A stretch of 64,000 nt of DNA. Source: Microbacteriaceae bacterium VKM Ac-2854. Its GTDB lineage: Bacteria > Actinomycetota > Actinomycetes > Actinomycetales > Microbacteriaceae. The stretch lies in assembly GCA_013205085.1 (NCBI GenBank), contig JABMLH010000010.1, forward strand, positions 1 through 64,000, read 5' to 3'. Both the position numbers and the translations under genes were made by a program. Positions 1 to 64,000 of this stretch are shown here, one piece after another. Position 1 is the stretch's first letter, and the number at the start of each line of letters is the position of its first letter. The notes below the pieces were generated by a model. The model ran no database searches and was not told the DNA's origin. It saw only the letters and a program-made list of their open reading frames with translations.

Positions 1-77
1 GACCCCACACCGGCATCGGCGGATCCACCCCAGCCAGCCGCGTCAGCGACAACAACGTCCCAGGGAACTACAACTAG
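1..77 (+). CDS. C-terminal end of an IS481-type transposase (partial)
   Basis: Open at the left edge of the window. The last codons read PHTGIGGSTPASRVSDNNV and stop at TAG 75-77. A tail with the pattern RPHTxIGGxxPxSRV is typical of IS481-family rve-domain transposases of actinobacteria, so this is probably the end of such an element, transcribed into the window. Only 24 residues are visible, no catalytic residue is present and the element's end repeat cannot be recognised, so the call rests on the tail motif alone. It could also be an orphan integrase gene without a complete IS. Confidence 0.5.
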   Translation, partial: PHTGIGGSTPASRVSDNNVPGNYN

Positions 78-100
78 GGCGTGCGAGCCCGAATACCGAC

Positions 101-132
101 GAAGGCCCCCGATCCGAGGATCGGGGGCCTTC
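101..132. terminator. Bidirectional hairpin terminator
   Basis: A 13-bp perfect stem (GAAGGCCCCCGAT and its complement) closes a 6-nt loop. It lies 23 bp after the transposase stop and 18 bp beyond the stop of the convergent minus-strand gene, so it can end both transcripts. Confidence 0.85.
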
Positions 133-149
133 GTCCGTATCCGGGCGCG

Positions 150-395
150 TCAAAAGTGTCGTTCGGCGTCGGCGCCCCAGTCCCAGGTCGCGAGGCGGAT
201 CACGAGGTAGCCGACCGGCGTGCCGAACAGGACGACGGCGCCGTAGAGCGCGACCATCGCCAGGCCGAGCACGTCCAGCCGGTCCGCGCCGATGAGGTCG
301 AGCTGCGCACGCAGGAAGATACCGAACAGCAGCCAGCCGATGAGGCTGACGCCGAGGTAGCTCAGCAGGAGGGCGGTGCGGCGACGGGACTTCAC
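150..395 (-). CDS. Small two-helix membrane protein
   Basis: Product of 81 residues with two hydrophobic segments (about residues 7-28 and 39-66) joined by a short charged loop, ending DWGADAERHF. I do not recognise the family. The frame stays open to an ATG at 587, but the extra 64 codons have poor GC3 and Arg/Pro-rich low-complexity content unlike its neighbours, and a good -10 box (TATGAT, 591-596) would place the transcription start inside them. I therefore chose the GTG at 395, the only other start codon I found in frame upstream of the first helix. No clear ribosome-binding site is visible, so the start is uncertain. Function unknown. Confidence 0.55.
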   Translation of the reverse strand: MKSRRRTALLLSYLGVSLIGWLLFGIFLRAQLDLIGADRLDVLGLAMVALYGAVVLFGTPVGYLVIRLATWDWGADAERHF

Positions 396-667
396 GGGGT
401 GGCTCGATTCGTGCGTGGGTGGTGCGGGGGAGGGGAGGGTTCCGGGGGAGCGGAGCGGATCGGACCGCTCGAACGGGTCGGCCGACGATACGTCCGAGAC
501 GGATGCCGTCGCACCGAAGCGGCGCGAAAGATGTCGATTCTGGCGCCGAAGTACGCTTTCGGTCGGTCCCCGACGCTTTCTCGACATCGAATCATAACCC
601 GAGGAGTGCTCGACCGGAAGGACATGAGTGCAACTCCGCCCTCAACATCCCCGAATCGGGGTGCGAG
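396..667. other. Gap between two minus-strand genes
   Basis: Holds a likely minus-strand promoter for the small membrane protein (TATGAT at 591-596) and an otherwise featureless leader. I see no long hairpin or additional gene. Confidence 0.4.
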
Positions 668-3184
668 CTACTTCTTCGTCAGCACCGGATTGACCCCGGT
701 CACACTCTGTCCACGCTGAATCGTGATCGTCGTGGCGCTGTCGCGGGTCGCCGCGTCCTTCCAGAACTCGGTGATCACCGTGCCGCCGAACTCCAACGTG
801 TACTGGCCGGGATCGAGGTTCTCGAAGGAATACGAACCGTCGGCTGCGGTATACCGCTGGCCCGGGCTGTTGCCGAGGTGGCCGTCGAGCCCTGGGGTGA
901 TCCGGCGCAGGTTCACGGCGACACCGCTGACCGGCTTGCCGCCCGCCGTCGCGACGCCGGAGAGGGAGGCCGAGACGAGGTCGGCGTCGATGCCGGAGAT
1001 CGTTTCTCCGGCCGAGGTACTGAGGAGCTGCGCCTCTGCCAGAGTCCCCGCCGCCTTCCAGTACTCCGGTGAACTCCCGTAGGACTCGAACTTGACCCAG
1101 GTGTCACCTCGGGGCGCGATCAGGATCGTGTAGTCCCCGTTCGCGTCGGTCCGGGCGTAGGTGCCGGTGGCGTAGCGCTCGCTCGTATCGGTCGTCTTCC
1201 CCGCGGACACGTAGGCGCCGGCGGCCGGAACGCCACCTCGCGTGACGTGACCGGAGATCACCGCGGTGCTGTAGCGGAAATCGACGCCCGTTACGGACGC
1301 GTTCGGAGCGATCCTGAAGACGGCGGGGGTCACCACGGCCACGGCTTCCGAATCGATCCGGGCGGTGACGGTGACGTCGTCATCAACCGGCAGCCCGCCG
1401 AGTCGGTATTCGCCGTTCGCGTCGGTGTACATGCTGCGGGAGTAGTCGAGCGTCGACGTGCGTGCGGTGACGAAGATACCGGCCAGCGGGATGCCGTCGT
1501 TCGTGGTCAGCCGACCCGAGAGCCGGCTGGTCGCGATGGCGGCATCCAGGACGTGGGAGCCGAGTTGGTCGGCGTCGGGCACCGGCAGCATCGTTCTGGC
1601 GTGGGTCGAGTCCGTCGGTCGGAAGTAGATCTGCTTGTAGGTGCTGCCGGTGTTCCGGACCAGGTAGCGGCCGTCTTGATCCGTCGTGGTGACCTCGGGG
1701 TTGGTAAGGAAGACGCCGATGTTGACATTGGCGAGCGGAGCGCCGCTGAGCTGATCGACGACCCGACCGGCGACGCAGCTCAGATCGCGCTTCCCCGTCG
1801 GCACCACCGCGGCGCTCCGAGAGGTCTTCACCACTCCGTCGGCGGTGGTGCCGGTCTCGAGCAGAGTGAGCTGTTTGCCGACGCTGGCCGAGTTCACCAA
1901 CGCGATCAGTCCGGTCTCTCCCGGGATGTCGACGCCGTCGATCTGCCATTGTCGTGTGACGGTGTAGATCGGCCCCCACTCGCCGGCGGTGCCCGTGATC
2001 CAGGTGCACAATTCGGCGCTCGAAGGCAGCACGGGTGTACCGACGTGTGCGGCGCCGTCGATCACGACCGGACTGTCGACGCTGACGGCGTCAGCGGTGT
2101 CGGTGCCGATCCTCGCGCCGACGACGCGAACGCTGAGGACGTGGCCGATGTCGGCCGCGACCGGGGTGTAGTCCGCTGCGGTGGCACCGGGGATGAGGGT
2201 GCCGTCGCGGTTCCACTGGTAGCTGTACTCGACGGCCGCGGGCGTCCAGGCCGGCACGGTGCTGCCGTACGGCACCGCGGTCTCCGGCGTACCGCTGAGG
2301 ATGGGCTTCGGGGTCGCGGTGAAGTCGGTCAGGCCGTCGAGCCGGTACAGGAAGGCCGCCATCGCCTCGCGGGTGACGGGCTTGATCGGAGCGAAGCTGC
2401 CGTCGGGCAGACCCGTCGAGATGCCCGTCGCGCGCATCCATTCGATCTGGAGGGCGAATGGATTGTCCGGCGTGACGTCCGTGAAGGTCGGCGCGGTCGG
2501 CAGCACGGCGCCGTCGTAGCGGGCGAGGAAGGCGGACATCGCTTGACGGCTGATCGGGTCGCTGGGTCGGAAGGTGCCGTCCGCATTGCCGGTGGTGATG
2601 CCCTCGGCCTTGAGCCATTCGATCTCGGTGTAGAACGGACTCGTCGTCGGCACGTCGGAGAAGGACGGTTTCGACGGCGGGGTGAAGGCGTCGCCGGAGT
2701 ATCGGTAGAGGAAGGCCGCCATCGCCTCGCGGGAGACCGAGAGGCTCGGGCGATACTCGCGGGTGCCGTCGGGGCGGGCGTAGCCGGTAGAGAGGCCGGT
2801 CGTCCCCATCCAATTGATCGCCGCGAAGAACGGATTCGCGGAGGTCACGTCGACGAAGAAGCCCGCCACCGCGGCCGCGGCCGCGTCGGGTACCGCACTG
2901 GCGGGCGACTCCGCGTCGTCGCTCGGCGCTGCGGTGTCGGCCGGCGCTGCGGTCTCGGCCGGCGCTGCGGTATCGCTCGGTGTTGCGGTGTCGCTCGGGA
3001 TCGGTGTGCGGCTCGGCGTCGGAGTCGCTTGTGCGGATTCCGTCGGGGCGGGTGCCGCCGTCTCGGCCGACGCCGGCCCGGCTCCGAGAGTGAACGTTCC
3101 GATGAGCAGTGCGGTCGCGACTGCCATTCCGATCGCCCGTCGCCGGAAGCGGCCGATTGCTGAGGATTCCCCCGATGTGCGCAT
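668..3184 (-). CDS. Secreted SLH-domain protein with Ig-like and carboxypeptidase-regulatory-like repeats
   Basis: An 838-residue exported wall protein. A signal peptide runs to the ASA motif at residue 40 and is followed by a Ser/Thr/Pro/Ala linker to about residue 100. Three SLH repeats follow (about 103-285; each has the [FV]xDVxxxxPFxxxIxWM...GISTG pattern), then an Ig-like unit (about 290-375) with the Y.W..DG...G.T...Y.P...D.G pattern. The C-terminal half holds four or so carboxypeptidase-regulatory-like beta-sandwich repeats (GRV...G.PL..V.V, D.DGRY motifs), ending NPVLTKK. SLH domains normally bind secondary cell-wall polymers. No enzymatic domain is seen, so a structural or adhesive role is likely. 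ATG 3184 is preferred over an upstream TTG because it begins a normal signal peptide. A truncated copy lies just upstream. Confidence 0.85.
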   Translation of the reverse strand: MRTSGESSAIGRFRRRAIGMAVATALLIGTFTLGAGPASAETAAPAPTESAQATPTPSRTPIPSDTATPSDTAAPAETAAPADTAAPSDDAESPASAVPDAAAAAVAGFFVDVTSANPFFAAINWMGTTGLSTGYARPDGTREYRPSLSVSREAMAAFLYRYSGDAFTPPSKPSFSDVPTTSPFYTEIEWLKAEGITTGNADGTFRPSDPISRQAMSAFLARYDGAVLPTAPTFTDVTPDNPFALQIEWMRATGISTGLPDGSFAPIKPVTREAMAAFLYRLDGLTDFTATPKPILSGTPETAVPYGSTVPAWTPAAVEYSYQWNRDGTLIPGATAADYTPVAADIGHVLSVRVVGARIGTDTADAVSVDSPVVIDGAAHVGTPVLPSSAELCTWITGTAGEWGPIYTVTRQWQIDGVDIPGETGLIALVNSASVGKQLTLLETGTTADGVVKTSRSAAVVPTGKRDLSCVAGRVVDQLSGAPLANVNIGVFLTNPEVTTTDQDGRYLVRNTGSTYKQIYFRPTDSTHARTMLPVPDADQLGSHVLDAAIATSRLSGRLTTNDGIPLAGIFVTARTSTLDYSRSMYTDANGEYRLGGLPVDDDVTVTARIDSEAVAVVTPAVFRIAPNASVTGVDFRYSTAVISGHVTRGGVPAAGAYVSAGKTTDTSERYATGTYARTDANGDYTILIAPRGDTWVKFESYGSSPEYWKAAGTLAEAQLLSTSAGETISGIDADLVSASLSGVATAGGKPVSGVAVNLRRITPGLDGHLGNSPGQRYTAADGSYSFENLDPGQYTLEFGGTVITEFWKDAATRDSATTITIQRGQSVTGVNPVLTKK

Positions 3185-3255
3185 GTGCTCACTGTAGGAG
3201 TCCGGCCGGCTCGGCGGCAACGCGTGCAGAGCACGCCGCCTTGCGCGGCGAGAAC

Positions 3256-3288
3256 GGGGGCACGATCACGCGGTCGGATCGTGCCCCC
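3256..3288 (-). terminator. Hairpin terminator
   Basis: GGGGGCACGATC pairs with GATCGTGCCCCC across a 9-nt loop. It lies between the SLH pseudogene and the start of the intact SLH gene, so it probably once ended transcription of the former. Confidence 0.7.
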
Positions 3289-3303
3289 CTGTGCGCCGAC
3301 GGC

Positions 3304-3536
3304 CTACTTCTTCGTCAGGTTCCCGTCGACGGTGACGTCCGCGCCGCCGAGTGGAGCGCCGTCGAGCGTCACCGTTCCCGCCACGGATGAGGGCGTGAGC
3401 GCAGCATCGATGCCCGTCACCGTCTGGCCGAGACCGAGAGGCTCGGGCGGTACTCGCGGGTGCCGTCGGGCCGGGCGTACCCGGTCGAGAGGCCGGTCGT
3501 CCCCATCCAGTTGATGGCGGTGAAGAACAATGCACC
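3304..3536 (-). pseudogene. Decayed copy of the SLH/regulatory-domain protein
   Basis: Read on the minus strand, the 5' part (about 3425-3536) encodes one SLH start, FTAINWMGTTGLSTGYARPD and on to REYRPSLSVS, nearly identical to the intact neighbour. It then joins, in another reading frame, the last 40 codons of a regulatory-domain repeat (GQTVTGIDAALTP to DGNLTKK, stop at 3304). Everything between, about 2 kb in the intact gene, is missing, and the signal peptide is absent too. This is a deletion remnant of a tandem paralogue. The last residues differ from the intact gene, so it is an old copy rather than a recent duplication. Confidence 0.8.
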
Positions 3537-3562
3537 GTGACCACACGCCGACCCCGCGAAGT

Positions 3563-3568
3563 TAGACT
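3563..3568 (+). promoter_or_regulatory. -10 box of a leaderless promoter (DUF3817 gene)
   Basis: TAGACT ends 7 nt before the ATG at 3576, so transcription would start on or next to the start codon. This supports ATG 3576 over an upstream GTG at 3537. Confidence 0.6.
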
Positions 3569-3575
3569 GGACGCC

Positions 3576-4052
3576 ATGCCCCTCGAGCCCAAGCCCGCGC
3601 AGTTCCCTGCCATCCGCAGTGCGCTGAAGTTCTACCAGGTGAGCTCCATCATCACCGGTGTGATGCTCCTGCTGCTGTGCGCCGAGATGGTGCTGAAGTA
3701 CGGCTTCCACTACGAGCTGTTCGCCTTCGGCCAGCAGGGTGTGCTCAACTTCGCGCAGATGTACGAGGTGCCGGGTGGCGAGTGGGAGTCCAGCGGCACC
3801 GGGGCGAACGTGTCCACCGGCATCCTGATCGCCCACGGCTGGTTCTACGTGGTGTACCTGTTCGCCGACTTCCGGCTCTGGAGCCTGATGCGCTGGCCGT
3901 TCTCGCGCTTCATCCTGATCGCGCTCGGCGGCGTCATCCCCACCCTGTCCTTCTTCGTCGAGGGCCGCATCGCCCGCGACGTCACGACGTACCTCGCTCG
4001 ACGCGAGGCCACTCCCGTAACTGCTACCGACTCCGTGGAGGCAAACCATTAG
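3576..4052 (+). CDS. DUF3817 family membrane protein
   Basis: A 158-residue integral membrane protein beginning [20 protein letters not shown], the usual start of DUF3817 proteins. Three hydrophobic segments are visible (about residues 18-40, 78-100 and 108-130). The family commonly sits directly upstream of guaA in actinobacteria, as here, where its TAG stop overlaps the proposed ATT start of guaA by one base. The function of the family is unknown; co-transcription with GMP synthase is probable. The start is fixed by the leaderless -10 box and by family alignment from memory. Confidence 0.85.
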
Positions 4053-5634
4053 CGAGCAATCCCACCTGGCGGCCCAGCCCGTGCTGGTCGTCGACTTCGG
4101 CGCGCAGTACGCGCAGCTGATCGCACGGCGCGTGCGCGAGGCCAGCGTGTACTCCGAGATCGTGCCCTCGTCGGTGACGGCCGCCGAGGTCGCGGCGAAG
4201 TCGCCCGTCGGCATCATCCTCTCGGGCGGTCCGTCCAGCGTCTACGAGGAGGGCGCGCCGGCGCTCGACCCCGAGATCCTGCAGCTCGGCATCCCCGTGC
4301 TCGGCATCTGCTACGGCTTCCAGGTCATGGCCAAGACCCTCGGCGGCGAGGTCGCCAACACCGGACTGCGCGAATACGGCGCGACCGACGCCGGCATCGT
4401 CACCGATGGCGGCGTGCTGCTCGGCGAGCAGCCGGCCGACCAGACGGTGTGGATGAGCCACGGCGACTCGGTGTCCAAGGCCCCGGAAGGCTTCACCGTG
4501 CTCGCCTCCACCGGATCGACCCCCGTCGCGGCCTTCGGCAACGACGAGACCCGGATGTACGGCGTGCAGTGGCACCCGGAGGTGAAGCACTCGCAGTACG
4601 GTCAGGCCGTCATCGAGAACTTCCTGCACCGCGCCGCGGGCATCCCCGCCGACTGGAACTCCTCCAACGTCATCGACGACCAGGTCGCGCTGATCCGCGA
4701 ACAGGTCGGCACCGGCCGCGTCATCTGCGGCCTGTCCGGCGGCGTCGACTCCGCCGTGGCCGCGGCGATCGTGCACAAGGCCGTCGGCGACCAGCTCACC
4801 TGCGTCTTCGTCGACCACGGGCTGATGCGCAAGGACGAGCGCCGCCAGGTCGAGGAGGACTACGTCGCCTCCACCGGCGTGCGTCTGATCACCATCGACG
4901 CCCGCGAGCAGTTCCTGGATGCGCTGGCCGGCGTGACCGACCCGGAGCAGAAGCGCAAGATCATCGGGCGCGAGTTCATCCGCTCGTTCGAGGGCGCCGC
5001 CGAGGCACTGGTGCTCGAGGCTAAGGCCGAGGGCGGCGCGAGCGTCGACTTCCTGGTGCAGGGCACGCTCTATCCGGACGTGGTCGAGTCCGGCGGCGGT
5101 ACGGGCACCGCCAACATCAAGTCGCACCACAATGTGGGCGGCCTGCCGGAGGACCTGCAGTTCAAGCTGGTCGAGCCGCTGCGCACCCTCTTCAAGGACG
5201 AGGTGCGCGCCATCGGCCGCGAGCTCGGCCTGCCCGAGGTGATCGTCGGCCGCCAGCCGTTCCCCGGCCCCGGCCTGGGCATCCGCATCGTCGGCGAGGT
5301 CACGGCCGAGCGGCTCGACCTGCTCCGCGACGCCGACGCCATCGTGCGCGCCGAGCTCACCGCCGCCGGTCTGGACGACGAGATCTGGCAGTGCCCGGTC
5401 GTGCTGCTCGCCGACGTCCGCTCCGTCGGGGTGCAGGGAGACGGCCGGACCTACGGCCACCCGATCGTGCTGCGCCCGGTCTCCTCGGAGGACGCGATGA
5501 CCGCCGACTGGACCCGCCTGCCCTACGACCTGCTGGCGCGGATCTCCAACCGCATCACCAACGAGGTCAGCGGTGTGAACCGGGTCGTGCTCGACGTCAC
5601 GTCGAAGCCGCCGGGAACCATCGAGTGGGAGTAG
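4048..5634 (+). CDS. guaA: GMP synthase (glutamine-hydrolysing)
   Basis: Makes GMP from XMP, ATP and glutamine, the last step of guanylate synthesis. Class I glutamine amidotransferase domain at the N-terminus: GICYGF holds the nucleophile Cys (residue 77 counted from GTG 4081) and WHPEVKHS the His-Glu pair. The ATP pyrophosphatase P-loop is [10 protein letters not shown], and the C-terminal dimerisation domain ends PPGTIEWE. The usual start would be GTG 4081, but no ribosome-binding site precedes it. A strong TGGAGG at 4036-4041 sits 6 nt before an in-frame ATT at 4048, which also overlaps the upstream stop (ATTAG). I chose ATT, giving [18 protein letters not shown], a start of normal length for actinobacterial GuaA. 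The product is 528 residues. Confidence 0.95.
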
Positions 5635-5650
5635 CCACTCCGCGAGCTGT

Positions 5651-5681
5651 GAGGGCCGTCATCCGAGGGGTGGCGGCCCTC
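5651..5681 (+). terminator. Hairpin terminator of guaA
   Basis: GAGGGCCGTCA pairs with TGGCGGCCCTC (10 of 11) 16 bp after the guaA stop. Confidence 0.75.
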
Positions 5682-5841
5682 CGGCGTTCCGTATAGCGTC
5701 CGAACCTGATCGGGCCGTTCCGATTTCCGAAGAATGCTCTGTGAGCAGTAGCATCCACGCAGGCTCATCGCGGATCGGTTCGCGGGGCGGGGCACGGGCA
5801 TCACCGAGTCTGCGCGTGCCTGTACGGATCCCGGGGGCATC

Positions 5842-8280
5842 ATGCGTCGTCTTCTCACCACCGTGGTCGCCGTGGCGGCGACGATCGCGCTCACCTTCGG
5901 CGGCGCGACAGCGGCGTCCGCCGAGGAGCCCAACGCCTCGAACGGCCGCGGCGTAGCGTCGGCTGCGAGCAACGGGCCGGTGCACATCGAGGCGCCCGTC
6001 GAAGCCGGATCGCCTCAGCTCGCCGTCGAGGGCCGCCTCGGAGTGCTCACGGTCGATGCCGGTCCAGCCACGCTGGACGAGGCGACGGGGGAGGTCACGG
6101 ACCACGGCACCTCATCCAGCCGCTACAGCATCGCGACGACCGACGGTGACATGCTCGCGATCACCGGTGAGTTCCCGGCGGGGCTCGCGACCGGGTCGAC
6201 CGTCACGGCGACCCTCGCGATCCCGGACAAGGTGGCCGAGGCGTTGCCGGCCGAGTCCCGCGATGTTAGCGGCCGGACGCCGATCGACGCCGGCTCGCCG
6301 ATCGGCGCGAGCGTGATCGACGCGGCCGTCGACCTCGACGCGGAGTTCGCGGTCGTAGTGGCGGACATCGTGCCGCAGGCCGCGGTCGCCGGATCCGTCC
6401 AGCCCGTTCACGTCGCTGTCGTGGCGCCGAACGGTTCGGGCGTCTCACCGAATTTCTTCAGCGACGTTCAGGTGTCGACACTGATCGGCACCCTCGGTTC
6501 CTTCTGGGAAGGTCAGTCGGAGGGGCGCATCTCCGACATCCCCCTTCAGGCGCCGATCAAGCATTACACCTCCGCCTATCCGGGCTGCTCGGCCGGCGCG
6601 ACGGACAGCACCGCCAACGTCGAAGCCATGTGGAACGAAGCAACCGCGGCGTTCGGGTACGGGAACAGCTGGCAGAACGCGGCCTACGAGGGTGCCCACA
6701 TCGTGGTGCTGACCCCCGACCTCGGCTGCGACTACATCGGTCTCGGCTCCATCGGGTATCCGACCTCGGGGGGCATCTTCCAATCAGTCGTCGGGATCGG
6801 CGTGGATAACGTCACCGCGCAGCACGAGTTCGGTCACAACCTGGGTCTCGGCCACGCGAACACCTACGGTTGCACCGATCCTGCCTACGTCGAGGACGGC
6901 GCCGGCTGTTCCGTTCGCCCCTACGGCGACTATTACGACGTCATGGGCATCGCGCTGTGCACGAATGTCTGCTGGGACAAGGCGGGCGCGATCAACCTGC
7001 TCGATCGGTTGAACCTCGGCTGGACCACCGTGCCGCAGTACACACTCGCCGGCGGCGAGAGCAGCCACACCTGGACCGTGACGCTGGATGCGATCTCGGC
7101 CACATCGGGCGCGCGCGGCGTGGAAGCCGTCGATCCGATCAGCGGCTACGTCTATGACCTCGAGTACCGCAACGCGGCCGGCGCGGACGCGGGAACGTTC
7201 TACGCCTCCCAGAACGCGACCAGTTCCTACCGTTCCGGCGTGCGTGTGGTCTACGGGGCGACGGACGAGGACGACTGGTCCTCCTACGTGCAGGCGACCA
7301 TGCCGGCCAGCTCGAACCCGTCCTTCCGATCACTTGCTCTGCAGGCAGGCGACACCTTCGGCAGCCAAGCGGCGGGATTCAGTGTCTCCGTGCTTTCGCA
7401 GACCGCGAGCACGGCGACCGTTCAGCTGACTGCGCGCACGACCCCCCAGCTCGCTCCGGCCGCGAGCGGGCCGCGCATCGCGGGCGGCACCGCGATCGGT
7501 TCCACTCTGACGATCGAGCGCAACAACTGGAACCTGCCGGGCCTGAGCTTCTCGACGACCTGGTTGCGCGACGGCTCGCCCGTCGGCAGCGGGAGCAGCT
7601 ACACGACGGTCGCTGCGGACGAGGGCGGTCGGATCACGGCGCAGATCACCGCGTCGCGTACCGACTACCTCAGCGGAACCGCGACGACCGATCCGCTCAT
7701 CGTCGACTCGCGACCGCACGCCTTCACGGACGTGCTGCCGACGCATCCCTTCTTCGACGACATCGAGTGGATGTCGTCCAGCGGGCTCTCGACCGGCTAC
7801 GACAACGGCGACGGCACCAAGTCGTACCGTCCGAACGACGTGGTCTCCCGCCAGGCGATGGCGGCGTTCCTGTATCGCGAGTCCGGCGACACGTTCACCG
7901 CTCCTGCGAAGCCGTCCTTCGTCGACGTGCCGACGTCGCATCCGTTCTTCCGCGAGATCGAGTGGATGAAGTCGGCCGGCATCAGCACCGGCACCAAGAA
8001 CGCGGACGGAACGCTGTCGTACAACCCCAACGGCGCCGTCTCGCGCGAGGCGATGGCCGCCTTCCTGGCGCGGATGTCGGGCGACACCATCCCGACTCCG
8101 ACCACTCAGGTGTTCGTCGACGTCCCGCCGAGCAACGCGTTCTACAAGGAGATCACCTGGATGTACACCACAGGCATCTCGACCGGCTACAGCGACCACA
8201 CCTACCGCCCGGCCGCGCCGGTCTCCCGCCAGGCGATGTCCGCGTTCCTGCACCGCTACGACACCACGTTCGGCGACTGA
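5842..8280 (+). CDS. Secreted zinc metalloprotease (gametolysin/M11-like) with SLH repeats
   Basis: An 812-residue precursor. Signal peptide to about residue 27 (TAASA), then a propeptide-like region. The catalytic domain has the zinc site HEFGHNLGLGH with His328, His332 and His338 and a Met-turn YDVMG, as in peptidase family M11. After about residue 535 come an Ig-like unit (NNWNLPGLSFSTTW...) and three SLH repeats (about 630-812) with the PTHPFFDDIEWM...GLSTGY pattern, close to the repeats of the SLH protein at 668-3184. The SLH block suggests the enzyme is held on the cell wall. Substrate unknown. ATG 5842 begins a typical signal peptide; the ribosome-binding site is only a G-run (CCCGGGGG). 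Confidence 0.88.
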   Translation: MRRLLTTVVAVAATIALTFGGATAASAEEPNASNGRGVASAASNGPVHIEAPVEAGSPQLAVEGRLGVLTVDAGPATLDEATGEVTDHGTSSSRYSIATTDGDMLAITGEFPAGLATGSTVTATLAIPDKVAEALPAESRDVSGRTPIDAGSPIGASVIDAAVDLDAEFAVVVADIVPQAAVAGSVQPVHVAVVAPNGSGVSPNFFSDVQVSTLIGTLGSFWEGQSEGRISDIPLQAPIKHYTSAYPGCSAGATDSTANVEAMWNEATAAFGYGNSWQNAAYEGAHIVVLTPDLGCDYIGLGSIGYPTSGGIFQSVVGIGVDNVTAQHEFGHNLGLGHANTYGCTDPAYVEDGAGCSVRPYGDYYDVMGIALCTNVCWDKAGAINLLDRLNLGWTTVPQYTLAGGESSHTWTVTLDAISATSGARGVEAVDPISGYVYDLEYRNAAGADAGTFYASQNATSSYRSGVRVVYGATDEDDWSSYVQATMPASSNPSFRSLALQAGDTFGSQAAGFSVSVLSQTASTATVQLTARTTPQLAPAASGPRIAGGTAIGSTLTIERNNWNLPGLSFSTTWLRDGSPVGSGSSYTTVAADEGGRITAQITASRTDYLSGTATTDPLIVDSRPHAFTDVLPTHPFFDDIEWMSSSGLSTGYDNGDGTKSYRPNDVVSRQAMAAFLYRESGDTFTAPAKPSFVDVPTSHPFFREIEWMKSAGISTGTKNADGTLSYNPNGAVSREAMAAFLARMSGDTIPTPTTQVFVDVPPSNAFYKEITWMYTTGISTGYSDHTYRPAAPVSRQAMSAFLHRYDTTFGD

Positions 8281-8310
8281 CCCACCCCGCCCCGCCCACC
8301 CCGATCCTCC

Positions 8311-8377
8311 GCGAAATTTCGCGAGATTCGACCCGGCGGACGAGATCGGCCGCCGCGGCAGCCGATCTCGTCCGCCG
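8311..8377. repeat. CGCGAAATTTCGCG element, left half plus hairpin
   Basis: Starts 31 bp after the metalloprotease stop. The palindromic end (GCGAAATTTCGC, 8311-8322, then GAGATTCG) is followed by a 17-bp perfect stem (8334-8350 with 8361-8377) around a 10-nt loop containing CCGCGG. The right-hand palindromic end found in other copies is absent; the convergent gene's stop begins at 8401. Member of a family with copies at 18290, 24871 and 29282. Confidence 0.85.
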
Positions 8378-8400
8378 CGGCCGATCTGGCGGCCGCTGCG

Positions 8401-8769
8401 TTACTCGTCGAGCGGGGTGTCCACGACGCCTACGAAGCGCGAAGCGATGTTGTCGAACTCGTCGCGGCGGTATCGCGCGCGCAACGGCGGGAGTTCGTCG
8501 GCGTCGTGCCAGTCGCAGCTGAGGTAGTCGAACGTCGGCCACCACTTCTTCGGCCGGGCGGCCTCGGTGAAGCCGCAGACGTCGCAGGTGAGCTGCACCC
8601 AGACCGGGCGCTTGCCGGTGCGGTTCGCGCGCGACTGCACGAGCCAGGCCGGCGGATCCTGCTCGATCGCGGCGAACTCCTCCTCGGTCATCCGGGTGGG
8701 TAAACCGTGCCGGTTCGCCATCTCGAGCGGAATATCGAGACGGAGGGCGGCTTCGCGGCGGGAGATCAT
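8401..8769 (-). CDS. Conserved hypothetical protein with Cys pairs
   Basis: A soluble protein of 122 residues that I cannot assign. The N-terminus (SRREAALRLDIPLEMANRHG) looks like a short helix-turn-helix-like or helical segment. The middle holds LTCDVCGF and, later, YLSCDWHDADELP, so one CxxC plus a Cys/His pair could bind a metal. A good AAGGTGA ribosome-binding site precedes the ATG at 8769. It stands alone between two terminators or hairpins. A zinc-binding role is only suggested by residue spacing. Confidence 0.7.
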   Translation of the reverse strand: MISRREAALRLDIPLEMANRHGLPTRMTEEEFAAIEQDPPAWLVQSRANRTGKRPVWVQLTCDVCGFTEAARPKKWWPTFDYLSCDWHDADELPPLRARYRRDEFDNIASRFVGVVDTPLDE

Positions 8770-8813
8770 CCGATCACCTTATGCGTTCCGCTGCCGGAGG
8801 GACGAGGGAACAC

Positions 8814-8845
8814 GAAGGGGCCCGCTGCCGGCAGCGGGCCCCTTC
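8814..8845. terminator. Perfect palindromic terminator
   Basis: A 32-bp perfect palindrome (GAAGGGGCCCGCTGCC and complement) begins 10 bp beyond the stop of the minus-strand phosphatase gene. The next gene downstream reads the same way, so it insulates the two. Confidence 0.85.
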
Positions 8846-8855
8846 GCTTCGACGA

Positions 8856-10733
8856 CTACGCGGCGCGGCGGCGGCGGCGCAGCGCGGTCAGCACCCCACC
8901 GGCGAGTAGCAGCGCCGCGGCGAGGAACGCCAGCGGAGCGACGTCCGCACCGGTGAAGGGCAGCGAGCCCGAGCCGTTCGATCCACCGGCGACGCCGGCG
9001 GGTGCGGTGGGCGTCGCGGTCGGTGCGGGCGAGCTGGTCGCGGGGGCACCGGCCTCGACCGTGAAGCTCGCGGTCAGCGCGGTCGCGCTCTGCGTGCCGG
9101 TCAGCGCGATGTCGTAGCTGCCCGGCTCGGTGGGCGCGGTCACCGTGAGCTCGACGGAACCGTCGATCACGTCGGTCTTGCCGACCGTCGAGTCGGCGAT
9201 GCTGCCCGTGAGCTGGCGGTCGCCGGCGAGACCCGACGCGGTCACGGTCAGCTCGCCGCCGGGAGCGACGGTGGCGGGAGCGGCCACGGAGGCGTCGGCC
9301 GACAGGGCGGGCAGGTCGCGATCGAGCGTGAGCGCGTTCGCGATGGTGAAGAAGTTGTCCGTCTGGTCGGTCAGGCCGATCACCGCGGCGGCACCGGGGC
9401 CGTAGCCCGCGATGCGCAGCTGGGTGCCGGTGTGCTGCTGCGAGCCGCCCTCGGCCGCGGTGCCGTAGGCGACCTTCATGACCGAGCCCTCGTTCGTGCG
9501 GACGGCGGTCGACAGGGTCGCGGGCGGGGTGTTGTCCACGATCTGGCTGGTGTGCGCGTGGTCGGCGGTGACGATGACGAGAGTGTTGCCGTCGGCCTTG
9601 GCGAAGGCGAGGGCGGCCTGAACGGCCTCGTCGAGGTCGAGGGTCTCACCGATCTGGCCGCAGGCGTTCGCGGCGTGGTCCTGCTTGTCGATCGAGGCGC
9701 CTTCGACCTGGAGGAAGAAGCCGGAGTCTCCCGTGTTCAGCAGGTCGATCGACTTCTCGGTCAGCGACTTCAGCGACAGATCCGTGCTGAGGCGGTCGGG
9801 GTTCGGCTGGCAGGTGACCGGCTCGAGGTCGGCGCCGCCGACGGTCGCCGAGGAGGCGGCGAAGCGGGTCGGGAAGTTGCCCTCGGTGAAGGTGCCGAGC
9901 ACGGGCTGGGCCTGGTCGGCGACGGTGACGGCGTCGAGCTCCGCCGCCGTGCCGACGACCTGGTAGCCACGATCGCTCGCCTGGTCGAACAGCGCCTCGC
10001 CCTGCCAGTCACCGGCCTTCGCCGCCTGCAGGAAGCTCTTCGAACCGCCGCCGAGGGTGAGGTCGGCGCGGGTGTCGATGATCTGCTCGCTGATCGAGCC
10101 GAGGCCGCCCAGCTCGAGGTAGTCGTCGCCACCGTTGGCGCTCTCGGGGCCGTAGAAGCTGCGCGCATCCACGTGAGCGGCCTGCACGGCCGGGGTCGCG
10201 TCCTGGATCTCGGCGGTCGAGACGTTGCCGGTCTTCAGCCCGTTGGCCTTGGCGATCTCGACCAGGGTGTCCTGCGGGGTGCCGTCGATGTCGACCGAGA
10301 TGGCGTTGTCGTACGTCTTGGTGCCGGTGGCCCAGGCGGAGCCGGTCGCGGCGGAGTCGGGAACGTAGTCGGGGTTGCCCTTGGCCTCGCCGTCCTTGTA
10401 CAGCGAGTAGGTCGTGTACTGGCCGGTGAGCGGCAGCGCGTCGATGCCGGGCAGCATGCCGGCGGCGCCGTACTCGTAGTTGCGCGCGATCGTGATCTCG
10501 GAGTCGCCCATGCCGTCGCCGATCAGCAGGATGACGTTCTTGGCGGGCCCGTCGACGATGGAGTCCTTGATGGACTGGATCTTGTCGTCGGCGTTGCGGG
10601 TGGCACCGCCGGTGGCGCCGAGGCCATCCGCGGCGACGGCCGCGGGCGCGGCGAGGAAGGAGGCGCCGACGAGGCCGACCGCCGCGAGGGCGACGGCCCC
10701 GCGCCGGATGCGCGAGGAACTGTGGAAAGGCAT
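8856..10733 (-). CDS. phoA: Secreted alkaline phosphatase with LPxTG-type sorting signal
   Basis: A 625-residue phosphomonoesterase acting outside the membrane. Signal peptide to about residue 35 (AAVAA); the metal-binding IGDGMGDSE motif follows at about 71-79, then the nucleophile in VPDSAATG (Ser127), and late metal ligands in [11 protein letters not shown] and VTADHAHT. The PhoA fold ends near residue 490. An Ig-like unit, a Ser/Pro/Thr linker and LPFTGAD (591-597), a hydrophobic stretch and RRRRRAA make a sortase-type anchor. No sortase gene lies in this window. A GGAG ribosome-binding site is spaced well for ATG 10733. I see no clear Pho box in the 110-bp upstream gap. Confidence 0.93.
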
Positions 10734-10844
10734 GGATGCTCCGCTGGGTTCGCTGGGTTTCCGGCCCGGGAATCTGGGCCGTCTCTCAGCAGACGCCTCC
10801 GAAGTGACGCGGCGATGAACGGGCGGATGCTCGCGGGTGACGCT

Positions 10845-11864
10845 TCAGCGCCGCGGACGCAACGTGATCCGCGCGAACAGCCACTCCAGCGGACCCTGCC
10901 GACTGACGCGACTCCACAGCAGGGCGAAGGCGAACGAGCCGAGCACGAGCGCGGCGAGCAGCGTCCAGCTCCGCCAGGCGTCGAAGTCGTAGATGTTCGG
11001 GTAACCGGTGAGGTACAGGGCCAGCACAACGAGCTGCACCGAGTAGATCGTCAGCGGCATCGATCCCGAGGCGGACAGGGGAGTGAGGATGCGCAGGGCG
11101 GGGGCTCGGAAGCCACGCGGCGCGGACTCGCTGAGCCAGCAGAGCGCGCCGATGACGGCGACCGCGACGCCGCCCGCTCCGAACAGCTCGGCGGTCGTGG
11201 AGGAGTGCGCCTCGACGAAGACGTCGCCGCCGATGGCTCGACCCGCGGTGTATCCCGCGAGGGCGGCGGCACCGCCGCCGAGGATCATCGCGGCCTGAGT
11301 CGAGGCGGATCGCACGTCGCAGCGCGCCAGCAGCAGCCCGACGGCGACGTACGCGAGCCAGGACGGCATCGGGTAGTAGCGCGTCAACCAGGTGAACGGC
11401 TCGGCCGCGATGAACGAGGTCCAGGCGTCGACACCGGTCAGCAGCAGGTTCCCCTGCTCGGTGATCGCGTCGACGGCGATCGGTCCGAGCACCGCGAAGG
11501 CGAGGACGAGCAGCGCGAGCAGCCAGCGCGGCGCGTAGAGGAAGGCCGCGGCGACGATGAACATCAGCCCGTAGTGCGGCAGGATCACCGCGATCGGTGT
11601 GCCGAGCGCGATCAGCAGCACGCCCAGCAGCACGAGGAAGACGCCGCGCAGCAGCACCGACACCGTGTTGCGCAGGCGCTGACGGCCCGGCTGCGCTCCG
11701 CCGGTCATCAGCCCGAGGGAGACCCCGGCGAGGGTGGCGAAGAGCACGCTGCTGCGGCCGTCCCACAGCTGTTCGCCCTGCGTCGGTGCGACGTGCGCGG
11801 CGAACATCCCGACGATCGCCGACCCGCGCGCGATGTCGAGCCCGATGATCCGCGAATCCGTCAC
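10845..11864 (-). CDS. Membrane acyltransferase-like protein (DUF418 / HGSNAT-type)
   Basis: About ten membrane helices in 339 residues. The start, SRIIGLDIARGSAIVGMFAAH, is the hallmark of heparan-alpha-glucosaminide N-acetyltransferase-like (DUF1624) and DUF418 proteins, and the C-terminal third (LTPLSASGSMPLTIYSVQ...) matches the DUF418 pattern. Such proteins are thought to acylate cell-surface sugars, but the substrate here is unknown. GTG 11864 is better spaced from GAGGA than the GTG at 11870. The gene follows a very long hairpin and is probably transcribed alone. Confidence 0.78.
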   Translation of the reverse strand: MTDSRIIGLDIARGSAIVGMFAAHVAPTQGEQLWDGRSSVLFATLAGVSLGLMTGGAQPGRQRLRNTVSVLLRGVFLVLLGVLLIALGTPIAVILPHYGLMFIVAAAFLYAPRWLLALLVLAFAVLGPIAVDAITEQGNLLLTGVDAWTSFIAAEPFTWLTRYYPMPSWLAYVAVGLLLARCDVRSASTQAAMILGGGAAALAGYTAGRAIGGDVFVEAHSSTTAELFGAGGVAVAVIGALCWLSESAPRGFRAPALRILTPLSASGSMPLTIYSVQLVVLALYLTGYPNIYDFDAWRSWTLLAALVLGSFAFALLWSRVSRQGPLEWLFARITLRPRR

Positions 11865-11893
11865 CCGCACATCCTCGCAGTTCCACCCTCCCT

Positions 11894-11964
11894 GCGAGGG
11901 ACCCGCCCAGCGCGCGAGGGCGCCCCAGCCCGCGGCGCCCTCGCGCGCTGGTGGGGTCCCTCGC
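11894..11964. repeat. Long inverted repeat with GAGGGACCC arms (copy 1)
   Basis: Two 31-nt arms (11894-11924 and 11934-11964) match at 29 positions around a 9-nt loop. The outer part GCGAGGGACCC and the AGCGC block recur in the hairpin at 37438-37508. It lies 30 bp upstream of the minus-strand acyltransferase start, after the normal terminator of the Bax-inhibitor gene. Confidence 0.85.
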
Positions 11965-11974
11965 GAGCGAACGA

Positions 11975-12010
11975 CGACGGGCGCCCGACCCGGAGGTCGA
12001 GCGCCCGTCG
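11975..12010 (-). terminator. Hairpin terminator of the Bax-inhibitor-1 gene
   Basis: CGACGGGCGC pairs with GCGCCCGTCG across 16 nt, starting 16 bp beyond the stop on the minus strand. Confidence 0.7.
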
Positions 12011-12025
12011 GCGAAGGGGTGCGTG

Positions 12026-12814
12026 CTATTCGCGGAAGATGGCGACGAGACGCAGGATCTCGAGGTACATCCAGACCACGGTGACGAGGACGCCGTAGGC
12101 GCCGATCCAGCCGTAGACGCGCGGGGCGCGGTTCTTCACGCCCTGCTGGATGAACTCGAAGTCCATCACCAGCGAGTAGGTGGCGAGGGCGACGGCGATG
12201 AGGCCGACGACGATGCCGATCACGCCGGTGCGCAGGTTGACGCCGAGGAAGATCGACAGACCGAAGTTGACCAGGGCGAACACGCCGTAGCTGATCAGGC
12301 CGATGAAGAAGATCTTGTTCAGCTTCGGCGAGGTGCGGATCTTGCCGTTCATGAACAGCGCCAGAGTGACGCCGATCACGATCGCGGTCGCGAGCAGGGC
12401 CTGGACGACCGCGCCCTCATAGGCACTGTTGAAGATGTACGAGATGCCACCGACAGCGATGCCCTGGAACGCGGCGTAGCCGAGGATCAGGGGCGGCGAC
12501 GGCACCTTCTTGAAGGCGTTGACGAGGCCCAGCACGAAGGCGACGATGGCCGCGATCGCCAGCACACCGATACCGGCAGCCGGGGTCACGAACCAGCCCA
12601 CGGCGGCTCCCGCCAGCAGCACGACGAAGCAGAGGGCCGTCTTCGCGAGGGTGTCCTCGACGGTCATCCGATCCGTTTCGACCGAGCTGGCGGCCGGACG
12701 GTTGTACATCTGGTCGAGCGTGTCGGCCGAGACATCCCGGGTGTCCTGCACGCCGCCGGTGTAGCCGCGGTTGCTGAACTCGGGGCGCCCGTACGCCGGA
12801 TTGTTGCTTGCCAT
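12026..12814 (-). CDS. Bax inhibitor-1 / YccA family membrane protein
   Basis: Product of 262 residues. A polar N-terminus of about 50 residues (MASNNPAYGRPEFSNRGY, DQMYNRPA) is followed by seven hydrophobic segments. This is the actinobacterial Bax-inhibitor-1-like layout, with conserved acidic residues late in the chain (MDFEFIQQG). Relatives act as pH-sensitive calcium leak channels or modulators of membrane proteolysis; the role here is not known. ATG 12814 has a clear AGAGGAACC ribosome-binding site, which is why it is chosen over an upstream start at 12844. Divergent from the glycerophosphodiesterase gene. Confidence 0.88.
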   Translation of the reverse strand: MASNNPAYGRPEFSNRGYTGGVQDTRDVSADTLDQMYNRPAASSVETDRMTVEDTLAKTALCFVVLLAGAAVGWFVTPAAGIGVLAIAAIVAFVLGLVNAFKKVPSPPLILGYAAFQGIAVGGISYIFNSAYEGAVVQALLATAIVIGVTLALFMNGKIRTSPKLNKIFFIGLISYGVFALVNFGLSIFLGVNLRTGVIGIVVGLIAVALATYSLVMDFEFIQQGVKNRAPRVYGWIGAYGVLVTVVWMYLEILRLVAIFRE

Positions 12815-12948
12815 GGTTCCTCTTCTCTCGGGGTGCGTCAGCATCTCGAGTCAGTGGTGGATGAAGTTGGGATTACTGTATCTGAGAACATCTCTCAGAG
12901 TCTGGCTATTCCCCCTAAAGCCCGACGTGGTCGAGGTGATGCGCGTCA

Positions 12949-12954
12949 TAGTAT
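12949..12954 (+). promoter_or_regulatory. -10 box of a leaderless promoter (glycerophosphodiesterase gene)
   Basis: TAGTAT ends 7 nt before ATG 12962. There is no ribosome-binding site between them, so the mRNA probably begins at the ATG. Confidence 0.6.
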
Positions 12955-12961
12955 CGGGCGC

Positions 12962-13981
12962 ATGCGACACCGTCCGACCCCCCTCGTCATCGGCCATCGC
13001 GGAGCGAGCGGCTACCGCCCCGAACACACCCGCTCGGCGTACGAACTCGCGATCGCGCTCGGGGCCGAGGCGCTGGAGCCCGACCTCGTCGCCACCCGCG
13101 ACGGTGTGCTGGTGCTGCGGCACGAGAACGAGATCTCGGGCACCACCGACATCGCGTCGCGGGCCGAGTTCGCCGATCGGCGCACGACCAAGCTGATCGA
13201 CGGTTCGCCGCAGACCGGCTGGTTCACGGAGGACTTCACCTGGGCCGAACTCTCGACGCTGCGCGCGAAGGAGCGACTGCCCGCCGTACGCCGCTCCAGC
13301 GCCACCTTCGACGGACAGTACCCGATCCTGCGCATGGCCGATCTCTTCGAGATCCTGGATCGTGCAGCGGATGACGGGCGCACGGATCCGGTCGGCCTGG
13401 TCGCCGAGATCAAACACGCGACCTACTTCTCCTCGATCGGCTTGCCGCTGGACGAGCTGTTCGCGAAAGAACTGGACGCCGCGGGCTGGGAGGCGCGCGA
13501 CGACCGGCTCACGATCGAGAGCTTCGAGAAGACGGTGCTCGAACGCTTCGCGGTCCGCGGCGTCGGGCGCAAGCGGATCTACCTCATCGAGGGCGAGGGT
13601 GTGCCGCCCGACCTCGTGGCGGCGCACGGGGCGAACGCGACGCCGTACGCCGACTTCGTCACGCCGGCCGGCCTCTTCGGCCTGGCCGGAACCGTGGACG
13701 GCGTCAGCGTCGACAAGAAGATGCTCTTCGAGACGGATGCTGCGGGACGGGCCGTTGGCACCTCGTCACTCGTCGACGACGCCCACGCCGCCGACCTGGA
13801 GATCTACTGCTGGACGCTGCGCCCGGAGAACCGTTTTCTGAACAAGGCGTTCCGGCGCGGTGCCGCCGGCGACTTCGGCGACTGGCAGGCGGAGTTCCGC
13901 CTGATCATGCAGACCGGGATCGACGGCGTGTTCGCCGATCATCCCGACCTCGCGGTCGAGGTGCGCGCGTCGCTGGAGTGA
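12962..13981 (+). CDS. Glycerophosphodiester phosphodiesterase
   Basis: A 339-residue TIM-barrel GDPD enzyme that splits glycerophosphodiesters into glycerol 3-phosphate and an alcohol. The N-terminal motif VIGHRGASGYRPEHT carries the catalytic HR and the metal-ligand E, and EPDLVATRDGVLVLRHENE carries the ExD and second catalytic His. WTLRPEN and GIDGVFADHPD close the barrel. No signal peptide is seen, so it is probably cytoplasmic. The family UgpQ/GlpQ is certain; the preferred substrate is not. The next gene, a PAP2 phosphatase, also acts on phospholipid-type substrates but starts 134 bp on with its own ribosome-binding site. Confidence 0.92.
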   Translation: MRHRPTPLVIGHRGASGYRPEHTRSAYELAIALGAEALEPDLVATRDGVLVLRHENEISGTTDIASRAEFADRRTTKLIDGSPQTGWFTEDFTWAELSTLRAKERLPAVRRSSATFDGQYPILRMADLFEILDRAADDGRTDPVGLVAEIKHATYFSSIGLPLDELFAKELDAAGWEARDDRLTIESFEKTVLERFAVRGVGRKRIYLIEGEGVPPDLVAAHGANATPYADFVTPAGLFGLAGTVDGVSVDKKMLFETDAAGRAVGTSSLVDDAHAADLEIYCWTLRPENRFLNKAFRRGAAGDFGDWQAEFRLIMQTGIDGVFADHPDLAVEVRASLE

Positions 13982-14115
13982 GAGCGTGATCAGCGGATGC
14001 TTCGGCGATGCCCGGCGAGTGCGGAGGTTGCGGAGCCGATCGGCTGGCATCATCGGATGTTCCTCGCGCGACGAGGCTCGAACGTGGCTCGACGAGGTCT
14101 GACGGAGGTGACGAC

Positions 14116-14997
14116 ATGGGCACAGCAGGACGGATCACCCGGCGCTGGCTGGTCTTCGCCGTGCTCGCCACGATCGGACTCGTGCTGCTGTACTGGCTGG
14201 CCGTGCTGACACCGCAGGGTCAGGCCGTCGAGAACTCCGGGCTCCGCGGCGCCGATCTCGTATTCGGTCGCGCGACCGGAACCGCGGCGACCACGCTCGC
14301 GGACGTGACCCCACTGGGCATCGTCTGCGGCGGTGTGCTCGCGGCCGCGATCGCGCTGATCCGCCGCCGTCCCGCGCTGATGACCGCCGCGCTCGGCTCG
14401 ATCGCGTTGACCACGATCGCGACCCAGATCCTGAAGAACTGGGTCTTCGCCCGGCCCGACCTGATCGACGCGGATGCCTGGTACACCAGCGGCAGTTTCC
14501 CGAGCGGACACACCGCCGCCGCGATCTCGATCGTGTTCGCGCTGGCGATGGTGGTGCCGGCGCGGGGCCGGACCGTGGTGCTCGTCCTGGGCGGCATCCT
14601 GGTCATCCTCGTCGGCAACCTGACGATGGCGGCGTCCTGGCACCGAGCGAGCGACGTGCTCGGCGCCGACCTGGTCGCCTTCGCGTCCGCCGCGCTGGCC
14701 TGCGCGTGGCTGTCCACTCGGGCTCAGCTCGGCCGGGCGCCGAAGCCGGCGCGGCGCGGGACCGTTCGGCTCGTGCTGATCGCGAGCATCGTCGCCGTGC
14801 TGTGCCTGGCGGTGCTCGCCGTCGAGGGCATCCAGTACTACCCGAACGACACCAAAGACCTGACGGCGTTCTTCGTGCAGCAGGCGCTCGCCGTATCGAC
14901 GTCGACCATCGCCGTCGTGGGCTTCGCGATCGCGTGGCGCGGTGTGGACATCGGCGGCGCGGTGACCCGACCGGTGCGGCGGGTGCGATCGGCGTAG
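14116..14997 (+). CDS. PAP2-superfamily membrane phosphatase
   Basis: Product of 293 residues with six or more helices. The phosphatase signature is present: KNWVFARPD, then the FPSGHTAA motif, then SWHRASDVLGA with the catalytic His and Asp. Substrates of the family include undecaprenyl pyrophosphate, phosphatidic acid and phosphatidylglycerol phosphate; which applies is unclear. An unusual extra C-terminal helical region (about residues 215-290) follows the catalytic part. ATG 14116 has a strong GGAGGTGA site. Confidence 0.85.
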   Translation: MGTAGRITRRWLVFAVLATIGLVLLYWLAVLTPQGQAVENSGLRGADLVFGRATGTAATTLADVTPLGIVCGGVLAAAIALIRRRPALMTAALGSIALTTIATQILKNWVFARPDLIDADAWYTSGSFPSGHTAAAISIVFALAMVVPARGRTVVLVLGGILVILVGNLTMAASWHRASDVLGADLVAFASAALACAWLSTRAQLGRAPKPARRGTVRLVLIASIVAVLCLAVLAVEGIQYYPNDTKDLTAFFVQQALAVSTSTIAVVGFAIAWRGVDIGGAVTRPVRRVRSA

Positions 14998-15023
14998 GCG
15001 CGGCCTCCTGGGCGGGTGCCGGG

Positions 15024-15129
15024 CCGCGGAAATGCAGGGTGCGCGGCGAAGATCGCGCTCTCATCCGCATGTTCCACCCTCATTTCCGTCTTGAGCCTGC
15101 ATTTCCGTCCTCGCCCTGCATTTCCGCGG
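15024..15129. repeat. Inverted repeat with nested 19-bp tandem repeats
   Basis: A 16-bp perfect inverted repeat (CCGCGGAAATGCAGGG at 15024-15039, complement at 15114-15129) encloses about 74 bp. Inside and overlapping the right arm, CATTTCCG recurs at 15081, 15100 and 15119, an exact 19-bp period. It begins 27 bp after the PAP2 stop and ends 68 bp before the pcrA promoter box, so it could be a terminator, an operator or both. Confidence 0.8.
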
Positions 15130-15197
15130 TGGCCGGATCGGGGGTGGGCGATCGAGGAGGCGGATGCGCGGTCGAATTCACTGTCGGTGGGCGCTCG

Positions 15198-15203
15198 TAC
15201 ACT
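15198..15203 (+). promoter_or_regulatory. -10 box of pcrA
   Basis: TACACT lies 10 nt before the ATG, giving a leader of about 3-4 nt. Confidence 0.5.
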
Positions 15204-15213
15204 TGAACGCGAC

Positions 15214-17664
15214 ATGACGTACCTCTTCGAAGCGGATGATCCGCGTGCCACTCCGGTGATCCTGGGCGCCGACTCCCGGCCGGATCACGACTCCGCGCAT
15301 CTCTGGGGCGCTCACCACGAGAAGCTCGTCGACGGGCTCAATCCGCAACAGCGCGAGGCCGTGGAGTACCGCGGCGAGGCGCTCCTGATCGTCGCCGGTG
15401 CCGGCTCCGGCAAGACCAGCGTGCTCACCAGGCGCATCGCGAGCCTGATCCAGAATCGGGAGGCGTGGCCGAGCCAGATCCTGGCGATCACGTTCACGAA
15501 CAAAGCCGCGAAGGAGATGCGCGAGCGCGTCGAGCGGCTGGTCGGAGCCTCGTCGGAGGGCATGTGGATCTCGACGTTCCACTCCGCGTGCGTGCGCATC
15601 CTGCGTCGCGAGGCCGAGAGCTTCGGCTTCACCTCGTCGTTCACGATCTACGACTCGGGCGATCAGCGTGCGCTGCTGAAGCGGATCGTCAAGGAGCTCG
15701 AGGCCGACACCTTCGGCATCACCGTCTCGAGCGCCTCCGCGAAGATCTCCAAGCTGAAGAACGAGCTGGCGGATGTGGAGTCGTACGCCCGCACGGCGAA
15801 CTTCGACGACCCGAACGAGGCGATGTTCCTGCAGGTGTTCCGGCGCTACACCCAGGCGCTGAATCAGGCGAACGCCTTCGATTTCGACGACCTGATCGCG
15901 CAGACGGTCTACCTGTTCCGCGCGTTCCCCGCGGTGGCCGCGAAGTACAAGCGGCGGTTCCGGCACGTGCTGGTCGATGAGTACCAGGACACGAACGCGG
16001 CGCAGTACGCGCTGATCCACGAGCTCACCCGCGGTGTCTCCCCGGCGGTGCAGGCCGAGGCGCGTTTCGATTCGCCGTACCGGGGTCCGCTGCTGCCCGA
16101 CGGCTCGATTCCTGGCGCCTCCCTCACCGTGGTGGGCGACTCCGATCAGTCCATCTATGCGTTCCGCGGTGCCGACATCCGCAACATCGTCGAGTTCGAG
16201 CGCGACTTCCCGGGCTGCAAGGTGGTGCTGCTGGAGCAGAACTACCGCTCGACCCAGAACATCCTCTCGGCCGCGAACGCCGTGATCTCGAACAACTTCG
16301 ACCGCCGGGCGAAGAACCTCTGGTCGGCCAGCGGCGCCGGCGAGAAGATCATCGGCTACACCGGGTACTCGGGGCACGACGAGGCGCAGTTCGTGGTCGA
16401 CGAGATCGCGGCGCTGCATCGCGCGGGCACCGGCTACAACGACATCGCCGTGTTCTACCGCACCAACGCGCAGACCCGAGCGCTGGAGGAGATCTTCATC
16501 CGCTCGGCGCTGCCGTACCGGATCCTGGGCGGCACCAAGTTCTACGAGCGGGCCGAGATCAAGGATGCGCTGGCGTACCTGATCACGGTGGCGAACGCCG
16601 CGGATGTGCTCGCGCTGCGCCGGATCATGAACACGCCCAAGCGCGGCATCGGCCCGGCCACCGAGACGCAGCTGCAGTCGTTCGCCGACACCAACGGCCT
16701 CACCCTGCGCGAGTCGATGCGCAACGCCGGATCGCTGGGGCTGGGGCCCAAGGTGACCGCCGCGATCCTGCAGCTCGCGGCGCTGCTCGACGAGTGCGCG
16801 GCGATGTTCGATCCCGAGCGCCCGGAGGGGCCGGCGAAGGTGCACGAGGTGCTCACCGCGTTGCTCACCAAGAGCGGCTACCTCGACATGCTGCGCGCGA
16901 GCCGCGACCCGCAGGACGAGGCGCGCGCGGAGAACGTGGAGGAGCTCGTCGCGGTGACGAAGGAGTTCACCCGCAACAACCCCGACGGCGGCCTGGTCGA
17001 CTTCCTCACCGAGGTGTCCCTGGTCGCCGCGGCCGACGACCTGGATGACGCCTCCGGCACGGTCTCGCTGATGACGCTGCACACCGCGAAGGGCCTGGAG
17101 TACGACGCCGTGTTCCTCACCGGCATCGAGGAGGATCTGCTGCCGCACCGGATCTCGGCGAACGAGCCGGGCGGCCCGGCGGAGGAGCGCCGGCTGTTCT
17201 ACGTGGGCATCACCCGCGCGCGCAAGCGGCTGTACCTCTCGCTCGCGATGACCAGGGCGCAGTACGGCGAGACCTCGGTGGCGATGCCGAGCCGGTTCCT
17301 GCAGGAGATCCCGGGCGAGCTGATCGAGTGGCGGCAGTCACCGGGAGCCGCGACGTCGCGCGGCGGCACGCAGCCCCGCGCCCTGAACGCCAACCGCAAC
17401 CGCTCCCGCGCGAACGACGATTTCCGCTCCGCGCTGGCCGCCGCGCCGAAGAAGGCGGAGTTCCCGAACCGGATCACGGGAATGGTGCGCGACAACGGCG
17501 ACCTCGAACTGCTGGCCGGCGATCGCATCCGGCACACCGACTTCGGTGATGGCCGCGTCACCGCGGTGACGGGCGAGGGCACCAAGCGCGTGGCGCACGT
17601 GACGTTCGAGCGGGTGGGGGCGAAGAAGCTGCTGATCAAGGTCGCGCCGATCGAGAAGCTCTGA
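15214..17664 (+). CDS. pcrA: ATP-dependent DNA helicase UvrD/PcrA
   Basis: A superfamily 1A 3'-5' helicase used in nucleotide-excision and mismatch-type repair and in replication restart. Product of 816 residues: Q-motif LNPQQREAV (42-50), Walker A GAGSGKT (62-68), TFTNKAA, DEYQDTN (motif II), VVGDSDQSIYAFRGA (III), LEQNYRST (IV), VSLMTLHTAKGLEYDAVF (V) and FYVGITRARKRLYL (VI). An unstructured Arg/Asn/Ala-rich stretch leads to a C-terminal Tudor-like domain (GDRIRHTDFGDGRVTAV), which in PcrA binds RNA polymerase. About 40 extra N-terminal residues precede the helicase core. ATG 15214 follows a -10 box closely. The PAP2 gene at 17667 begins 2 bp after its stop. Confidence 0.96.
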   Translation: MTYLFEADDPRATPVILGADSRPDHDSAHLWGAHHEKLVDGLNPQQREAVEYRGEALLIVAGAGSGKTSVLTRRIASLIQNREAWPSQILAITFTNKAAKEMRERVERLVGASSEGMWISTFHSACVRILRREAESFGFTSSFTIYDSGDQRALLKRIVKELEADTFGITVSSASAKISKLKNELADVESYARTANFDDPNEAMFLQVFRRYTQALNQANAFDFDDLIAQTVYLFRAFPAVAAKYKRRFRHVLVDEYQDTNAAQYALIHELTRGVSPAVQAEARFDSPYRGPLLPDGSIPGASLTVVGDSDQSIYAFRGADIRNIVEFERDFPGCKVVLLEQNYRSTQNILSAANAVISNNFDRRAKNLWSASGAGEKIIGYTGYSGHDEAQFVVDEIAALHRAGTGYNDIAVFYRTNAQTRALEEIFIRSALPYRILGGTKFYERAEIKDALAYLITVANAADVLALRRIMNTPKRGIGPATETQLQSFADTNGLTLRESMRNAGSLGLGPKVTAAILQLAALLDECAAMFDPERPEGPAKVHEVLTALLTKSGYLDMLRASRDPQDEARAENVEELVAVTKEFTRNNPDGGLVDFLTEVSLVAAADDLDDASGTVSLMTLHTAKGLEYDAVFLTGIEEDLLPHRISANEPGGPAEERRLFYVGITRARKRLYLSLAMTRAQYGETSVAMPSRFLQEIPGELIEWRQSPGAATSRGGTQPRALNANRNRSRANDDFRSALAAAPKKAEFPNRITGMVRDNGDLELLAGDRIRHTDFGDGRVTAVTGEGTKRVAHVTFERVGAKKLLIKVAPIEKL

Positions 17665-17666
17665 CG

Positions 17667-18260
17667 ATGCCGACGGGGGTGGATCGCGTCGCCCGCGTGG
17701 CCACGGAGTTGTTCTCGCCGCCGGTGCTGGCGCTGGTGATGCCGTTCGTGATCGCGGTGCAGGTGACGGATCCGCCACTCGCCGGGCTCGGCTGGGGTGC
17801 GCTCTGCGTGCTGTTCTGCTGCGTGATCCCGTACGCGGCGCTGCGCATCCTGATGCGGATCGGCCGCGTCACCGGGAGCCATCACGTGCCGGATCGGCGA
17901 CAGCGGACCTTGCCGATGCTGATCGCATTGGCGTCGCTGATCGTGGGCAACGTGGCTCTTGCGCTGCTCGGCGCGCCGACCGAGGTGATCGTCTTCAGCC
18001 TGATCACGATCGTGGCGCTCGCTCTGATCGGCGTGATCAACCTCGCGTGGAAGATCTCGGGCCACGCATCGATCGTGGCGATCAGCGCCGCGATCCTGCT
18101 GATCGTCTCGGGGCCGTGGACGCTGTGGCTCTCGATCCCTGTCGCCCTCGTTACGGGCTGGTCGCGCCTCCGGCTGTCGGCGCACACCCCGGCGCAGGTG
18201 CTGGCGGGCTTCGCGCTCGGCTCCGCGGTGACCGCGGCGGTGTGGTCGGCGCTCGGCTGA
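17667..18260 (+). CDS. PAP2-type integral membrane phosphatase
   Basis: Product of 197 residues with five or six helices. It contains the pieces of the PAP2 signature in reduced form: HVPDRRQRT, SGHAS, and GWSRLRLSAHTPAQVLAG with catalytic Arg and His. Small proteins of this kind are annotated as phosphatidic-acid-phosphatase-related in actinobacteria. It starts 2 bp after pcrA and is surely translated from the same mRNA. There is no obvious functional link to DNA repair. The HTPAQ end (Gln in place of Asp) is a common variant. Confidence 0.75.
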   Translation: MPTGVDRVARVATELFSPPVLALVMPFVIAVQVTDPPLAGLGWGALCVLFCCVIPYAALRILMRIGRVTGSHHVPDRRQRTLPMLIALASLIVGNVALALLGAPTEVIVFSLITIVALALIGVINLAWKISGHASIVAISAAILLIVSGPWTLWLSIPVALVTGWSRLRLSAHTPAQVLAGFALGSAVTAAVWSALG

Positions 18261-18289
18261 GACTCCGGATCTCCCGATCCCGGCGCTCC

Positions 18290-18408
18290 GCGAAATTTCG
18301 CGAGATTCGCTGTTACGGCGAACCGCGATCGAGATCGGGTGTCGCGGACCAGATGCCACGCCGCGGCGTTCGATCTCGCCCGCAGCCGCGAATCTCGCGA
18401 AATTTCGC
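18290..18408. repeat. CGCGAAATTTCGCG element, full length with 21-bp terminal inverted repeats
   Basis: Perfect 21-bp ends at 18290-18310 and 18388-18408, each containing the GCGAAATTTCGC palindrome. The interior is degenerate: only CGAGATCG (18329-18336) and CGATCTCG (18371-18378) of the central stem remain. It lies 29 bp after one stop and 35 bp before the convergent gene's stop. Confidence 0.9.
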
Positions 18409-18443
18409 GAGATAGGGCGGGCGGGTGGGCGGGCGCGGGCGGG

Positions 18444-18809
18444 TCAGAGCACGTCGCTGCCCGCGTAGGTGCCGGCCTGCATCAGGGCGTCGGCGATGGC
18501 GATGGCGGCCTCGTCGAAGGCGTTCGCGGCGGGGAGGAGCGAGCCGGCGCCGGTGGCGGTGAGAGCGGGGTGGCGCAGCTGCGCCACGACGCGGTCGTCG
18601 TGCTGGGTGAAGATCACCTCGAAGGAGACGGGCGCGAACTGCTCGCCCGCCCAACTGTCCGGGCTCGCGGCCTCCGCGCTGCGCCGCGCGGCGACCGTGT
18701 GGTCCGCGACGCGCTCGAGGTCGAAGCCCTCGCGCTCGAGCGCTTCCAGCACCAGGCGTTCAGCGCTCGCGGCGTCGCCCTCGATCCGGATGTCGAATCC
18801 ATTCGTCAT
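18444..18809 (-). CDS. Conserved hypothetical protein
   Basis: A soluble, acidic protein of 121 residues with no signal peptide or helix. It starts MTNGFDIRIEGDAASAERLV and has a repeated Ala/Asp/Glu-rich helical character (ANAFDEAAIAIADALMQ at the end). I do not recognise a family. Strong ribosome-binding site AAGGGGG. Its gene lies directly downstream of the acyl-CoA ligase on the same strand (52 bp), so the two may be co-transcribed. Function unknown. Confidence 0.7.
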   Translation of the reverse strand: MTNGFDIRIEGDAASAERLVLEALEREGFDLERVADHTVAARRSAEAASPDSWAGEQFAPVSFEVIFTQHDDRVVAQLRHPALTATGAGSLLPAANAFDEAAIAIADALMQAGTYAGSDVL

Positions 18810-18825
18810 GTCGTGCCCCCTTCGT

Positions 18826-18870
18826 CGTGGATCTACTCGTCGTGGATCAACTCGCCGTGGATCAACTCGT
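18826..18870. repeat. Three tandem 15-bp repeats over a stop codon
   Basis: CGTGGATCWACTCGY is repeated at 18826, 18841 and 18856 with one or two differences. The last copy contains the stop codon (18862-18864) of the acyl-CoA ligase. Fifteen bases is five codons, so slippage here would not shift a frame but would move the stop. Confidence 0.85.
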
Positions 18871-20445
18871 GAACTGTGCGACCAGCTCCCGTTTCAACAC
18901 CTTGCCGCTCGGCCCGAGCGGCAACCCGGTGACGAACTCGATCCTGCGCGGGTACTTGTACGCGGCGAGGTGCTCGTTCGCGTAGGCGATCAGCTCCTCG
19001 GCGCTCGCGGATCCGCCCAGCACCACGGCGGCGATGATCTCCTGGCCGTGCGCGTCATCCGGCACCCCGAACACGGCGGCGTTCGCGACGGCGGGATGCC
19101 CGATCAGCACCTCTTCGACCTCGCGCGGATACACGTTGTAGCCGTTGCGGATGATCATGTCCTTGGTGCGGTCGACGATGCGGATGTAGTCCTCCGCGTC
19201 CTTCGTGCCGAGGTCGCCGGTGCGGAACCAGCCGTCGACCATCGCCTCGGCGGTGGCGTCGGGACGCCCGAGGTAGCCCTTCATCAGGTTGTGGCCGCGG
19301 ATGACGACCTCGCCGAGCGTGCCGCGCGGCAGCAGCTCGATCTGATCGACGAGTTCGGGCCGGGCGATCTCGACCTCGACGCCCCAGATCGGTGTGCCGA
19401 CCGTGCCGGGGCGTGGGGTGCGCCCGACATGATTGAAGGTGGCGACCGGGGAGGTCTCGGTGAGCCCGTAGCCCTCGTAGATCGGGACGCCGTACAGCTG
19501 CTCGAAGCGTTCCAACACGGCCAGAGGCAGCGCGGCTCCGCCCGAGACGGCGTAGCGCAGCGGCGGGCGCTCCTCCCGTTCTGCGGCGGCGGCCAGCAGC
19601 GCGACGTACATCGTGGGCACGCCCTCGAAGATCGTGCAGTCGTTGCGGATCATCGCCTCCAGGGCGGCCGCTCCGTCGAACCTGGGCACCAGCACCACCG
19701 TCGCCCCGACGCGGAAGGCGGTGTTCATCGCGCAGACCTGGCCGAAGGTGTGGAACAGCGGCAGGGCGCCGAGCACGACGTCTCCCGGTCGCATGTCGAA
19801 GGTGTTCATCAGCAGGATGTTCGACTGCTCGACGATCGCCAGGTGGCTGCCCTCCGCGCCCTTCGGTCGACCCGTTGTGCCGGAGGTGTACAGGATCGTC
19901 GCGGTGTCGAGCGGGTCGCACGGGCGGTAGGTGTCGATGGGCTGAGCATCCGCGGCGCGATCCTCCAGGCGGGAGAACGGCGACTCGGTGCCGTCCGGCA
20001 CCATCAGGCTGAAGACCTCCACGCCGGCGAGGTCAGCGCCCTGAGCGCCTTCGGCGAGCAGGGGCGCCGAACACAGCAGCAGCTTCGCGCCCGAATCCTG
20101 CAGCACGTACGCGATCTCGTCGTGCTTGAGCAGCGCGTGCACCGGCACCACGATCGCACCGAGCGAGAGCACCGCGAAGTAGCACCGCGGGAAGTCGGGC
20201 ACGTTGGGGATGAGGACGGCGACGCGATCGCCCGGACCGACCCCCGCCTCGCGCAGCGCTCCGGCGTAGCCGCGGGTCTGCTGCCAGAGGGTGGCGTAGT
20301 CGATGGCGCTCTCACCGACGATGAGCGCGGTCGCCTCCGGTGTTCGTGCGGCGCTCTCGGCGAGGATCGCAGCGACGGAGACGGTGCCGAATCCGCTCGC
20401 GGTGGCGACCGGCGCGGCGGCCGATCGGGGTGCGGTGATGCTCAT
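18862..20445 (-). CDS. AMP-forming acyl-CoA synthetase (fatty-acid-CoA ligase type)
   Basis: Activates a carboxylic acid with ATP and CoA through an acyl-adenylate. ANL-superfamily protein of 527 residues: P-loop-like YTSGTTGRPKGAEGS, EGYGLTETSP, GWFRTGDLG, and the C-terminal hinge and catalytic Lys in LPLGPSGKVLKREL. Most like long-chain-fatty-acid-CoA ligases; the chain length cannot be read from the sequence. ATG 20445 has a TGGAG ribosome-binding site. It may be followed in the same transcript by the small protein at 18444. Confidence 0.9.
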   Translation of the reverse strand: MSITAPRSAAAPVATASGFGTVSVAAILAESAARTPEATALIVGESAIDYATLWQQTRGYAGALREAGVGPGDRVAVLIPNVPDFPRCYFAVLSLGAIVVPVHALLKHDEIAYVLQDSGAKLLLCSAPLLAEGAQGADLAGVEVFSLMVPDGTESPFSRLEDRAADAQPIDTYRPCDPLDTATILYTSGTTGRPKGAEGSHLAIVEQSNILLMNTFDMRPGDVVLGALPLFHTFGQVCAMNTAFRVGATVVLVPRFDGAAALEAMIRNDCTIFEGVPTMYVALLAAAAEREERPPLRYAVSGGAALPLAVLERFEQLYGVPIYEGYGLTETSPVATFNHVGRTPRPGTVGTPIWGVEVEIARPELVDQIELLPRGTLGEVVIRGHNLMKGYLGRPDATAEAMVDGWFRTGDLGTKDAEDYIRIVDRTKDMIIRNGYNVYPREVEEVLIGHPAVANAAVFGVPDDAHGQEIIAAVVLGGSASAEELIAYANEHLAAYKYPRRIEFVTGLPLGPSGKVLKRELVAQFTS

Positions 20446-20528
20446 GGTGCTCCAGTCGACGGTGACTGCAGGGCGGCGCGCCCCGGGGAGGTCACGCTAC
20501 GCCCCTGGTGGGCGGTGCGGCAAGGGAT

Positions 20529-20813
20529 TCAGCGCGGTCGCGGCGGATCCTCGGTCAGCAGGATGTTGGTACGCGCGGGCGCCCGCGGCTCCAGATGCCG
20601 AACGACGAAGGCGCCCGCGACGAAGGCGATGCCGAGGCCGAACAGCAGCCGGTTCACCGCCGGCAGCGTCGCGAACAGGTAGTCGAGCATCGACGAACCG
20701 GCGACCTGCGCCTGGTAGAGCAGATTCGGGTAGACGATGCCGAACACGATCGATGCGACGATCGAACCGACACCCCACCAGAGCATCGCTCGAGCCGACA
20801 GTTTCGGAACCAT
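20529..20813 (-). CDS. Small two-helix membrane protein
   Basis: Product of 94 residues with two membrane segments (about 9-27 and 52-70), an external loop containing YPNLLYQAQVAGSSMLDY, and a Pro/Arg-rich tail. Strong ribosome-binding site AAGGGGG. I do not recognise the family; small proteins of this type are common and uncharacterised in Microbacteriaceae. Its position ahead of the acyl-CoA ligase on the same strand (83 bp) allows co-transcription. Confidence 0.7.
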   Translation of the reverse strand: MVPKLSARAMLWWGVGSIVASIVFGIVYPNLLYQAQVAGSSMLDYLFATLPAVNRLLFGLGIAFVAGAFVVRHLEPRAPARTNILLTEDPPRPR

Positions 20814-20882
20814 GGCGTTCCCCCTTCGCTCCCTCCAGCCTGGCGCGCGCCGGGTCGCACGGCTACGACTCCCAGCCGGATG

Positions 20883-21731
20883 TCAGGCGTGCCGGACCAC
20901 GACGAGCGGCCCCGCCATCGTGAGCGCCATGCTGTGGCTGACCGAACCCAGCAGCAGTCTCAGGAACGCGCCGCGGCCGTGGCTGCCGACCACAAGCAGG
21001 CTCGCCGTGCGCGAGACGGCGGCCAGCGCCTCCACGGTGGCGCCCCGCACGAGTCGACGCTCGACGATCAGGTCGGGGTGGCGCTCGCCGAGTCCGGTCA
21101 GCGACTCCGCGAAGACCAGCCGCTCATCCGCCTCGATCGCATCGATCGTCACCTTCTCGACCGGCACGGTGTCGGCCCAGGCACCCGGCAGCTGCCAGGC
21201 GTGCACGGCCAGCAGCGGCTCGCCGACGCGATCGGCCTCTGCGGCGGCGAATCGGATCGCCTCCAACGAGGCGGGGGAGCCGTCGACGCCCACGGCGACG
21301 CCGTGCCGACCCTCGTCGGCACCGGGCGGGATCAGGGCGACGGCGGAGTGCGAAGCCGCCGCCACGCGCACCGCGACCGGCGCGGTCACGGCGCCGCCGA
21401 TCCGGCTCAGGTGGTGCGCTCCGAGCACGAGCAGGCTGCCGGCCGGTGCGGCCTCGCTGAGCCGGTAGACCGGCTCGCCGTAGAGGATCCGCCCGGCGAC
21501 CGCGACCTCGGGGTGGGTGTCGCGGGCGCGCTGCGTGGCCTGTTCGAGCACCTGCCCCGCCACCTCGCGCACGGCGGTCTCGTCCATCAGCCCGACGCCG
21601 GTCCAGAGATCCTCGACGACGGTCACCAGCTCGACCGGGCGATGCCGGTCGGCCGCCCGTTCGAGCGCCCAGTCCAGGGCCACCAGGCTCTGGTCCGATC
21701 CGTCGACTCCGACCACGATCGTGTTCGTCAT
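20883..21731 (-). CDS. Universal stress protein, tandem UspA domains
   Basis: Two USP domains in 282 residues. Domain 1 (1-140) begins TIVVGVDGSDQS; domain 2 (145-282) begins VAVGVDGSPASLEA and keeps the ATP-binding motif VVGSHGRGAFLRLLLGSVS, so the second domain at least should bind ATP. Domain 1 has GAHHLSRIGG in that place, a weaker match. Such proteins aid survival in stress or hypoxia, by mechanisms that differ between species. Strong GAGGAGG ribosome-binding site at ATG 21731. Confidence 0.92.
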   Translation of the reverse strand: MTNTIVVGVDGSDQSLVALDWALERAADRHRPVELVTVVEDLWTGVGLMDETAVREVAGQVLEQATQRARDTHPEVAVAGRILYGEPVYRLSEAAPAGSLLVLGAHHLSRIGGAVTAPVAVRVAAASHSAVALIPPGADEGRHGVAVGVDGSPASLEAIRFAAAEADRVGEPLLAVHAWQLPGAWADTVPVEKVTIDAIEADERLVFAESLTGLGERHPDLIVERRLVRGATVEALAAVSRTASLLVVGSHGRGAFLRLLLGSVSHSMALTMAGPLVVVRHA

Positions 21732-21816
21732 GATGCCGCCTCCTCGTTGAAGCCACTACCGCTCATCCTGGCCTCGGGCGCGGCGGAGCGGACCGCGTCT
21801 CAGCAAACGCGCGGAA

Positions 21817-22584
21817 TCAGGAGCTGCGCCGCAGCCGCCGGAGGTAGAGCGTGCACGGCAGGGTGCGGATCCGCTGCGGCAGGACGCGGTAGAGCGCGAA
21901 CGTCGCCCCCATGGCGCGGTCGAAGCGGCGTTGCTGGCGGGCATCCCACCGGAAGCCGAAGGGCTCGCGCAGTTCGGGCGGCAGCAGCCCGGCGGTGACC
22001 AGGCGGATGTACGGCATCAGCGCGCGGACCCACCACGGCGATTCGCGCGCCGCGAGCAGGTCGCGCGCGACGCGGCGGGCGTCCGGGGTGACGCGGAGCG
22101 CGGCGAGCGAGCCGGCCCAGTACCGGTCGAAGGCGTCGCGGGTCTGCGGCCAGAGCTCGCCCGGCATCTGCAAGGAGGTGCCGACCTGCGCCTGGCGACG
22201 CTGGATCTCGTCGGCGTCCGCGTTGGAGAGGGCACCGAACGCGCCCTCGTAGAGTTCGAGCATCGACTGGTGGATGGTCGCGGCGACCCACCTCTGCAGC
22301 TCGGGGTCGAAGGCGCTGTAACCCGGACCGCGGACCGGCGCGTGCGCGCGGTTGACGATCCGCTGCACGGCCCGGCGGTCCGCATCCGTGCCGTACTCCA
22401 GCGCGTACAGGTACGTGAGCGTGCCGTGCAGGCGGCCGAGCGCTCGGTGGGCGAAGTCGGAGTGCTCGGCCACGCCGGCTCCCACAGCGGGATGCGCGAT
22501 CTGCAGCAGGATCGCGCGGCCACCGGCGACCAGGAAGATCGACTCGCGGCCGATGTCGCGGATGTCCCGGGCGGATGCGTGCAC
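21817..22584 (-). CDS. Oxygenase MpaB-like / DUF2236 protein
   Basis: Product of 255 residues. The family hallmarks are visible: GRESIFLVAGGRAILLQIAHPAVGAG near the N-terminus with the heme-ligand-type His, VAEHSDF, R..RT..Y...ALEYG, and ATIHQSMLELYE. DUF2236 proteins include latex-clearing oxygenase and the mycophenolic-acid enzyme MpaB, b-type heme proteins; most bacterial members are uncharacterised. GTG 22584 is chosen because a TACGCT box ends exactly 6 nt upstream, and the residues before it (longer frame to 22722) show no conservation-like pattern. Confidence 0.82.
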   Translation of the reverse strand: MHASARDIRDIGRESIFLVAGGRAILLQIAHPAVGAGVAEHSDFAHRALGRLHGTLTYLYALEYGTDADRRAVQRIVNRAHAPVRGPGYSAFDPELQRWVAATIHQSMLELYEGAFGALSNADADEIQRRQAQVGTSLQMPGELWPQTRDAFDRYWAGSLAALRVTPDARRVARDLLAARESPWWVRALMPYIRLVTAGLLPPELREPFGFRWDARQQRRFDRAMGATFALYRVLPQRIRTLPCTLYLRRLRRSS

Positions 22585-22590
22585 CCGGTA

Positions 22591-22596
22591 AGCGTA
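22591..22596 (-). promoter_or_regulatory. -10 box of a leaderless promoter (DUF2236 gene)
   Basis: TACGCT on the minus strand, 6 nt before GTG 22584. Confidence 0.55.
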
Positions 22597-22643
22597 GGCG
22601 GGTGGGACCCCCGGAGGCGTCCGGGTTTCTCGGGCGCGGAGAG

Positions 22644-22717
22644 TAGAGTTGACGCGGCCCGAGACGCGAGGTGCGTGTCCTCTTCCGCCTGCTGTCCCGA
22701 GCCGTTCATCGATGAAC
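22644..22717 (+). promoter_or_regulatory. sucCD promoter region with a 14-bp palindrome
   Basis: TAGAGT at 22644-22649 is a likely -10 box, giving a leader of about 100 nt before sucC. Within the leader, GTTCATCGATGAAC (22704-22717) is a perfect palindrome, a candidate regulator site or hairpin. No regulator is encoded nearby. Confidence 0.45.
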
Positions 22718-22754
22718 ACCAATAAGCGCGCGTGGCGCGGAATGGGAAAACAGC

Positions 22755-23924
22755 GTGGATCTATTCGAATACCAGGCCCGTGATCTGTTCGAGTCGTACG
22801 GAGTCCCCGTGCTGCCCGGCATCGTCGCCGATACTCCGGAGGAGGCTCGCGCCGCCGCCGAGAAGCTGGGCGGCGTGACGGTCGTCAAGGCTCAGGTGAA
22901 GATCGGCGGCCGCGGCAAGGCGGGCGGCGTGAAGGTCGCCAAGGACGCGGACGCTGCGGAAGAGGCGGCGAAGGCGATCCTCGGTCTCGACATCAAGGGC
23001 CACGTCGTCAAGCGCCTGATGATTGCGGGTGGCGCCCGGATCGCGCAGGAGTTCTACTTCTCCGTGCTGCTGGACCGGGCGAACCGCTCCTACCTCTCGC
23101 TCACCTCCTACGAGGGCGGCATGGAGATCGAGCAGCTCGCCGTCGAGCGCCCCGAGGCGCTGGCGCGCGTCGAGGTCGTTCCCGGCGAGGGCATCGACCT
23201 GGCCAAGGCGACCGAGATCGCGATCGCCGCGAAGTTCCCCGAGGAGCTCGTGCCCAAGGTCGCCCCGGTGATCGTGAAGCTGTACGAGGTCTACAAGGGC
23301 GAGGACGCGACGCTGGTCGAGGTCAACCCGCTGGTGCTCACCGAGGAGGGCGACATCGTCGCGCTCGACGGCAAGGTCTCGCTCGACGAGAACGCCGGCT
23401 TCCGGCACCCGAACCACGAGGCGCTCGAGGACAAGTCCGCGGCCGACCCGCTGGAGGCCAAGGCCAAGGAGAACGACCTCAACTACGTGAAGCTCGACGG
23501 CGAGGTCGGCATCATCGGCAACGGCGCGGGCCTCGTGATGTCGACCCTCGACGTGGTCGCCTACGCGGGGGAGAAGCACCAGGGCGTCAAGCCGGCGAAC
23601 TTCCTCGACATCGGTGGCGGAGCCTCCGCGACCGTGATGGCGAACGGACTCGACGTCATCCTCAACGACGAGCAGGTCAAGAGCGTGTTCGTGAACGTCT
23701 TCGGCGGCATCACCGCCTGCGACGCCGTCGCCAACGGCATCCTGCAGGCGCTGGAGATCCTCGGCGACACGGCGACCAAGCCGCTGGTCGTCCGCCTCGA
23801 CGGCAACAAGGTCGAAGAGGGCCGCGCGATCCTCGAGGCCGCCGCGAACCCGCTGATCACTCTGGCCGCCACCATGGACGAGGGCGCCGACAAGGCCGCC
23901 GAGCTCGCCGCCGCCGCTGCGTAA
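22755..23924 (+). CDS. sucC: Succinyl-CoA ligase (ADP-forming), beta subunit
   Basis: With SucD it converts succinyl-CoA to succinate while forming ATP in the TCA cycle. 389 residues, normal length. ATP-grasp domain with [19 protein letters not shown] at the start, [17 protein letters not shown] and [12 protein letters not shown]; the C-terminal CoA-ligase domain has [18 protein letters not shown] and VFGGIT.CD. GTG 22755 is preceded by GGGA. SucD starts 20 bp after the stop, so the pair is one operon. Confidence 0.97.
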
Positions 23925-23944
23925 CGAAGGACTGTAGAACAACA

Positions 23945-24847
23945 ATGTCGATCTTCCTCAACAAGGATTCCAAGGTCATCGTCCAGGGCATCACCGGCGG
24001 CGAGGGCACCAAGCACACCGCGCTGATGCTGAAGGCGGGCACCAACATCGTCGGCGGCGTGAACGCGCGCAAGGCCGGCACCACCGTTTCGCACACCGCG
24101 GCCGACGGCTCCAGCATCGAGCTGCCCGTCTTCGGAACGGTCGCCGAGGCCATCGCGGCCACCGGCGCCGACGTCTCCATCGCCTTCGTGCCGCCGGCCT
24201 TCTCGAAGGACGCCGTCTTCGAGGCCATCGACGCCGAGATCGGCCTGCTCGTGGTGATCACCGAGGGCATTCCGGTGCAGGACAGCGCCGAGTTCTGGGC
24301 GCACGCGCAGTCGAAGGGCAACAAGACCCGCATCATCGGGCCGAACTGCCCGGGCATCATCACGCCGGGCGAGTCGCTCGTGGGCATCACCCCGGCGAAC
24401 ATCACCGGCAAGGGCCCGATCGGCCTCGTCTCGAAGTCGGGCACCCTGACCTACCAGATGATGTACGAGCTGCGCGACCTGGGCTTCTCCACCGCCATCG
24501 GCATCGGCGGCGACCCGATCATCGGCACCACGCACATCGACGCCCTCGCCGCGTTCGAGGCCGACCCCGAGACCAAGGCGATCGTGATGATCGGTGAGAT
24601 CGGCGGCGACGCCGAGGAGCGCGCGGCCGACTTCATCAAGGCCAACGTCACCAAGCCGGTCGTCGGCTACGTGGCCGGCTTCACGGCTCCCGAGGGCAAG
24701 ACCATGGGCCACGCCGGCGCCATCGTCTCGGGCTCCGCGGGCACCGCCCAGGCCAAGAAGGAGGCCCTCGAGGCCGCCGGCGTGAAGGTCGGCAAGACCC
24801 CCTCCGAGACCGCCGCACTGCTGCGCGAGGTGTACGCGAGCCTCTAG
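23945..24847 (+). CDS. sucD: Succinyl-CoA ligase (ADP-forming), alpha subunit
   Basis: 300 residues. CoA-binding Rossmann domain ([19 protein letters not shown], replacing the more usual GxTGxQG), [19 protein letters not shown], and the phosphorylated His256 in [10 protein letters not shown]. Partner of SucC directly upstream. ATG 23945 with an AAGGA somewhat far (about 13 nt) upstream, so translation may be partly coupled to sucC. The operon ends at the repeat element that begins 23 bp after the stop. Confidence 0.97.
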
Positions 24848-24870
24848 CCACTGGGCTCGTCTCGCGGGCT

Positions 24871-24996
24871 TCGCGAAATTTCGCGAGATTCGATGATGCG
24901 GACGAGATCGGCTGCCGCGGCGGCCGATCTCGTCCGCATCGGCGTATCTGGCGCGCGGGAAGCTGCCGAGACAGCGAATCTCGCGAAATTTCGCGA
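24871..24996. repeat. CGCGAAATTTCGCG element, complete reference copy
   Basis: Perfect 22-bp terminal inverted repeats (24871-24892, 24975-24996), each built on CGCGAAATTTCGCG, flank a perfect 18-bp hairpin (24895-24912 with 24923-24940; stem GGACGAGATCGGC) whose 10-nt loop contains CCGCGG. The right interior (24941-24974) is unstructured. It begins 23 bp after sucD and ends 27 bp before the next gene. Confidence 0.92.
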
Positions 24997-25011
24997 GGTG
25001 ACGCGGGCGGA

Positions 25012-25017
25012 TAGGGT
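25012..25017 (+). promoter_or_regulatory. -10 box of a leaderless promoter (LLM oxidoreductase)
   Basis: TAGGGT lies 6 nt before GTG 25024, just outside the repeat element. The element's right end would fall in the -35 region, so it may influence this promoter. Confidence 0.55.
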
Positions 25018-25023
25018 CGAGGG

Positions 25024-26061
25024 GTGCCCGCCGAACTCGGATTCCTGACCTTCGTTCCGTATCCAGCCGGGGCGGACTCCGCCGCCCGGAGTCTCCAGGA
25101 CGGCATCGAGCTGTTCGAGTTCGCAGAGCGACTCGGCTACGACACCGGCTGGGTGCGGGTGCGGCACTTCGAGACCTTCCTCTCGTCGCCGATGACCTTC
25201 TTCGCCGCCGTGTCCCAGCGCACCACGCGCATCCACCTCGGCACCGCGGTCATCGGCGCGCGCTACGAGTCACCCATCCGACTCGCGGAGGATGCGGCCA
25301 CCGTCGACCTGCTCAGCGGCGGGCGGCTCGAACTGGGACTGAGCGGTGGCTTCGCGCACCTCTCCGGTGTCTTCGACGGCGTCTTCGGCACGGCCGAGCA
25401 GGAGTTCTCCGCGGAGGCGCAGGAGCGCATCGCGCGCACCCGCGAGGCGCTCTCCGGCGCGACTCTCGGCATCGCGACCTCGGCGCTGATGTCCGTGCCG
25501 GTCGGCTCGCCGCTGGTGCTGCGCCCGCAGAGCCCGGGGCTCACCGAGCGGGTCTGGTACGGGCCGGGCACCGAGGCGTCCGCCGCGCGGGCGGGCACGT
25601 TGGGCATGGACATCCAAGTGTCGACGCTGAACACGGAGGAGACCGGCCTGTCCTTCGAGGAGCAGCAGCTGGCGCAGATCCGCGCGTACCGGGCGGCCTT
25701 CGCCGCGGCGCATCCGCAGCGCACTCCCCGCGTCGCCGCCGGGCGGATCGTGCTGCCCCTGCTCACTGCAGAGGACGAGGCGGCGCACCGCGGGTTCATC
25801 GACGGCTACAACGCACGGATGCTGCCCGACGGGCGGCCTCGCACGGCGGACCGCTCGATCGTGGCGGCGCCGATGCGGTTCAGCCCTCTCTACGTCGGAG
25901 AGCCCGAGCGCATCGTCGACGAACTCCTGGCGGACGTGGCGCTCGCCGAGGCGGATTCGTTCACGATCACGCTGCCGGCGGTCGGCGGTGTCGCCTCGCA
26001 TCGCCGCATTCTGGACGCGGTGGCCGACAAGATCGCACCGGCGCTGGGCTGGCACGGCTGA
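25024..26061 (+). CDS. Luciferase-like (LLM-class) flavin-dependent oxidoreductase
   Basis: A 345-residue bacterial-luciferase-fold monooxygenase, probably FMN- or F420-dependent. It has GFLTFVPYP near the start, TTRIHLGTAVIGARYESPIRLAEDAATVDLLSGGRLELGLSGG (the conserved LLM core), VWYGPGTEAS and the Arg/Pro-rich region before the C-terminal TLPAVGG. It resembles the CE1758/KPN-type putative luciferase-like monooxygenase subgroup, but the substrate is unknown. Leaderless GTG start. Convergent with ogt; a long hairpin begins 6 bp after its stop. Confidence 0.85.
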   Translation: MPAELGFLTFVPYPAGADSAARSLQDGIELFEFAERLGYDTGWVRVRHFETFLSSPMTFFAAVSQRTTRIHLGTAVIGARYESPIRLAEDAATVDLLSGGRLELGLSGGFAHLSGVFDGVFGTAEQEFSAEAQERIARTREALSGATLGIATSALMSVPVGSPLVLRPQSPGLTERVWYGPGTEASAARAGTLGMDIQVSTLNTEETGLSFEEQQLAQIRAYRAAFAAAHPQRTPRVAAGRIVLPLLTAEDEAAHRGFIDGYNARMLPDGRPRTADRSIVAAPMRFSPLYVGEPERIVDELLADVALAEADSFTITLPAVGGVASHRRILDAVADKIAPALGWHG

Positions 26062-26066
26062 GGTTG

Positions 26067-26184
26067 TGACCGAGGGCTGCTCGAAAGAGGAGCCACCCTT
26101 CGGCCTCCGCGGAACATCCGCGGAATTGCGCGGATTCGGTGGCGGCTGGGAGCGCTGCGATTGCTTTCGAGCAGCCCTCAGTCA
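26067..26184. repeat. Inverted repeat between convergent genes
   Basis: Two 21-nt arms (26067-26087, 26164-26184; CGAGGGCTGCTCGAAAG part) match at 20 positions and enclose 76 bp with repeated TCCGCGG motifs. It fills the whole gap between two stop codons. Confidence 0.85.
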
Positions 26185-26194
26185 CGCCTCCGCC

Positions 26195-26692
26195 TCAGAA
26201 CAGCCGCTCCGCCTTCGCCGTCGCGGGCTCCTCCAACTCCAGAAGGAACTTCTTACGCTCCAGCCCGCCCGCGAAGCCGGTGAGCGAGCCGTCGGCGCCG
26301 AGCACACGGTGGCACGGCACGATGATCGAGATCGGATTGTGTCCCACGGCCTGACCGACGCGCTGCGCCAGCGCCGGGTTGCCGAGTTCTCGCGCGATGA
26401 CCCCGTAGGAGGTCGTCGACCCGAAGGGGATCGCGCGCAGGATCGCCCAGACCTGCTGCGAGAAGGGATCACCCCGCGGAGCGAGCGGCAGATCGAAGTC
26501 GGTGCGCTCGCCGGCGAAGTACTCCGCAAGCTGCCGTGCGGTCTGGTCGAAGACCGCGTCCCCGCCGTCGTCTCCGATCGAATCGGCAGCGGGCGGGTAG
26601 CGATGACCAGGGAAATACAGCCCGGTCAACGCGGCGTCCTCGGCGACGAGCAGCAGCTCGCCCACCGGCGTCGGAATGCGGGTGTGGGTCAC
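26195..26692 (-). CDS. ogt: Methylated-DNA--[protein]-cysteine S-methyltransferase
   Basis: Suicide repair protein removing O6-alkyl groups from guanine. 165 residues. An N-terminal ribonuclease-like domain (to about 75) is followed by the DNA-binding domain: VWAILRAIPFGSTTSYGVIA, the RVGQAVGHNP helix and the active site IIVPCHRVLG with Cys127. GTG 26692 is leaderless-type (TAGAGT 6 nt upstream). A second, Cys-lacking relative is at 47166. Confidence 0.94.
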   Translation of the reverse strand: MTHTRIPTPVGELLLVAEDAALTGLYFPGHRYPPAADSIGDDGGDAVFDQTARQLAEYFAGERTDFDLPLAPRGDPFSQQVWAILRAIPFGSTTSYGVIARELGNPALAQRVGQAVGHNPISIIVPCHRVLGADGSLTGFAGGLERKKFLLELEEPATAKAERLF

Positions 26693-26698
26693 CCCGAC

Positions 26699-26704
26699 AC
26701 TCTA
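26699..26704 (-). promoter_or_regulatory. -10 box of a leaderless promoter (ogt)
   Basis: TAGAGT on the minus strand, 6 nt before GTG 26692, and inside the last bases upstream of the neighbouring stop codon region. Confidence 0.55.
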
Positions 26705-26708
26705 GAAC

Positions 26709-27956
26709 TCAGGATGCGACGGAGGTGGTGCTGCGGTCGCGACGTCCGATAACCGCCAGGATCGGCCGCTCCAGCGTCAGCAGCAGCAACCACCACAGTC
26801 CCGGCCCCGGCACGAGCAGCGCGAGGATCAGCGCCAGGATCAACAGGCCGAATGGCATCAGGGCGAAGCGGATCCTGACCGGTCCGACGTCCGGATGCTT
26901 CAGGCCCGGGCGCAGGATCAGCAGCAGGTCGATCAGCGCGAGCGCGCCGCTGATCACGACCATGGCACCCACGTAGAGCGCGATCGCCGCTCGCTCGTGG
27001 CCGATCTGCGCGACCACGCTCGTCGCGAACGGGAAGAACGCGATGCCGCAGAGCCAGAGCAGGTTGATCCAGACCAGCGTGGGGGAGTGGTCGCCGACCA
27101 GCTCGAAGACGCGGTGATGCGGCACCCAGAAGACGGCGATGATCGCGAACGACAGGGCGAAGGCCAGCACCGTGCCGCTGTTCTGAGCGAAGAGGTCGCC
27201 CAGGCCGGTGTCCGCGATCTCGGGCGCCAGTTCGACCAGCGGCAGCACCATGATCGTGATCGCGATCGCCACGGTCGCATCGGAGAAGTTCACCAGGCGG
27301 TCCAGGCCCCGCTCGTTGTGCGGCGCCGGCGCACGCGGCGGAAGCTCGCGGTGACGCAGCCGGGCCCACACGCGCTCCAGCGGGCTCGAGAGGAACAGCA
27401 GCAGCAACCAGCCCATGTTCACGGCGGGGACGGTCACCGCGAGTACGAGCGCGGCGATCAGGATGAACACCGTCACGAACGACGGCGTCGGCCGCGGCGC
27501 GTCGGCGCGCAGCAGCTCGGGATCGCGTAGGAGCAGGACATCCATCGCGAGGGTCGAGGCCGAGGCGACGACCATCACGCCGATGTACAGGGCGTAGACC
27601 CCTCGGTCCCGATCCGCGTAGGCGAGCAGATTCGCGGCGAACGGGATGGCGACGATGCTCAGCAGCCAGAGGAAGTTCAGCCACACCAGCGCCGGCCGGT
27701 AGTCGGTGACCCACTCGAACACCGCGATGTGCACCATCCACAGCCGACCGATCACCGCGAAGCTGATCAGGAACGCGAGGAGGGTGCCCCAGTTCGCTTC
27801 GAGCAGTTCTCCGAGCGGATGCGTGTCGAGTTCGGCGGTGACGTCGACCAGAGGCAGCACCAGGAAGGTGATCGCGATCGCGACGGCCGCATCGGTGAAG
27901 TTGACCAGGCGGTCCAGGCCCCGTGCGGTCGTTCGGCGGGAGGGCTCGATCGGCAC
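26709..27956 (-). CDS. Tandem TMEM175-like (DUF1211) channel protein
   Basis: Product of 415 residues with two copies of a six-helix TMEM175 unit. Unit 1 (about 8-200) begins RGLDRLVNFTDAAVAIAIT, unit 2 (about 215-400) begins RGLDRLVNFSDATVAIAIT; both have LPLV.., a central FxIxxxFWxxHHxxFE-like helix (RLWMVHIAVFE, VFWVPHHRVFE) and LVW.NLLWLL. TMEM175 units form potassium or proton-selective channels, normally one unit per chain in bacteria and two in animals. Unit 1 has FTD where the family has FSD. GTG 27956 is placed by a TATCGT box 6 nt upstream. The stop is 4 bp from the ogt promoter. Confidence 0.85.
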   Translation of the reverse strand: MPIEPSRRTTARGLDRLVNFTDAAVAIAITFLVLPLVDVTAELDTHPLGELLEANWGTLLAFLISFAVIGRLWMVHIAVFEWVTDYRPALVWLNFLWLLSIVAIPFAANLLAYADRDRGVYALYIGVMVVASASTLAMDVLLLRDPELLRADAPRPTPSFVTVFILIAALVLAVTVPAVNMGWLLLLFLSSPLERVWARLRHRELPPRAPAPHNERGLDRLVNFSDATVAIAITIMVLPLVELAPEIADTGLGDLFAQNSGTVLAFALSFAIIAVFWVPHHRVFELVGDHSPTLVWINLLWLCGIAFFPFATSVVAQIGHERAAIALYVGAMVVISGALALIDLLLILRPGLKHPDVGPVRIRFALMPFGLLILALILALLVPGPGLWWLLLLTLERPILAVIGRRDRSTTSVAS

Positions 27957-27962
27957 GACTCG

Positions 27963-27968
27963 ACGATA
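27963..27968 (-). promoter_or_regulatory. -10 box of a leaderless promoter (TMEM175-like gene)
   Basis: TATCGT on the minus strand, 6 nt before GTG 27956. The gap to the divergent gene at 28039 is only 82 bp. Confidence 0.55.
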
Positions 27969-28038
27969 GCGGGCACTTCGCCGGTGTGCGGGGTTTCTCC
28001 AGGGAGGTCGCGGGGCCGCCGGTAGGCTCATCAGGCCC

Positions 28039-29241
28039 ATGAACCGGATCACCGTCGCCCTCCTCGCCGCCTTCGACGCCGCGATCGCCGCCCTGATCGG
28101 GATCGTCATCCCGCTGGTCCCGCTGACCGTCCTCTGGGCGGTGCAGTACGACACCGCGGTCGACTGGGTGCTCTTCTGGCGAGTGGCGGCCGACGCGTGG
28201 CTGCTCGGCAATGGAGCGGATCTCACCGCGACACTCGATCCGGCGCTCGCGCTGAGTCTGGGCCTCACCGCGACCGGCACGAGCTTCCTCGTGTCGATCG
28301 CGCCGCTCGCGTTCGCGCTGCTGGCGACCCTGCTGGGCGTGCGCATCGGGCGTCGCGCCGCCGCGAGCCCGTATCGCGTGATCGCCGTTGCGACCGCGGT
28401 GCTGATCTACCTCGGCATCGCCACGTTGGTCACGTTCAGTGCGACCGACGCCGCGGCGAGCATCCCGTTGTGGCAGGGCATGCTCTGGCCGACGCTGGTC
28501 TTCGCGCTCGGCATCGCGATCGGCTCGGGCATCGCCTCCGCGCGGGAGCAGGACGCGCTGGCGGATGCCGTCGGTGCCCTGCTGGATCGGATCCCCGCGG
28601 TCGGGCGGGTGGCGGCGGATGCGGCGCTGCGCGGCGGCGCGCTGGCTGCGGCGGGAGTCGTCGGCGTCGCGGGCGTTCTGGTCGCGGTGCTGCTGATCGG
28701 CAACTACGCGGGCGTTGTGGCGATGTACGAGAGTCTGGACGGCGGGATCGTGGGCGGCATCGCCTTGACGATCGGCCAGCTGGCGTTCATCCCGAACCTC
28801 GTCCTCTGGGCGGCGAGCTGGCTGATCGGCCCCGGCTTCGCGATCGGAACCGGCTCTTCCGTCGCCCCGGCGGGGACGCTGCTCGGGCCGGTGCCGGCCC
28901 TGCCGGTGTTCGCGGCGCTGCCGCAGGGTGAGCTCGCGTTCGGCTTCGTCGGCGTGCTGGTGCCGTTGATCGCGGGGTTCGTGGCGGCGTGGGCGATCCG
29001 TCCGCGGCTGATGGATCGCCTCGACGGTGCGTCGCTGCTGCTGTGGGGGAGCGTCACCGCGGTCGGCATCGGCGTCGTCGGCGGTGCGCTGCTGGGCCTG
29101 CTCGCCTGGTTCTCCGGCGGCGCCGCGGGCCCCGGCCGCCTCGCCGAGGTCGGCCCCGACGGTCTGCTCGTCGGCGCGATCGCCGCCGCCGAACTCACCG
29201 TCGCGGCCCTGCTCGGCCTCGCCTCCGGCCGCTCCCGCTGA
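28039..29241 (+). CDS. DUF6350 family membrane protein
   Basis: Product of 400 residues with about nine to ten helices, rich in Ala, Gly, Val and Leu and with no soluble domain. The family is known in actinobacteria for sitting just upstream of purN, as here; its function is unknown. A TAGGCT box at 28023-28028 would give a leader of only 3-4 nt, and no ribosome-binding site is needed. An element copy separates it from purN, which has its own promoter, so co-transcription is doubtful. Confidence 0.8.
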   Translation: MNRITVALLAAFDAAIAALIGIVIPLVPLTVLWAVQYDTAVDWVLFWRVAADAWLLGNGADLTATLDPALALSLGLTATGTSFLVSIAPLAFALLATLLGVRIGRRAAASPYRVIAVATAVLIYLGIATLVTFSATDAAASIPLWQGMLWPTLVFALGIAIGSGIASAREQDALADAVGALLDRIPAVGRVAADAALRGGALAAAGVVGVAGVLVAVLLIGNYAGVVAMYESLDGGIVGGIALTIGQLAFIPNLVLWAASWLIGPGFAIGTGSSVAPAGTLLGPVPALPVFAALPQGELAFGFVGVLVPLIAGFVAAWAIRPRLMDRLDGASLLLWGSVTAVGIGVVGGALLGLLAWFSGGAAGPGRLAEVGPDGLLVGAIAAAELTVAALLGLASGRSR

Positions 29242-29281
29242 ATCCCGGCGGTGTCCGGCGCGGCGCGCTTGAGATGTGGGG

Positions 29282-29353
29282 TGACGGACGAGGTGCTCCG
29301 CCGCGGCGGGGCACCTCGTCCGTCAAAGCAAATCTCGCGAAATTTCGCGAGAT
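29282..29353. repeat. CGCGAAATTTCGCG element, hairpin plus right half
   Basis: A 15-bp perfect stem (29282-29296 with 29311-29325; TGACGGACGAGGTGC) has a 14-nt loop with CCGCGG. It is followed by the right end at 29332-29353, which is a perfect 22-bp palindrome built on CGCGAAATTTCGCG. The left palindromic end is missing. It lies 40 bp after the DUF6350 stop. Confidence 0.9.
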
Positions 29354-29375
29354 GTGGTTCCTTCGCGAGGGTGAG

Positions 29376-29381
29376 TAGGCT
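29376..29381 (+). promoter_or_regulatory. -10 box of a leaderless promoter (purN)
   Basis: TAGGCT, 6 nt before GTG 29388. The repeat element's palindrome ends 22 bp upstream of it, over the expected -35 region. Confidence 0.6.
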
Positions 29382-29387
29382 TGCACG

Positions 29388-29981
29388 GTGCTGAAACTGG
29401 TCGTGCTCATTTCCGGCGGGGGATCGAACCTTCGGGCGTTGCTGGAGGCGGCCGCCGACGCGCAGTATCCGGCGCGGGTGGTGGCGGTCGGCAGCGACAA
29501 CGATGCGGACGGCTTGGCCCACGCCGAGCGCTTCGACATCCCGACGTTCACGGTGCCGCCGACGTCCTTCGCGACGCGCGAGGCGTGGGGCGAGGAGCTG
29601 CTGCGCCAGATCGACGAATGGCAGCCCGACCTCGTCGTCTGCGCCGGCTTCATGCGCATCCTGCCGGGCAACGTCGTCTCGGCGCTCAGCCCGAACATCA
29701 TCAACACGCACCCCGCGCTGCTGCCGCTGTATCCGGGGGCGCATGCCGTCCGCGACGCGCTCGCGGCCGGCGCGACCGAGACCGGAGTGACCGTGCACGT
29801 GATCGACGCCGGCGTCGACACCGGACCCGTCATCACCCAGCAGAGCCTGACCGTGCACGAGGGCGAGACCGAGTCCGCCCTGCATGAGCGCATCAAGACC
29901 ATCGAGCGGGGCCTGCTGGTGCAGACCGTGCTCGACATCGCCAACGGAACCGTCGACCTCGAGGAACTCGCCCGCCCATGA
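29388..29981 (+). CDS. purN: Phosphoribosylglycinamide formyltransferase
   Basis: Third step of purine synthesis: transfers a formyl group from 10-formyl-THF to GAR. 197 residues. [15 protein letters not shown] binds the phosphate, and the catalytic Asn-His-Asp set is in [11 protein letters not shown] and [11 protein letters not shown]. The last codons overlap purH by 4 bp (ATGA), so the two are translationally coupled. The purU gene at 60419 uses the same formyl-THF pool. Confidence 0.96.
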
Positions 29982-31612
29982 GCATCAGTGCCCACGACCC
30001 CAGCAGCTACGACGTCCGCGACGTCGTCCCGATCCGCCGAGCCCTGATCTCGGTCAGCGACAAGACGGGGCTGCTCGATCTCGCGGCCGCCCTCGCCGGC
30101 GCCGGCGCCGAGATCGTCTCGACCGGTTCGACTGCGTCGACCATCCGCGACGCCGGCTTCGCGGTGACCGACGTCTCCGCCGTGACCGGCTTCCCGGAGT
30201 CGCTCGACGGCCGCGTCAAGACGCTGCACCCCGCCGTGCACGCCGGCATCCTGGCCGACCTGCGCCTCGAGTCGCACCGGGAGCAGCTCGCCGAGCTCGG
30301 CTTCGCCGCGTTCGACCTGGTCGTGGTGAACCTCTACCCCTTCCGCGAGACCGTCGCCGGCGGTGCGGATGCGGCCACGGTCGTCGAGAACATCGACATC
30401 GGCGGGCCGGCGCTCGTGCGCGCCTCCGCCAAGAACCACGCGAACGTCGCCATCGTGGTCGACCCGGCCGCGTATCCGGCGGTGATCGCCGCGATCGGCG
30501 ACGGTGGTACCACGCTCGCCGCCCGACGCACCTTCGCGGCGCAGGCCTTCGCGCACACCGCGGCCTACGACTCCGCCGTCGCCGCATGGTTCGCGAGCAC
30601 CGAGCCGATCGCCGAGCCGGCCGCCGAGCCGACGTCGGAGTCGACGGGCTGGCCCGCGACCCTCTCCGTCTCCGGCGAACTGAAGCAGGTGCTGCGCTAC
30701 GGCGAGAACTCGCACCAGGCCGCCGCGCTGTACGAATCCGCCGCCGGTACCGGCATCGCGCAGGCGACGCAGCTGCACGGCAAGGAGATGTCGTACAACA
30801 ATTTCGTCGACGCCGACGCGGCCGTGCGCGCCGCGTACGACTTCGTGCTGCCCGCGGTGGCGATCATCAAGCACGCCAACCCGTGCGGCATCGCGATCGC
30901 GAAGCCGAACGCGATCGACCCGATCGCTTCCGCTCACCTGCGCGCGCACGAGTGCGACCCCGTGTCGGCCTTCGGCGGCGTGATCGCGGCGAACCGCACC
31001 GTCACGCTCGCGATGGCGGAGACGGTGAAGGAGATCTTCACGGAGGTGCTGGTCGCTCCCGCCTTCGAGCCGGCCGCGCTCGAGGTGCTGAAGACGAAGA
31101 AGAACCTGCGCCTGCTGCAGCTTCCCGAGAACTTCGAGGCGGCGACCGTCGAGTTCAAGCAGATCTCCGGCGGTCTGCTGGCGCAGGAGCCGGACCGCTT
31201 CGACAAGGGTCCGCTCGAGGTCAGCCGCGACTGGACGCTGGTCGCGGGCGAGCCCTTGGACGACGACACGCTGATCGACCTCGAGTTCGCGTGGAAGGCC
31301 TGCCGCGCGGTGAAGTCCAACGCCATCCTGCTGGCCAAGGGCGGCGCCTCCGTCGGCGTCGGCATGGGTCAGGTGAACCGGGTGGACTCCTGCCACCTCG
31401 CCGTGCAGCGCGCGGGCGAGCGCGCCGTGGGCTCGGTCGCCGCGTCGGACGCGTTCTTCCCGTTCGCCGACGGCCTGGAGGTGCTGATCGCCGGCGGCGT
31501 GCGCGCCGTGGTGCAGCCCGGCGGCTCGGTCCGCGACCCCGAGGTCATCGAGGCCGCCCAGCGCGCCGGCATCACGATGTACACCACGGGCGAGCGGCAC
31601 TTCTTCCACTGA
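29978..31612 (+). CDS. purH: Bifunctional AICAR transformylase / IMP cyclohydrolase
   Basis: Last two steps of IMP synthesis. 544 residues: the MGS-like IMP cyclohydrolase domain comes first ([44 protein letters not shown]), and the AICAR transformylase domain follows with [25 protein letters not shown] and the C-terminal [13 protein letters not shown]...[12 protein letters not shown] Pro/Glu/Ser insert at about residues 210-225 separates the domains. Start ATG 29978 overlaps the purN stop. Confidence 0.97.
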
Positions 31613-31673
31613 GTTCGTCTGCTTTCGTTCCTCGTTCCTCGTCACGAAAGCCGCGGTCGACTTGGCGACGGTG

Positions 31674-31701
31674 TCGGTTTCGGTTTCGGTTTCGGTTTCG
31701 G
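31674..31701. repeat. TTTCGG microsatellite
   Basis: About four and a half copies of the hexamer TTTCGG, unusual in this GC-rich sequence. Copy number could vary by slippage. Confidence 0.9.
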
Positions 31702-31726
31702 AGAGCGTCGTGCATTCGCGTACGAA

Positions 31727-31746
31727 GAAAAGCTGGAACGCTTTTC
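31727..31746 (+). terminator. Possible purNH terminator hairpin
   Basis: GAAAAGC pairs with GCTTTTC across 6 nt; the 3' arm supplies a short T-run. It is 115 bp after purH, further than usual, so the call is tentative. Confidence 0.4.
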
Positions 31747-32108
31747 TCCGGTTACGCTCGCGCGGAGGCGCTCGCGTTGCGAGGGCGGCGGCGGTGGGTC
31801 GCGTTGCGGGGCGGGTCGCTCGCCGAACCTCGCGGCGCCCGCTCGCGTTCCCGAGGCGGATGCGGCGGGGTCGCGCTGCGGAGGCCGGGTCCCGTTCCGA
31901 TCGTTGCGGCGCCCGCTCGCATCGCCGAGCGGAAACCCCGCGCCAGGGAACAAGCAGCACGCGGCGAAGCCGTCGTGTTGCGGGGTCACCCCGCAGCCCA
32001 GAGCCCGCGTCAGCGACTCGCCACCCCTCCGGCCGCTGGGTGCCGTCACCGTACCCCCTACTGAGAGCACCCCGCCCCGCTCACATCCCACCCAGAGCCG
32101 CCACCCCC

Positions 32109-32114
32109 TAGCCT
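32109..32114 (+). promoter_or_regulatory. -10 box of a leaderless promoter (dimethylargininase gene)
   Basis: TAGCCT, 6 nt before GTG 32121. Confidence 0.55.
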
Positions 32115-32120
32115 CGTACG

Positions 32121-33329
32121 GTGTCTGGATCCCTGAAGCGTCTTCTGCCCGCCCTCGCCGCCGCGGCGGTGACCGCGATCGTCGCGCACGTCGCGAATCT
32201 GCTCGCCTACTTCGTGGGCAACCAGATGCAGGTCACCGCGCTCGGCTCGGTGAACGGCTATTTCGCGGTCAGCAGCTTGTTCGGCTTCGTCGTCGCGTTC
32301 GCGATCGGTGTGTTCGGCGGATTCTCGCGCGGCTGGGTCGCGGCGTGCACCGGCATGGTGGCGGGCGTGGTCGGCGCGATCTTCGGCTCCCTGGTGCAGG
32401 TCGCCGCATCGGGCACCGCGATCAGCGGTGACGTCTGGACCTACCTCTTCCAGAGCCTCGGCTCGCTGAACCTGGTCTTCGTGATCGCGTTCATCCTCGC
32501 CGCGGCGACCGTCGGGCGACGCACCGCCCGCGCCATCCGCGGCCGCGCCTCCGCCGAACCCGAGCGCGCCCGCAAGGTCGCCCTCGTCCGCGCCGCGGCG
32601 CAGAACCTCAACGACGGCGAGATCACGCACATCGAGCGCAGCCCGATCGACCAGGACGCGGCGGATGCGCAGTGGGACGGCTACGTCGCGGCGCTGGAGG
32701 CGGAGGGCTGGCGCACGATCGAGGTGACCGCGGCGCCCACCATGGCTGATTCGGTGTTCATCGAGGACGCCGTTGTGGTCTTCGGCGACACCGCCGTCGT
32801 CACCCGTCCGGGCACCGCGTCGCGGATGGGCGAGACGGAAGCCGCCGAGGAGGCCGTGCGCGCGCTCGGACTGAGCACTCACGTGATCCAGGAGCCGGGA
32901 ACTCTCGACGGCGGCGACGTGCTCAAGGTCGGCACGACCGTCTACGTGGGCCGCGGCGGTCGCACGAACGCGGCGGGCATCCGTCAGCTCCGCTCGATCC
33001 TCACGCCGCTCGGCTACACGCTGGTCGCGGTGCCGATGACGAAGGCGCTGCACCTGAAGAGCGCGGTCACCGCGCTCCCGGACGGCACGGTGATCGGCTG
33101 GGCGGACGTGGTCGACGACCCGCGCCTGTTCGATCGCTTCCTGGCGATGCCGGAGGAGGGCGGGGCCCACGTCGTTGTGCTGGACGAGGAGACCGTGCTG
33201 ATGGCGACGAGCGCACCGCAGAGTGCGGCGCTGATCGAGCAGCTCGGCTACCGGGTCGTCGCCGTCGACATCTCCGAGTTCGAGAAGCTCGAGGGCTGCG
33301 TCACCTGCCTCAGCGTGCGGGTGCGCTGA
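32121..33329 (+). CDS. Membrane-anchored dimethylargininase (DDAH-like)
   Basis: A 402-residue fusion. Residues 1-135 form four membrane helices (about 9-33, 47-68, 72-97, 112-133). A basic linker (GRRTARAIRGRAS) leads to a complete dimethylarginine dimethylaminohydrolase domain (about 155-402). That domain has FIEDAVVVFGD, TRPGTASR, GTLDGGDVLKVG, VGRGGRTNAAG, HLKSAVTALPDG (catalytic His) and GCVTCLSV near the end (catalytic Cys396). DDAH hydrolyses methylated arginines to citrulline and an amine; bacterial relatives of the guanidino-modifying superfamily also act on other guanidines. Family DDAHs are normally soluble and about 250 residues long. The frame is continuous across the junction, so this is a real fusion. 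Stop followed by its own terminator. Confidence 0.87.
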   Translation: MSGSLKRLLPALAAAAVTAIVAHVANLLAYFVGNQMQVTALGSVNGYFAVSSLFGFVVAFAIGVFGGFSRGWVAACTGMVAGVVGAIFGSLVQVAASGTAISGDVWTYLFQSLGSLNLVFVIAFILAAATVGRRTARAIRGRASAEPERARKVALVRAAAQNLNDGEITHIERSPIDQDAADAQWDGYVAALEAEGWRTIEVTAAPTMADSVFIEDAVVVFGDTAVVTRPGTASRMGETEAAEEAVRALGLSTHVIQEPGTLDGGDVLKVGTTVYVGRGGRTNAAGIRQLRSILTPLGYTLVAVPMTKALHLKSAVTALPDGTVIGWADVVDDPRLFDRFLAMPEEGGAHVVVLDEETVLMATSAPQSAALIEQLGYRVVAVDISEFEKLEGCVTCLSVRVR

Positions 33330-33341
33330 ACGAGCGTGGAC

Positions 33342-33378
33342 CGAACGACGGCCTCGCCCCTTCGGGCGGGGTCGTTCG
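33342..33378 (+). terminator. Hairpin terminator
   Basis: CGAACGAC pairs with GTCGTTCG, with an inner CGCCC/GGGCG stem around a CTTC loop, 13 bp after the dimethylargininase stop. Confidence 0.7.
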
Positions 33379-33397
33379 TCGTTTCCGCTCGAATCGC

Positions 33398-33427
33398 TGG
33401 ACGCGCCACGCGACCGGGGCCTATCCT
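33398..33427 (+). promoter_or_regulatory. Candidate promoter of the leader-ABC operon
   Basis: TGGACG (33398-33403) and TATCCT (33422-33427) are 18 bp apart, a housekeeping-type arrangement giving a transcript that starts near 33434 and so a 300-nt leader before the first ABC gene. Confidence 0.45.
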
Positions 33428-33442
33428 GTAAAGCTGTCTCCG

Positions 33443-33477
33443 CCTCCGTTCCGCACCACGGAACCCGATGTCGGAGG
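33443..33477 (+). promoter_or_regulatory. Nested hairpin in the ABC operon leader
   Basis: CCTCC/GGAGG form the outer stem and GTTCC/GGAAC the inner one. The outer 3' arm GGAGG is itself a ribosome-binding-like sequence. It lies 43 nt before the leader peptide start. Confidence 0.5.
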
Positions 33478-33519
33478 TCTGGCATACGGTAACCGAACCA
33501 ACGGACCAGGGAGGCTGAC

Positions 33520-33609
33520 ATGTCGAAGACCATCACCTATCGTGCGAGCGCCGTAACCGTCGTTGCGCCTGCTGCCCGTCGCCGCCTCGCCCCGGCCGCG
33601 GCCCGGTAG
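33520..33609 (+). CDS. Candidate 29-residue leader peptide
   Basis: ATG 33520 follows an excellent ribosome-binding site (AGGGAGG, 6-7 nt away). The peptide begins MSKTITYRASAVTVV, turns Arg/Ala/Pro-rich and stops at TAG 33607. A small GC hairpin (CCGGCG/CGCCGG, 33631-33646) follows. The frame then lies silent until the ABC gene at 33738. Placement of a short, well-initiated ORF and RNA hairpins ahead of a heterodimeric multidrug-type ABC exporter recalls the bmrB leader of Bacillus bmrCD, where ribosome stalling on the leader switches the exporter on. That role is inference; it could also be a functional small protein. Confidence 0.55.
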   Translation: MSKTITYRASAVTVVAPAARRRLAPAAAR

Positions 33610-33737
33610 CTCCGCACCCGTCTTCCTGACCCGGCGCCCGCGCCGGCCATTCGGATCCGCTTCCGCGTCGATCCGCCGTTCCATTTCCGTGCGCCGATCC
33701 GCGCACGTGTCGCCGCTCTTCGTAAAGGGTCTTCGAC

Positions 33738-35636
33738 GTGTCTTCACACACCACCAACCATCCGCCCGATACCAACGCCCGCTCCGTGGGTACTGTCGCC
33801 ACCTTGCGTCGGCTCCAGCCGTTCGTCGGCCCCGCCGTGCCCCGACTCGCCGCCGGCATGGGTGTCGCGCTCGTCGCGAGCGTGGTGGCCCTCGCCATCC
33901 CGCTCGTGCTGCAGCAGCTCGTGGACGGCCCGCTCAGCGCGGGCGCGCTGGCCGCGGCCGACGGGGCCGGCGCGAGCGCCCTGATCGTGCCGGTGGCGAT
34001 CATCCTCGGCCTCGGTGTGATCGAGGCGGTCGCGATCGCGCTGCGCCGCCAGTTCGTGCTCACGCCGAGTACCAAGGTCGAGGCGCGGATGCGCTCCGCG
34101 CTCTACCAGCGACTGCAGGATCTCCCCGTCGCCTTCCACGACCGCTGGCAGAGCGGACAGCTGCTCTCGCGCGCGATCAGCGATCTCGGCCTGATCCGCC
34201 GCTGGCTCGCCTTCGGCCTGGTGCTGCTCGTCGTGAACACCGTCACGATAGTGATCGGCTTCTTCGTGCTCGCCTACTGGAACCTGTGGCTCGGGGTGAT
34301 CTTCGTGGTCTGCTCCGCGCCGATCTGGGTCTACGGCTTCGTCTTCGAGAAGCGATACTCGATCATCGCGAGACGCAGCCAGGATCAGGCCGGTGACCTC
34401 GCCACCACGGTCGAGCAGTCCGTGCACGGCATCCGGGTGCTCAAGGCCTTCGGCCGCGGTGCGTACGCGCTGGACAACTTCGCCGTGCAGGCGGAGGAAC
34501 TGCGCGGCACCGAGATCGCCAAGGCCAAGGCGATCGCGGGCATCTGGCTCTGGCTGCTGCTGGTGCCCGACATCGCCTTCGCGCTGTGCCTGCTCGGCGG
34601 CGTCTGGCTCGCCGCCGACGGCCAGCTCAGCGTGGGCGAGCTGTTCGCGTTCTTCGCCACCGCGACGGTGCTGCGCTTCCCGGTGGAGTCGATCGGTTTC
34701 CTGCTCTCGATGACCTTCGACACCCGCACGGCCGTCGATCGCTACTTCGAGGTGATGGATTCGGAGAACACCATCACGGATCCGGAGCACCCCAAGACCA
34801 TCGCCGAGCCGCACGGGCGGCTGCGGTTCACCGACGTGCACTTCCGTTACCAGGACGCGCCGGAGCGCTATTCGGACCTCCTGGACGGCATCGACCTCGA
34901 CGTCCGACCCGGGGAGACGATGGCGCTGGTCGGCCTGACCGGATCCGGCAAGACCACGCTCACGGCCCTCGTCACCCGGCTCTACGACGTCACCGCCGGC
35001 TCGATCGAGCTCGACGGTGTCGACGTGCGCGAACTCACTCGCGAGGAATTGCGCCGGCACATCGCCATGGCGTTCGAGGACGCGACGCTGTTCTCGACCA
35101 CCGTGCGCGAGAACGTGCTGATGGGTCGGCCGGATGCGGGGGAGGAGGCGCTGCACGAGGCCCTGGAGATCGCGCAGGCCGACTTCGTCTACTCCCTGCC
35201 CGACGGCCTCGACACCACCGTCGGCGAGGAGGGGATGAGCCTTTCCGGAGGGCAACGCCAACGGCTCGCGCTCGCTCGCGCCGTGGCCGCGCGCCCCGCG
35301 GTGTTGGTGTTGGACGACCCGCTCTCGGCCCTCGACGTCGACACCGAGGCGCGCGTCGAGGCGGGCCTGCGCCGTGTGCTCGGCGACACGACCGCGCTGA
35401 TCGTCGCGCACCGGCCCTCCACCGTGGCCCTCGCCGATCGGGTCGCCCTGCTGCAGGACGGCCGGGTCACCGCCGTCGGCACCCACTCCGAGCTGCTGGC
35501 TCAGAACGAGCACTACCGCTACGTGATCTCCAGCCTGGAGGAGGAGCAGATGGCTCGGCCGGAGGGGCTCGAACGCGGCGGCTCGCGGCCCGACACGGCG
35601 GCGATCGACATCATCGAGACGGAGGCACGCGCATGA
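33738..35636 (+). CDS. ABC exporter half-transporter, catalytically degenerate NBD
   Basis: A 632-residue half-transporter: six-helix type-1 exporter domain (about 25-330) and a nucleotide-binding domain with Walker A G399-T406 (GLTGSGKT), signature LSGGQ (502-506) and Walker B VLVLDD (522-527). The catalytic Glu is replaced by Asp527, as in one subunit of heterodimeric exporters such as TM287/288 or BmrCD. Likely exports drugs or lipids-like molecules with the next gene's product. GTG 33738 has AAGGG upstream. The stop overlaps the partner's ATG (ATGA). Confidence 0.92.
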
Positions 35637-37435
35637 GCACCCTCGGCAGTACGGAAGAACGCGACGACCTCAGCCGCTCCGAATCCCGCGACGTGCGTCG
35701 GCGCTCCACGCGCCTGCTCGGCTCGCTGCTGCATCCGCTGCGCGTGCGCCTCGCCCTGACGGCGATCGTCGTCGTGGTCTCCACTGCGGCCCAGGTCGCC
35801 GGCCCGACCTTGATCGCGCTCGGTATCGACAACGGTCTGCCGGCGGTGCTGCGCGGCGACGCGACCCCGCTCGTGCTCACCGTCGCGGCGTACCTGCTCA
35901 CCGGCATCATCGGCGCGGTGCTGATCGCCTGGTACACGGTGCTCTCGGCTCGCATCAGTCAGGCGATCCTGATCGATCTGCGCAAGCGCGTCTTCCTGCA
36001 CACGCAGAAGTTGAGCCTCGAGTTCCACGAGAACTACACCTCCGGGCGCATCATCTCGCGCCAGACCAGCGACCTCGACTCCATCCGCGAACTGCTCGAC
36101 TCCGGCATCAACCAGCTGGTGCAGGGTGCGCTCTACATGGCGTTCATCGCCATCGCGCTGTTCTCGCTCGACGGAGTGAGCGGTCTGGTGCTGGCCGTTT
36201 CGCTGATCCCGTTGTGGTTCCTGACCCGCTGGTTCCAGAAGCGCTCGCAGGCGCTGTTCCGCGAGACGCGGGTCGCCTCGTCGCGCCTGATCGTGCACTT
36301 CGTCGAGACCATGACCGGCATCCGCGCCGTTCAGGCGTTCCGCGCGGAGAAGCGCAACGAGTCCTCCTTCGGGCGGCTGGTGGAGCGCTATCGCGAGAGT
36401 TACCGCAAGGTGTTCGGCTTGTTCGGCACCTTCGACCCCGCGCTGGTGCTGATCGGCAACGTCACCGTCGCGGTGGTGCTGCTCGTGGGCGGCTTCCGGG
36501 TGATCGGCGGCAGCCTCGAGATCGGCGCGCTGCTCGCGGTGCTGCTGTACACCCGGCGCTTCTTCGACCCGATGGAGGAGATGGCGATGTTCTACAACTC
36601 CTACCAATCGGCGGCGGCGGCGCTGGAGAAGATCTCCGGCGTGCTGGCGGAGGAGCCGAGTGTGCCGGATCCGACCCGTCCGGTCGATCTCTGGAAGGCG
36701 CGCGGGCACGTCCGCTTCACCGATGTCGGTTTCGCGTACACGCCGGATCGTCCGATCCTGCCGCGCTTCGAGCTGGACATCCCCGCCGGGCAGACCATCG
36801 CCCTGGTCGGCTCGACCGGCGCCGGCAAATCGACGTTGGCCAAGCTGATCTCGCGCTTCTACGACCCCAGCGAGGGTTCGGTGTCGCTGGATGGCGTGGA
36901 TCTGCGGTTGCTGCATCCGAAGGATCTGCGTCGCGCGATCGTGATGGTGACCCAGGAGGCGTACCTGTTCTCGGGATCCGTCGCCGACAACATCGCGATC
37001 GGGCGCCCCGGCGCGAGCTACGACGAGATCGTCGCCTCGGCGAAGGCGGTCGGCGCGCACGAGTTCATCGAGGCGCTGCCCGACGGCTACGAGACGGATG
37101 TGAACAAGCGCGGCGGGCGGGTCTCGGCCGGTCAGCGCCAGCTGATCTCGTTCGCGCGGGCGTTCCTCGCCGACCCGGCGGTGCTCATCCTGGACGAAGC
37201 GACCAGCTCACTCGACATCCCGAGCGAGCGCCTCGTGCAGGAGGGCCTGCAGACGCTGCTCGCCGATCGCACCGCGGTGATCATCGCGCACCGCCTCTCG
37301 ACGGTCGCGATCGCCGACCGAGTGCTGGTGATGGAGCACGGTCGGATCGTGGAGGACGGCACCCCGGAGGCGCTGATCGCCGGCACCGGGCGCTTCGCCC
37401 AGCTGCACGCCGCCTGGCGCGACAGCCTGGTCTAG
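35633..37435 (+). CDS. ABC exporter half-transporter, catalytic NBD
   Basis: Partner of the upstream half-transporter; 600 residues. Six-helix domain (about 35-330), Walker A G393-S400 (GSTGAGKS), a normal catalytic Glu522 in VLILDE, but a degenerate signature VSAGQ (497-501) where LSGGQ is usual. In a heterodimer its signature would pair with the degenerate Walker B of the partner, leaving one competent and one degenerate ATP site. The N-terminus (35 residues, charged) precedes the first helix. Translationally coupled by the ATGA overlap. A GAGGGACCC-type hairpin follows the stop by 2 bp. Confidence 0.93.
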
Positions 37436-37437
37436 CC

Positions 37438-37508
37438 GCGAGGGACCCGCGCAGCGCTCGAGGGACCCCGTGTGGTGGGGTCCCTCGCGCGCTGCCGGGG
37501 TCCGTCGC
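37438..37508. repeat. Long inverted repeat with GAGGGACCC arms (copy 2)
   Basis: Two 32-nt arms (37438-37469, 37477-37508) match at 28 positions around a 7-nt loop. The outer GCGAGGGACCC and AGCGC blocks match copy 1 at 11894. It fills the gap between convergent stops (2 bp and 5 bp away). Confidence 0.85.
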
Positions 37509-37513
37509 GGGCG

Positions 37514-38734
37514 CTACTTCGTGTAAAGGTACTTGCTGCCGACGGAGGTCGCCGAGGTGCCTGCCGGGGTGGTCACCCGGACGTCGACCAGGCGGGCCGA
37601 GGCGACGGCGGGCACCTTCGCGGTGATCTTCGTGCCGGAGACCACCACGACGTTGGTCGCCGGGGTGGTGCCGAAGGCGACCGTCGAACCGGGCGCGAAG
37701 CCCGAACCCGTGATCGTGATCGTGCTGCCGCCCGAGCGCTTGCCGGTGTACGACGACAGCGCCGTCACCTTCGGGGCGACGTTCGCCGCGGCGCTGAGCG
37801 TGAGCACGAGCGTGCCCGAGTCGAGGTAGAAGCCGCCAGCCTGGATGAACACGGAGGATCCGGCCGCGACCGGCAGCGTCACGATCGCGTTCGCCTTGTC
37901 GCCGTACTCGAACGGCGAGCCGCTCGAGCTCACGTCAGGGCAGGCAAGGGGCGTGCCCGGCGTGCCGCCGGCATCCGCGTAGACCGCGAAGTCGACGTCG
38001 TAGTTCGACGAGCGGGCGTCGACGGTGAGCAGTTGCGCGGCCGGCGCCGTGTAGCGGTACCAGAGGGTGTTCACGATCGCGACTTCGGGATAGGGCAACT
38101 CGCAGCCGGCCGGCTGCTCGATGACCCAGCTGGTGTGCGTCGTGTCGGCCGTGGTGGTCGACGGGGCGAGCAACGGCTTCGCCTCGGCGGGCGTCTCGTT
38201 CAGTGCCGGACCGGAGGCGAGGGCGAACGTCGCGCTGGTGCCGGGCTGGTCGTCCAGTTCCGTCTTGCCGACCTGGAACCAGTACGTGGTGCCGGCGGTC
38301 GCCTGCACATCCACGACCGGTCGGAACTGGCTCTCGCCGCAACCGACGAGCGTCAGAGCGTTCAGCGCGGCTCCGGTGTAGACGTTGATCTGCTCCTGGA
38401 AGTTCGCGCTCGCGGGCCCCGACGCGGTGAGCGTCTGCCGCGCGGTGGAGACGTACTTGTACCAGAGGGTGTTCGACTGCTGGTACTGGTACTCGGAGTA
38501 ATCGGGATCCGATTCGGTGCACAACAGCGGCTCGCTCGGTTGCGTCGTCGCCTCGGCGAGCGCGACGGGAGTGGAGTACGGCAGGGCCGACACCACGGTC
38601 GCGTTGGCGAAGGCGTCGTTCGAGGGCGGTGCTGCGGAGGCGGCAGGGGCGGCGGCGACGGTCATGGCGAGGCCGACGGCGGCGGCGATGGCCAGGGTCG
38701 AGAGGCGGGCGGACAGGGGATGAAGGGTGGGCAT
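37514..38734 (-). CDS. Secreted protein with IPT/TIG domain
   Basis: Product of 406 residues. Signal peptide to about residue 34 (AAPAASAAPPSN). Two similar beta-domains of the pre-peptidase C-terminal type follow: NDAFANATVVSALPY...NTLWYKYVS...INVYTGAALNALTLVGC, then ETPAEAKPLLAPS...NTLWYRYTAPA...DVDFAVYADAGG. The last 85 residues are an IPT/TIG unit (PKVTALSSYTGKRSGGSTITI.GSGFAPGSTV.FG, VDVRVTTPAGTS). No enzyme domain is seen, so a binding or structural role outside the cell is likely. ATG 38734 with GGAG ribosome-binding site begins the signal peptide. Confidence 0.82.
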   Translation of the reverse strand: MPTLHPLSARLSTLAIAAAVGLAMTVAAAPAASAAPPSNDAFANATVVSALPYSTPVALAEATTQPSEPLLCTESDPDYSEYQYQQSNTLWYKYVSTARQTLTASGPASANFQEQINVYTGAALNALTLVGCGESQFRPVVDVQATAGTTYWFQVGKTELDDQPGTSATFALASGPALNETPAEAKPLLAPSTTTADTTHTSWVIEQPAGCELPYPEVAIVNTLWYRYTAPAAQLLTVDARSSNYDVDFAVYADAGGTPGTPLACPDVSSSGSPFEYGDKANAIVTLPVAAGSSVFIQAGGFYLDSGTLVLTLSAAANVAPKVTALSSYTGKRSGGSTITITGSGFAPGSTVAFGTTPATNVVVVSGTKITAKVPAVASARLVDVRVTTPAGTSATSVGSKYLYTK

Positions 38735-38959
38735 GCGAGTGCTCCGGATTGCGGGCCGGGCGTCGCCGCGGGCCGAGGTCGGACTCGGCGGGATGCTGTC
38801 GGCGACGGTGCCGGGATGCGGGTGGTGCGACGGTGGCGCGTGAGCGCCGGGTACGAGAGGCGGGTCGGCCGGTTCGACGCTGAAGGGGCCGCTGATTCTG
38901 AGAGGGTCCGCAGACATTCGCATCGTGGCACTCCGCGACAGCGGCGTCAATGCCGCGCG

Positions 38960-40165
38960 TCACACCACCACGATCTTCGGCATCCGGATGCCGTTGAAGC
39001 CGGTCGCGGTCACCGCGGTGTAGGCGCCCATCATCGGGCTGACCAGCAGCGATCCGATGCCCAGCGGCGGCAGCGGCAGTGCCCGCGCGATCACGTCGAC
39101 GCTGTCGCAGGTCGGGCCGGCCACGGTCACCGGTCGGGTGTGCAGGCCGCGCACCTCGCCCAGCTCGCTCGCCGCGAAGATCAGCGCGTGCACGTCCTCC
39201 GCCGGGATGTTCGAGTAGCCGCCGTACACCCCGTCGTCGAGGTACAGCCAGCGGCCGTCGCGGCGCTCGTTCACCCCGACGACGGTGCTGACGAGGGTCA
39301 TCGACGGCGCGGCGATGAAGCGTCCCGGTTCGGCGAGGATGCGCATCCGGCCCGGTACCGCACGCAAGGCCCGGCGCAGTCCCGCGGCGAGCTGGGCGAA
39401 CTCGGGGACCGCCTCGTCGTAGCCGATCGGGAAGCCGCCGCCGATGTCGATGGTGTCGAAGGCGATGCCGAGTTCGGCCTCCAGGGCGGCCGCCAACCGC
39501 AGCGTAGTGTCGATCGCGCGGGCGAACGGGCGAGCCTGCGTGGTCTGGCTGCCGACGTGGAAGCTGAAACCGGCCACGCGGATCCGCAGCGCCACCGCGC
39601 GCCGCACCAGCGCGGCCGCCTGGGCGAGGTCGGCCCCGAACTTGGCGGAGAGGTCGCTCTTCGCGCGCGGGTTCGGGAAGCTCAGCCGGATCAACAGCCG
39701 CACGTCCGGCGGGAAGCCGCGGAACCGTTCCAACTGTCCCGCGCTGTCGAGGACGAAGGTGCGCAGCCCGGCCACGTAGGCCGCGGTGAGGTCGGCCGTG
39801 TTCGTCATCGGGTGGGTGTGGATGCAGCGGGAAAGGTCGACCCGTTGCTGCTGCAGCAGCGCCACCTCGCCCCGCGAGGCGAGTTCGAAGGAGGCACCGG
39901 AGGCGGCGACGGCGTCGATCACCGCCGGGTGCGGCAGCGCCTTGGTCGCGTAGTGCAGCTCCACCGTCGGCAGCTCGCGCTGCAGAGTGCGCACTTGGGC
40001 GGTGACCCGGCGCGGATCGAGCAGGAACAACGGCGAGCCGAAGTGGCGCACCTTCTCGAAGAGGTCGATCTCGCGTGCGTGTTCGGCGAGTTCGCGGCGG
40101 CAGCGCTCGCGGTGACTCGCGGGGGCGGTCTCGACGGGCGTGGTGAGGGTGCGCAGGAGAGTCAT
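38960..40165 (-). CDS. Ornithine/diaminopimelate-decarboxylase-type (fold III) enzyme
   Basis: Pyridoxal-phosphate decarboxylase of 401 residues. The PLP lysine is Lys75 in HYATKALPHP, the FHVGSQ motif follows, then DIGGGFPIGY, EPGRFIAAPS, and Cys353 in GPTCDSVDVI. The CDSxD motif is the ornithine/lysine-decarboxylase form rather than the diaminopimelate one, so ornithine (putrescine synthesis) or lysine is the probable substrate. It ends in an unusual short hydrophobic tail MPKIVVV. Its ATG overlaps the stop of the upstream membrane protein (ATGA), and a GGAGCTCG site is inside that gene. Confidence 0.9.
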   Translation of the reverse strand: MTLLRTLTTPVETAPASHRERCRRELAEHAREIDLFEKVRHFGSPLFLLDPRRVTAQVRTLQRELPTVELHYATKALPHPAVIDAVAASGASFELASRGEVALLQQQRVDLSRCIHTHPMTNTADLTAAYVAGLRTFVLDSAGQLERFRGFPPDVRLLIRLSFPNPRAKSDLSAKFGADLAQAAALVRRAVALRIRVAGFSFHVGSQTTQARPFARAIDTTLRLAAALEAELGIAFDTIDIGGGFPIGYDEAVPEFAQLAAGLRRALRAVPGRMRILAEPGRFIAAPSMTLVSTVVGVNERRDGRWLYLDDGVYGGYSNIPAEDVHALIFAASELGEVRGLHTRPVTVAGPTCDSVDVIARALPLPPLGIGSLLVSPMMGAYTAVTATGFNGIRMPKIVVV

Positions 40166-40638
40166 GGCACGAGCTCCGTTTCGGGTTCGATCAGGCGTTT
40201 GCCGAGTTCGTAGCTCGTGATGGTGACGGCGTAGAAGACGACGTCGGCGGCGAGCTTGCCGACCAGCCACCCCAGCCACGGCTCGACGAGCAGCAGGGGG
40301 CCGAGCCCGAAGAGCAGGGGGCGGACAGCGAGCGAGTCGACGATCTCGGCGGGTCCGAATTCGAGCAGCACGCCGCGCAGGGTCAGTACCGCAGCGTGGG
40401 CTGCTCCGGCCGTGCGGCGATGCAGTCGGAAGCCGCGCGCGACGACCAGGGCGTAGTAGCCCAGGTTCTCGCCGAGTGTGCCGGCGACCGCCGCGGCGAG
40501 CAGGGCGCTCGGGCCGCCTCCACCCACCGCGGCGTAGGCCGCCGCTGCTGACAGCAGCGCGGCCGTGGTGCCCAGGATCTCCGGCGGCAGATAGCGCACG
40601 AGCCACCGTCGGGTGCGGATGCGTGCGGCTCTGGACAT
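40162..40638 (-). CDS. Small membrane protein coupled to the decarboxylase
   Basis: Product of 158 residues with four helices (about 21-42, 48-68, 84-100, 107-137) and a basic start (MSRAARIRTRRW). It has a PPEILGTTAALLSAAAAY motif and a glycine-rich loop. I do not recognise the family. Because it overlaps the decarboxylase gene by 4 bp it is certainly co-translated; a role in moving or sensing the substrate or the polyamine is possible but unproven. The ATG at 40638 is preferred to 40656 by position. Confidence 0.7.
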   Translation of the reverse strand: MSRAARIRTRRWLVRYLPPEILGTTAALLSAAAAYAAVGGGGPSALLAAAVAGTLGENLGYYALVVARGFRLHRRTAGAAHAAVLTLRGVLLEFGPAEIVDSLAVRPLLFGLGPLLLVEPWLGWLVGKLAADVVFYAVTITSYELGKRLIEPETELVP

Positions 40639-40906
40639 GCCCCCAGCCTCGCTCACGCGTCGGCCGCGGCGCGTCGGGGGCAGCCCTGGGATCAGGTCCG
40701 CTCGCGAATCGCGTCGAGGTCAGGTCCTCCGCATGCACAGGATGTCGGGCGAGATCGACGCGCACCGGGACGGGAGCAACCAAGACCCGCGTGATTCCGC
40801 GGGTCGGCCGTGCTCTCACATCGATGGCAGCTCGTTCCGCCCGTGATCCTGTACATGCCGGCCGTTCGAGTTGCCGCGAGCGCCCCGCCCGGCGGCCAGG
40901 ACCGGT
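40639..40906. other. Gap upstream of the decarboxylase operon
   Basis: About 270 bp without a credible gene. It holds a hairpin (GACCCGCG/CGCGGGTC, 40784-40805) that would end the patatin-like gene's transcript, read on the minus strand about 100 bp after its stop. Confidence 0.5.
40784..40805 (-). terminator. Hairpin terminator
   Basis: An 8-bp stem GACCCGCG with a 6-nt loop. It is 102 bp downstream of the patatin-like gene, further than usual, so the call is tentative. Confidence 0.5.
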
Positions 40907-43900
40907 TCAGAGCGGGTTGCGCTGCAACGTGTCCGGGATCGCGATCGGTGTGCGCCGGCGCTCGGGCAGCCACCACACGACGTTGCCCCAGGCCACGGCG
41001 TAGAGGATCACCCCGAGGGAGTCGCGCCAGTACGGCGGGAACGCCCCGGCGATCCACCAACTCGCGATCCCGGCGAGCAGGCCAGCCAGCGTCGCCAGCA
41101 GCACGACGACGGGCCAGCACACACCCTGGGTGAGCGCCCAGTCGGCCCGCGTGCGCGGGATCGGCAGCCAATCCACGGTGAGGATGACCGCGAGCGCGAC
41201 GCCGAGGACGACCATCACGCCGAGCTTGCCCCACTCGTCCAGCGGGAACGCCGCCTCGGGTGCCAGCAGCTGCACGATCGGAGTGCCCGTCCCCAGCAGC
41301 AGCACCACGCTCAGGCACAGCACCGTGCGGCGCTGGCGGCCGGCGACGGGCTCGAACGGCACCGCCCGGGCGAGCGACTTGGCGAACAGCACGATGCCCG
41401 CGCAGGTGGCCAGGCACAGGATGATCAGCAGCGGATCGAAGCGGATCAGCGCCACCACCAGCGGCACGAAGCTGCAGGCGGCGGCCACGGCGGCCCAGCG
41501 GGCATCCCGCACGGATTCGCGCCGCAGCTGCGCGATCCGCTGCGCCTCGCCCGCATTCTCAGCTGCGACAGCGTCCTCGATCGTGCGCCAACGCAGGCGG
41601 CCCGATCGCAACGCGCCCCACAACGAGACGGTGAAGCCGATCGCCACCACGGCAGCGGTGCCGATCGGCACGACCCCGAGCCGCGCGGTCACCTGCTCCG
41701 ACTCCGCCCAGGTCAACAGCCAGGCCGCAGCACCGACGAATCCGGCCAGCACGGCGGCGCGCGGCGGATCCGCGATCGCCGGCAGCACCACGAGGATCGG
41801 CCGCAGCAGCGCCAGCAGGGCCTCGCGGGCGGTCGCCGCCAGCGGCTTACCGTGCACCCGGGTGGCGCGGTCCAGGATGCGCACGGCGCGGGACGCGAGG
41901 GCGACCCGGTAGGCGGGCGAGAGGTTGAAGACGTTGTCGCTGCCCGTCCGCATCCGCGGTCGCAGCTCGACGGCGCTCGCCGTGGGGTCGAAGCCGGGGG
42001 AGTCGCGGTCGTACGGCGAGAGTTCGGCGGTCGCCGCCTCGCGGAGGATCTCCTCCTGCACCGCCGCGGTGGCCCCGCCGGGTTCGCGGTCCGCCTGCTC
42101 CGTCGGCGCGGTCTCCGGGGCGGCGAGCCGGAGGAAGCGCACGATGCCGGCGGCGGCATCCAGTCGACCCCACCACCAGTCGCCCACCCGCCAGTCGGCG
42201 CTGAGGAAGCCGAAGAAGTTGCCGGAGCCGTAGCCGGCGAGCTTGCCGCCCGGAGTCAGCACCACATCCTTGTCGGCCACGAGCACGCGCCCGGCGATCT
42301 CCCCGGCCGTCGACACCTCGCGCTCGCGCAGCGGCCGGCCCTGCGCGTCGAGCTTGCGCGGCTCGTCACGGCGCAACTCCGCGCCGAGCACGGCGCGGCG
42401 CTCGGCGGTCGCCAGCGCCGTGAATCCGGCCGCCTGGGCGGGCTGCTGCGTCACCCCGATGGACCAGAATCGGATGTTCGACACCGTGGGCGGCACACCG
42501 GACGGTGCGATCGCCGCGACGACGTCGAGCGCGGGGATCACCTCGGCCGCTGCGACGCTGAGCGCGGCCCACGGAGACTCCCGCCAGCGCAGTCGCACGC
42601 CCGGATCGTGCGCGTCGATGCCGCGCTGCACCAGGGCGGATTCCGCGCGGAGGCTCGCGACGCAGCCGTCGAGCGCATCCCACAGGTCGGCGAGATCGGG
42701 CGCTGTACTGGCCCTCACCCAGGTCGTCAGCCACGTCGTCAGCTCGCTCGGCTGCGACGTCGGCTGCGCACCCTCGTCAGCCCCGGCCGCGCGCAGCACC
42801 TCCCGGGTCGCGCACTGCCGCGCCTGCACCGCGTGCTGCAGCGCCCGATACGCCGGACCGCGCACCGAGCCGAGATCGCGCAGCCGTCGCCCGCCCGGTT
42901 CGAGGGGTACCCGTTCCAGCGCCCGGGTCCACGCGAGCACGCAGTTCGCGGCATCCGCCAGGGCGCTCGGGCCCCGGAGCAACGATGCCGGCTCGGCCTC
43001 GCGCGAGAGGGCGTCGTAGTGGTCGACGGCAGCGACGCGGAGCCCGCTCAGTCGGTCCGCATCGACGGCCCGCCAGCGCTCGCGCTGGGGCACCGAACTG
43101 GTCAGCTGCCAGACCGAGGGGCGCGAGAGCGCCCGCACGAGCAGCGCCGCGTCGGTGCTCGCCAGAGCCCGCAGGTAGCCCCCGCGGCGGGCCGACCGAG
43201 CGGCTTCACCCCAGTCGGCGCTGCGGATGAGCGCACCGAGCGCGTCGCGGTGGCCCGCATCCGACTGCATCGCGCCGTTGAAGTCGGCGACCTCGTCCAC
43301 CTCGTTCGCCGTCGCCTCACGCCGGGTGCTGCGGCTGACGAATCCGAGTACGGCCTTGCCGAAGCGGCGCAGGGTCGGGTCCCAGCGCTCGTCGCCGCCG
43401 ATCGCCGCGTCGGGATCGGGGTCGAGGAAGAGCAGGGCGCGAGAGGCGTAGGCGTCCGAACTGCGGGTGCGCGCCGCCTCGAGTGCCCGATCGATCGGTA
43501 CGTTATCGAACACCGCGCCGTCGACGACGCGGTAGGGCCGATCCGCCGACGCGCGGTGCCCGCTGAAGGCGCGGCGCATGTCGGGTTGCAGCGCGGTCGA
43601 AGCGGCCTCCGGATCCGCCGGCGATCGGATCAGCGCCGGCTCGAATCCGCCCGGCAGTGACGACGTCGAGCGGGCCGCGTACGCGAGCCGTCGCAACGCC
43701 TCCCCCGCTCCCGCGTCACCGCGCCCCGGGATGCCGTTGCCGAGATCGGGTCGGGCGGCGTCGCCGACGAAGTGGAAGTGCGCCCGCCCCTCCCACGCAT
43801 CCTGCTCGGTCGAGTCGTGCCCGTCGATCGTCGTCGCGGAGAGATCGACGGTCACGTGTTCCGCGACGAGATCCGGGTGCGCGGCGGCGTCCGTCGCGAT

Positions 43901-44464
43901 CGAGCGGGCGGCGGCCTCCGCCTGCGGGAAGAAGTAGCCGTCTCCGTCCATCAGGGCGTCGACGGAGGCCCGCCGCGGCCCGTTCAGCAGGTTCCAGAAG
44001 CCGCCGACGGTGCTCCACGTGCCGAGCAGACTGTCCAAGGTCGCGCCGGAGCGCTGCGCGACGGAGTAGAGCACCGCGTTCAGCCCGCCGGCGGAGGCCC
44101 CGGCGAGCAGGTCGAACTCGACACGGTCGTAACCCGCGGCCGCGAGCAGTTCCGCGTAGCGGGTCGCCCGAGCCTCGAATCCGGGCGGGGGAGTCGCCTC
44201 GGCGTGCGGCACCAGAGCGGTGATACCGCCGTCCTCGTCGGTCACCAGGCGGATGCGTCGCAGCGTGTCCAGTTCCGCGACTGCGCCGCCGATCCACACC
44301 GCGAGGCTGACGCCCCCGCGCATCGCCAGCGCGAAGCGGAGGGTGTGGCCGAAGGCGCGTGGTCGCGGATCGTCCACGCTGCTGCGGCCGGGGCCGACGA
44401 GTTCGAGGCGCACGCCGGGCGCGCCCTCATCGGTCGGTAGCGGTCGGACGAGGATGTCGGTCAT
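40907..44464 (-). CDS. Large patatin-like phospholipase with DUF3376 and membrane tail
   Basis: A 1185-residue protein. N-terminal patatin domain: oxyanion loop MRGGVSLAVWIGG (48-60), nucleophile elbow GASAGG (Ser124) and the catalytic Asp315 in VDGAVFDN. A long Arg/Ala-rich DUF3376-type middle (about 330-850; TLRRFGKAVLGFV...) follows. The last 300 residues hold about eight membrane helices, so the catalytic part is tethered at the membrane facing the cytoplasm. Patatins hydrolyse acyl esters of lipids. ATG 44464 follows a GGGGGCCGGAG stretch. A two-component system lies divergently 145 bp away. Confidence 0.88.
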   Translation of the reverse strand: MTDILVRPLPTDEGAPGVRLELVGPGRSSVDDPRPRAFGHTLRFALAMRGGVSLAVWIGGAVAELDTLRRIRLVTDEDGGITALVPHAEATPPPGFEARATRYAELLAAAGYDRVEFDLLAGASAGGLNAVLYSVAQRSGATLDSLLGTWSTVGGFWNLLNGPRRASVDALMDGDGYFFPQAEAAARSIATDAAAHPDLVAEHVTVDLSATTIDGHDSTEQDAWEGRAHFHFVGDAARPDLGNGIPGRGDAGAGEALRRLAYAARSTSSLPGGFEPALIRSPADPEAASTALQPDMRRAFSGHRASADRPYRVVDGAVFDNVPIDRALEAARTRSSDAYASRALLFLDPDPDAAIGGDERWDPTLRRFGKAVLGFVSRSTRREATANEVDEVADFNGAMQSDAGHRDALGALIRSADWGEAARSARRGGYLRALASTDAALLVRALSRPSVWQLTSSVPQRERWRAVDADRLSGLRVAAVDHYDALSREAEPASLLRGPSALADAANCVLAWTRALERVPLEPGGRRLRDLGSVRGPAYRALQHAVQARQCATREVLRAAGADEGAQPTSQPSELTTWLTTWVRASTAPDLADLWDALDGCVASLRAESALVQRGIDAHDPGVRLRWRESPWAALSVAAAEVIPALDVVAAIAPSGVPPTVSNIRFWSIGVTQQPAQAAGFTALATAERRAVLGAELRRDEPRKLDAQGRPLREREVSTAGEIAGRVLVADKDVVLTPGGKLAGYGSGNFFGFLSADWRVGDWWWGRLDAAAGIVRFLRLAAPETAPTEQADREPGGATAAVQEEILREAATAELSPYDRDSPGFDPTASAVELRPRMRTGSDNVFNLSPAYRVALASRAVRILDRATRVHGKPLAATAREALLALLRPILVVLPAIADPPRAAVLAGFVGAAAWLLTWAESEQVTARLGVVPIGTAAVVAIGFTVSLWGALRSGRLRWRTIEDAVAAENAGEAQRIAQLRRESVRDARWAAVAAACSFVPLVVALIRFDPLLIILCLATCAGIVLFAKSLARAVPFEPVAGRQRRTVLCLSVVLLLGTGTPIVQLLAPEAAFPLDEWGKLGVMVVLGVALAVILTVDWLPIPRTRADWALTQGVCWPVVVLLATLAGLLAGIASWWIAGAFPPYWRDSLGVILYAVAWGNVVWWLPERRRTPIAIPDTLQRNPL

Positions 44465-44595
44465 GGCTCCGGCCCCCTTCGGGCAACGGTCTGGTGAGCG
44501 CCACGGTACGCCGGGCGCGGATGCCGGCACAGAGGGCTGGCCCTGATCGATCGAGCAATTCGCGACGGAAGGATGCGGAAGCGGCGCGAGCGGAG

Positions 44596-44601
44596 CACAA
44601 T
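44596..44601 (+). promoter_or_regulatory. Possible -10 box of the response-regulator gene
   Basis: CACAAT ends 7 nt before ATG 44609, a weak match to the leaderless pattern (first base C rather than T). Confidence 0.35.
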
Positions 44602-44608
44602 CGCTTGC

Positions 44609-45310
44609 ATGAGCGCTCCTCCGCGCGGAGCGTCGGCCGAGCCGCCCGAAGCCACCTCCGCCCATCCGCGTGTCGTCATCGCCGACGACGCCCTGCTGCT
44701 GCGTGAGGGCATCGAGACGGTGCTGGTCGCGGGCGGCTGTGAGATCGTCGCCTCGGTGGGCACCGCCGACGAGGCGCTCGCCGTTGTGACCCGCAGCACC
44801 GTGGACACGCTGGTGCTCGATATCCGGATGCCACCCGGCCACAGCGACGAGGGGTTGGTGGCGTTGGAGACGCTGCGCGCGCGCGGCTCCGACGTCGGCG
44901 TGCTGCTGCTGTCGATGTACGCCACGCCGGCGTACGCCATCCGGGCGATGGCCGCCGGGCGCGGCACCGGATACCTGCTCAAGGACCGCATCGCGGATGC
45001 CGACACCCTCGTCTCCGCCGTCCGGACGGTGGCCGCCGGGGGCTCGGTCGTGGACGAGGAGGTCGTCGCGCACCTGGTCGACCGTCGCGCGGCCGACGAC
45101 ACCCTCGGGCCGCTCAGCGCCCGCGAGCGCGAGGTGCTGTCGCTGATGGCGCAGGGCAAGTCGAACCTCGGCATCGCCACGGCGCTGTTCCTCTCCGGCA
45201 AGACCGTGGAGACGCACATCCGCAACATCCTGCAGAAGCTCGACATCGAGGAGTCTCCCGCCGATCACCGCCGGGTGCTGGCCGTGCTGCGCGGCCTCGG
45301 CCGGCGGTAG
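44609..45310 (+). CDS. NarL/LuxR-family response regulator
   Basis: Product of 233 residues. A receiver domain with VVIADDALLLREGI and phospho-acceptor Asp71 in LVLDIRMPPG is followed by a LuxR-type helix-turn-helix: LSAREREVLSLMAQGKSNLGIA...KTVETHIRNILQKLDI. Partner of the histidine kinase that starts 2 bp after its stop; the pair is one operon. The signal is unknown. ATG 44609 precedes a 20-residue Pro/Ala-rich N-terminal extension. Confidence 0.93.
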   Translation: MSAPPRGASAEPPEATSAHPRVVIADDALLLREGIETVLVAGGCEIVASVGTADEALAVVTRSTVDTLVLDIRMPPGHSDEGLVALETLRARGSDVGVLLLSMYATPAYAIRAMAAGRGTGYLLKDRIADADTLVSAVRTVAAGGSVVDEEVVAHLVDRRAADDTLGPLSAREREVLSLMAQGKSNLGIATALFLSGKTVETHIRNILQKLDIEESPADHRRVLAVLRGLGRR

Positions 45311-45312
45311 CG

Positions 45313-47076
45313 GTGACGGCGGCGCTGCGGATCCGCCGACGCACCGTGCTGCGCCGGAGCGCCCTCGTGGTGCTCGCGCTCACCCTCGTGCTGCTGATGG
45401 AGATCGCCGGCTACCTCGCAGACCCGGGGCGGCCCGAGCTCGCCTACACCGTCGCCCACACGCTGGTCGGCCTGATCTTCGCGGCCTGCGCGGGCGTGGC
45501 CTGGCGGGTGTCGGATGCGCCGGCCCCGGCCCGGCTGATGCTCGCGGTGGCGATGTTGTGGATCCCGCAGACGCTCTACGCGGTGATCGGCTCGATCGGC
45601 TGGCTGTGGCCGATCGTGCACGGGGTGGACCTGCTCTGGGGCGTGCTGGCGGGCATCCTGGTGCTGCTGTACCACTCGGGCCGGTTGGTCGGCGCGCTGG
45701 ACGGCTGGATCGTCCGGGTCGCCGCGGTCGCCGCCGTCGTGCGCTTCGTCGCGAGCCTGCTGCTGGACGGGATCGGGCCGGATGCGTGCGCCTGCGCCGC
45801 GAATCCGTACGCCTTCTGGTCGGCACCCGCGCTGTTCGCGGCGATCGACATCGGCTTCCGCCTCGTCGGCGTCGGCCTGGTGGTGGTGGTCGCCGTTCGG
45901 GTGATCGTGCGCTGGCTGCGCGCCACCGGCCCGGCCCGGACGGTGGCGTTCGTGATGCCGATCGCGCTGTTCGCGTGGGCCGCGACGCTGGTCTACGACG
46001 CGGTCTCGTTCGCGGTGGGCGCGCGCACCCCGATGGTGCTCGGCTACATCTCGCTTCTGGCGATGGCGGCGATCCCGATGAGCTTCGTCGCAGGGTTGCT
46101 CTTCGTGCGCGGCCTGCGCGGGCGCGTGTCCGACCTGATGGTGATCACCCGCGACGGGGTGGACCGGCCGGTGTGGGAGGCGCGGCTCGCGCGAACCCTG
46201 CGCGACGCGTCGCTGCGGGTCTACTGGTGGGACGAATCCGCCGGCGTGTATCGCGGCGCTCAGGGCGAAGCGGTGGAACCGACCGCGCTCGCGCGCGGCG
46301 CCGCGCTGCTGCCGATCGTGTCGAACGACGGCCCGATCGCGCTGATCCGGCACGACCGGGCGCTCACCGACAACTCCCGCCTGCTCACCGCGGTGGCCAC
46401 GGCGCTGCGGCTCTCGGTCGACAACGGTCGACTGCGCGGCGAGCTGGAGCGAACGATCGTGGAGGTGCGCGAGTCGCGGCGGCGCCTCGTCGAGGCGGCG
46501 GACGACGCGCGCAAGCGGATCGAGCGCGACCTGCACGACGGCTCGCAGCAGCAGCTCGTCTCGCTGGCGATCGCGCTGCGGCTGGCGCGGACGGCGGCCG
46601 ATTCCGCGGGCGACGCGACCGTCGCGCTGCGGCTGGAGCGCGCCTCCGCCCAGCTCGCGCAGGCGCTGACCTCGCTGCGCGAGCTGGCGCGCGGCATCCA
46701 TCCGAGCCTGCTCAGCGAGGGCGGCTTGGAGCTCGCGGTTCCGGAGCTGGCCGCGCACAGCCCGGTGCCGGTCGACCTCGACGTCGCGCTGCAGCGCTGG
46801 CCCGAGCTGATCGAGTCGACCGTGTACTTCGTTGTGGCCGAGGCGCTGACCAACGTCGCGAAGTACGCCTCCGCGCGGCGCTGCTGGGTGCGGATCCAGC
46901 CCGACGACGGCGCGTTGCTGGTGACCGTGCACGACAACGGCGTCGGCGGCGCGAGCCTGGATGCCGGCTCGGGGATCCGCGGCCTCGCCGACCGCGTCGA
47001 GGCGGTCGGTGGCACCCTCACCCTGCGCAGCCCGCTCGGCGAGGGCACCACGATCGAGGCGCGGCTGCCGCTCTGA
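45313..47076 (+). CDS. Membrane histidine kinase (NarL-type partner)
   Basis: A sensor kinase of 587 residues with about eight hydrophobic N-terminal segments (to about 275), a GAF-like region, a dimerisation and phospho-acceptor domain of the HisKA_3 type (ARKRIERDLHDGSQQQLV, His408) and an HATPase_c domain with N-box ALTNVAKYA, G1 HDNGVGG and G2 GSGIRGLADRV. GTG 45313 follows the response regulator directly. Class by family: NarL-type two-component sensor. Signal unknown. Confidence 0.93.
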   Translation: MTAALRIRRRTVLRRSALVVLALTLVLLMEIAGYLADPGRPELAYTVAHTLVGLIFAACAGVAWRVSDAPAPARLMLAVAMLWIPQTLYAVIGSIGWLWPIVHGVDLLWGVLAGILVLLYHSGRLVGALDGWIVRVAAVAAVVRFVASLLLDGIGPDACACAANPYAFWSAPALFAAIDIGFRLVGVGLVVVVAVRVIVRWLRATGPARTVAFVMPIALFAWAATLVYDAVSFAVGARTPMVLGYISLLAMAAIPMSFVAGLLFVRGLRGRVSDLMVITRDGVDRPVWEARLARTLRDASLRVYWWDESAGVYRGAQGEAVEPTALARGAALLPIVSNDGPIALIRHDRALTDNSRLLTAVATALRLSVDNGRLRGELERTIVEVRESRRRLVEAADDARKRIERDLHDGSQQQLVSLAIALRLARTAADSAGDATVALRLERASAQLAQALTSLRELARGIHPSLLSEGGLELAVPELAAHSPVPVDLDVALQRWPELIESTVYFVVAEALTNVAKYASARRCWVRIQPDDGALLVTVHDNGVGGASLDAGSGIRGLADRVEAVGGTLTLRSPLGEGTTIEARLPL

Positions 47077-47091
47077 CGGCGCGCCCTCGAC

Positions 47092-47158
47092 CCCCGCGAG
47101 ATGCCTCTTCTGTACAGATTCTGCGGCGTGTCGCGTGCAGAAGTGGCATCTCGCGGGG
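47092..47158. repeat. Inverted repeat between convergent genes
   Basis: Two 24-nt arms (47092-47115, 47135-47158; CCCCGCGAGATGCC part) match at 22 positions around 19 nt. It starts 15 bp after the kinase stop and ends 7 bp from the next stop. Confidence 0.85.
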
Positions 47159-47165
47159 AGGAAGG

Positions 47166-47474
47166 TCAGGGCCGCCAGCGCGCCGCGCGGACGTCGACGC
47201 GGTAGCCCGCGGCCGTGACGACGAGGGGCGTGTCCTCTGCCTCGTAGTGCGCTCGCGCCCGCGCCTCGTGGCCGATGGGTGGATGCCCGCCCGAGCGCAC
47301 CACGCGCCACCAGGCGACGTCGGAGCCGTAGCGCGCCATCACCGTGCCGACCGCGCGAGCCGCGCGCGTGCCCAGCACCGCCGCGATCTCGCCGTACGCC
47401 ATCACCTTGCCGGGCGGGATGTCGTCGACGACGGCCAGCACGGCGCTCACGAAGTCCGGAGCGGGCTCAGCCAT
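47166..47474 (-). CDS. Alkyltransferase-like (ATL) protein
   Basis: Product of 102 residues, the MGMT DNA-binding domain alone: VDDIPPGKVMAYGEIAAVLG, the ARAVGTVM helix, and AWWRVVRSGG where an active methyltransferase has PCHR. Trp56 stands at the reactive Cys position, which makes it an ATL protein that binds O6-alkylguanine and recruits excision repair rather than removing the alkyl group. The ATG directly follows the stop of the GNAT gene (TAG then ATG), so both are read together. Confidence 0.88.
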   Translation of the reverse strand: MAEPAPDFVSAVLAVVDDIPPGKVMAYGEIAAVLGTRAARAVGTVMARYGSDVAWWRVVRSGGHPPIGHEARARAHYEAEDTPLVVTAAGYRVDVRAARWRP

Positions 47475-47927
47475 CTACAGCGTCAGCGTGCCGATGTTCT
47501 CGCCGTAGGCGGTCTCGCCCGTGACCTCGAAGCCGATCCAGCGGAAGAACTGCTCCGGGCCGTCCTCGCCCGACTCCCAGATCACGGTGAGCGCCGTGTT
47601 GCCGCGCTTGCGGGCCTCGTCCGCGGTGGCGCGCACGGCGAAGGTGCCGACGCCCTTGCCCTGCTGGTTCGCGTCGATGTTGATCCGCCAGATGCAGCTG
47701 CGGAACTCCTCGTCGGCGGCGTTCGGATCGAAGTGCGCGTGGATGAATCCGACCAGGGTCTCGCCGTCCATCACGGCGCGCTGCCAGTCGGCTGCCGGGT
47801 CCATCACGGCGGCGGCGGCGGAATACGAGACCGGGGCGATGAACTGCTCCTGACCCGGTTTCAGGCTCAATCGATTGACCGCCGAGATGTTCGATGCCGA
47901 CAGTTCTTCCAGTCGCAGATCAGCCAT
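47475..47927 (-). CDS. GNAT-family N-acetyltransferase
   Basis: Product of 150 residues. The acetyl-CoA site is visible as INIDANQQGKGVGTFAVRA (Q/RxxGxG/A) and a C-terminal FFRWIGFEVTGE, as in spermidine/spermine-type acetyltransferases. The substrate is uncertain. It is the first gene of the minus-strand pair with the ATL gene. Good GGTGAG ribosome-binding site at ATG 47927. Divergent from icd, sharing a 190-bp promoter region. Confidence 0.85.
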   Translation of the reverse strand: MADLRLEELSASNISAVNRLSLKPGQEQFIAPVSYSAAAAVMDPAADWQRAVMDGETLVGFIHAHFDPNAADEEFRSCIWRINIDANQQGKGVGTFAVRATADEARKRGNTALTVIWESGEDGPEQFFRWIGFEVTGETAYGENIGTLTL

Positions 47928-47990
47928 GCGCTCACCCTAGCCCGCCCATCCTGGGCGCCACCATCCGCCGAACGAGGGAGCCGGCGCAAG

Positions 47991-48008
47991 TGTCTCGACG
48001 TCGAGACA
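47991..48008. promoter_or_regulatory. 18-bp palindromic operator candidate upstream of icd
   Basis: TGTCTCGACGTCGAGACA is a perfect palindrome. It ends 14 bp before a TAAGCT -10 box (48023-48028), so it covers the -35 region of the icd promoter, a position suited to repression. Confidence 0.6.
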
Positions 48009-48022
48009 AACCCGCACTCCGG

Positions 48023-48028
48023 TAAGCT
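48023..48028 (+). promoter_or_regulatory. -10 box of icd
   Basis: TAAGCT, giving a leader of about 85 nt to ATG 48121. Confidence 0.4.
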
Positions 48029-48120
48029 GTTCGCGGTGTTCCGGATGCGCCCACGAGCGCGCCGGGGCCGCAGGCGGCGCGTGGATGCGCGGCGCTCACC
48101 GCGACAGCAATGGGAGAGCA

Positions 48121-49335
48121 ATGTCGAAGATCAAGGTTGAGGGAACGGTCGTCGAGCTCGACGGCGACGAGATGACGCGGATCATCTGGCAGGCGATCAA
48201 GGACACGCTCATCCACCCGTACCTCGACGTGAACCTCGAGTACTACGACCTCGGTATCGAGTACCGCGACCAGACCGACGACCAGGTCACCATCGACGCG
48301 GCGCACGCGATCCAGAAGCACGGCGTCGGCGTCAAGTGCGCGACCATCACCCCCGACGAGGCCCGCGTCGAGGAGTTCGGCCTGAAGAAGATGTGGAAGT
48401 CGCCCAACGGCACCATCCGCAACATCCTCGGCGGCGTGATCTTCCGCGAGCCGATCATCATCTCGAACATCCCGCGCCTGGTGCCGGGCTGGAACAAGCC
48501 GATCATCATCGGCCGTCACGCCTTCGGCGACCAGTACCGCGCCACCGACTTCGTGTTCAAGGGCAAGGGCAAGCTCACCGTCGAGTTCACCCCCGAGGAC
48601 GGCTCGGAGCCGATGAAGTTCGAGGTCTACGACGCCCCCGACGACGGCATCGCGCAGGTGCAGTACAACCAGGACGCCTCCATCCGCGATTTCGCGCGCG
48701 CCTCGCTGAACTACGGCCTGAGCCGCAACTACCCGGTCTACCTCTCGACGAAGAACACGATCCTCAAGGCCTACGACGGCCGGTTCAAGGACATCTTCCA
48801 GGAGATCTTCGAGGCCGAGTTCAAGGAGAAGTTCGACGCGGCCGGGCTCACCTACGAGCACCGCCTCATCGACGACATGGTCGCCTCGGCCATGAAGTGG
48901 GAGGGCGGCTACGTCTGGGCCTGCAAGAACTACGACGGCGACGTGCAGTCCGACACCGTGGCGCAGGGCTTCGGCTCGCTGGGCCTGATGACCTCGGTGT
49001 TGTCCACTCCCGACGGCGCCGTCGTCGAGGCGGAGGCCGCCCACGGCACCGTGACCCGGCACTACCGCCAGCACCAGCAGGGCAAGCCCACCTCGACCAA
49101 CCCGATCGCCTCGATCTACGCCTGGACCCGCGGCCTCGCGCACCGCGGCAAGCTGGACGGCAACCAGGAGCTGATCGACTTCTCGCTCACCCTGGAGGAC
49201 GTCGTCATCAAGACCGTCGAGTCGGGCAAGATGACCAAGGACCTCGCGCTGCTGGTGGGCCCCGACCAGGCCTGGCAGACCACCGAGGAGTTCCTGGCGA
49301 CCCTCGACGAGAACCTCAAGGCCCGCATGGCCTAG
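48121..49335 (+). CDS. icd: Isocitrate dehydrogenase (NADP), homodimeric eukaryote-like type
   Basis: Oxidative decarboxylation of isocitrate to 2-oxoglutarate. 404 residues, beginning [23 protein letters not shown] as in the eukaryotic-type (type II) enzyme. [20 protein letters not shown] binds isocitrate, and the catalytic Tyr/Lys/Asp sets lie in [36 protein letters not shown] and [24 protein letters not shown] is well spaced before ATG 48121. TCA-cycle partner of sucCD elsewhere in the window. Terminator and inverted repeat follow. Confidence 0.97.
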
Positions 49336-49350
49336 GCTCCCGCGCCTGTC

Positions 49351-49385
49351 GAGGGCCCCGTCTCCGTGCTGGAGGCGGGGCCCTC
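49351..49385 (+). terminator. Terminator of icd
   Basis: GAGGGCCCCGTCTCC pairs with GGAGGCGGGGCCCTC (one G-U), 15 bp after the icd stop. Confidence 0.85.
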
Positions 49386-49392
49386 TGCTCGT

Positions 49393-49456
49393 CCGCGCTG
49401 TCGTTTTCCACGCGCTGCCGGCATGCCACCCGCTCGCGGTGAAAACGACAGCGCGG
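49393..49456. repeat. Inverted repeat downstream of icd
   Basis: A 16-bp perfect pair (CCGCGCTGTCGTTTTC at 49393-49408, complement 49441-49456) encloses 32 bp. It comes right after the ordinary terminator and 47 bp before the next start. Confidence 0.85.
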
Positions 49457-49503
49457 GGAGCCGGTTCGGTAGCCTGGGGTGAAACGCTCACGACCGGAGA
49501 CCG

Positions 49504-50475
49504 ATGACGCTCGCCGTGCTGTCCAACGACCGACTGGATCCGTGGATCAACTGGTCCACGTTGGCGCCGCCCCTGCTCGGGCCTCTGGCGGAGCGGACCG
49601 GCCGGTTGGTCAGCCCGCCGCCGCTGAACGCGCCGCGCGGCTGGCCGCGGACGCTGCGGTCGATGCGCCGGTCCGAGGTGTTCTGGATGCAGCAGAGCGC
49701 GCGCCCGGAGTGGCCGCTCGTGCTCGCCTCCTTCGCCGCCGGCCCGACGCGTCGGGCCGCCTTCGTCGTGGACCCGTGGCTGCCCGACCTGCCCAAGATC
49801 GCGCTCGCGGCGCGGCTGCAGCGCCTGGATCCGCTGTTCGTTCCTTTCCGGCAGGCCGCGGACGAACTCACGCGGCGGCATCCGAACGGCCGTTTCGACT
49901 GGCTGCCGTTCGGCGTCGACACCGACGTCTTCCGGCCGGGGCCGGGGGAGCGCGACGTGTTCGCGTTCTCGATGGGCCGCCGCTACGAACCGCTGCACCG
50001 TGCCCTGCTGACGTACTGCGCCGAGCGCGGACTCGAGTACCGCTATCGCCGAGAGGGCGAACTGCTCTCGCCGCAGGAGCTCGGCGAGCTCGCCGGCCGC
50101 GCGCGGTACTTCGTCGTCACCCCGCCCGACTTCGACGACGCGGCGCGCACGGGCGGCTACTCGCCCCTGGTGATGCGCTACCTCGAGGGCCTCGCCGCCG
50201 GCGCCCGGCTGCTCGGAGTGCTGCCGTCCAGTGGCGAGTACGAGCGCCTGCTGCCCGTCGACGCGATCCTGCAGGTGCGGGCGGACGGCGCCGATCTCGC
50301 GCAACAGCTCGACGACGACCCGCCCGTCGACCTCGGTGCTGCCACGGCGCACGTCCGCGAGCACCACTCCTGGGCGCGCCGGGCCGAGCAGATCGCCGAC
50401 CGGCTGCGCACGGGAACGCCGATCGCCCAGCCCGGGCCGCCGGTCGCGGCAGGAAATGACGTCGATCCGGCCTGA
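49504..50475 (+). CDS. Glycosyltransferase-like protein
   Basis: Product of 323 residues. LVLASFAAGP, VDPWLPDLPK, WLPFGVDTDVFRPG (a nucleotide-sugar-site-like motif of GT-B enzymes), then a C-terminal half with YSPLVMRYLEGLAAGARLLGVLP that matches the end of group 1 transferases or CgeB-like proteins. Donor and acceptor are unknown. Its last residues, GNDVDPA, are encoded by the left arm of the following inverted repeat. GGAGA site at ATG 49504. The mannosidase follows 82 bp downstream, so the two may act on one glycan. Confidence 0.75.
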   Translation: MTLAVLSNDRLDPWINWSTLAPPLLGPLAERTGRLVSPPPLNAPRGWPRTLRSMRRSEVFWMQQSARPEWPLVLASFAAGPTRRAAFVVDPWLPDLPKIALAARLQRLDPLFVPFRQAADELTRRHPNGRFDWLPFGVDTDVFRPGPGERDVFAFSMGRRYEPLHRALLTYCAERGLEYRYRREGELLSPQELGELAGRARYFVVTPPDFDDAARTGGYSPLVMRYLEGLAAGARLLGVLPSSGEYERLLPVDAILQVRADGADLAQQLDDDPPVDLGAATAHVREHHSWARRAEQIADRLRTGTPIAQPGPPVAAGNDVDPA

Positions 50476-50523
50476 AGCGTGTCGAAAGCGGCCTCGAACG
50501 GCCGATCAACGTCATTTCCTGCC
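50448..50523. repeat. Inverted repeat overlapping the end of a gene
   Basis: A 15-bp perfect pair (GGCAGGAAATGACGT at 50448-50462, complement 50509-50523). The stop codon of the glycosyltransferase gene lies inside (50473-50475), so the left arm is coding. Confidence 0.85.
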
Positions 50524-50557
50524 AGCACCCCGTCTCTCGGCCCTCTGAAAGGAAGCC

Positions 50558-53500
50558 ATGCACAACAACACCGCCCTCGTCGAGGCCCGCATCGTCCGCT
50601 TCGTCAGCGAGCGGCTCGAACCCGCCGCCTACCGGGCCTGGGCGCCGGCGACGATCACGGCGTGGGAGGTGCCGGATGAGCCGGTGCCGTTCGCCGAGGC
50701 GGTCGGGCAGGGCTTCGCGCCGTTCGCCGTCGGCCAGGCCTGGGGCAAGCCGTGGGGCACGACCTGGTTCCGCGTGACGGGCACGGTGCCGCAGTGGCAG
50801 CTCGGCCGCGATCGGCTCGAACTCGTGGTCGACCTCGGCTTCCTCTCCGGTCAGGCCGGCTTCCAAGCGGAGGGTCTCGCGTTCTCGCCCGAGGGCGAGA
50901 TCATCAAGGCCATCGAGCCGTTCAACTCGGCGGTTCCGCTCGCGGCGGGGCCGGGGGAGTCGTTCGAGCTGCTGATCGAGGCCGCGTCGAATCCGGACGT
51001 CGGCAGCACCTGGACCTTCGCGCCCACCCCGGTCGGCGACAAGGCGACCGCCGGCACCGCTCCGATCTACGCGCTGCGCCGGCTCGACATCGCCGTGCTC
51101 GACACCGAGGTGTGGGCGCTGCAGCGCGACGTGTTCACGCTGTACGGGCTGATGCGCGAGCTGCCCGCCGGCTCGCAGCGCCGCGCGCAGATCCTGCGCG
51201 CCCTGGAGCGGATGGTCGACGTGATGGACCCGGATGCGGTCTCGGCGACGGCCGCCGCCGGTCGCGCCGCGCTCGCGCCGGCGTTGGCGAAGCCGGCGAA
51301 CGCCTCCGCGCACCGCATCGTCGCCGTCGGCCACGCGCACATCGACTCCGCGTGGCTGTGGCCCGTGCGCGAGACCATCCGCAAGTGCGCGCGCACCTTC
51401 AGCAACGTGCTGCAGCTGATGGACGAGAACCCGACCTTCGTCTTCGCCTGCTCGTCGGCGCAGCAGTTCGCCTGGATGAAGGAATTCTACCCCGGCCTGT
51501 TCGAGCGGATCCGCGTCCGGGTGCGCGAGGGCCGCTTCGTGCCGGTGGGTGGGATGTGGGTGGAGTCGGACACGAACCTGCCGGGAGGCGAGGCGCTGGT
51601 TCGGCAGTTCGTGCACGGCAAGGGCTTCTTCTTGCGCGAGTTCGGCGTCGAACCCCTGGAGGTCTGGCTGCCCGATTCGTTCGGCTATTCCGGCGCCCTG
51701 CCGCAGATCGCCCGCGCCGCCGGGGCGCGCTCGTTCCTCACGCAGAAGCTCAGCTGGAACGAGACCGACACCTTCCCGCACCACACCTTCCGCTGGGAGG
51801 GCATCGACGGCACCCGGGTCTTCACGCACTTCCCGCCCGTGGACACCTACAACTCGATCCTCTCCGGGGAGGAACTCGCCCGCGCCGAGCGCCAGTTCGC
51901 CGAGAAGGGCGAGGCCGGCGTCTCGCTCGTGCCGTTCGGCTTCGGTGACGGCGGCGGCGGCCCGACCCGCGAGATGCTGGCCGCGGCCGAGCGCACCGCG
52001 TCGCTGGAGGGATCGCCGAGCGTGCGGATCGCCGCGCCGGCGGAGTTCTTCGCGGAGGCACTCGCCGAGTACCCCGACGCTCCGGTCTGGTCGGGGGAGC
52101 TGTACCTCGAGTTCCACCGCGGCACCTACACGTCGCAGGCGCGCACGAAGCGGGGCAATCGTCGCAGCGAGCATCTGCTGCGGGAGGCCGAGCTCTGGGC
52201 GAGCACGGCGACCGTGCGCTCCGGAGCCGCGTATCCGTACGAGACGCTGGACGCCGCGTGGCGGACCGTGCTTCTGCAGCAGTTCCACGACATCCTGCCC
52301 GGCTCCTCGATCGCCTGGGTTCACCAGGTCGCCGAGGCGAACTACGCCGCGGTCGCCGAGAGCCTGGAGGGCGTGATCGCGGCGGCGCTCGGCGACGGTG
52401 AGCTGCTGGCCAACGCGTCACCGTATCCGCAGCGCGGCATCGCCCCGTTCTCCAGCGGCACGCCGGCGGCGGCCGTCGCGGCGTCGGTCGAGCCGCTCGG
52501 CGAGGGATTCGTGCTCGCGAACACCGCGCTCCGTGCGGTGATCGACGGTGTCGGGCGGGTCACCTCTCTCGTCGAACGTGCGACCGGCCGCGAGGTGGTG
52601 GCGCCGGGCGCGGCGGCGAACGAGCTGCAGCTGTTCCGGGACACGCCGAACCAGTGGGACGCGTGGGACATCGACGCCGCCTACAACCGCAACCGACTGC
52701 CGCTGGGCGACGTCGAGGTGACGGCGTCCGGCGCCGGCGTGCTGGTGCGGCACTCCTTCGGCGCCTCCACGATCGCGCAGCGGATCACGCTCGGCGAGAC
52801 CGGGCTCGACATCGAGACCACGGTCGATTGGCACGAGAGCCAGAAGCTGCTCAAGCTCGCCTTCGCGCTGGACGTGCACGCCGATCGGGCCTCGTCCGAG
52901 ATCCAGTTCGGGCACATCGAGCGGCCCACGCACTCGAACACCTCGTGGGATGCGGCGCGCTTCGAGACCAGCGCGCACCGCTGGGTGCACGTGGGGGAGT
53001 CGGGTTGGGGCGCGGCTCTCGCGAACGACGGCAGCTACGGTCACGACGTCACGCGGACGACGCGCGAAGACGGCGGCACGACCACGCTGCTGCGCTCGTC
53101 GCTGCTACGCGCGCCGCGCTTCCCCGATCCGCAGGCGGACCAGGGCGAGCATGTGCTGCGGCACACCCTGGTCGTCGGTGCGGATGTGTTGGACGCCGCG
53201 CGGGCCGGCTACACGCTGAACCTGCCGCTGCGCCCGGCCGGCGCCGTGGCTCCGCTGCTCCGGGTCGAGGGCGACGGTGTGCTGGTCGAGGCGGTCAAGC
53301 TCGCGGAGGACCGCTCGGGAGACGTGATCGTGCGGCTCTACGAAGCCGCCGGAGCTCGCTCCACCGCGACGCTGCACGTCGACTTCCCGCATGAGCGCGT
53401 CTGGGCGACCGACCTGCTCGAACGCGAGATCGAGGCGGATGCGCTCACGCCCCGGCACTCGGACGCGGGCCCGGACGCGCGCTCGACCCCGGGTTACCGG

Positions 53501-53563
53501 ATCACCCTGCGCCCGTTCCGCATCCTCACCCTGCGGATCCGCCGCGCCACGGCCGGCCTCTGA
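50558..53563 (+). CDS. Alpha-mannosidase, GH38 family
   Basis: A 1001-residue retaining glycosidase that needs zinc. The N-terminal part includes GHAHIDSAWLWPVRET (His-x-Asp of the metal site at about 255-270), the nucleophile Asp in WLPDSFGYSGALPQI, the second metal His in FHDILPGSSIAW, and the long beta-rich C-terminal half (VEPLGEGFVLANT, RPTHSNTSWD, WGAALANDGSYGHD). No signal peptide, so probably cytoplasmic. The substrate may be alpha-linked mannose oligosaccharides. GAAAGGAAGCC before ATG 50558. Confidence 0.95.
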   Translation: MHNNTALVEARIVRFVSERLEPAAYRAWAPATITAWEVPDEPVPFAEAVGQGFAPFAVGQAWGKPWGTTWFRVTGTVPQWQLGRDRLELVVDLGFLSGQAGFQAEGLAFSPEGEIIKAIEPFNSAVPLAAGPGESFELLIEAASNPDVGSTWTFAPTPVGDKATAGTAPIYALRRLDIAVLDTEVWALQRDVFTLYGLMRELPAGSQRRAQILRALERMVDVMDPDAVSATAAAGRAALAPALAKPANASAHRIVAVGHAHIDSAWLWPVRETIRKCARTFSNVLQLMDENPTFVFACSSAQQFAWMKEFYPGLFERIRVRVREGRFVPVGGMWVESDTNLPGGEALVRQFVHGKGFFLREFGVEPLEVWLPDSFGYSGALPQIARAAGARSFLTQKLSWNETDTFPHHTFRWEGIDGTRVFTHFPPVDTYNSILSGEELARAERQFAEKGEAGVSLVPFGFGDGGGGPTREMLAAAERTASLEGSPSVRIAAPAEFFAEALAEYPDAPVWSGELYLEFHRGTYTSQARTKRGNRRSEHLLREAELWASTATVRSGAAYPYETLDAAWRTVLLQQFHDILPGSSIAWVHQVAEANYAAVAESLEGVIAAALGDGELLANASPYPQRGIAPFSSGTPAAAVAASVEPLGEGFVLANTALRAVIDGVGRVTSLVERATGREVVAPGAAANELQLFRDTPNQWDAWDIDAAYNRNRLPLGDVEVTASGAGVLVRHSFGASTIAQRITLGETGLDIETTVDWHESQKLLKLAFALDVHADRASSEIQFGHIERPTHSNTSWDAARFETSAHRWVHVGESGWGAALANDGSYGHDVTRTTREDGGTTTLLRSSLLRAPRFPDPQADQGEHVLRHTLVVGADVLDAARAGYTLNLPLRPAGAVAPLLRVEGDGVLVEAVKLAEDRSGDVIVRLYEAAGARSTATLHVDFPHERVWATDLLEREIEADALTPRHSDAGPDARSTPGYRITLRPFRILTLRIRRATAGL

Positions 53564-53565
53564 GG

Positions 53566-53617
53566 AGGGGGTTGTCACTTCGTCCCGCCGCAGCGCGGGA
53601 CGGAGTGACAACCCCCT
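53566..53617. repeat. Inverted repeat between convergent genes
   Basis: Two 23-nt arms (53566-53588, 53595-53617; AGGGGGTTGTCAC part) match at 22 positions around a 6-nt loop. Starts 2 bp after the mannosidase stop and ends 17 bp before the convergent stop. Confidence 0.85.
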
Positions 53618-53634
53618 GCTGGCGGCGAGGCGGA

Positions 53635-54573
53635 TCAGGGCAGCACGCCCGCCAGCGCCTCCAGCGCCGCGTGCGGGTCGCGGCCGGCGGGCAGCAGTAC
53701 GACGCTGTCGGCGCCGGCGGCGTGCAGCTGCGCGATCCGCCCGGAGGCGTCGGCGGCGGTGCCGACGACGGCGAGCTGGTCGACCCACGCGGCGGGCATC
53801 CGCTGGGCGAACTCAGCCCCGTCGGCGCACTGCGCCCGCAGGTCCGCGAACTCCGCTGCGAACGGCAGTGGCGTGATGTGCGGCGCCCAGTCCGGCTCGC
53901 CGATCGCCGCGAGCCCCGGGCGCACCGCCGCGCGCGCCGCCTCCGCATCCGCATCGACCGCCGCGACGGCGAACGCCACCACGTAGCCGCCGCCCGTCGA
54001 CTCCCGCGCCGCACCGAGGTACTCGGGCGTCACCGGCTCGGCCAGGATCACTCCGTCCGCCACCCGGCCCGCCAACTGCAGCGACTTCGGCCCGCGCACC
54101 CCGGCGAGCAGCCGCGGCACCGCATCCGCTCGCTCGGTCAGGCCGAAGTCGCGCAGGCGCACGTACCGACCTTCGACCGAGACGGATTCCCCCGCGAGCA
54201 GCGCGCGCAGCGCCACGAAGTACTCCTCCAGCAGCGTCAACGGGCTCGCCGGCCACACGCCGACCTGCCGCATCCAGTGCGGCATACCGTGTCCGATGCC
54301 CACGTCGACCCGCCCGGGGAACAGCTCCTCCAGCGAGGCGATCTCCATCGCGGCGAACGCCACGTTGCGTGCCGCGGCGGGCAGGATGCCCAGGCCCACG
54401 CGGATGCGCTCGGTCGCGGCGAGCACGGCAGCAGCCTGAGCGATGCCGCCGCGGAAGCCGAGGTCCTCCACCACCCAGAGTTCGTCGAAGCCCAGGCGCT
54501 CCGCCCGACGGGCGAAGTCCAGGATCTCGGAGGCGGGTAGGTCACGGGGGAGGAGGGCACCGACGCTGGTCAC
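53635..54573 (-). CDS. Luciferase-like (LLM-class) oxidoreductase
   Basis: Product of 312 residues. FARRAERLGFDELWVVEDLGF..GG, RIRVGLGILPAAARN, LEELFPGRVDVGIGHGMPHWMRQVG and GPKSLQLAGRVADGVILAEPV show the LLM barrel and its F420/FMN-binding N-terminal part; it resembles the F420-dependent type. Substrate unknown. GTG 54573 is placed by a TAGACT box 6 nt upstream. Divergent from the subtilase gene. Confidence 0.85.
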   Translation of the reverse strand: MTSVGALLPRDLPASEILDFARRAERLGFDELWVVEDLGFRGGIAQAAAVLAATERIRVGLGILPAAARNVAFAAMEIASLEELFPGRVDVGIGHGMPHWMRQVGVWPASPLTLLEEYFVALRALLAGESVSVEGRYVRLRDFGLTERADAVPRLLAGVRGPKSLQLAGRVADGVILAEPVTPEYLGAARESTGGGYVVAFAVAAVDADAEAARAAVRPGLAAIGEPDWAPHITPLPFAAEFADLRAQCADGAEFAQRMPAAWVDQLAVVGTAADASGRIAQLHAAGADSVVLLPAGRDPHAALEALAGVLP

Positions 54574-54579
54574 CGGATC

Positions 54580-54585
54580 AGTCTA
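54580..54585 (-). promoter_or_regulatory. -10 box of a leaderless promoter (LLM gene)
   Basis: TAGACT on the minus strand, 6 nt before GTG 54573. Confidence 0.55.
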
Positions 54586-54724
54586 GGAAGAGTGGCGGTG
54601 ACCTTCAGCACGTCCCTGAGACATGAGCACATGTTCAGAGACAAGGCCCGTGCTGAGGTGTCAGAGATGCTGTCACGCTCGTAACCTCCCGGAAACAGAG
54701 CGCGGCAATTCAGTTCGTAGCTTG

Positions 54725-54759
54725 GACTCTGTGTGAAAACCAACCTGGTTCACAGAGTC
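54725..54759 (+). promoter_or_regulatory. Hairpin/operator candidate before the subtilase gene
   Basis: GACTCTGTG and CACAGAGTC form a perfect stem around 17 nt, directly before the ribosome-binding site (AAGGA, 54767-54771). Confidence 0.5.
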
Positions 54760-54777
54760 TGCGAGTAAGGAATGCGC

Positions 54778-57700
54778 TTGACCGCCTCCCCCGAATTCCG
54801 AACGACCTCCGCACCACCTCGAGCCCAGACGCGCGCGCAGGAGCGCGCCGAGCGAATCCGCCGCGCGAATCGGCGCATCGCGGCCGGCATCGCCGTGCTC
54901 GGTATCGCCTGCACCGCTGCGTTCGCGACGGCCACCGCGTCGGCGGCGCCGCTGGTCGGCTCCGCCGTGAAGCCCGCTTCCGGGCTCTCGACTCCGGTCA
55001 GCTACGACGACGGAACGTACATCGTCACCCTCGTCGATGAGCCCGCCGCCACCTACCAGGGCACCGACGCCCGGTTCCGCGCGACGGCCCCGATCGAGGG
55101 GCAGCAGCTGCAGGCCGACTCGGCCCCGGTCGAGGCGTACGCGGAGCACCTCGCCGATCGTCAGGCCGACGTCGCCGCGAGTGTGGACGCCGCGGTCGAC
55201 TACAGCTACACGCTCACGCTGAACGGCTTCTCGGCGAAGCTCACCGGCGCTCAGGCGAGCGAGCTCGCCGCGCGCAAGGACGTCGCCGAGGTCACCAAGT
55301 CGGAGGTGCGTCACCTCGACCGCGCCGCGACGACGGATGCGATCCCGGTGCCCGACACCGGCCAGGTCGCCTCCACCGACTTCCTGGGCCTCGACGGCGA
55401 CGGCGGACTCTGGGACCAGCTCGGCGGCATCGAGAACGCGGGCAAGGGCATCGTGATCGGCGACATCGACTCCGGCATCGCGCCCGAGAACCCCTCGTTC
55501 GCCGGCGACGAGCTCGGCACGACGCCGGGCGCCGCGCCCTACCTCGACGGTGACACGATCACCTACGAGAAGGCCGACGGCCAGACCTACACCGGCATCT
55601 GCCAGACCGGCCTCGACGCCGATCAGCAGTGGACCGGCGAGGAGTGCAACACCAAGCTCATCGGCGCGCAGTGGTTCCTGCCGACCGCGCTGTACGACCT
55701 CGTCGGCACGGACGACCGCCCCGAGTACCTCTCGCCGCGCGACGGTGACGGGCACGGCTCGCACACCACCAGCACCGCCGGCGGCAACGCGGGCGTGGAC
55801 GCCGTGGTGGACGGCTACGACTACGGCACGATCTCGGGCGTCGCCCCGGCAGCCAAGGTCGCCGAGTACAAGGTCTGCTGGAACGGCAACGGCGTCGAGA
55901 CCGACGACGGCTGCTACCTCGAGTCGCTGCTCGCCGCGATCGACCAGGCCGTCGCCGACGGCGTCGACGTGATCAACTACTCCATCGGTGGCGGATCCGC
56001 GACGACCAACCTCTCGCTGGAGGACCAGTCCTTCCTGGGCGCGGCCGCCGCGGGCGTGTTCGTCTCGGCCTCGGCCGGCAACTCCGGCCCGGGCGTCTCG
56101 ACGCTCGACCACGCCTCGCCCTGGTACGCCACGGTCGCCGCCTCCTCCATCCCGATCTACACCGCCACCGCCGAACTCGGTGACGGCGACGCCTTCGCCG
56201 GCGCCTCGATCAGCGTGCACTCCGACGTCGAGGGCCCCCTCGTCGCGTCGGCCGATGTCGCCAGCGGCACCGGGGATGCGCAGATCTGTGAGGACGGCAG
56301 CCTCGACCCGGCGTTGACCGCCGGCACCATCGTCGTCTGCGAGGCGGGCGTCACGGCGCGCGTCTCCAAGTCGGCGGAGGTCGCCCGTGCGGGCGGCATC
56401 GGCATGCTGCTGGTGAACCCGTTCACCAACGCGATCCACGCCGACGACCACTCCGTGCCGAGCATCCAGATCGACGCCGATGCGTACGACGCGATCTACG
56501 CCTACGCCGCGACCCCGGGCGCCACCGCGACCCTGGTCTCCGGCAACACCTCGGGCGTCGAGCGTCCGCAGCCGCAGGTCGCCGGGTTCTCCTCGCGCGG
56601 ACCGGCGGAGGCGGAGGGCACGGATGTGCTCAAGCCGGACATCACGGCTCCGGGAGTCTCCATCCTCGCCGACGGCGCGAACGCGCAGGGTGAGGAGCCG
56701 ACCTTCCAGTTCGAGTCCGGCACGTCGATGTCGGCCCCGCACGTCGCGGGCCTGGCGGCGCTGTACCTCTCGAAGTACCCGACCGCGTCGCCCTCGGCGA
56801 TCAAGTCGGCCATGATGACCACCGCCTACGACAGCAAGAACCCGGACGGCACCGACTCGACCGACGTCTTCGCGCAGGGCGCCGGCCACGTCGACCCGAG
56901 TCGGATGTTCGAGCCGGGCCTGGTCTACAACAGCGACATCTCCGACTGGATCGCCTTCTTGGAGGGCGAGGGCTACGTGTTCTCGGCGCCGAACGACATC
57001 GATCCGATCGATCCGTCCGACCTGAACCTGCCGTCGATCTCGATCGGCGCTCTCGCGGGAACGCAGACGATCACCCGTTCGGTCACCTCGACCGGCGCGG
57101 GCGACTACACGGCGAGCCTGGAGATCCCGGGTATCGACACCGTGGTGACGCCGTCGACGCTGAGCTTCGACGCGGCGGGGGAGACCCAGAGCTACACGGT
57201 CACCTTCACCACCGCGGATGCGGAACTCGCCGCCTTCGCGACCGGGTACCTCACCTGGTCGTCGGATGCGGGCGACGTCCGCAGCCCGGTCGCCGTGCGC
57301 CCGGTGCTGCTGGATGCGCCGTACGAGGTCTCCGGAACGGGAGTGACGGGCACCGCGCCCGTGACCATCGCGTCGGGCATCGACGGCGACATCCCGCTGC
57401 TCACCTCGGGCCTGGCGAAGGGCGAGCTGCTGGAGGACGCCTCGGCGGCCGAAGGCCACTCGGGCACCCTGCCGGTCGGCAAGCAGTTCGTGACCACGGT
57501 CGAGGTGCCGGAGGGCGCTGAGTTCGCCCGCTTCGACCTCGACTCGATCGATGACGCGGCCGACCTCGACCTCTTCGTCGACCTGCTCGACGCGGACGGT
57601 GAGCCCGCGGTGTCCTACACCTCGGCGACCGGTTCGGCCGACGAGCGTGTCGACATCTCGAAGCCGGAGGCCGGCACCTATCAGGTCACGGCCGACATCT

Positions 57701-58212
57701 TCTCGGCCGCCGGCTCGGCCACCACGGCCACCTTCGACCTGCGCGACTTCGTCGTGACGGCCGACGGCGGACGGGGTGCGTTCACCACGGAGCCGACGAC
57801 CCTGCCGGTCGCCCTGGGCGAGCAGGCCTCGTACAAGGCGAGCTGGACCGGGCTGGAAGGTCCGGCGCGCTACCTCGGCATCGTCGACTACTCGGACTCG
57901 GGCCTGTCGACCCTGGTCTCGGTCGACGTGACCGAGACGAGCACGCCGACGCCGACGCCGACTCCGACCGCCACGGCGACGTCGACGCCCGAGCCGACGG
58001 CGACGCCGGAACCGACGGCGACGCCGGAGCCGACCGTCACGCCGACGGTGACGCCGACGATCGCGCCGACCGTGCCCCCGGGTGCGGGCGGATCGGGCGC
58101 CCTGCCCTCGACCGGCTGGAACGGCGGGCTCTTCGGCGCCCTCGCGCTCGGCCTGATCGGAGCGGGGATCGCGATCACGGGTCTGCGCCGCCGCGCAGCA
58201 GCGCAGCGCTAA
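54778..58212 (+). CDS. Secreted S8 subtilase with sorting signal
   Basis: A serine endopeptidase of 1144 residues, exported and probably wall-anchored. A long basic N-terminus (ERAERIRRANRR) leads to a signal helix (about 30-62), then an inhibitor-I9-like propeptide, and the catalytic triad in DIDSGIAPENP (Asp231), GDGHGSHTT (His326) and GTSMSAPHVAG (Ser650). A PA-type insert (about 460-590) separates His and Ser. A beta-rich C-terminal region, a Thr/Pro linker and LPSTGWN, a helix and RRRAAAQR finish the chain. TTG 54778 is chosen because AAGGA is 6 nt upstream; the ATG at 54772 lies too close to it. Confidence 0.93.
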   Translation: MTASPEFRTTSAPPRAQTRAQERAERIRRANRRIAAGIAVLGIACTAAFATATASAAPLVGSAVKPASGLSTPVSYDDGTYIVTLVDEPAATYQGTDARFRATAPIEGQQLQADSAPVEAYAEHLADRQADVAASVDAAVDYSYTLTLNGFSAKLTGAQASELAARKDVAEVTKSEVRHLDRAATTDAIPVPDTGQVASTDFLGLDGDGGLWDQLGGIENAGKGIVIGDIDSGIAPENPSFAGDELGTTPGAAPYLDGDTITYEKADGQTYTGICQTGLDADQQWTGEECNTKLIGAQWFLPTALYDLVGTDDRPEYLSPRDGDGHGSHTTSTAGGNAGVDAVVDGYDYGTISGVAPAAKVAEYKVCWNGNGVETDDGCYLESLLAAIDQAVADGVDVINYSIGGGSATTNLSLEDQSFLGAAAAGVFVSASAGNSGPGVSTLDHASPWYATVAASSIPIYTATAELGDGDAFAGASISVHSDVEGPLVASADVASGTGDAQICEDGSLDPALTAGTIVVCEAGVTARVSKSAEVARAGGIGMLLVNPFTNAIHADDHSVPSIQIDADAYDAIYAYAATPGATATLVSGNTSGVERPQPQVAGFSSRGPAEAEGTDVLKPDITAPGVSILADGANAQGEEPTFQFESGTSMSAPHVAGLAALYLSKYPTASPSAIKSAMMTTAYDSKNPDGTDSTDVFAQGAGHVDPSRMFEPGLVYNSDISDWIAFLEGEGYVFSAPNDIDPIDPSDLNLPSISIGALAGTQTITRSVTSTGAGDYTASLEIPGIDTVVTPSTLSFDAAGETQSYTVTFTTADAELAAFATGYLTWSSDAGDVRSPVAVRPVLLDAPYEVSGTGVTGTAPVTIASGIDGDIPLLTSGLAKGELLEDASAAEGHSGTLPVGKQFVTTVEVPEGAEFARFDLDSIDDAADLDLFVDLLDADGEPAVSYTSATGSADERVDISKPEAGTYQVTADIFSAAGSATTATFDLRDFVVTADGGRGAFTTEPTTLPVALGEQASYKASWTGLEGPARYLGIVDYSDSGLSTLVSVDVTETSTPTPTPTPTATATSTPEPTATPEPTATPEPTVTPTVTPTIAPTVPPGAGGSGALPSTGWNGGLFGALALGLIGAGIAITGLRRRAAAQR

Positions 58213-58224
58213 CCGCTGAATGAC

Positions 58225-58259
58225 AGAACGACCCCCGGGGACTCCCCGGGGGTCGTTCT
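58225..58259 (+). terminator. Terminator of the subtilase gene
   Basis: A perfect 16-bp stem (AGAACGACCCCCGGGG) with an ACT loop, 12 bp after the stop, followed by TATGTC. Confidence 0.85.
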
Positions 58260-58302
58260 ATGTCTGCGGTGCGCGTCGATCGACCTGCACGCGGATCGAC
58301 CC

Positions 58303-58348
58303 GCCCGTAGTGGCGACCCACACGCCGGTGCGGGTCGCCACTACGGGC
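58303..58348. repeat. Inverted repeat before the convergent lipoprotein gene
   Basis: A perfect 17-bp pair (GCCCGTAGTGGCGACCC at 58303-58319, complement 58332-58348) with a 12-nt loop. It ends 10 bp from the lipoprotein stop and lies after the regular terminator of the opposite gene. Confidence 0.85.
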
Positions 58349-58358
58349 AGGTGGACCG

Positions 58359-58766
58359 CTATTGGCAGGCGGTCGCCAGATCCTGCAGGGCGGTCTGCAG
58401 TTCGGTGGTCGAGGTGCTGAACGCCGTCTGGTCCACGCTGTCGGGGTCGGCGGCCGCGTCGCTGACCGCGGTCGCGAAGGCGTCCAGCTTGTCCCGCGCG
58501 GTCTCGGCCAGCGGCTTGATGTCGGCGGAGGACACCGACGACACCGTGTCGTCGAACGCCTTCGTCAACTCGTCGATCGCCTGGGACGCCGCATCCGGGT
58601 CGGTCTGCAACTCGGCGGCCTGCGTCTGCAGCTCGGTCACGGTATCGACGAGCCCGGCTTCGAGGGTGTCGCAGGCGGCGTCCTTCGACTGAGCGCCGCT
58701 GCAGCCGCTGAGCAGCAGCGGTGCGGCGACGACGAGGGCCGCGAGGGCGAGGCGTGGACGGATCAT
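58359..58766 (-). CDS. Small lipoprotein
   Basis: Product of 135 residues. A signal peptide ends with the lipobox LLLSGCSG, so Cys22 is probably acylated. The mature part is helical and polar (TVTELQTQAAELQTDPDAAS, ELQTALQDLATACQ), probably coiled coil, with Cys at both ends (residues 32 and 134) that could be bridged. Family not recognised. Good GGGGG site at ATG 58766. Confidence 0.8.
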   Translation of the reverse strand: MIRPRLALAALVVAAPLLLSGCSGAQSKDAACDTLEAGLVDTVTELQTQAAELQTDPDAASQAIDELTKAFDDTVSSVSSADIKPLAETARDKLDAFATAVSDAAADPDSVDQTAFSTSTTELQTALQDLATACQ

Positions 58767-58810
58767 GGTTCCCCCAAGGAGTTGCAGCGGCGGCGGATCC
58801 GCGCGCCGAT

Positions 58811-59959
58811 TCAGCCTAGGGCGGGTTCGCCCTCCGCCCAGACCCGGTCGACCGTCAGATCGGGATGCAGCAGCACCGCATCCGCTCGGTAGCCGACGGC
58901 CAGGCGGCCGAGATCGTGCTCCCGCGCGAGCACGCGGGCGGGCGTGAGGGTGAGCGCTGTCACCGCCGCCACGAGCGGCAGGCCGACCCGTTCCACCGCG
59001 ATCCGCAGCGCGGCGTCCTGCGTCAGCGTGGATCCGGCGATCGTGTCGGTTCCCGCGAGGACCGCGAGGCCGTTGCGGACGGTGACGGCGAGCTCGCCGA
59101 GGAGGTAGTCGCCCTCGGCCGCGCCGGCGGCGGCCATCGCGTCGGTGACGAGGGCGATCCGGCCCGGAGCGGCGGCGAACGCGAGCCGCACCACGTCCGG
59201 ATGCACGTGCTCGCCGTCGAGGATGATCTCCAGCACGATCCGCGGATCACCGAACGCGGCGACGACGGGGCCCGGGGCGCGGTGATGGATGCCCGGCATC
59301 GCGTTGAACGCGTGCGTCAGCAGCCGCGCTCCGTTTTCGAACGCGGCTCGAGCGAGCGTCTCATCCGCCTCGGTGTGGCCGACGGCGAGCACGACTCCGG
59401 CCGTGGCGAGCGTGTCGTAGGCGGCGAAGGCGCCGTCGAGCTCTGGCGCGAGCGTGATCTGCCGCAGCGTTCCGCGTGCCGCGTCGAGCAGCGCGGCGAC
59501 GGCGGCCGGGCTCGGTTCCGCCAGGTACTCCGGCTTGTGGGCGCCGCGCCGCGCGGGCGCGAGGAAGGGGCCTTCGAGGTGGGCGCCGAGGATCAGCGGG
59601 TCGCTCTCCGCGAGGCTCGCGATCGCGGCGAGCGAGACGCAGAGCTCGGAGAGGGGCGCGGCGACCAGGCTGATCACCGAGCGGGTGGTGCCGTGCGCGC
59701 GGTGCGTCACGAGCGCCTGCCGGATCGCTCCGGGACCGTCGTCGAAGCTCGCTCCACCGCCGCCGTGCGCGTGCAGATCGATGAAGCCGGGCGTGAGGAT
59801 GCGGCCGCTCGCGTTATGCACGTGCGCGTCGTCACGCACGTGCGCGCGCCAGCCGTCGCCCGTGCCGGTGCCGATGATCGCGCCGTCATCGGCCACGAGC
59901 CAGAAGCCGTCGACCTCGCCGTCGGCGTCCACCTTGCGGGCGCCGTGCACGACGAGCAT
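58811..59959 (-). CDS. nagA: N-acetylglucosamine-6-phosphate deacetylase
   Basis: Removes the acetyl group from GlcNAc-6-phosphate in amino-sugar recycling. 382 residues: metal motif DLHAHGGGGASF, GAHLEGPFLAP, HAFNAMPGIHHR, and the catalytic Asp in LVTDAMAAAG. It begins MLVVHGARKVDADG. ATG 59959 overlaps the stop of the DUF2568 gene by one base (TGATG), so the pair is coupled. Confidence 0.93.
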   Translation of the reverse strand: MLVVHGARKVDADGEVDGFWLVADDGAIIGTGTGDGWRAHVRDDAHVHNASGRILTPGFIDLHAHGGGGASFDDGPGAIRQALVTHRAHGTTRSVISLVAAPLSELCVSLAAIASLAESDPLILGAHLEGPFLAPARRGAHKPEYLAEPSPAAVAALLDAARGTLRQITLAPELDGAFAAYDTLATAGVVLAVGHTEADETLARAAFENGARLLTHAFNAMPGIHHRAPGPVVAAFGDPRIVLEIILDGEHVHPDVVRLAFAAAPGRIALVTDAMAAAGAAEGDYLLGELAVTVRNGLAVLAGTDTIAGSTLTQDAALRIAVERVGLPLVAAVTALTLTPARVLAREHDLGRLAVGYRADAVLLHPDLTVDRVWAEGEPALG

Positions 59960-60330
59960 CAGGAGAGTTCTCGGCGTCCGGAGATCACGCCGGAGATCAC
60001 GGCGACGAGGCCGAACACGATCGCGACGATCGGCTGGCCCATCGCGAGCCACGACAGCGCTGCGGCCCCCATCACGACCAGCTCGACGAGCGACTTCGCG
60101 TACACGTCGACGCGGAACACCGCCTTGGGCGAGCGGAACAGCGCCCAGAGCAGGATCGCCACGAGCGGCGCGCCGAGGCCGAAGACGATGTTCAGCGGCA
60201 CCGGCCAGGTGCTGAAGCCCCAGATCGCGAGCGACACGAACGCGAACAGTTCGAGCACGAACCGGAGGACGTCGTTGGGACCGATCTTGATCGCTGTCAC
60301 GGGTGCACCTGCCTGAGTCACGGCGTCCAT
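59959..60330 (-). CDS. DUF2568 / YrdB family membrane protein
   Basis: Product of 123 residues with four hydrophobic segments and the conserved PNDVLRFVLELFAFVSLAIWGF opening and LVELVVMG motif. Function unknown. It is translated with nagA through a one-base overlap. Alternative starts slightly downstream are possible. Encoded divergently from nothing nearby; purU lies 88 bp further on the same strand. Confidence 0.82.
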   Translation of the reverse strand: MDAVTQAGAPVTAIKIGPNDVLRFVLELFAFVSLAIWGFSTWPVPLNIVFGLGAPLVAILLWALFRSPKAVFRVDVYAKSLVELVVMGAAALSWLAMGQPIVAIVFGLVAVISGVISGRRELS

Positions 60331-60418
60331 CGTAACGAATCCACTCCTCGAGCCCGCAGGACTCGGTTCACCGGATGCCCGCGACCACGCCGCAGATCAC
60401 GGGACCCGGATCCGCGCG

Positions 60419-61339
60419 CTACTTGAAGATGATCGTCCGGGCGCCGTCCAACAGCACCCGATCCTCCGCGAACCACTTCACCGCCTGGGTGAGCGTGCGG
60501 CTCTCCTCGTCCTGACCGATCGCGACGAGCTCGGCGGTGGTGCGCGAGTGGTCGACACGAACCACGTTCTGCTCGATGATCGGCCCTTCGTCGAGGTCGC
60601 TGGTGACGAAGTGCGCCGTCGCGCCGATCAGCTTCACACCGCGCGCGTGCGCCTGCTTGTACGGGTTCGCGCCCTTGAAGCCGGGCAGGAACGAGTGGTG
60701 GATGTTGATCGCGCGCCCTGCCAGCCGCTCGCACAACTCGGGGGAGAGGATCTGCATGTAGCGCGCGAGCACCACCAGCTCGATGTCGTTCTCCTCGACC
60801 AGCTGCAGCACCCGGCGCTCGAACGCCCGCTTCGACTCCGCGTCCACCACGGGCCGCGACTCGAACGGCACCCCGTAGAACTCGGCGAGGTCGCGCAGCG
60901 AGCCGTGGTTCGAGAGCACCATCGGCACCTCGATCGCCAGCTGCCCGGCGCGCTGGCGGAAGAGCAGGTCGTTCACACAGTGCGCGGCGGTGGAGGCGAG
61001 TACGAGCGTGCGCAGCGGCCGGCCCACCACATCGAGGTTCCAGGTCATCCCGTACTTCTGGGTGATCGGCAGCAGCGCCGCCTCGAAGTCCTCGCGACTC
61101 GCGGTCGACTGCACCTGCAGCCGCATGAAGAAGCGGCCGGTGTCGGCGGAGGAGAACTGCTGACTCTCGGTGATGTTGCCCCGGGCCTGCACCACGGCCC
61201 CCGAGACGGCGTGCACGATGCCCGGCAGGTCGGGGCAAGCGAACGTCAAGGTCCAGTGATTGCCGGCCGGGCGGGCTCCATCACCCAAGTACTCGGTGCC
61301 GGAGGGACGATCGGCGGATGCGGGCGCGGCAGCAGTCAT
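60419..61339 (-). CDS. purU: Formyltetrahydrofolate deformylase
   Basis: Hydrolyses 10-formyl-THF to formate and THF, balancing the one-carbon pool. 306 residues. An ACT domain (about 30-110; LTFACPDLPGIVHAVSG) is followed by the formyltransferase-like hydrolase domain: VLSNHGSLRDLA, INIHHSFLPGFKGANPY and the catalytic Asp in ATAHFVTSDLDEGPIIEQ. ATG 61339 is leaderless-type (TATTCT 6 nt upstream). The transcript continues towards no near gene; a divergent MFS gene starts at 61539. Confidence 0.94.
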   Translation of the reverse strand: MTAAAPASADRPSGTEYLGDGARPAGNHWTLTFACPDLPGIVHAVSGAVVQARGNITESQQFSSADTGRFFMRLQVQSTASREDFEAALLPITQKYGMTWNLDVVGRPLRTLVLASTAAHCVNDLLFRQRAGQLAIEVPMVLSNHGSLRDLAEFYGVPFESRPVVDAESKRAFERRVLQLVEENDIELVVLARYMQILSPELCERLAGRAINIHHSFLPGFKGANPYKQAHARGVKLIGATAHFVTSDLDEGPIIEQNVVRVDHSRTTAELVAIGQDEESRTLTQAVKWFAEDRVLLDGARTIIFK

Positions 61340-61345
61340 CCGCCC

Positions 61346-61351
61346 AGAATA
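61346..61351 (-). promoter_or_regulatory. -10 box of a leaderless promoter (purU)
   Basis: TATTCT on the minus strand, 6 nt before ATG 61339. Confidence 0.55.
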
Positions 61352-61538
61352 TCGGCAGCACGCCCCCGCCCCTGGACCACCGCACCCCGCGCCGCGTAGG
61401 CTGAGCGGCGGTCGACGGATCCGTCGGCCCCGGGCGCGCACGTACGCGCGCAGTCGATTCCGTCCGGCCACCCGCACCGGGTCCGCAGTTGAAGCCTCGC
61501 TGCCTGCCGACGGATGCGCCTCGCGGAGCTCTCCGATC

Positions 61539-62768
61539 TTGTCGTCACCACACACCTCCACCGTTCCCATCACCCTGCCTGGCCGCGAGGCCGCGCCCGG
61601 CCCGCGCCTGCCCTGGCTCGGCCTGATCGTGCTCTCGGCCGCCGTCTTCCTCTCGGTCACCAGCGAGATGATGCCCACGGGACTGCTGCCCGACATGAGC
61701 GCCTCCCTCGGCGTCTCCGAGTCGCAGATCGGCCTACTGGTCAGCGTCTTCGCCTTCACCGTTGTGCTCTCGAGCACCCCACTCGCGGCGCTGACCCGCC
61801 GGGTGCCTCGACACTCGCTGCTGGTGCTCGTCCTCATCGTCTTCGCCGTCAGCAACGTGATCACGGCCCTCTCGCCGAACTACGCGGTGATCGTCGGCTC
61901 GCGCATCCTCGGCGGTGCCTCGCACGGCCTGTTCTGGGCGATCGTCGGCGCCTACGCCGGCCACCTCGTGCCCAAGGAGCAGCTGGGTCGCGCCGTCGCC
62001 ATCGCCCTCGGCGGTGGCACGCTCGCCTTTGTGCTCGGCGTGCCGATCGGCACCGCGCTCGGCCACGCGGTGGGCTGGCGGGTGTCGTTCCTGATCGTGG
62101 GCGCGCTCACCTTCGCCGGTGCGGTGCTGGTCTGGCGATGCCTGCCGCCGGTGCAGAGTTCCCTCGAGGCGGCGGCCGGCAGCATCCGGAAGGGTCGCGA
62201 CGCGACCGCCGGTGCCGTCGCCCTGCTCTGCGTCACCACGGCGATCGTGATGATCGGCCACTACGCGTTCTACACGTACATCGCCCCCTTCGCGACCGAT
62301 CGGATGGGAGTGGACTCGAGCGCGGTGAGCGGTCTGCTCTTCGCCTACGGAGTGGCCGGAGCGATCGGCTTGGTGATCTCGGGCACGCCACTCGCGATCC
62401 GACGGCCCACCCTCGCGCTCTTCGTCACGTTGGTGCTGGTGGCGGCCTCGGCGGCCGCGATGACGGCGTTCTCCGGCCTGCCCTGGATCGCGCTGCCGAG
62501 CTACGTGCTCTGGGGTGTCGCGTTCGGCGTGCTGCCGGCGCTGCTGCAGACGCGACTGCTCAGCACGGCTTCGCCGCGCATCCGCGACACGGCCAGCGCC
62601 GTCTACGCCACCGCGTTCAACGCCGGGATCGGTGGCGGAGCCCTGGTGGGTTCGCTCGCCTACGACGCGGTCGGGCTGGACGGCACCGCAGCGATCTACC
62701 TGGGCGCCCTCGTGCTGGCGATCGCGATCGTCGGCGTCTCCTCGGTGCGGCGACCGGCGCGCGGCTGA
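61539..62768 (+). CDS. MFS exporter (DHA1 type)
   Basis: A 409-residue transporter with twelve helices. The N-terminal SVTSEMMPTGLLPDMSASLG and the RRVPRHSLL loop-2/3 motif are typical of drug:proton antiporters and AraJ/sugar-efflux proteins; GRAVAIALGGGTLAFVLGVPIGT is motif C-like. Substrate unknown. No ATG fits: TTG 61539 with a GGAG 10 nt upstream is the best start, and the residues before it look unstructured. Its stop abuts that of the next, convergent gene with no spacer. Confidence 0.88.
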   Translation: MSSPHTSTVPITLPGREAAPGPRLPWLGLIVLSAAVFLSVTSEMMPTGLLPDMSASLGVSESQIGLLVSVFAFTVVLSSTPLAALTRRVPRHSLLVLVLIVFAVSNVITALSPNYAVIVGSRILGGASHGLFWAIVGAYAGHLVPKEQLGRAVAIALGGGTLAFVLGVPIGTALGHAVGWRVSFLIVGALTFAGAVLVWRCLPPVQSSLEAAAGSIRKGRDATAGAVALLCVTTAIVMIGHYAFYTYIAPFATDRMGVDSSAVSGLLFAYGVAGAIGLVISGTPLAIRRPTLALFVTLVLVAASAAAMTAFSGLPWIALPSYVLWGVAFGVLPALLQTRLLSTASPRIRDTASAVYATAFNAGIGGGALVGSLAYDAVGLDGTAAIYLGALVLAIAIVGVSSVRRPARG

Positions 62769-64000
62769 TCAGCCGACGTCGCCGCGCACCGTGACCGTCG
62801 TCTCCGCGGCGGGCCCGAACCGGGTGTCGCCGAGGATGTCCGAGGTGTAGCGCGCCGTCACGCTGTGCTCGCCCTCCGTGTCGAAGACGACCGTCGCGGT
62901 CGTGCCGATGATCCGGATGTCGCGGGTGTCCACCACCGCGCCGTCGACCAGGACCTCGACGGATCCGCTGCCGCCGATCAGGAAGAACGAGAACGGCACA
63001 CCGACGACCGCGGACGGCGCGGCGATGATCGTGGGAGCCGCGACGGTCACGGTGACCGGGGCGGCGACCGACTCTGTGCCGTCGGTCGCGATCTGGGTGA
63101 TCGTCAGGGTGCTGGTTCCGGCCGGGAGGCCGTCCACGACGGGGATCGACCAGGCGCCATCGGCGTCGGCCGATGTCTGAGCCAGAGCGGTGTCGCCGTT
63201 CGCCACCCGGATCAGCGAACCGGGATCCGCGGTTCCGGCGAGCTTCGGGAAGACCTGACCGTTCGGATCGGCGGTGACGGTGACCACCGGAGCGATCGGT
63301 GTGCGCGTCGGCGTGGGAGTCGGGGTCGGTGTGGGAGTGGGCGTCGAGGTCGGGGTGGGCGTCGGCGTCGGGGTCGGGGTCGCCGTGCGCGTCGGCGTGG
63401 CGCTCGGGGTCGGCGAGGGCGCGACGACCACGGGCGCCGTCGTGGGGATGCTCGTCGGCGACGCGACCGCGCTCGGCACCGGTGTCGATCGCGCGGCGGT
63501 GCTGGGTGTGGGGCTGGGCGTGGGCAGAGCGGTCGCCGAGGGCGTCGGGGTCGCGCTCGGGAGCGGTGTCGCCGTCGGGACCGTCGAGGTGCCGGGGCTC
63601 GGAGCCGCGGTCGGTTCGACGATCGCCTCCGCAGTGGTGGGCGGGGGAGCGAAGATCGTCGGGCCCAGGATCGCCGCGGCGGCGACACCCGCGACGAGCA
63701 CCGCGCCGCCCACGATCGCGGCGACCACCCCGCCGGAGATGCCGACGGCGGTGCCGACGGTACCGGCCACTCCCGCGACGGTGCCGCCGGCGACCGTGCC
63801 GCCCGCGACCGTGCCCCCGGCGGCCGTGCCGCCGGCGAGGGTGCCGCTCGCGACCGAGCCGCCGGATCCCGAGCCGACCAGGCCCGACACGGAGGAGCCC
63901 ATGGCGACGACCGCGGCGGGCGCACCGGCCTGCAGCCAGGCGGCGTAACCGGCCGCACCCGCGACCCCGGCCGCGAGCGGCAGCAGCACCAGGGCGAGCC
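62769..64000 (-). CDS. Membrane/Pro-Thr-linker/Ig-like protein, N-terminus beyond the window
   Basis: The frame is open at the right edge, so the start is missing. The visible part has a hydrophobic first stretch (LPLAAGVAGAAGYAAWLQ), a low-complexity block of GGTVAGGT repeats, a second membrane helix ([21 protein letters not shown]) and a long Pro/Thr/Ser linker with TPTPT runs. Two Ig-like units follow (VTVTADPNGQVFPKLAGTA, VEVLVDGAVVDTRDIRI). Proteins of this layout in Microbacteriaceae are often C-terminal extensions of ECF sigma factors or cell-surface proteins, but the N-terminal domain cannot be read here. The stop shares the boundary with the MFS gene. Confidence 0.7.
   Translation of the reverse strand, partial: LALVLLPLAAGVAGAAGYAAWLQAGAPAAVVAMGSSVSGLVGSGSGGSVASGTLAGGTAAGGTVAGGTVAGGTVAGVAGTVGTAVGISGGVVAAIVGGAVLVAGVAAAAILGPTIFAPPPTTAEAIVEPTAAPSPGTSTVPTATPLPSATPTPSATALPTPSPTPSTAARSTPVPSAVASPTSIPTTAPVVVAPSPTPSATPTRTATPTPTPTPTPTSTPTPTPTPTPTPTRTPIAPVVTVTADPNGQVFPKLAGTADPGSLIRVANGDTALAQTSADADGAWSIPVVDGLPAGTSTLTITQIATDGTESVAAPVTVTVAAPTIIAAPSAVVGVPFSFFLIGGSGSVEVLVDGAVVDTRDIRIIGTTATVVFDTEGEHSVTARYTSDILGDTRFGPAAETTVTVRGDVG

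Follow-up and report, generated by a model that had tools for sequence, protein, structure and literature searches.

MITEs of DDE-transposase insertion sequences are short and non-coding, and they have terminal inverted repeats and a target-site duplication. REPINs, or REP doublets, are moved by RAYT according to the available portion of Bertels and Rainey (2011, PMC3116915), and a mechanism for REP and REPIN dispersal has been proposed where RAYT is present. The GTAG- and CGTC-tagged REPs are 20-40 bp long with the tag at one end, as described in the accessible sections of PMC3733652, a paper in whose main text the word Actinobacteria does not occur. For the genus Rathayibacter itself, the accessible passages of Davis et al. 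(2018, PMC6113626) report a palindromic repeat of ~75 nt in PacBio and 454 genomes, with 15-50 copies in most genomes, 99 in R. festucae and 19 in R. toxicus. REP, REPIN and MITE families are a known kind of element. Among the records listed, our literature search gave no description of the Rathayibacter family analysed here, apart from possibly the PMC6113626 repeat, and a search with the inner 12-mer of the core of the family analysed here gave, among the matches listed, no title on such repeats.

Copies and anatomy of the element in VKM Ac-2854

The window analysed here is a stretch of 64,000 nucleotides from Microbacteriaceae bacterium VKM Ac-2854, and the whole genome of this Rathayibacter strain (G000; 4.75 Mb in 18 contigs) was searched as well. 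All four intergenic copies of a dispersed palindromic element that the initial annotation had reported in the window were found (Table 1), with cores within about one base of the places it had given them, where those mark a core. The 14-mer core, CGCGAAATTTCGCG, is present at six exact sites in the window, and sites with at most two mismatches number 7 against 0.55 expected, a count that none of 100 shuffles reached. It had been predicted beforehand that the core would be commoner than chance genome-wide, and this is so: the genome holds 81 exact sites, as opposed to none for the reversed-pattern control. These 81 sites form 59 clusters, of which 38 have a single core, 20 have two and one has three. 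At C14:119929-120428 a composite places three cores in ~500 bp, with GCACCTCGTCCG-like motifs repeated inside, as if by tandem duplication.

Table 1. Copies of the element in the window, with their exact cores and neighbouring genes
Feature	Position	Strand	Layout	Exact core sites	Score (bits)	Neighbouring genes
Single-ended unit	8310..8395	+	core, AGATTCG, CCGCGG-centred hairpin, end near ATCTGG	8310-8323	87.1	convergent: 5863-8280 (+, S-layer homology domain); 8401-8691 (-)
Two-ended copy	18289..18409	-	B end 18289-18309, hairpin unit 18318-18409	18289-18302; 18396-18409	78.5	convergent: 17667-18260 (+); 18444-18809 (-)
Two-ended copy, subject of the initial annotation	24872..24995	+	core, hairpin to ~24957, B end 24975-24995	24872-24885; 24982-24995	93.5	sucD 23945-24847 (+); luciferase-like monooxygenase gene 25024-26061 (+)
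Single-ended unit	29264..29349	-	core at right, hairpin to left	29336-29349	87.9	DUF6350 gene 28039-29241 (+); purN 29388-29981 (+)

We aligned 59 hairpin-bearing units from this genome without gaps and with an exact core required. Units with altered cores stand outside this alignment, C1:530206 was left out for its longer centre, and four units with weaker hairpin scores were added by hand. Mismatch-tolerant searches revealed few altered-core units (C12:462910, C17:116605 and C11:441305). The unit consists, in order, of the core, AGATTCG, a variable pentamer, GCGGACGAG-T, a spacer, GCCGCGGC, a spacer, A-CTCGTCCGC, a spacer and ATCTCG, and its consensus ends are CGCGAAATTTCGCGAGATTCG and ATCTCG. 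Conservation fades past ~86 bases, which is the approximate length of the unit in bp; the two-ended form measures ~124 bp. The unit is nearly symmetrical around its CCGCGG centre, and the spacer holds symmetrical conserved blocks (CGAGAT, CGGACGAG, GCCGCGGC, CTCGTCCG and ATCTCG).

The initial annotation had described palindromic terminal repeats of 21-22 bp and a perfect central stem. The repeats are 21 bp long (CGCGAAATTTCGCGAGATTCG), but only their first 14 bp are palindromic, and the stem is nearly perfect, with 18 of 19 inner pairs formed in the copies at 8310, 24872 and 29336 but 14 of 19 in the copy at 18289. Its observation that the ends stay constant while the interiors drift extends to the whole set of 59 exact-core units, in which near-invariant ends stand against a median interior identity of 70%. 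It had also taken some copies to have lost one end. Both one-ended and two-ended copies are seen, but the single-ended ones do not resemble decayed two-ended ones. A second, inverted end is present in 22 of the 59 units with 0-1 mismatches of 21 and starts 99-150 bases from the first, and in the other 37 units the far end is absent (8-13 mismatches of 21). No far end has 2-7 mismatches, which indicates that the one-ended and two-ended forms are discrete; the outer-flank control gave 8-12 mismatches, except for one flank with 1. Mean identity was 0.714 for single-ended and 0.729 for two-ended units (permutation P = 0.30), and conservation was about equal.

Position behind genes and properties of the hairpin

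The expectation that copies lie between rather than inside genes was likewise borne out, as none of the 59 clusters falls within a called gene (genes being called by an ad hoc codon-bias script), although one cluster, C18:91392, extends 14 bp into the end of a called gene. Neighbouring genes are convergent at 23 clusters, tandem at 33 and divergent at 3, compared with 29, 105 and 59 for the element-free intergenic regions of at least 60 bp in the same stretches (chi-square P = 5e-6), a background drawn from stretches chosen for carrying copies. In the window each unit starts behind the left-hand gene, as had been noted, but at 22-29 bp from the stop codon and not at 23-40 bp. Pyrimidines predominate (0.66-0.70) in the flank outside the A-end core, regardless of the direction of the neighbouring gene; the pyrimidine fraction is 0.55 behind stop codons generally, 0.77 outside the R. 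iranicus cores and 0.56-0.59 in B-end flanks.

This location fits a terminator family, one of the identities that the initial annotation had suggested. Under this explanation the element would be a bidirectional terminator cassette, spread or kept for ending convergent and tandem transcription without a U-tract, which we regard as unlikely. Its appeal lies in the closeness of facing gene 3' ends, the nearest of which is at a median of 23.5 bp and within 50 bp in 46 of the 56 non-divergent clusters; in 15 of the 23 convergent clusters neither side exceeds 40 bp. The stems are also very stable, and behind sucD, where the element is present in VKM Ac-2854, R. iranicus and a third Rathayibacter genome (G002), an ordinary GC-rich hairpin is seen by eye in the other 12, element-free genomes. 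Nevertheless, orientation between tandem genes is little biased (19 with and 14 against), and none of the three copies in window positions 8000-27999 is among the 3 terminator-like sites that a U-tract terminator scan found there. An Rfam scan of the window gave no match at gathering score. In addition, some copies have separate hairpins beside them: such hairpins flank the C13:381507 copy on both sides and adjoin the copy behind tuf, each alike in VKM Ac-2854 and its sister genome (by eye), and a terminator-like hairpin adjoins the C1:374235 copy in VKM Ac-2854. These neighbours indicate that equating the element with the local terminator does not hold at every site.

Covariation between the stem arms bears on the same question. 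Covariation of the arms slightly exceeds that of shuffles, with a score of 0.128 against 0.114 ± 0.007 (14 of 500 as high), and swapping arms between copies lowered the number of pairs from 23.0 to 22.55 ± 0.20 of 32, with 11 of 500 swaps reaching the observed value; for cells paired in the stem, 16 of 500 shuffles were as high. This excess is small, however, and may reflect relatedness, since 15 stem pairs carry double changes and shuffles give 13.4, with 91 of 500 shuffles reaching the observed number. Any structural signal in the hairpin is small, at most marginal, and conservation is mainly of short sequence blocks. Selection on the hairpin as an RNA structure was among the readings set aside, its support being at most marginal.

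Distribution among genomes and recurrent slots

The exact 18-mer end CGCGAAATKTCGCGAGAT was present in 3 of the 398 Microbacteriaceae genomes searched, all of them Rathayibacter. A covariance model of the unit, with matches on both strands counted and at most 150 candidates per genome scored, matched at least 122 times in VKM Ac-2854, at least 63 times in R. iranicus (G001) and at least 6 times in G002. The other 12 Rathayibacter genomes had 0-2 weak matches each among the matches listed. In a sucCD tree the sister of VKM Ac-2854 is G004, which is 94.9% identical over sucCD, and R. iranicus and G002 are distant; the sister had no model match among the matches listed.

In R. iranicus the core differs slightly. 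Among 31 aligned units, 26 have the one-base variant CGCGAAATGTCGCG, which is not a perfect palindrome, 3 have CGCGAAATTTCGCG and 2 have other variants. Conserved columns largely coincide between VKM Ac-2854 and R. iranicus (information r = 0.73), and the spacers and one core base differ. Three R. iranicus copies with the T-type core of VKM Ac-2854, and not the G-type, have less regular hairpins (by eye) and are perhaps from an older wave. In a wider genome collection, 16 stretches contained the 18-mer, 3 from R. iranicus and 13 with single sites in other taxa. Three Verrucomicrobiota contigs have it in one common context, gatggatctCGCGAAATTTCGCGaatattgcctgagcaa, that is unlike the Rathayibacter unit, and a single viral contig, the sole one of its kind, carries it at 4325-4342. 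A plasmid or phage origin was considered with blastn of a 124-bp copy, which found no match in plasmids or phages.

The presence of symmetrical blocks in corresponding alignment columns of two species, with drifting spacers between them, agrees with another of the initial suggestions, a protein-binding site. The element could on this account be a binding array for a DNA-binding protein, either a nucleoid organiser or a regulator, with the 14-bp palindrome as its putative site. Sites are also denser on contigs C2 and C18 (12 of 59 clusters against 3.6 expected, P = 0.0002, for contigs picked after the counts were seen). The exact core search, however, gave no site in the sister genome or in 12 other genomes of the genus, which argues against a housekeeping system, and the usual R. 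iranicus core is imperfect as a palindrome. We consider such an array improbable.

The sister genome has a palindrome family of its own, GCGCTGTCGTTTTCACC...GGTGAAAACGACAGCGC, with 25 matches in G004, 11 in VKM Ac-2854 and none in the other 13 genomes of the genus; a copy lies at window positions 49439-49454 (GTGAAAACGACAGCGC). Comparing 268 intergenic regions of VKM Ac-2854 with one another brought out further repeat clusters, among them those around GCGAAAAGTTGCAGCCC (9), CGCGAGATGCCTCTT (9), GCGAGGGACCCC (8) and GGGGGTTGTCAC (4). Those around GCGAGGGACCCC and GGGGGTTGTCAC occur in the sister too, and most cluster regions are convergent or tandem. Three other hairpins in the window are repeated elsewhere. 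The one at 47086-47165, CGCGAGATGCC(T/A)CTT...AAGAGGCATCTCGCG, belongs to a cluster of 9 of the 268 regions and shares CGCGAGAT with the element at its ends; those at 37436-37514 (GCGAGGGACCC, a cluster of 8 regions) and 53564-53635 (GGGGGTTGTCAC...GTGACAACCCCC, 4 regions) both lie between convergent genes and are also found in G004. The sequence CCGCGGAGCTCCGCGG behind sucD in G003, suspected to be one more family, was rejected because it has two copies in one genome only.

Different species use some of the same intergenic places. Of the R. iranicus copies examined, 4 of 32 lie in intervals used in VKM Ac-2854 (0.8 expected, P = 0.009), and 7 of 43 sites of the G004 family, one site on contig C26 being excluded, lie in slots of the VKM Ac-2854 element (1.1 expected, P about 1e-4); both probabilities assume an equal target likelihood for all non-divergent intergenic regions, which is untrue. 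Three slots (C13:371288, C16:138976 and C18:92630) are occupied in VKM Ac-2854, R. iranicus and G004, in the last by its own palindrome family. The R. iranicus counterpart of C13:371288 includes an additional gene, so sharing a slot is to be understood there as sharing an intergenic interval. Behind tuf, R. iranicus has an element-free counterpart.

At the four slots common to VKM Ac-2854 and R. iranicus, the orientation is the same at two and opposite at two. Vertical inheritance is accordingly unsupported for the latter two. Ranked among all cross-species pairs, the three shared-slot pairs that were scored stand at percentiles 0.94, 0.20 and 0.53; the 31-row R. iranicus alignment is without the copy in the C16:138976 slot, and that pair lies outside the scoring. 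Given the mixed orientations and a pair similarity not systematically higher than random, at least some of the insertions that the two species have in shared slots look independent.

The 7 of 43 G004-family sites in element slots and the three slots filled in all three genomes might also arise if gene conversion made the sequences in old resident slots uniform inside each species, with sister species carrying different families at the same places, but this is a poor prospect given that most slots are unshared (36 of 43 and 28 of 32), that orientation is opposed at two of the four slots shared with R. iranicus, that the 11 matches of the G004 family in VKM Ac-2854 mean that two families coexist there, and that the interiors, with a median identity of 0.70, are not homogenised.

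Mobility and relation to known systems

A RAYT or IS200-type mobiliser was rejected, because the Y1/RAYT transposase (PF01797) had no match at E <= 0.001 in any of 15 Rathayibacter genomes and 5 of 14 control genomes were positive. As far as tested, the element lies outside the RAYT-dependent REP class. The IS91-type Y2 transposase (PF04986) likewise had no match in the 15 genomes, a result that is uninformative because the control genomes were also without a match. None of 20 two-ended copies has a target-site duplication of at least 3 bp directly at its ends, with 0.06 expected from re-paired flanks, and no transposase was found between any two ends lying up to 2 kb apart (81 sites). In one 1.1-kb pair, C1:137470-138613, facing units bracket a short operon whose ORFs, from their translations, presumably resemble ribosomal proteins; a 1.2-kb pair of ends encloses an ORF without a family match. 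No transposition event, within-species polymorphic site or mobilising gene was seen in this material.

Every rival explanation accounts for some of the observations and conflicts with others. The near-invariant ends, the drifting interior, the restriction to few species and the apparently independent copies in like places are best read as marks of a mobile repeat. We therefore favour, with a probability of roughly 0.6, a non-autonomous, REPIN-like mobile repeat that settles in 3' intergenic slots and is moved by an enzyme acting in trans. The MITE or REP-like identity in the initial annotation is thus the best supported of its suggestions, in view of the absence from the sister, the species variants and the discrete ends, although it has no target duplications and the search for RAYT in the genus came up empty. 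The mobilising enzyme would be encoded elsewhere and would recognise the blocks and the ends, which consist of the core with AGATTCG and occur singly or as two inverted copies; it would insert the element, by copying or by pasting, in 3' intergenic spacers, with the core end adjoining pyrimidine-rich sequence. The bias towards gene 3' ends would then combine tolerance with target choice.

A broader and more speculative extension, which we hold to be doubtful, is that a RAYT-independent Rathayibacter system repeatedly seeds 3' slots with several unrelated palindromic families, which would replace each other between sister species. The core and the CGAGAT/CGGACGAG array might then be the site of the mobiliser, with pyrimidine-rich targets behind genes. 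Because slots recur, it becomes possible to ask if the insertion of palindromic repeats is directed to gene 3' ends or if such repeats simply persist at these places.

Among known systems, MITEs resemble the element in that it is short and non-coding and has 21-bp terminal inverted repeats in its two-ended copies, but it lacks target-site duplications (20 copies), 37 of 59 units are one-ended, and no parent element was seen between ends up to 2 kb apart. The tagged REPs are also palindromic repeats, as the accessible sections of PMC3733652 describe them, whereas the unit here is ~86 bp long and has CGTC only inside a hairpin arm. The ~75-nt Rathayibacter repeat corresponds to it in genus, approximate size, palindromic nature and a copy number similar in magnitude to the R. 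iranicus count, a likeness by description only from the accessible passages of PMC6113626; that repeat is widespread according to the same passages, whereas 12 of the 15 genomes here had at most 2 weak model matches each among the matches listed. From REPINs the element differs in having no Y1/RAYT in the 15 genomes of the genus and no GTAG or CGTC end tag, in that its singlets are not clearly more diverged than its doublets, unlike Pseudomonas REP singlets, and in that compensatory changes, common in REPINs in the available portion of PMC3116915, are at most marginal. It nevertheless shares with REPINs, as that portion portrays them, a short, extragenic and many-copied form, invariant inverted ends around a variable, foldable spacer, and the occurrence of both single and double forms. 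A family of this REPIN-like anatomy, expanded in certain species only and with no RAYT match in the 15 genomes, offers a modest, testable instance in which a different mobiliser may be at work.
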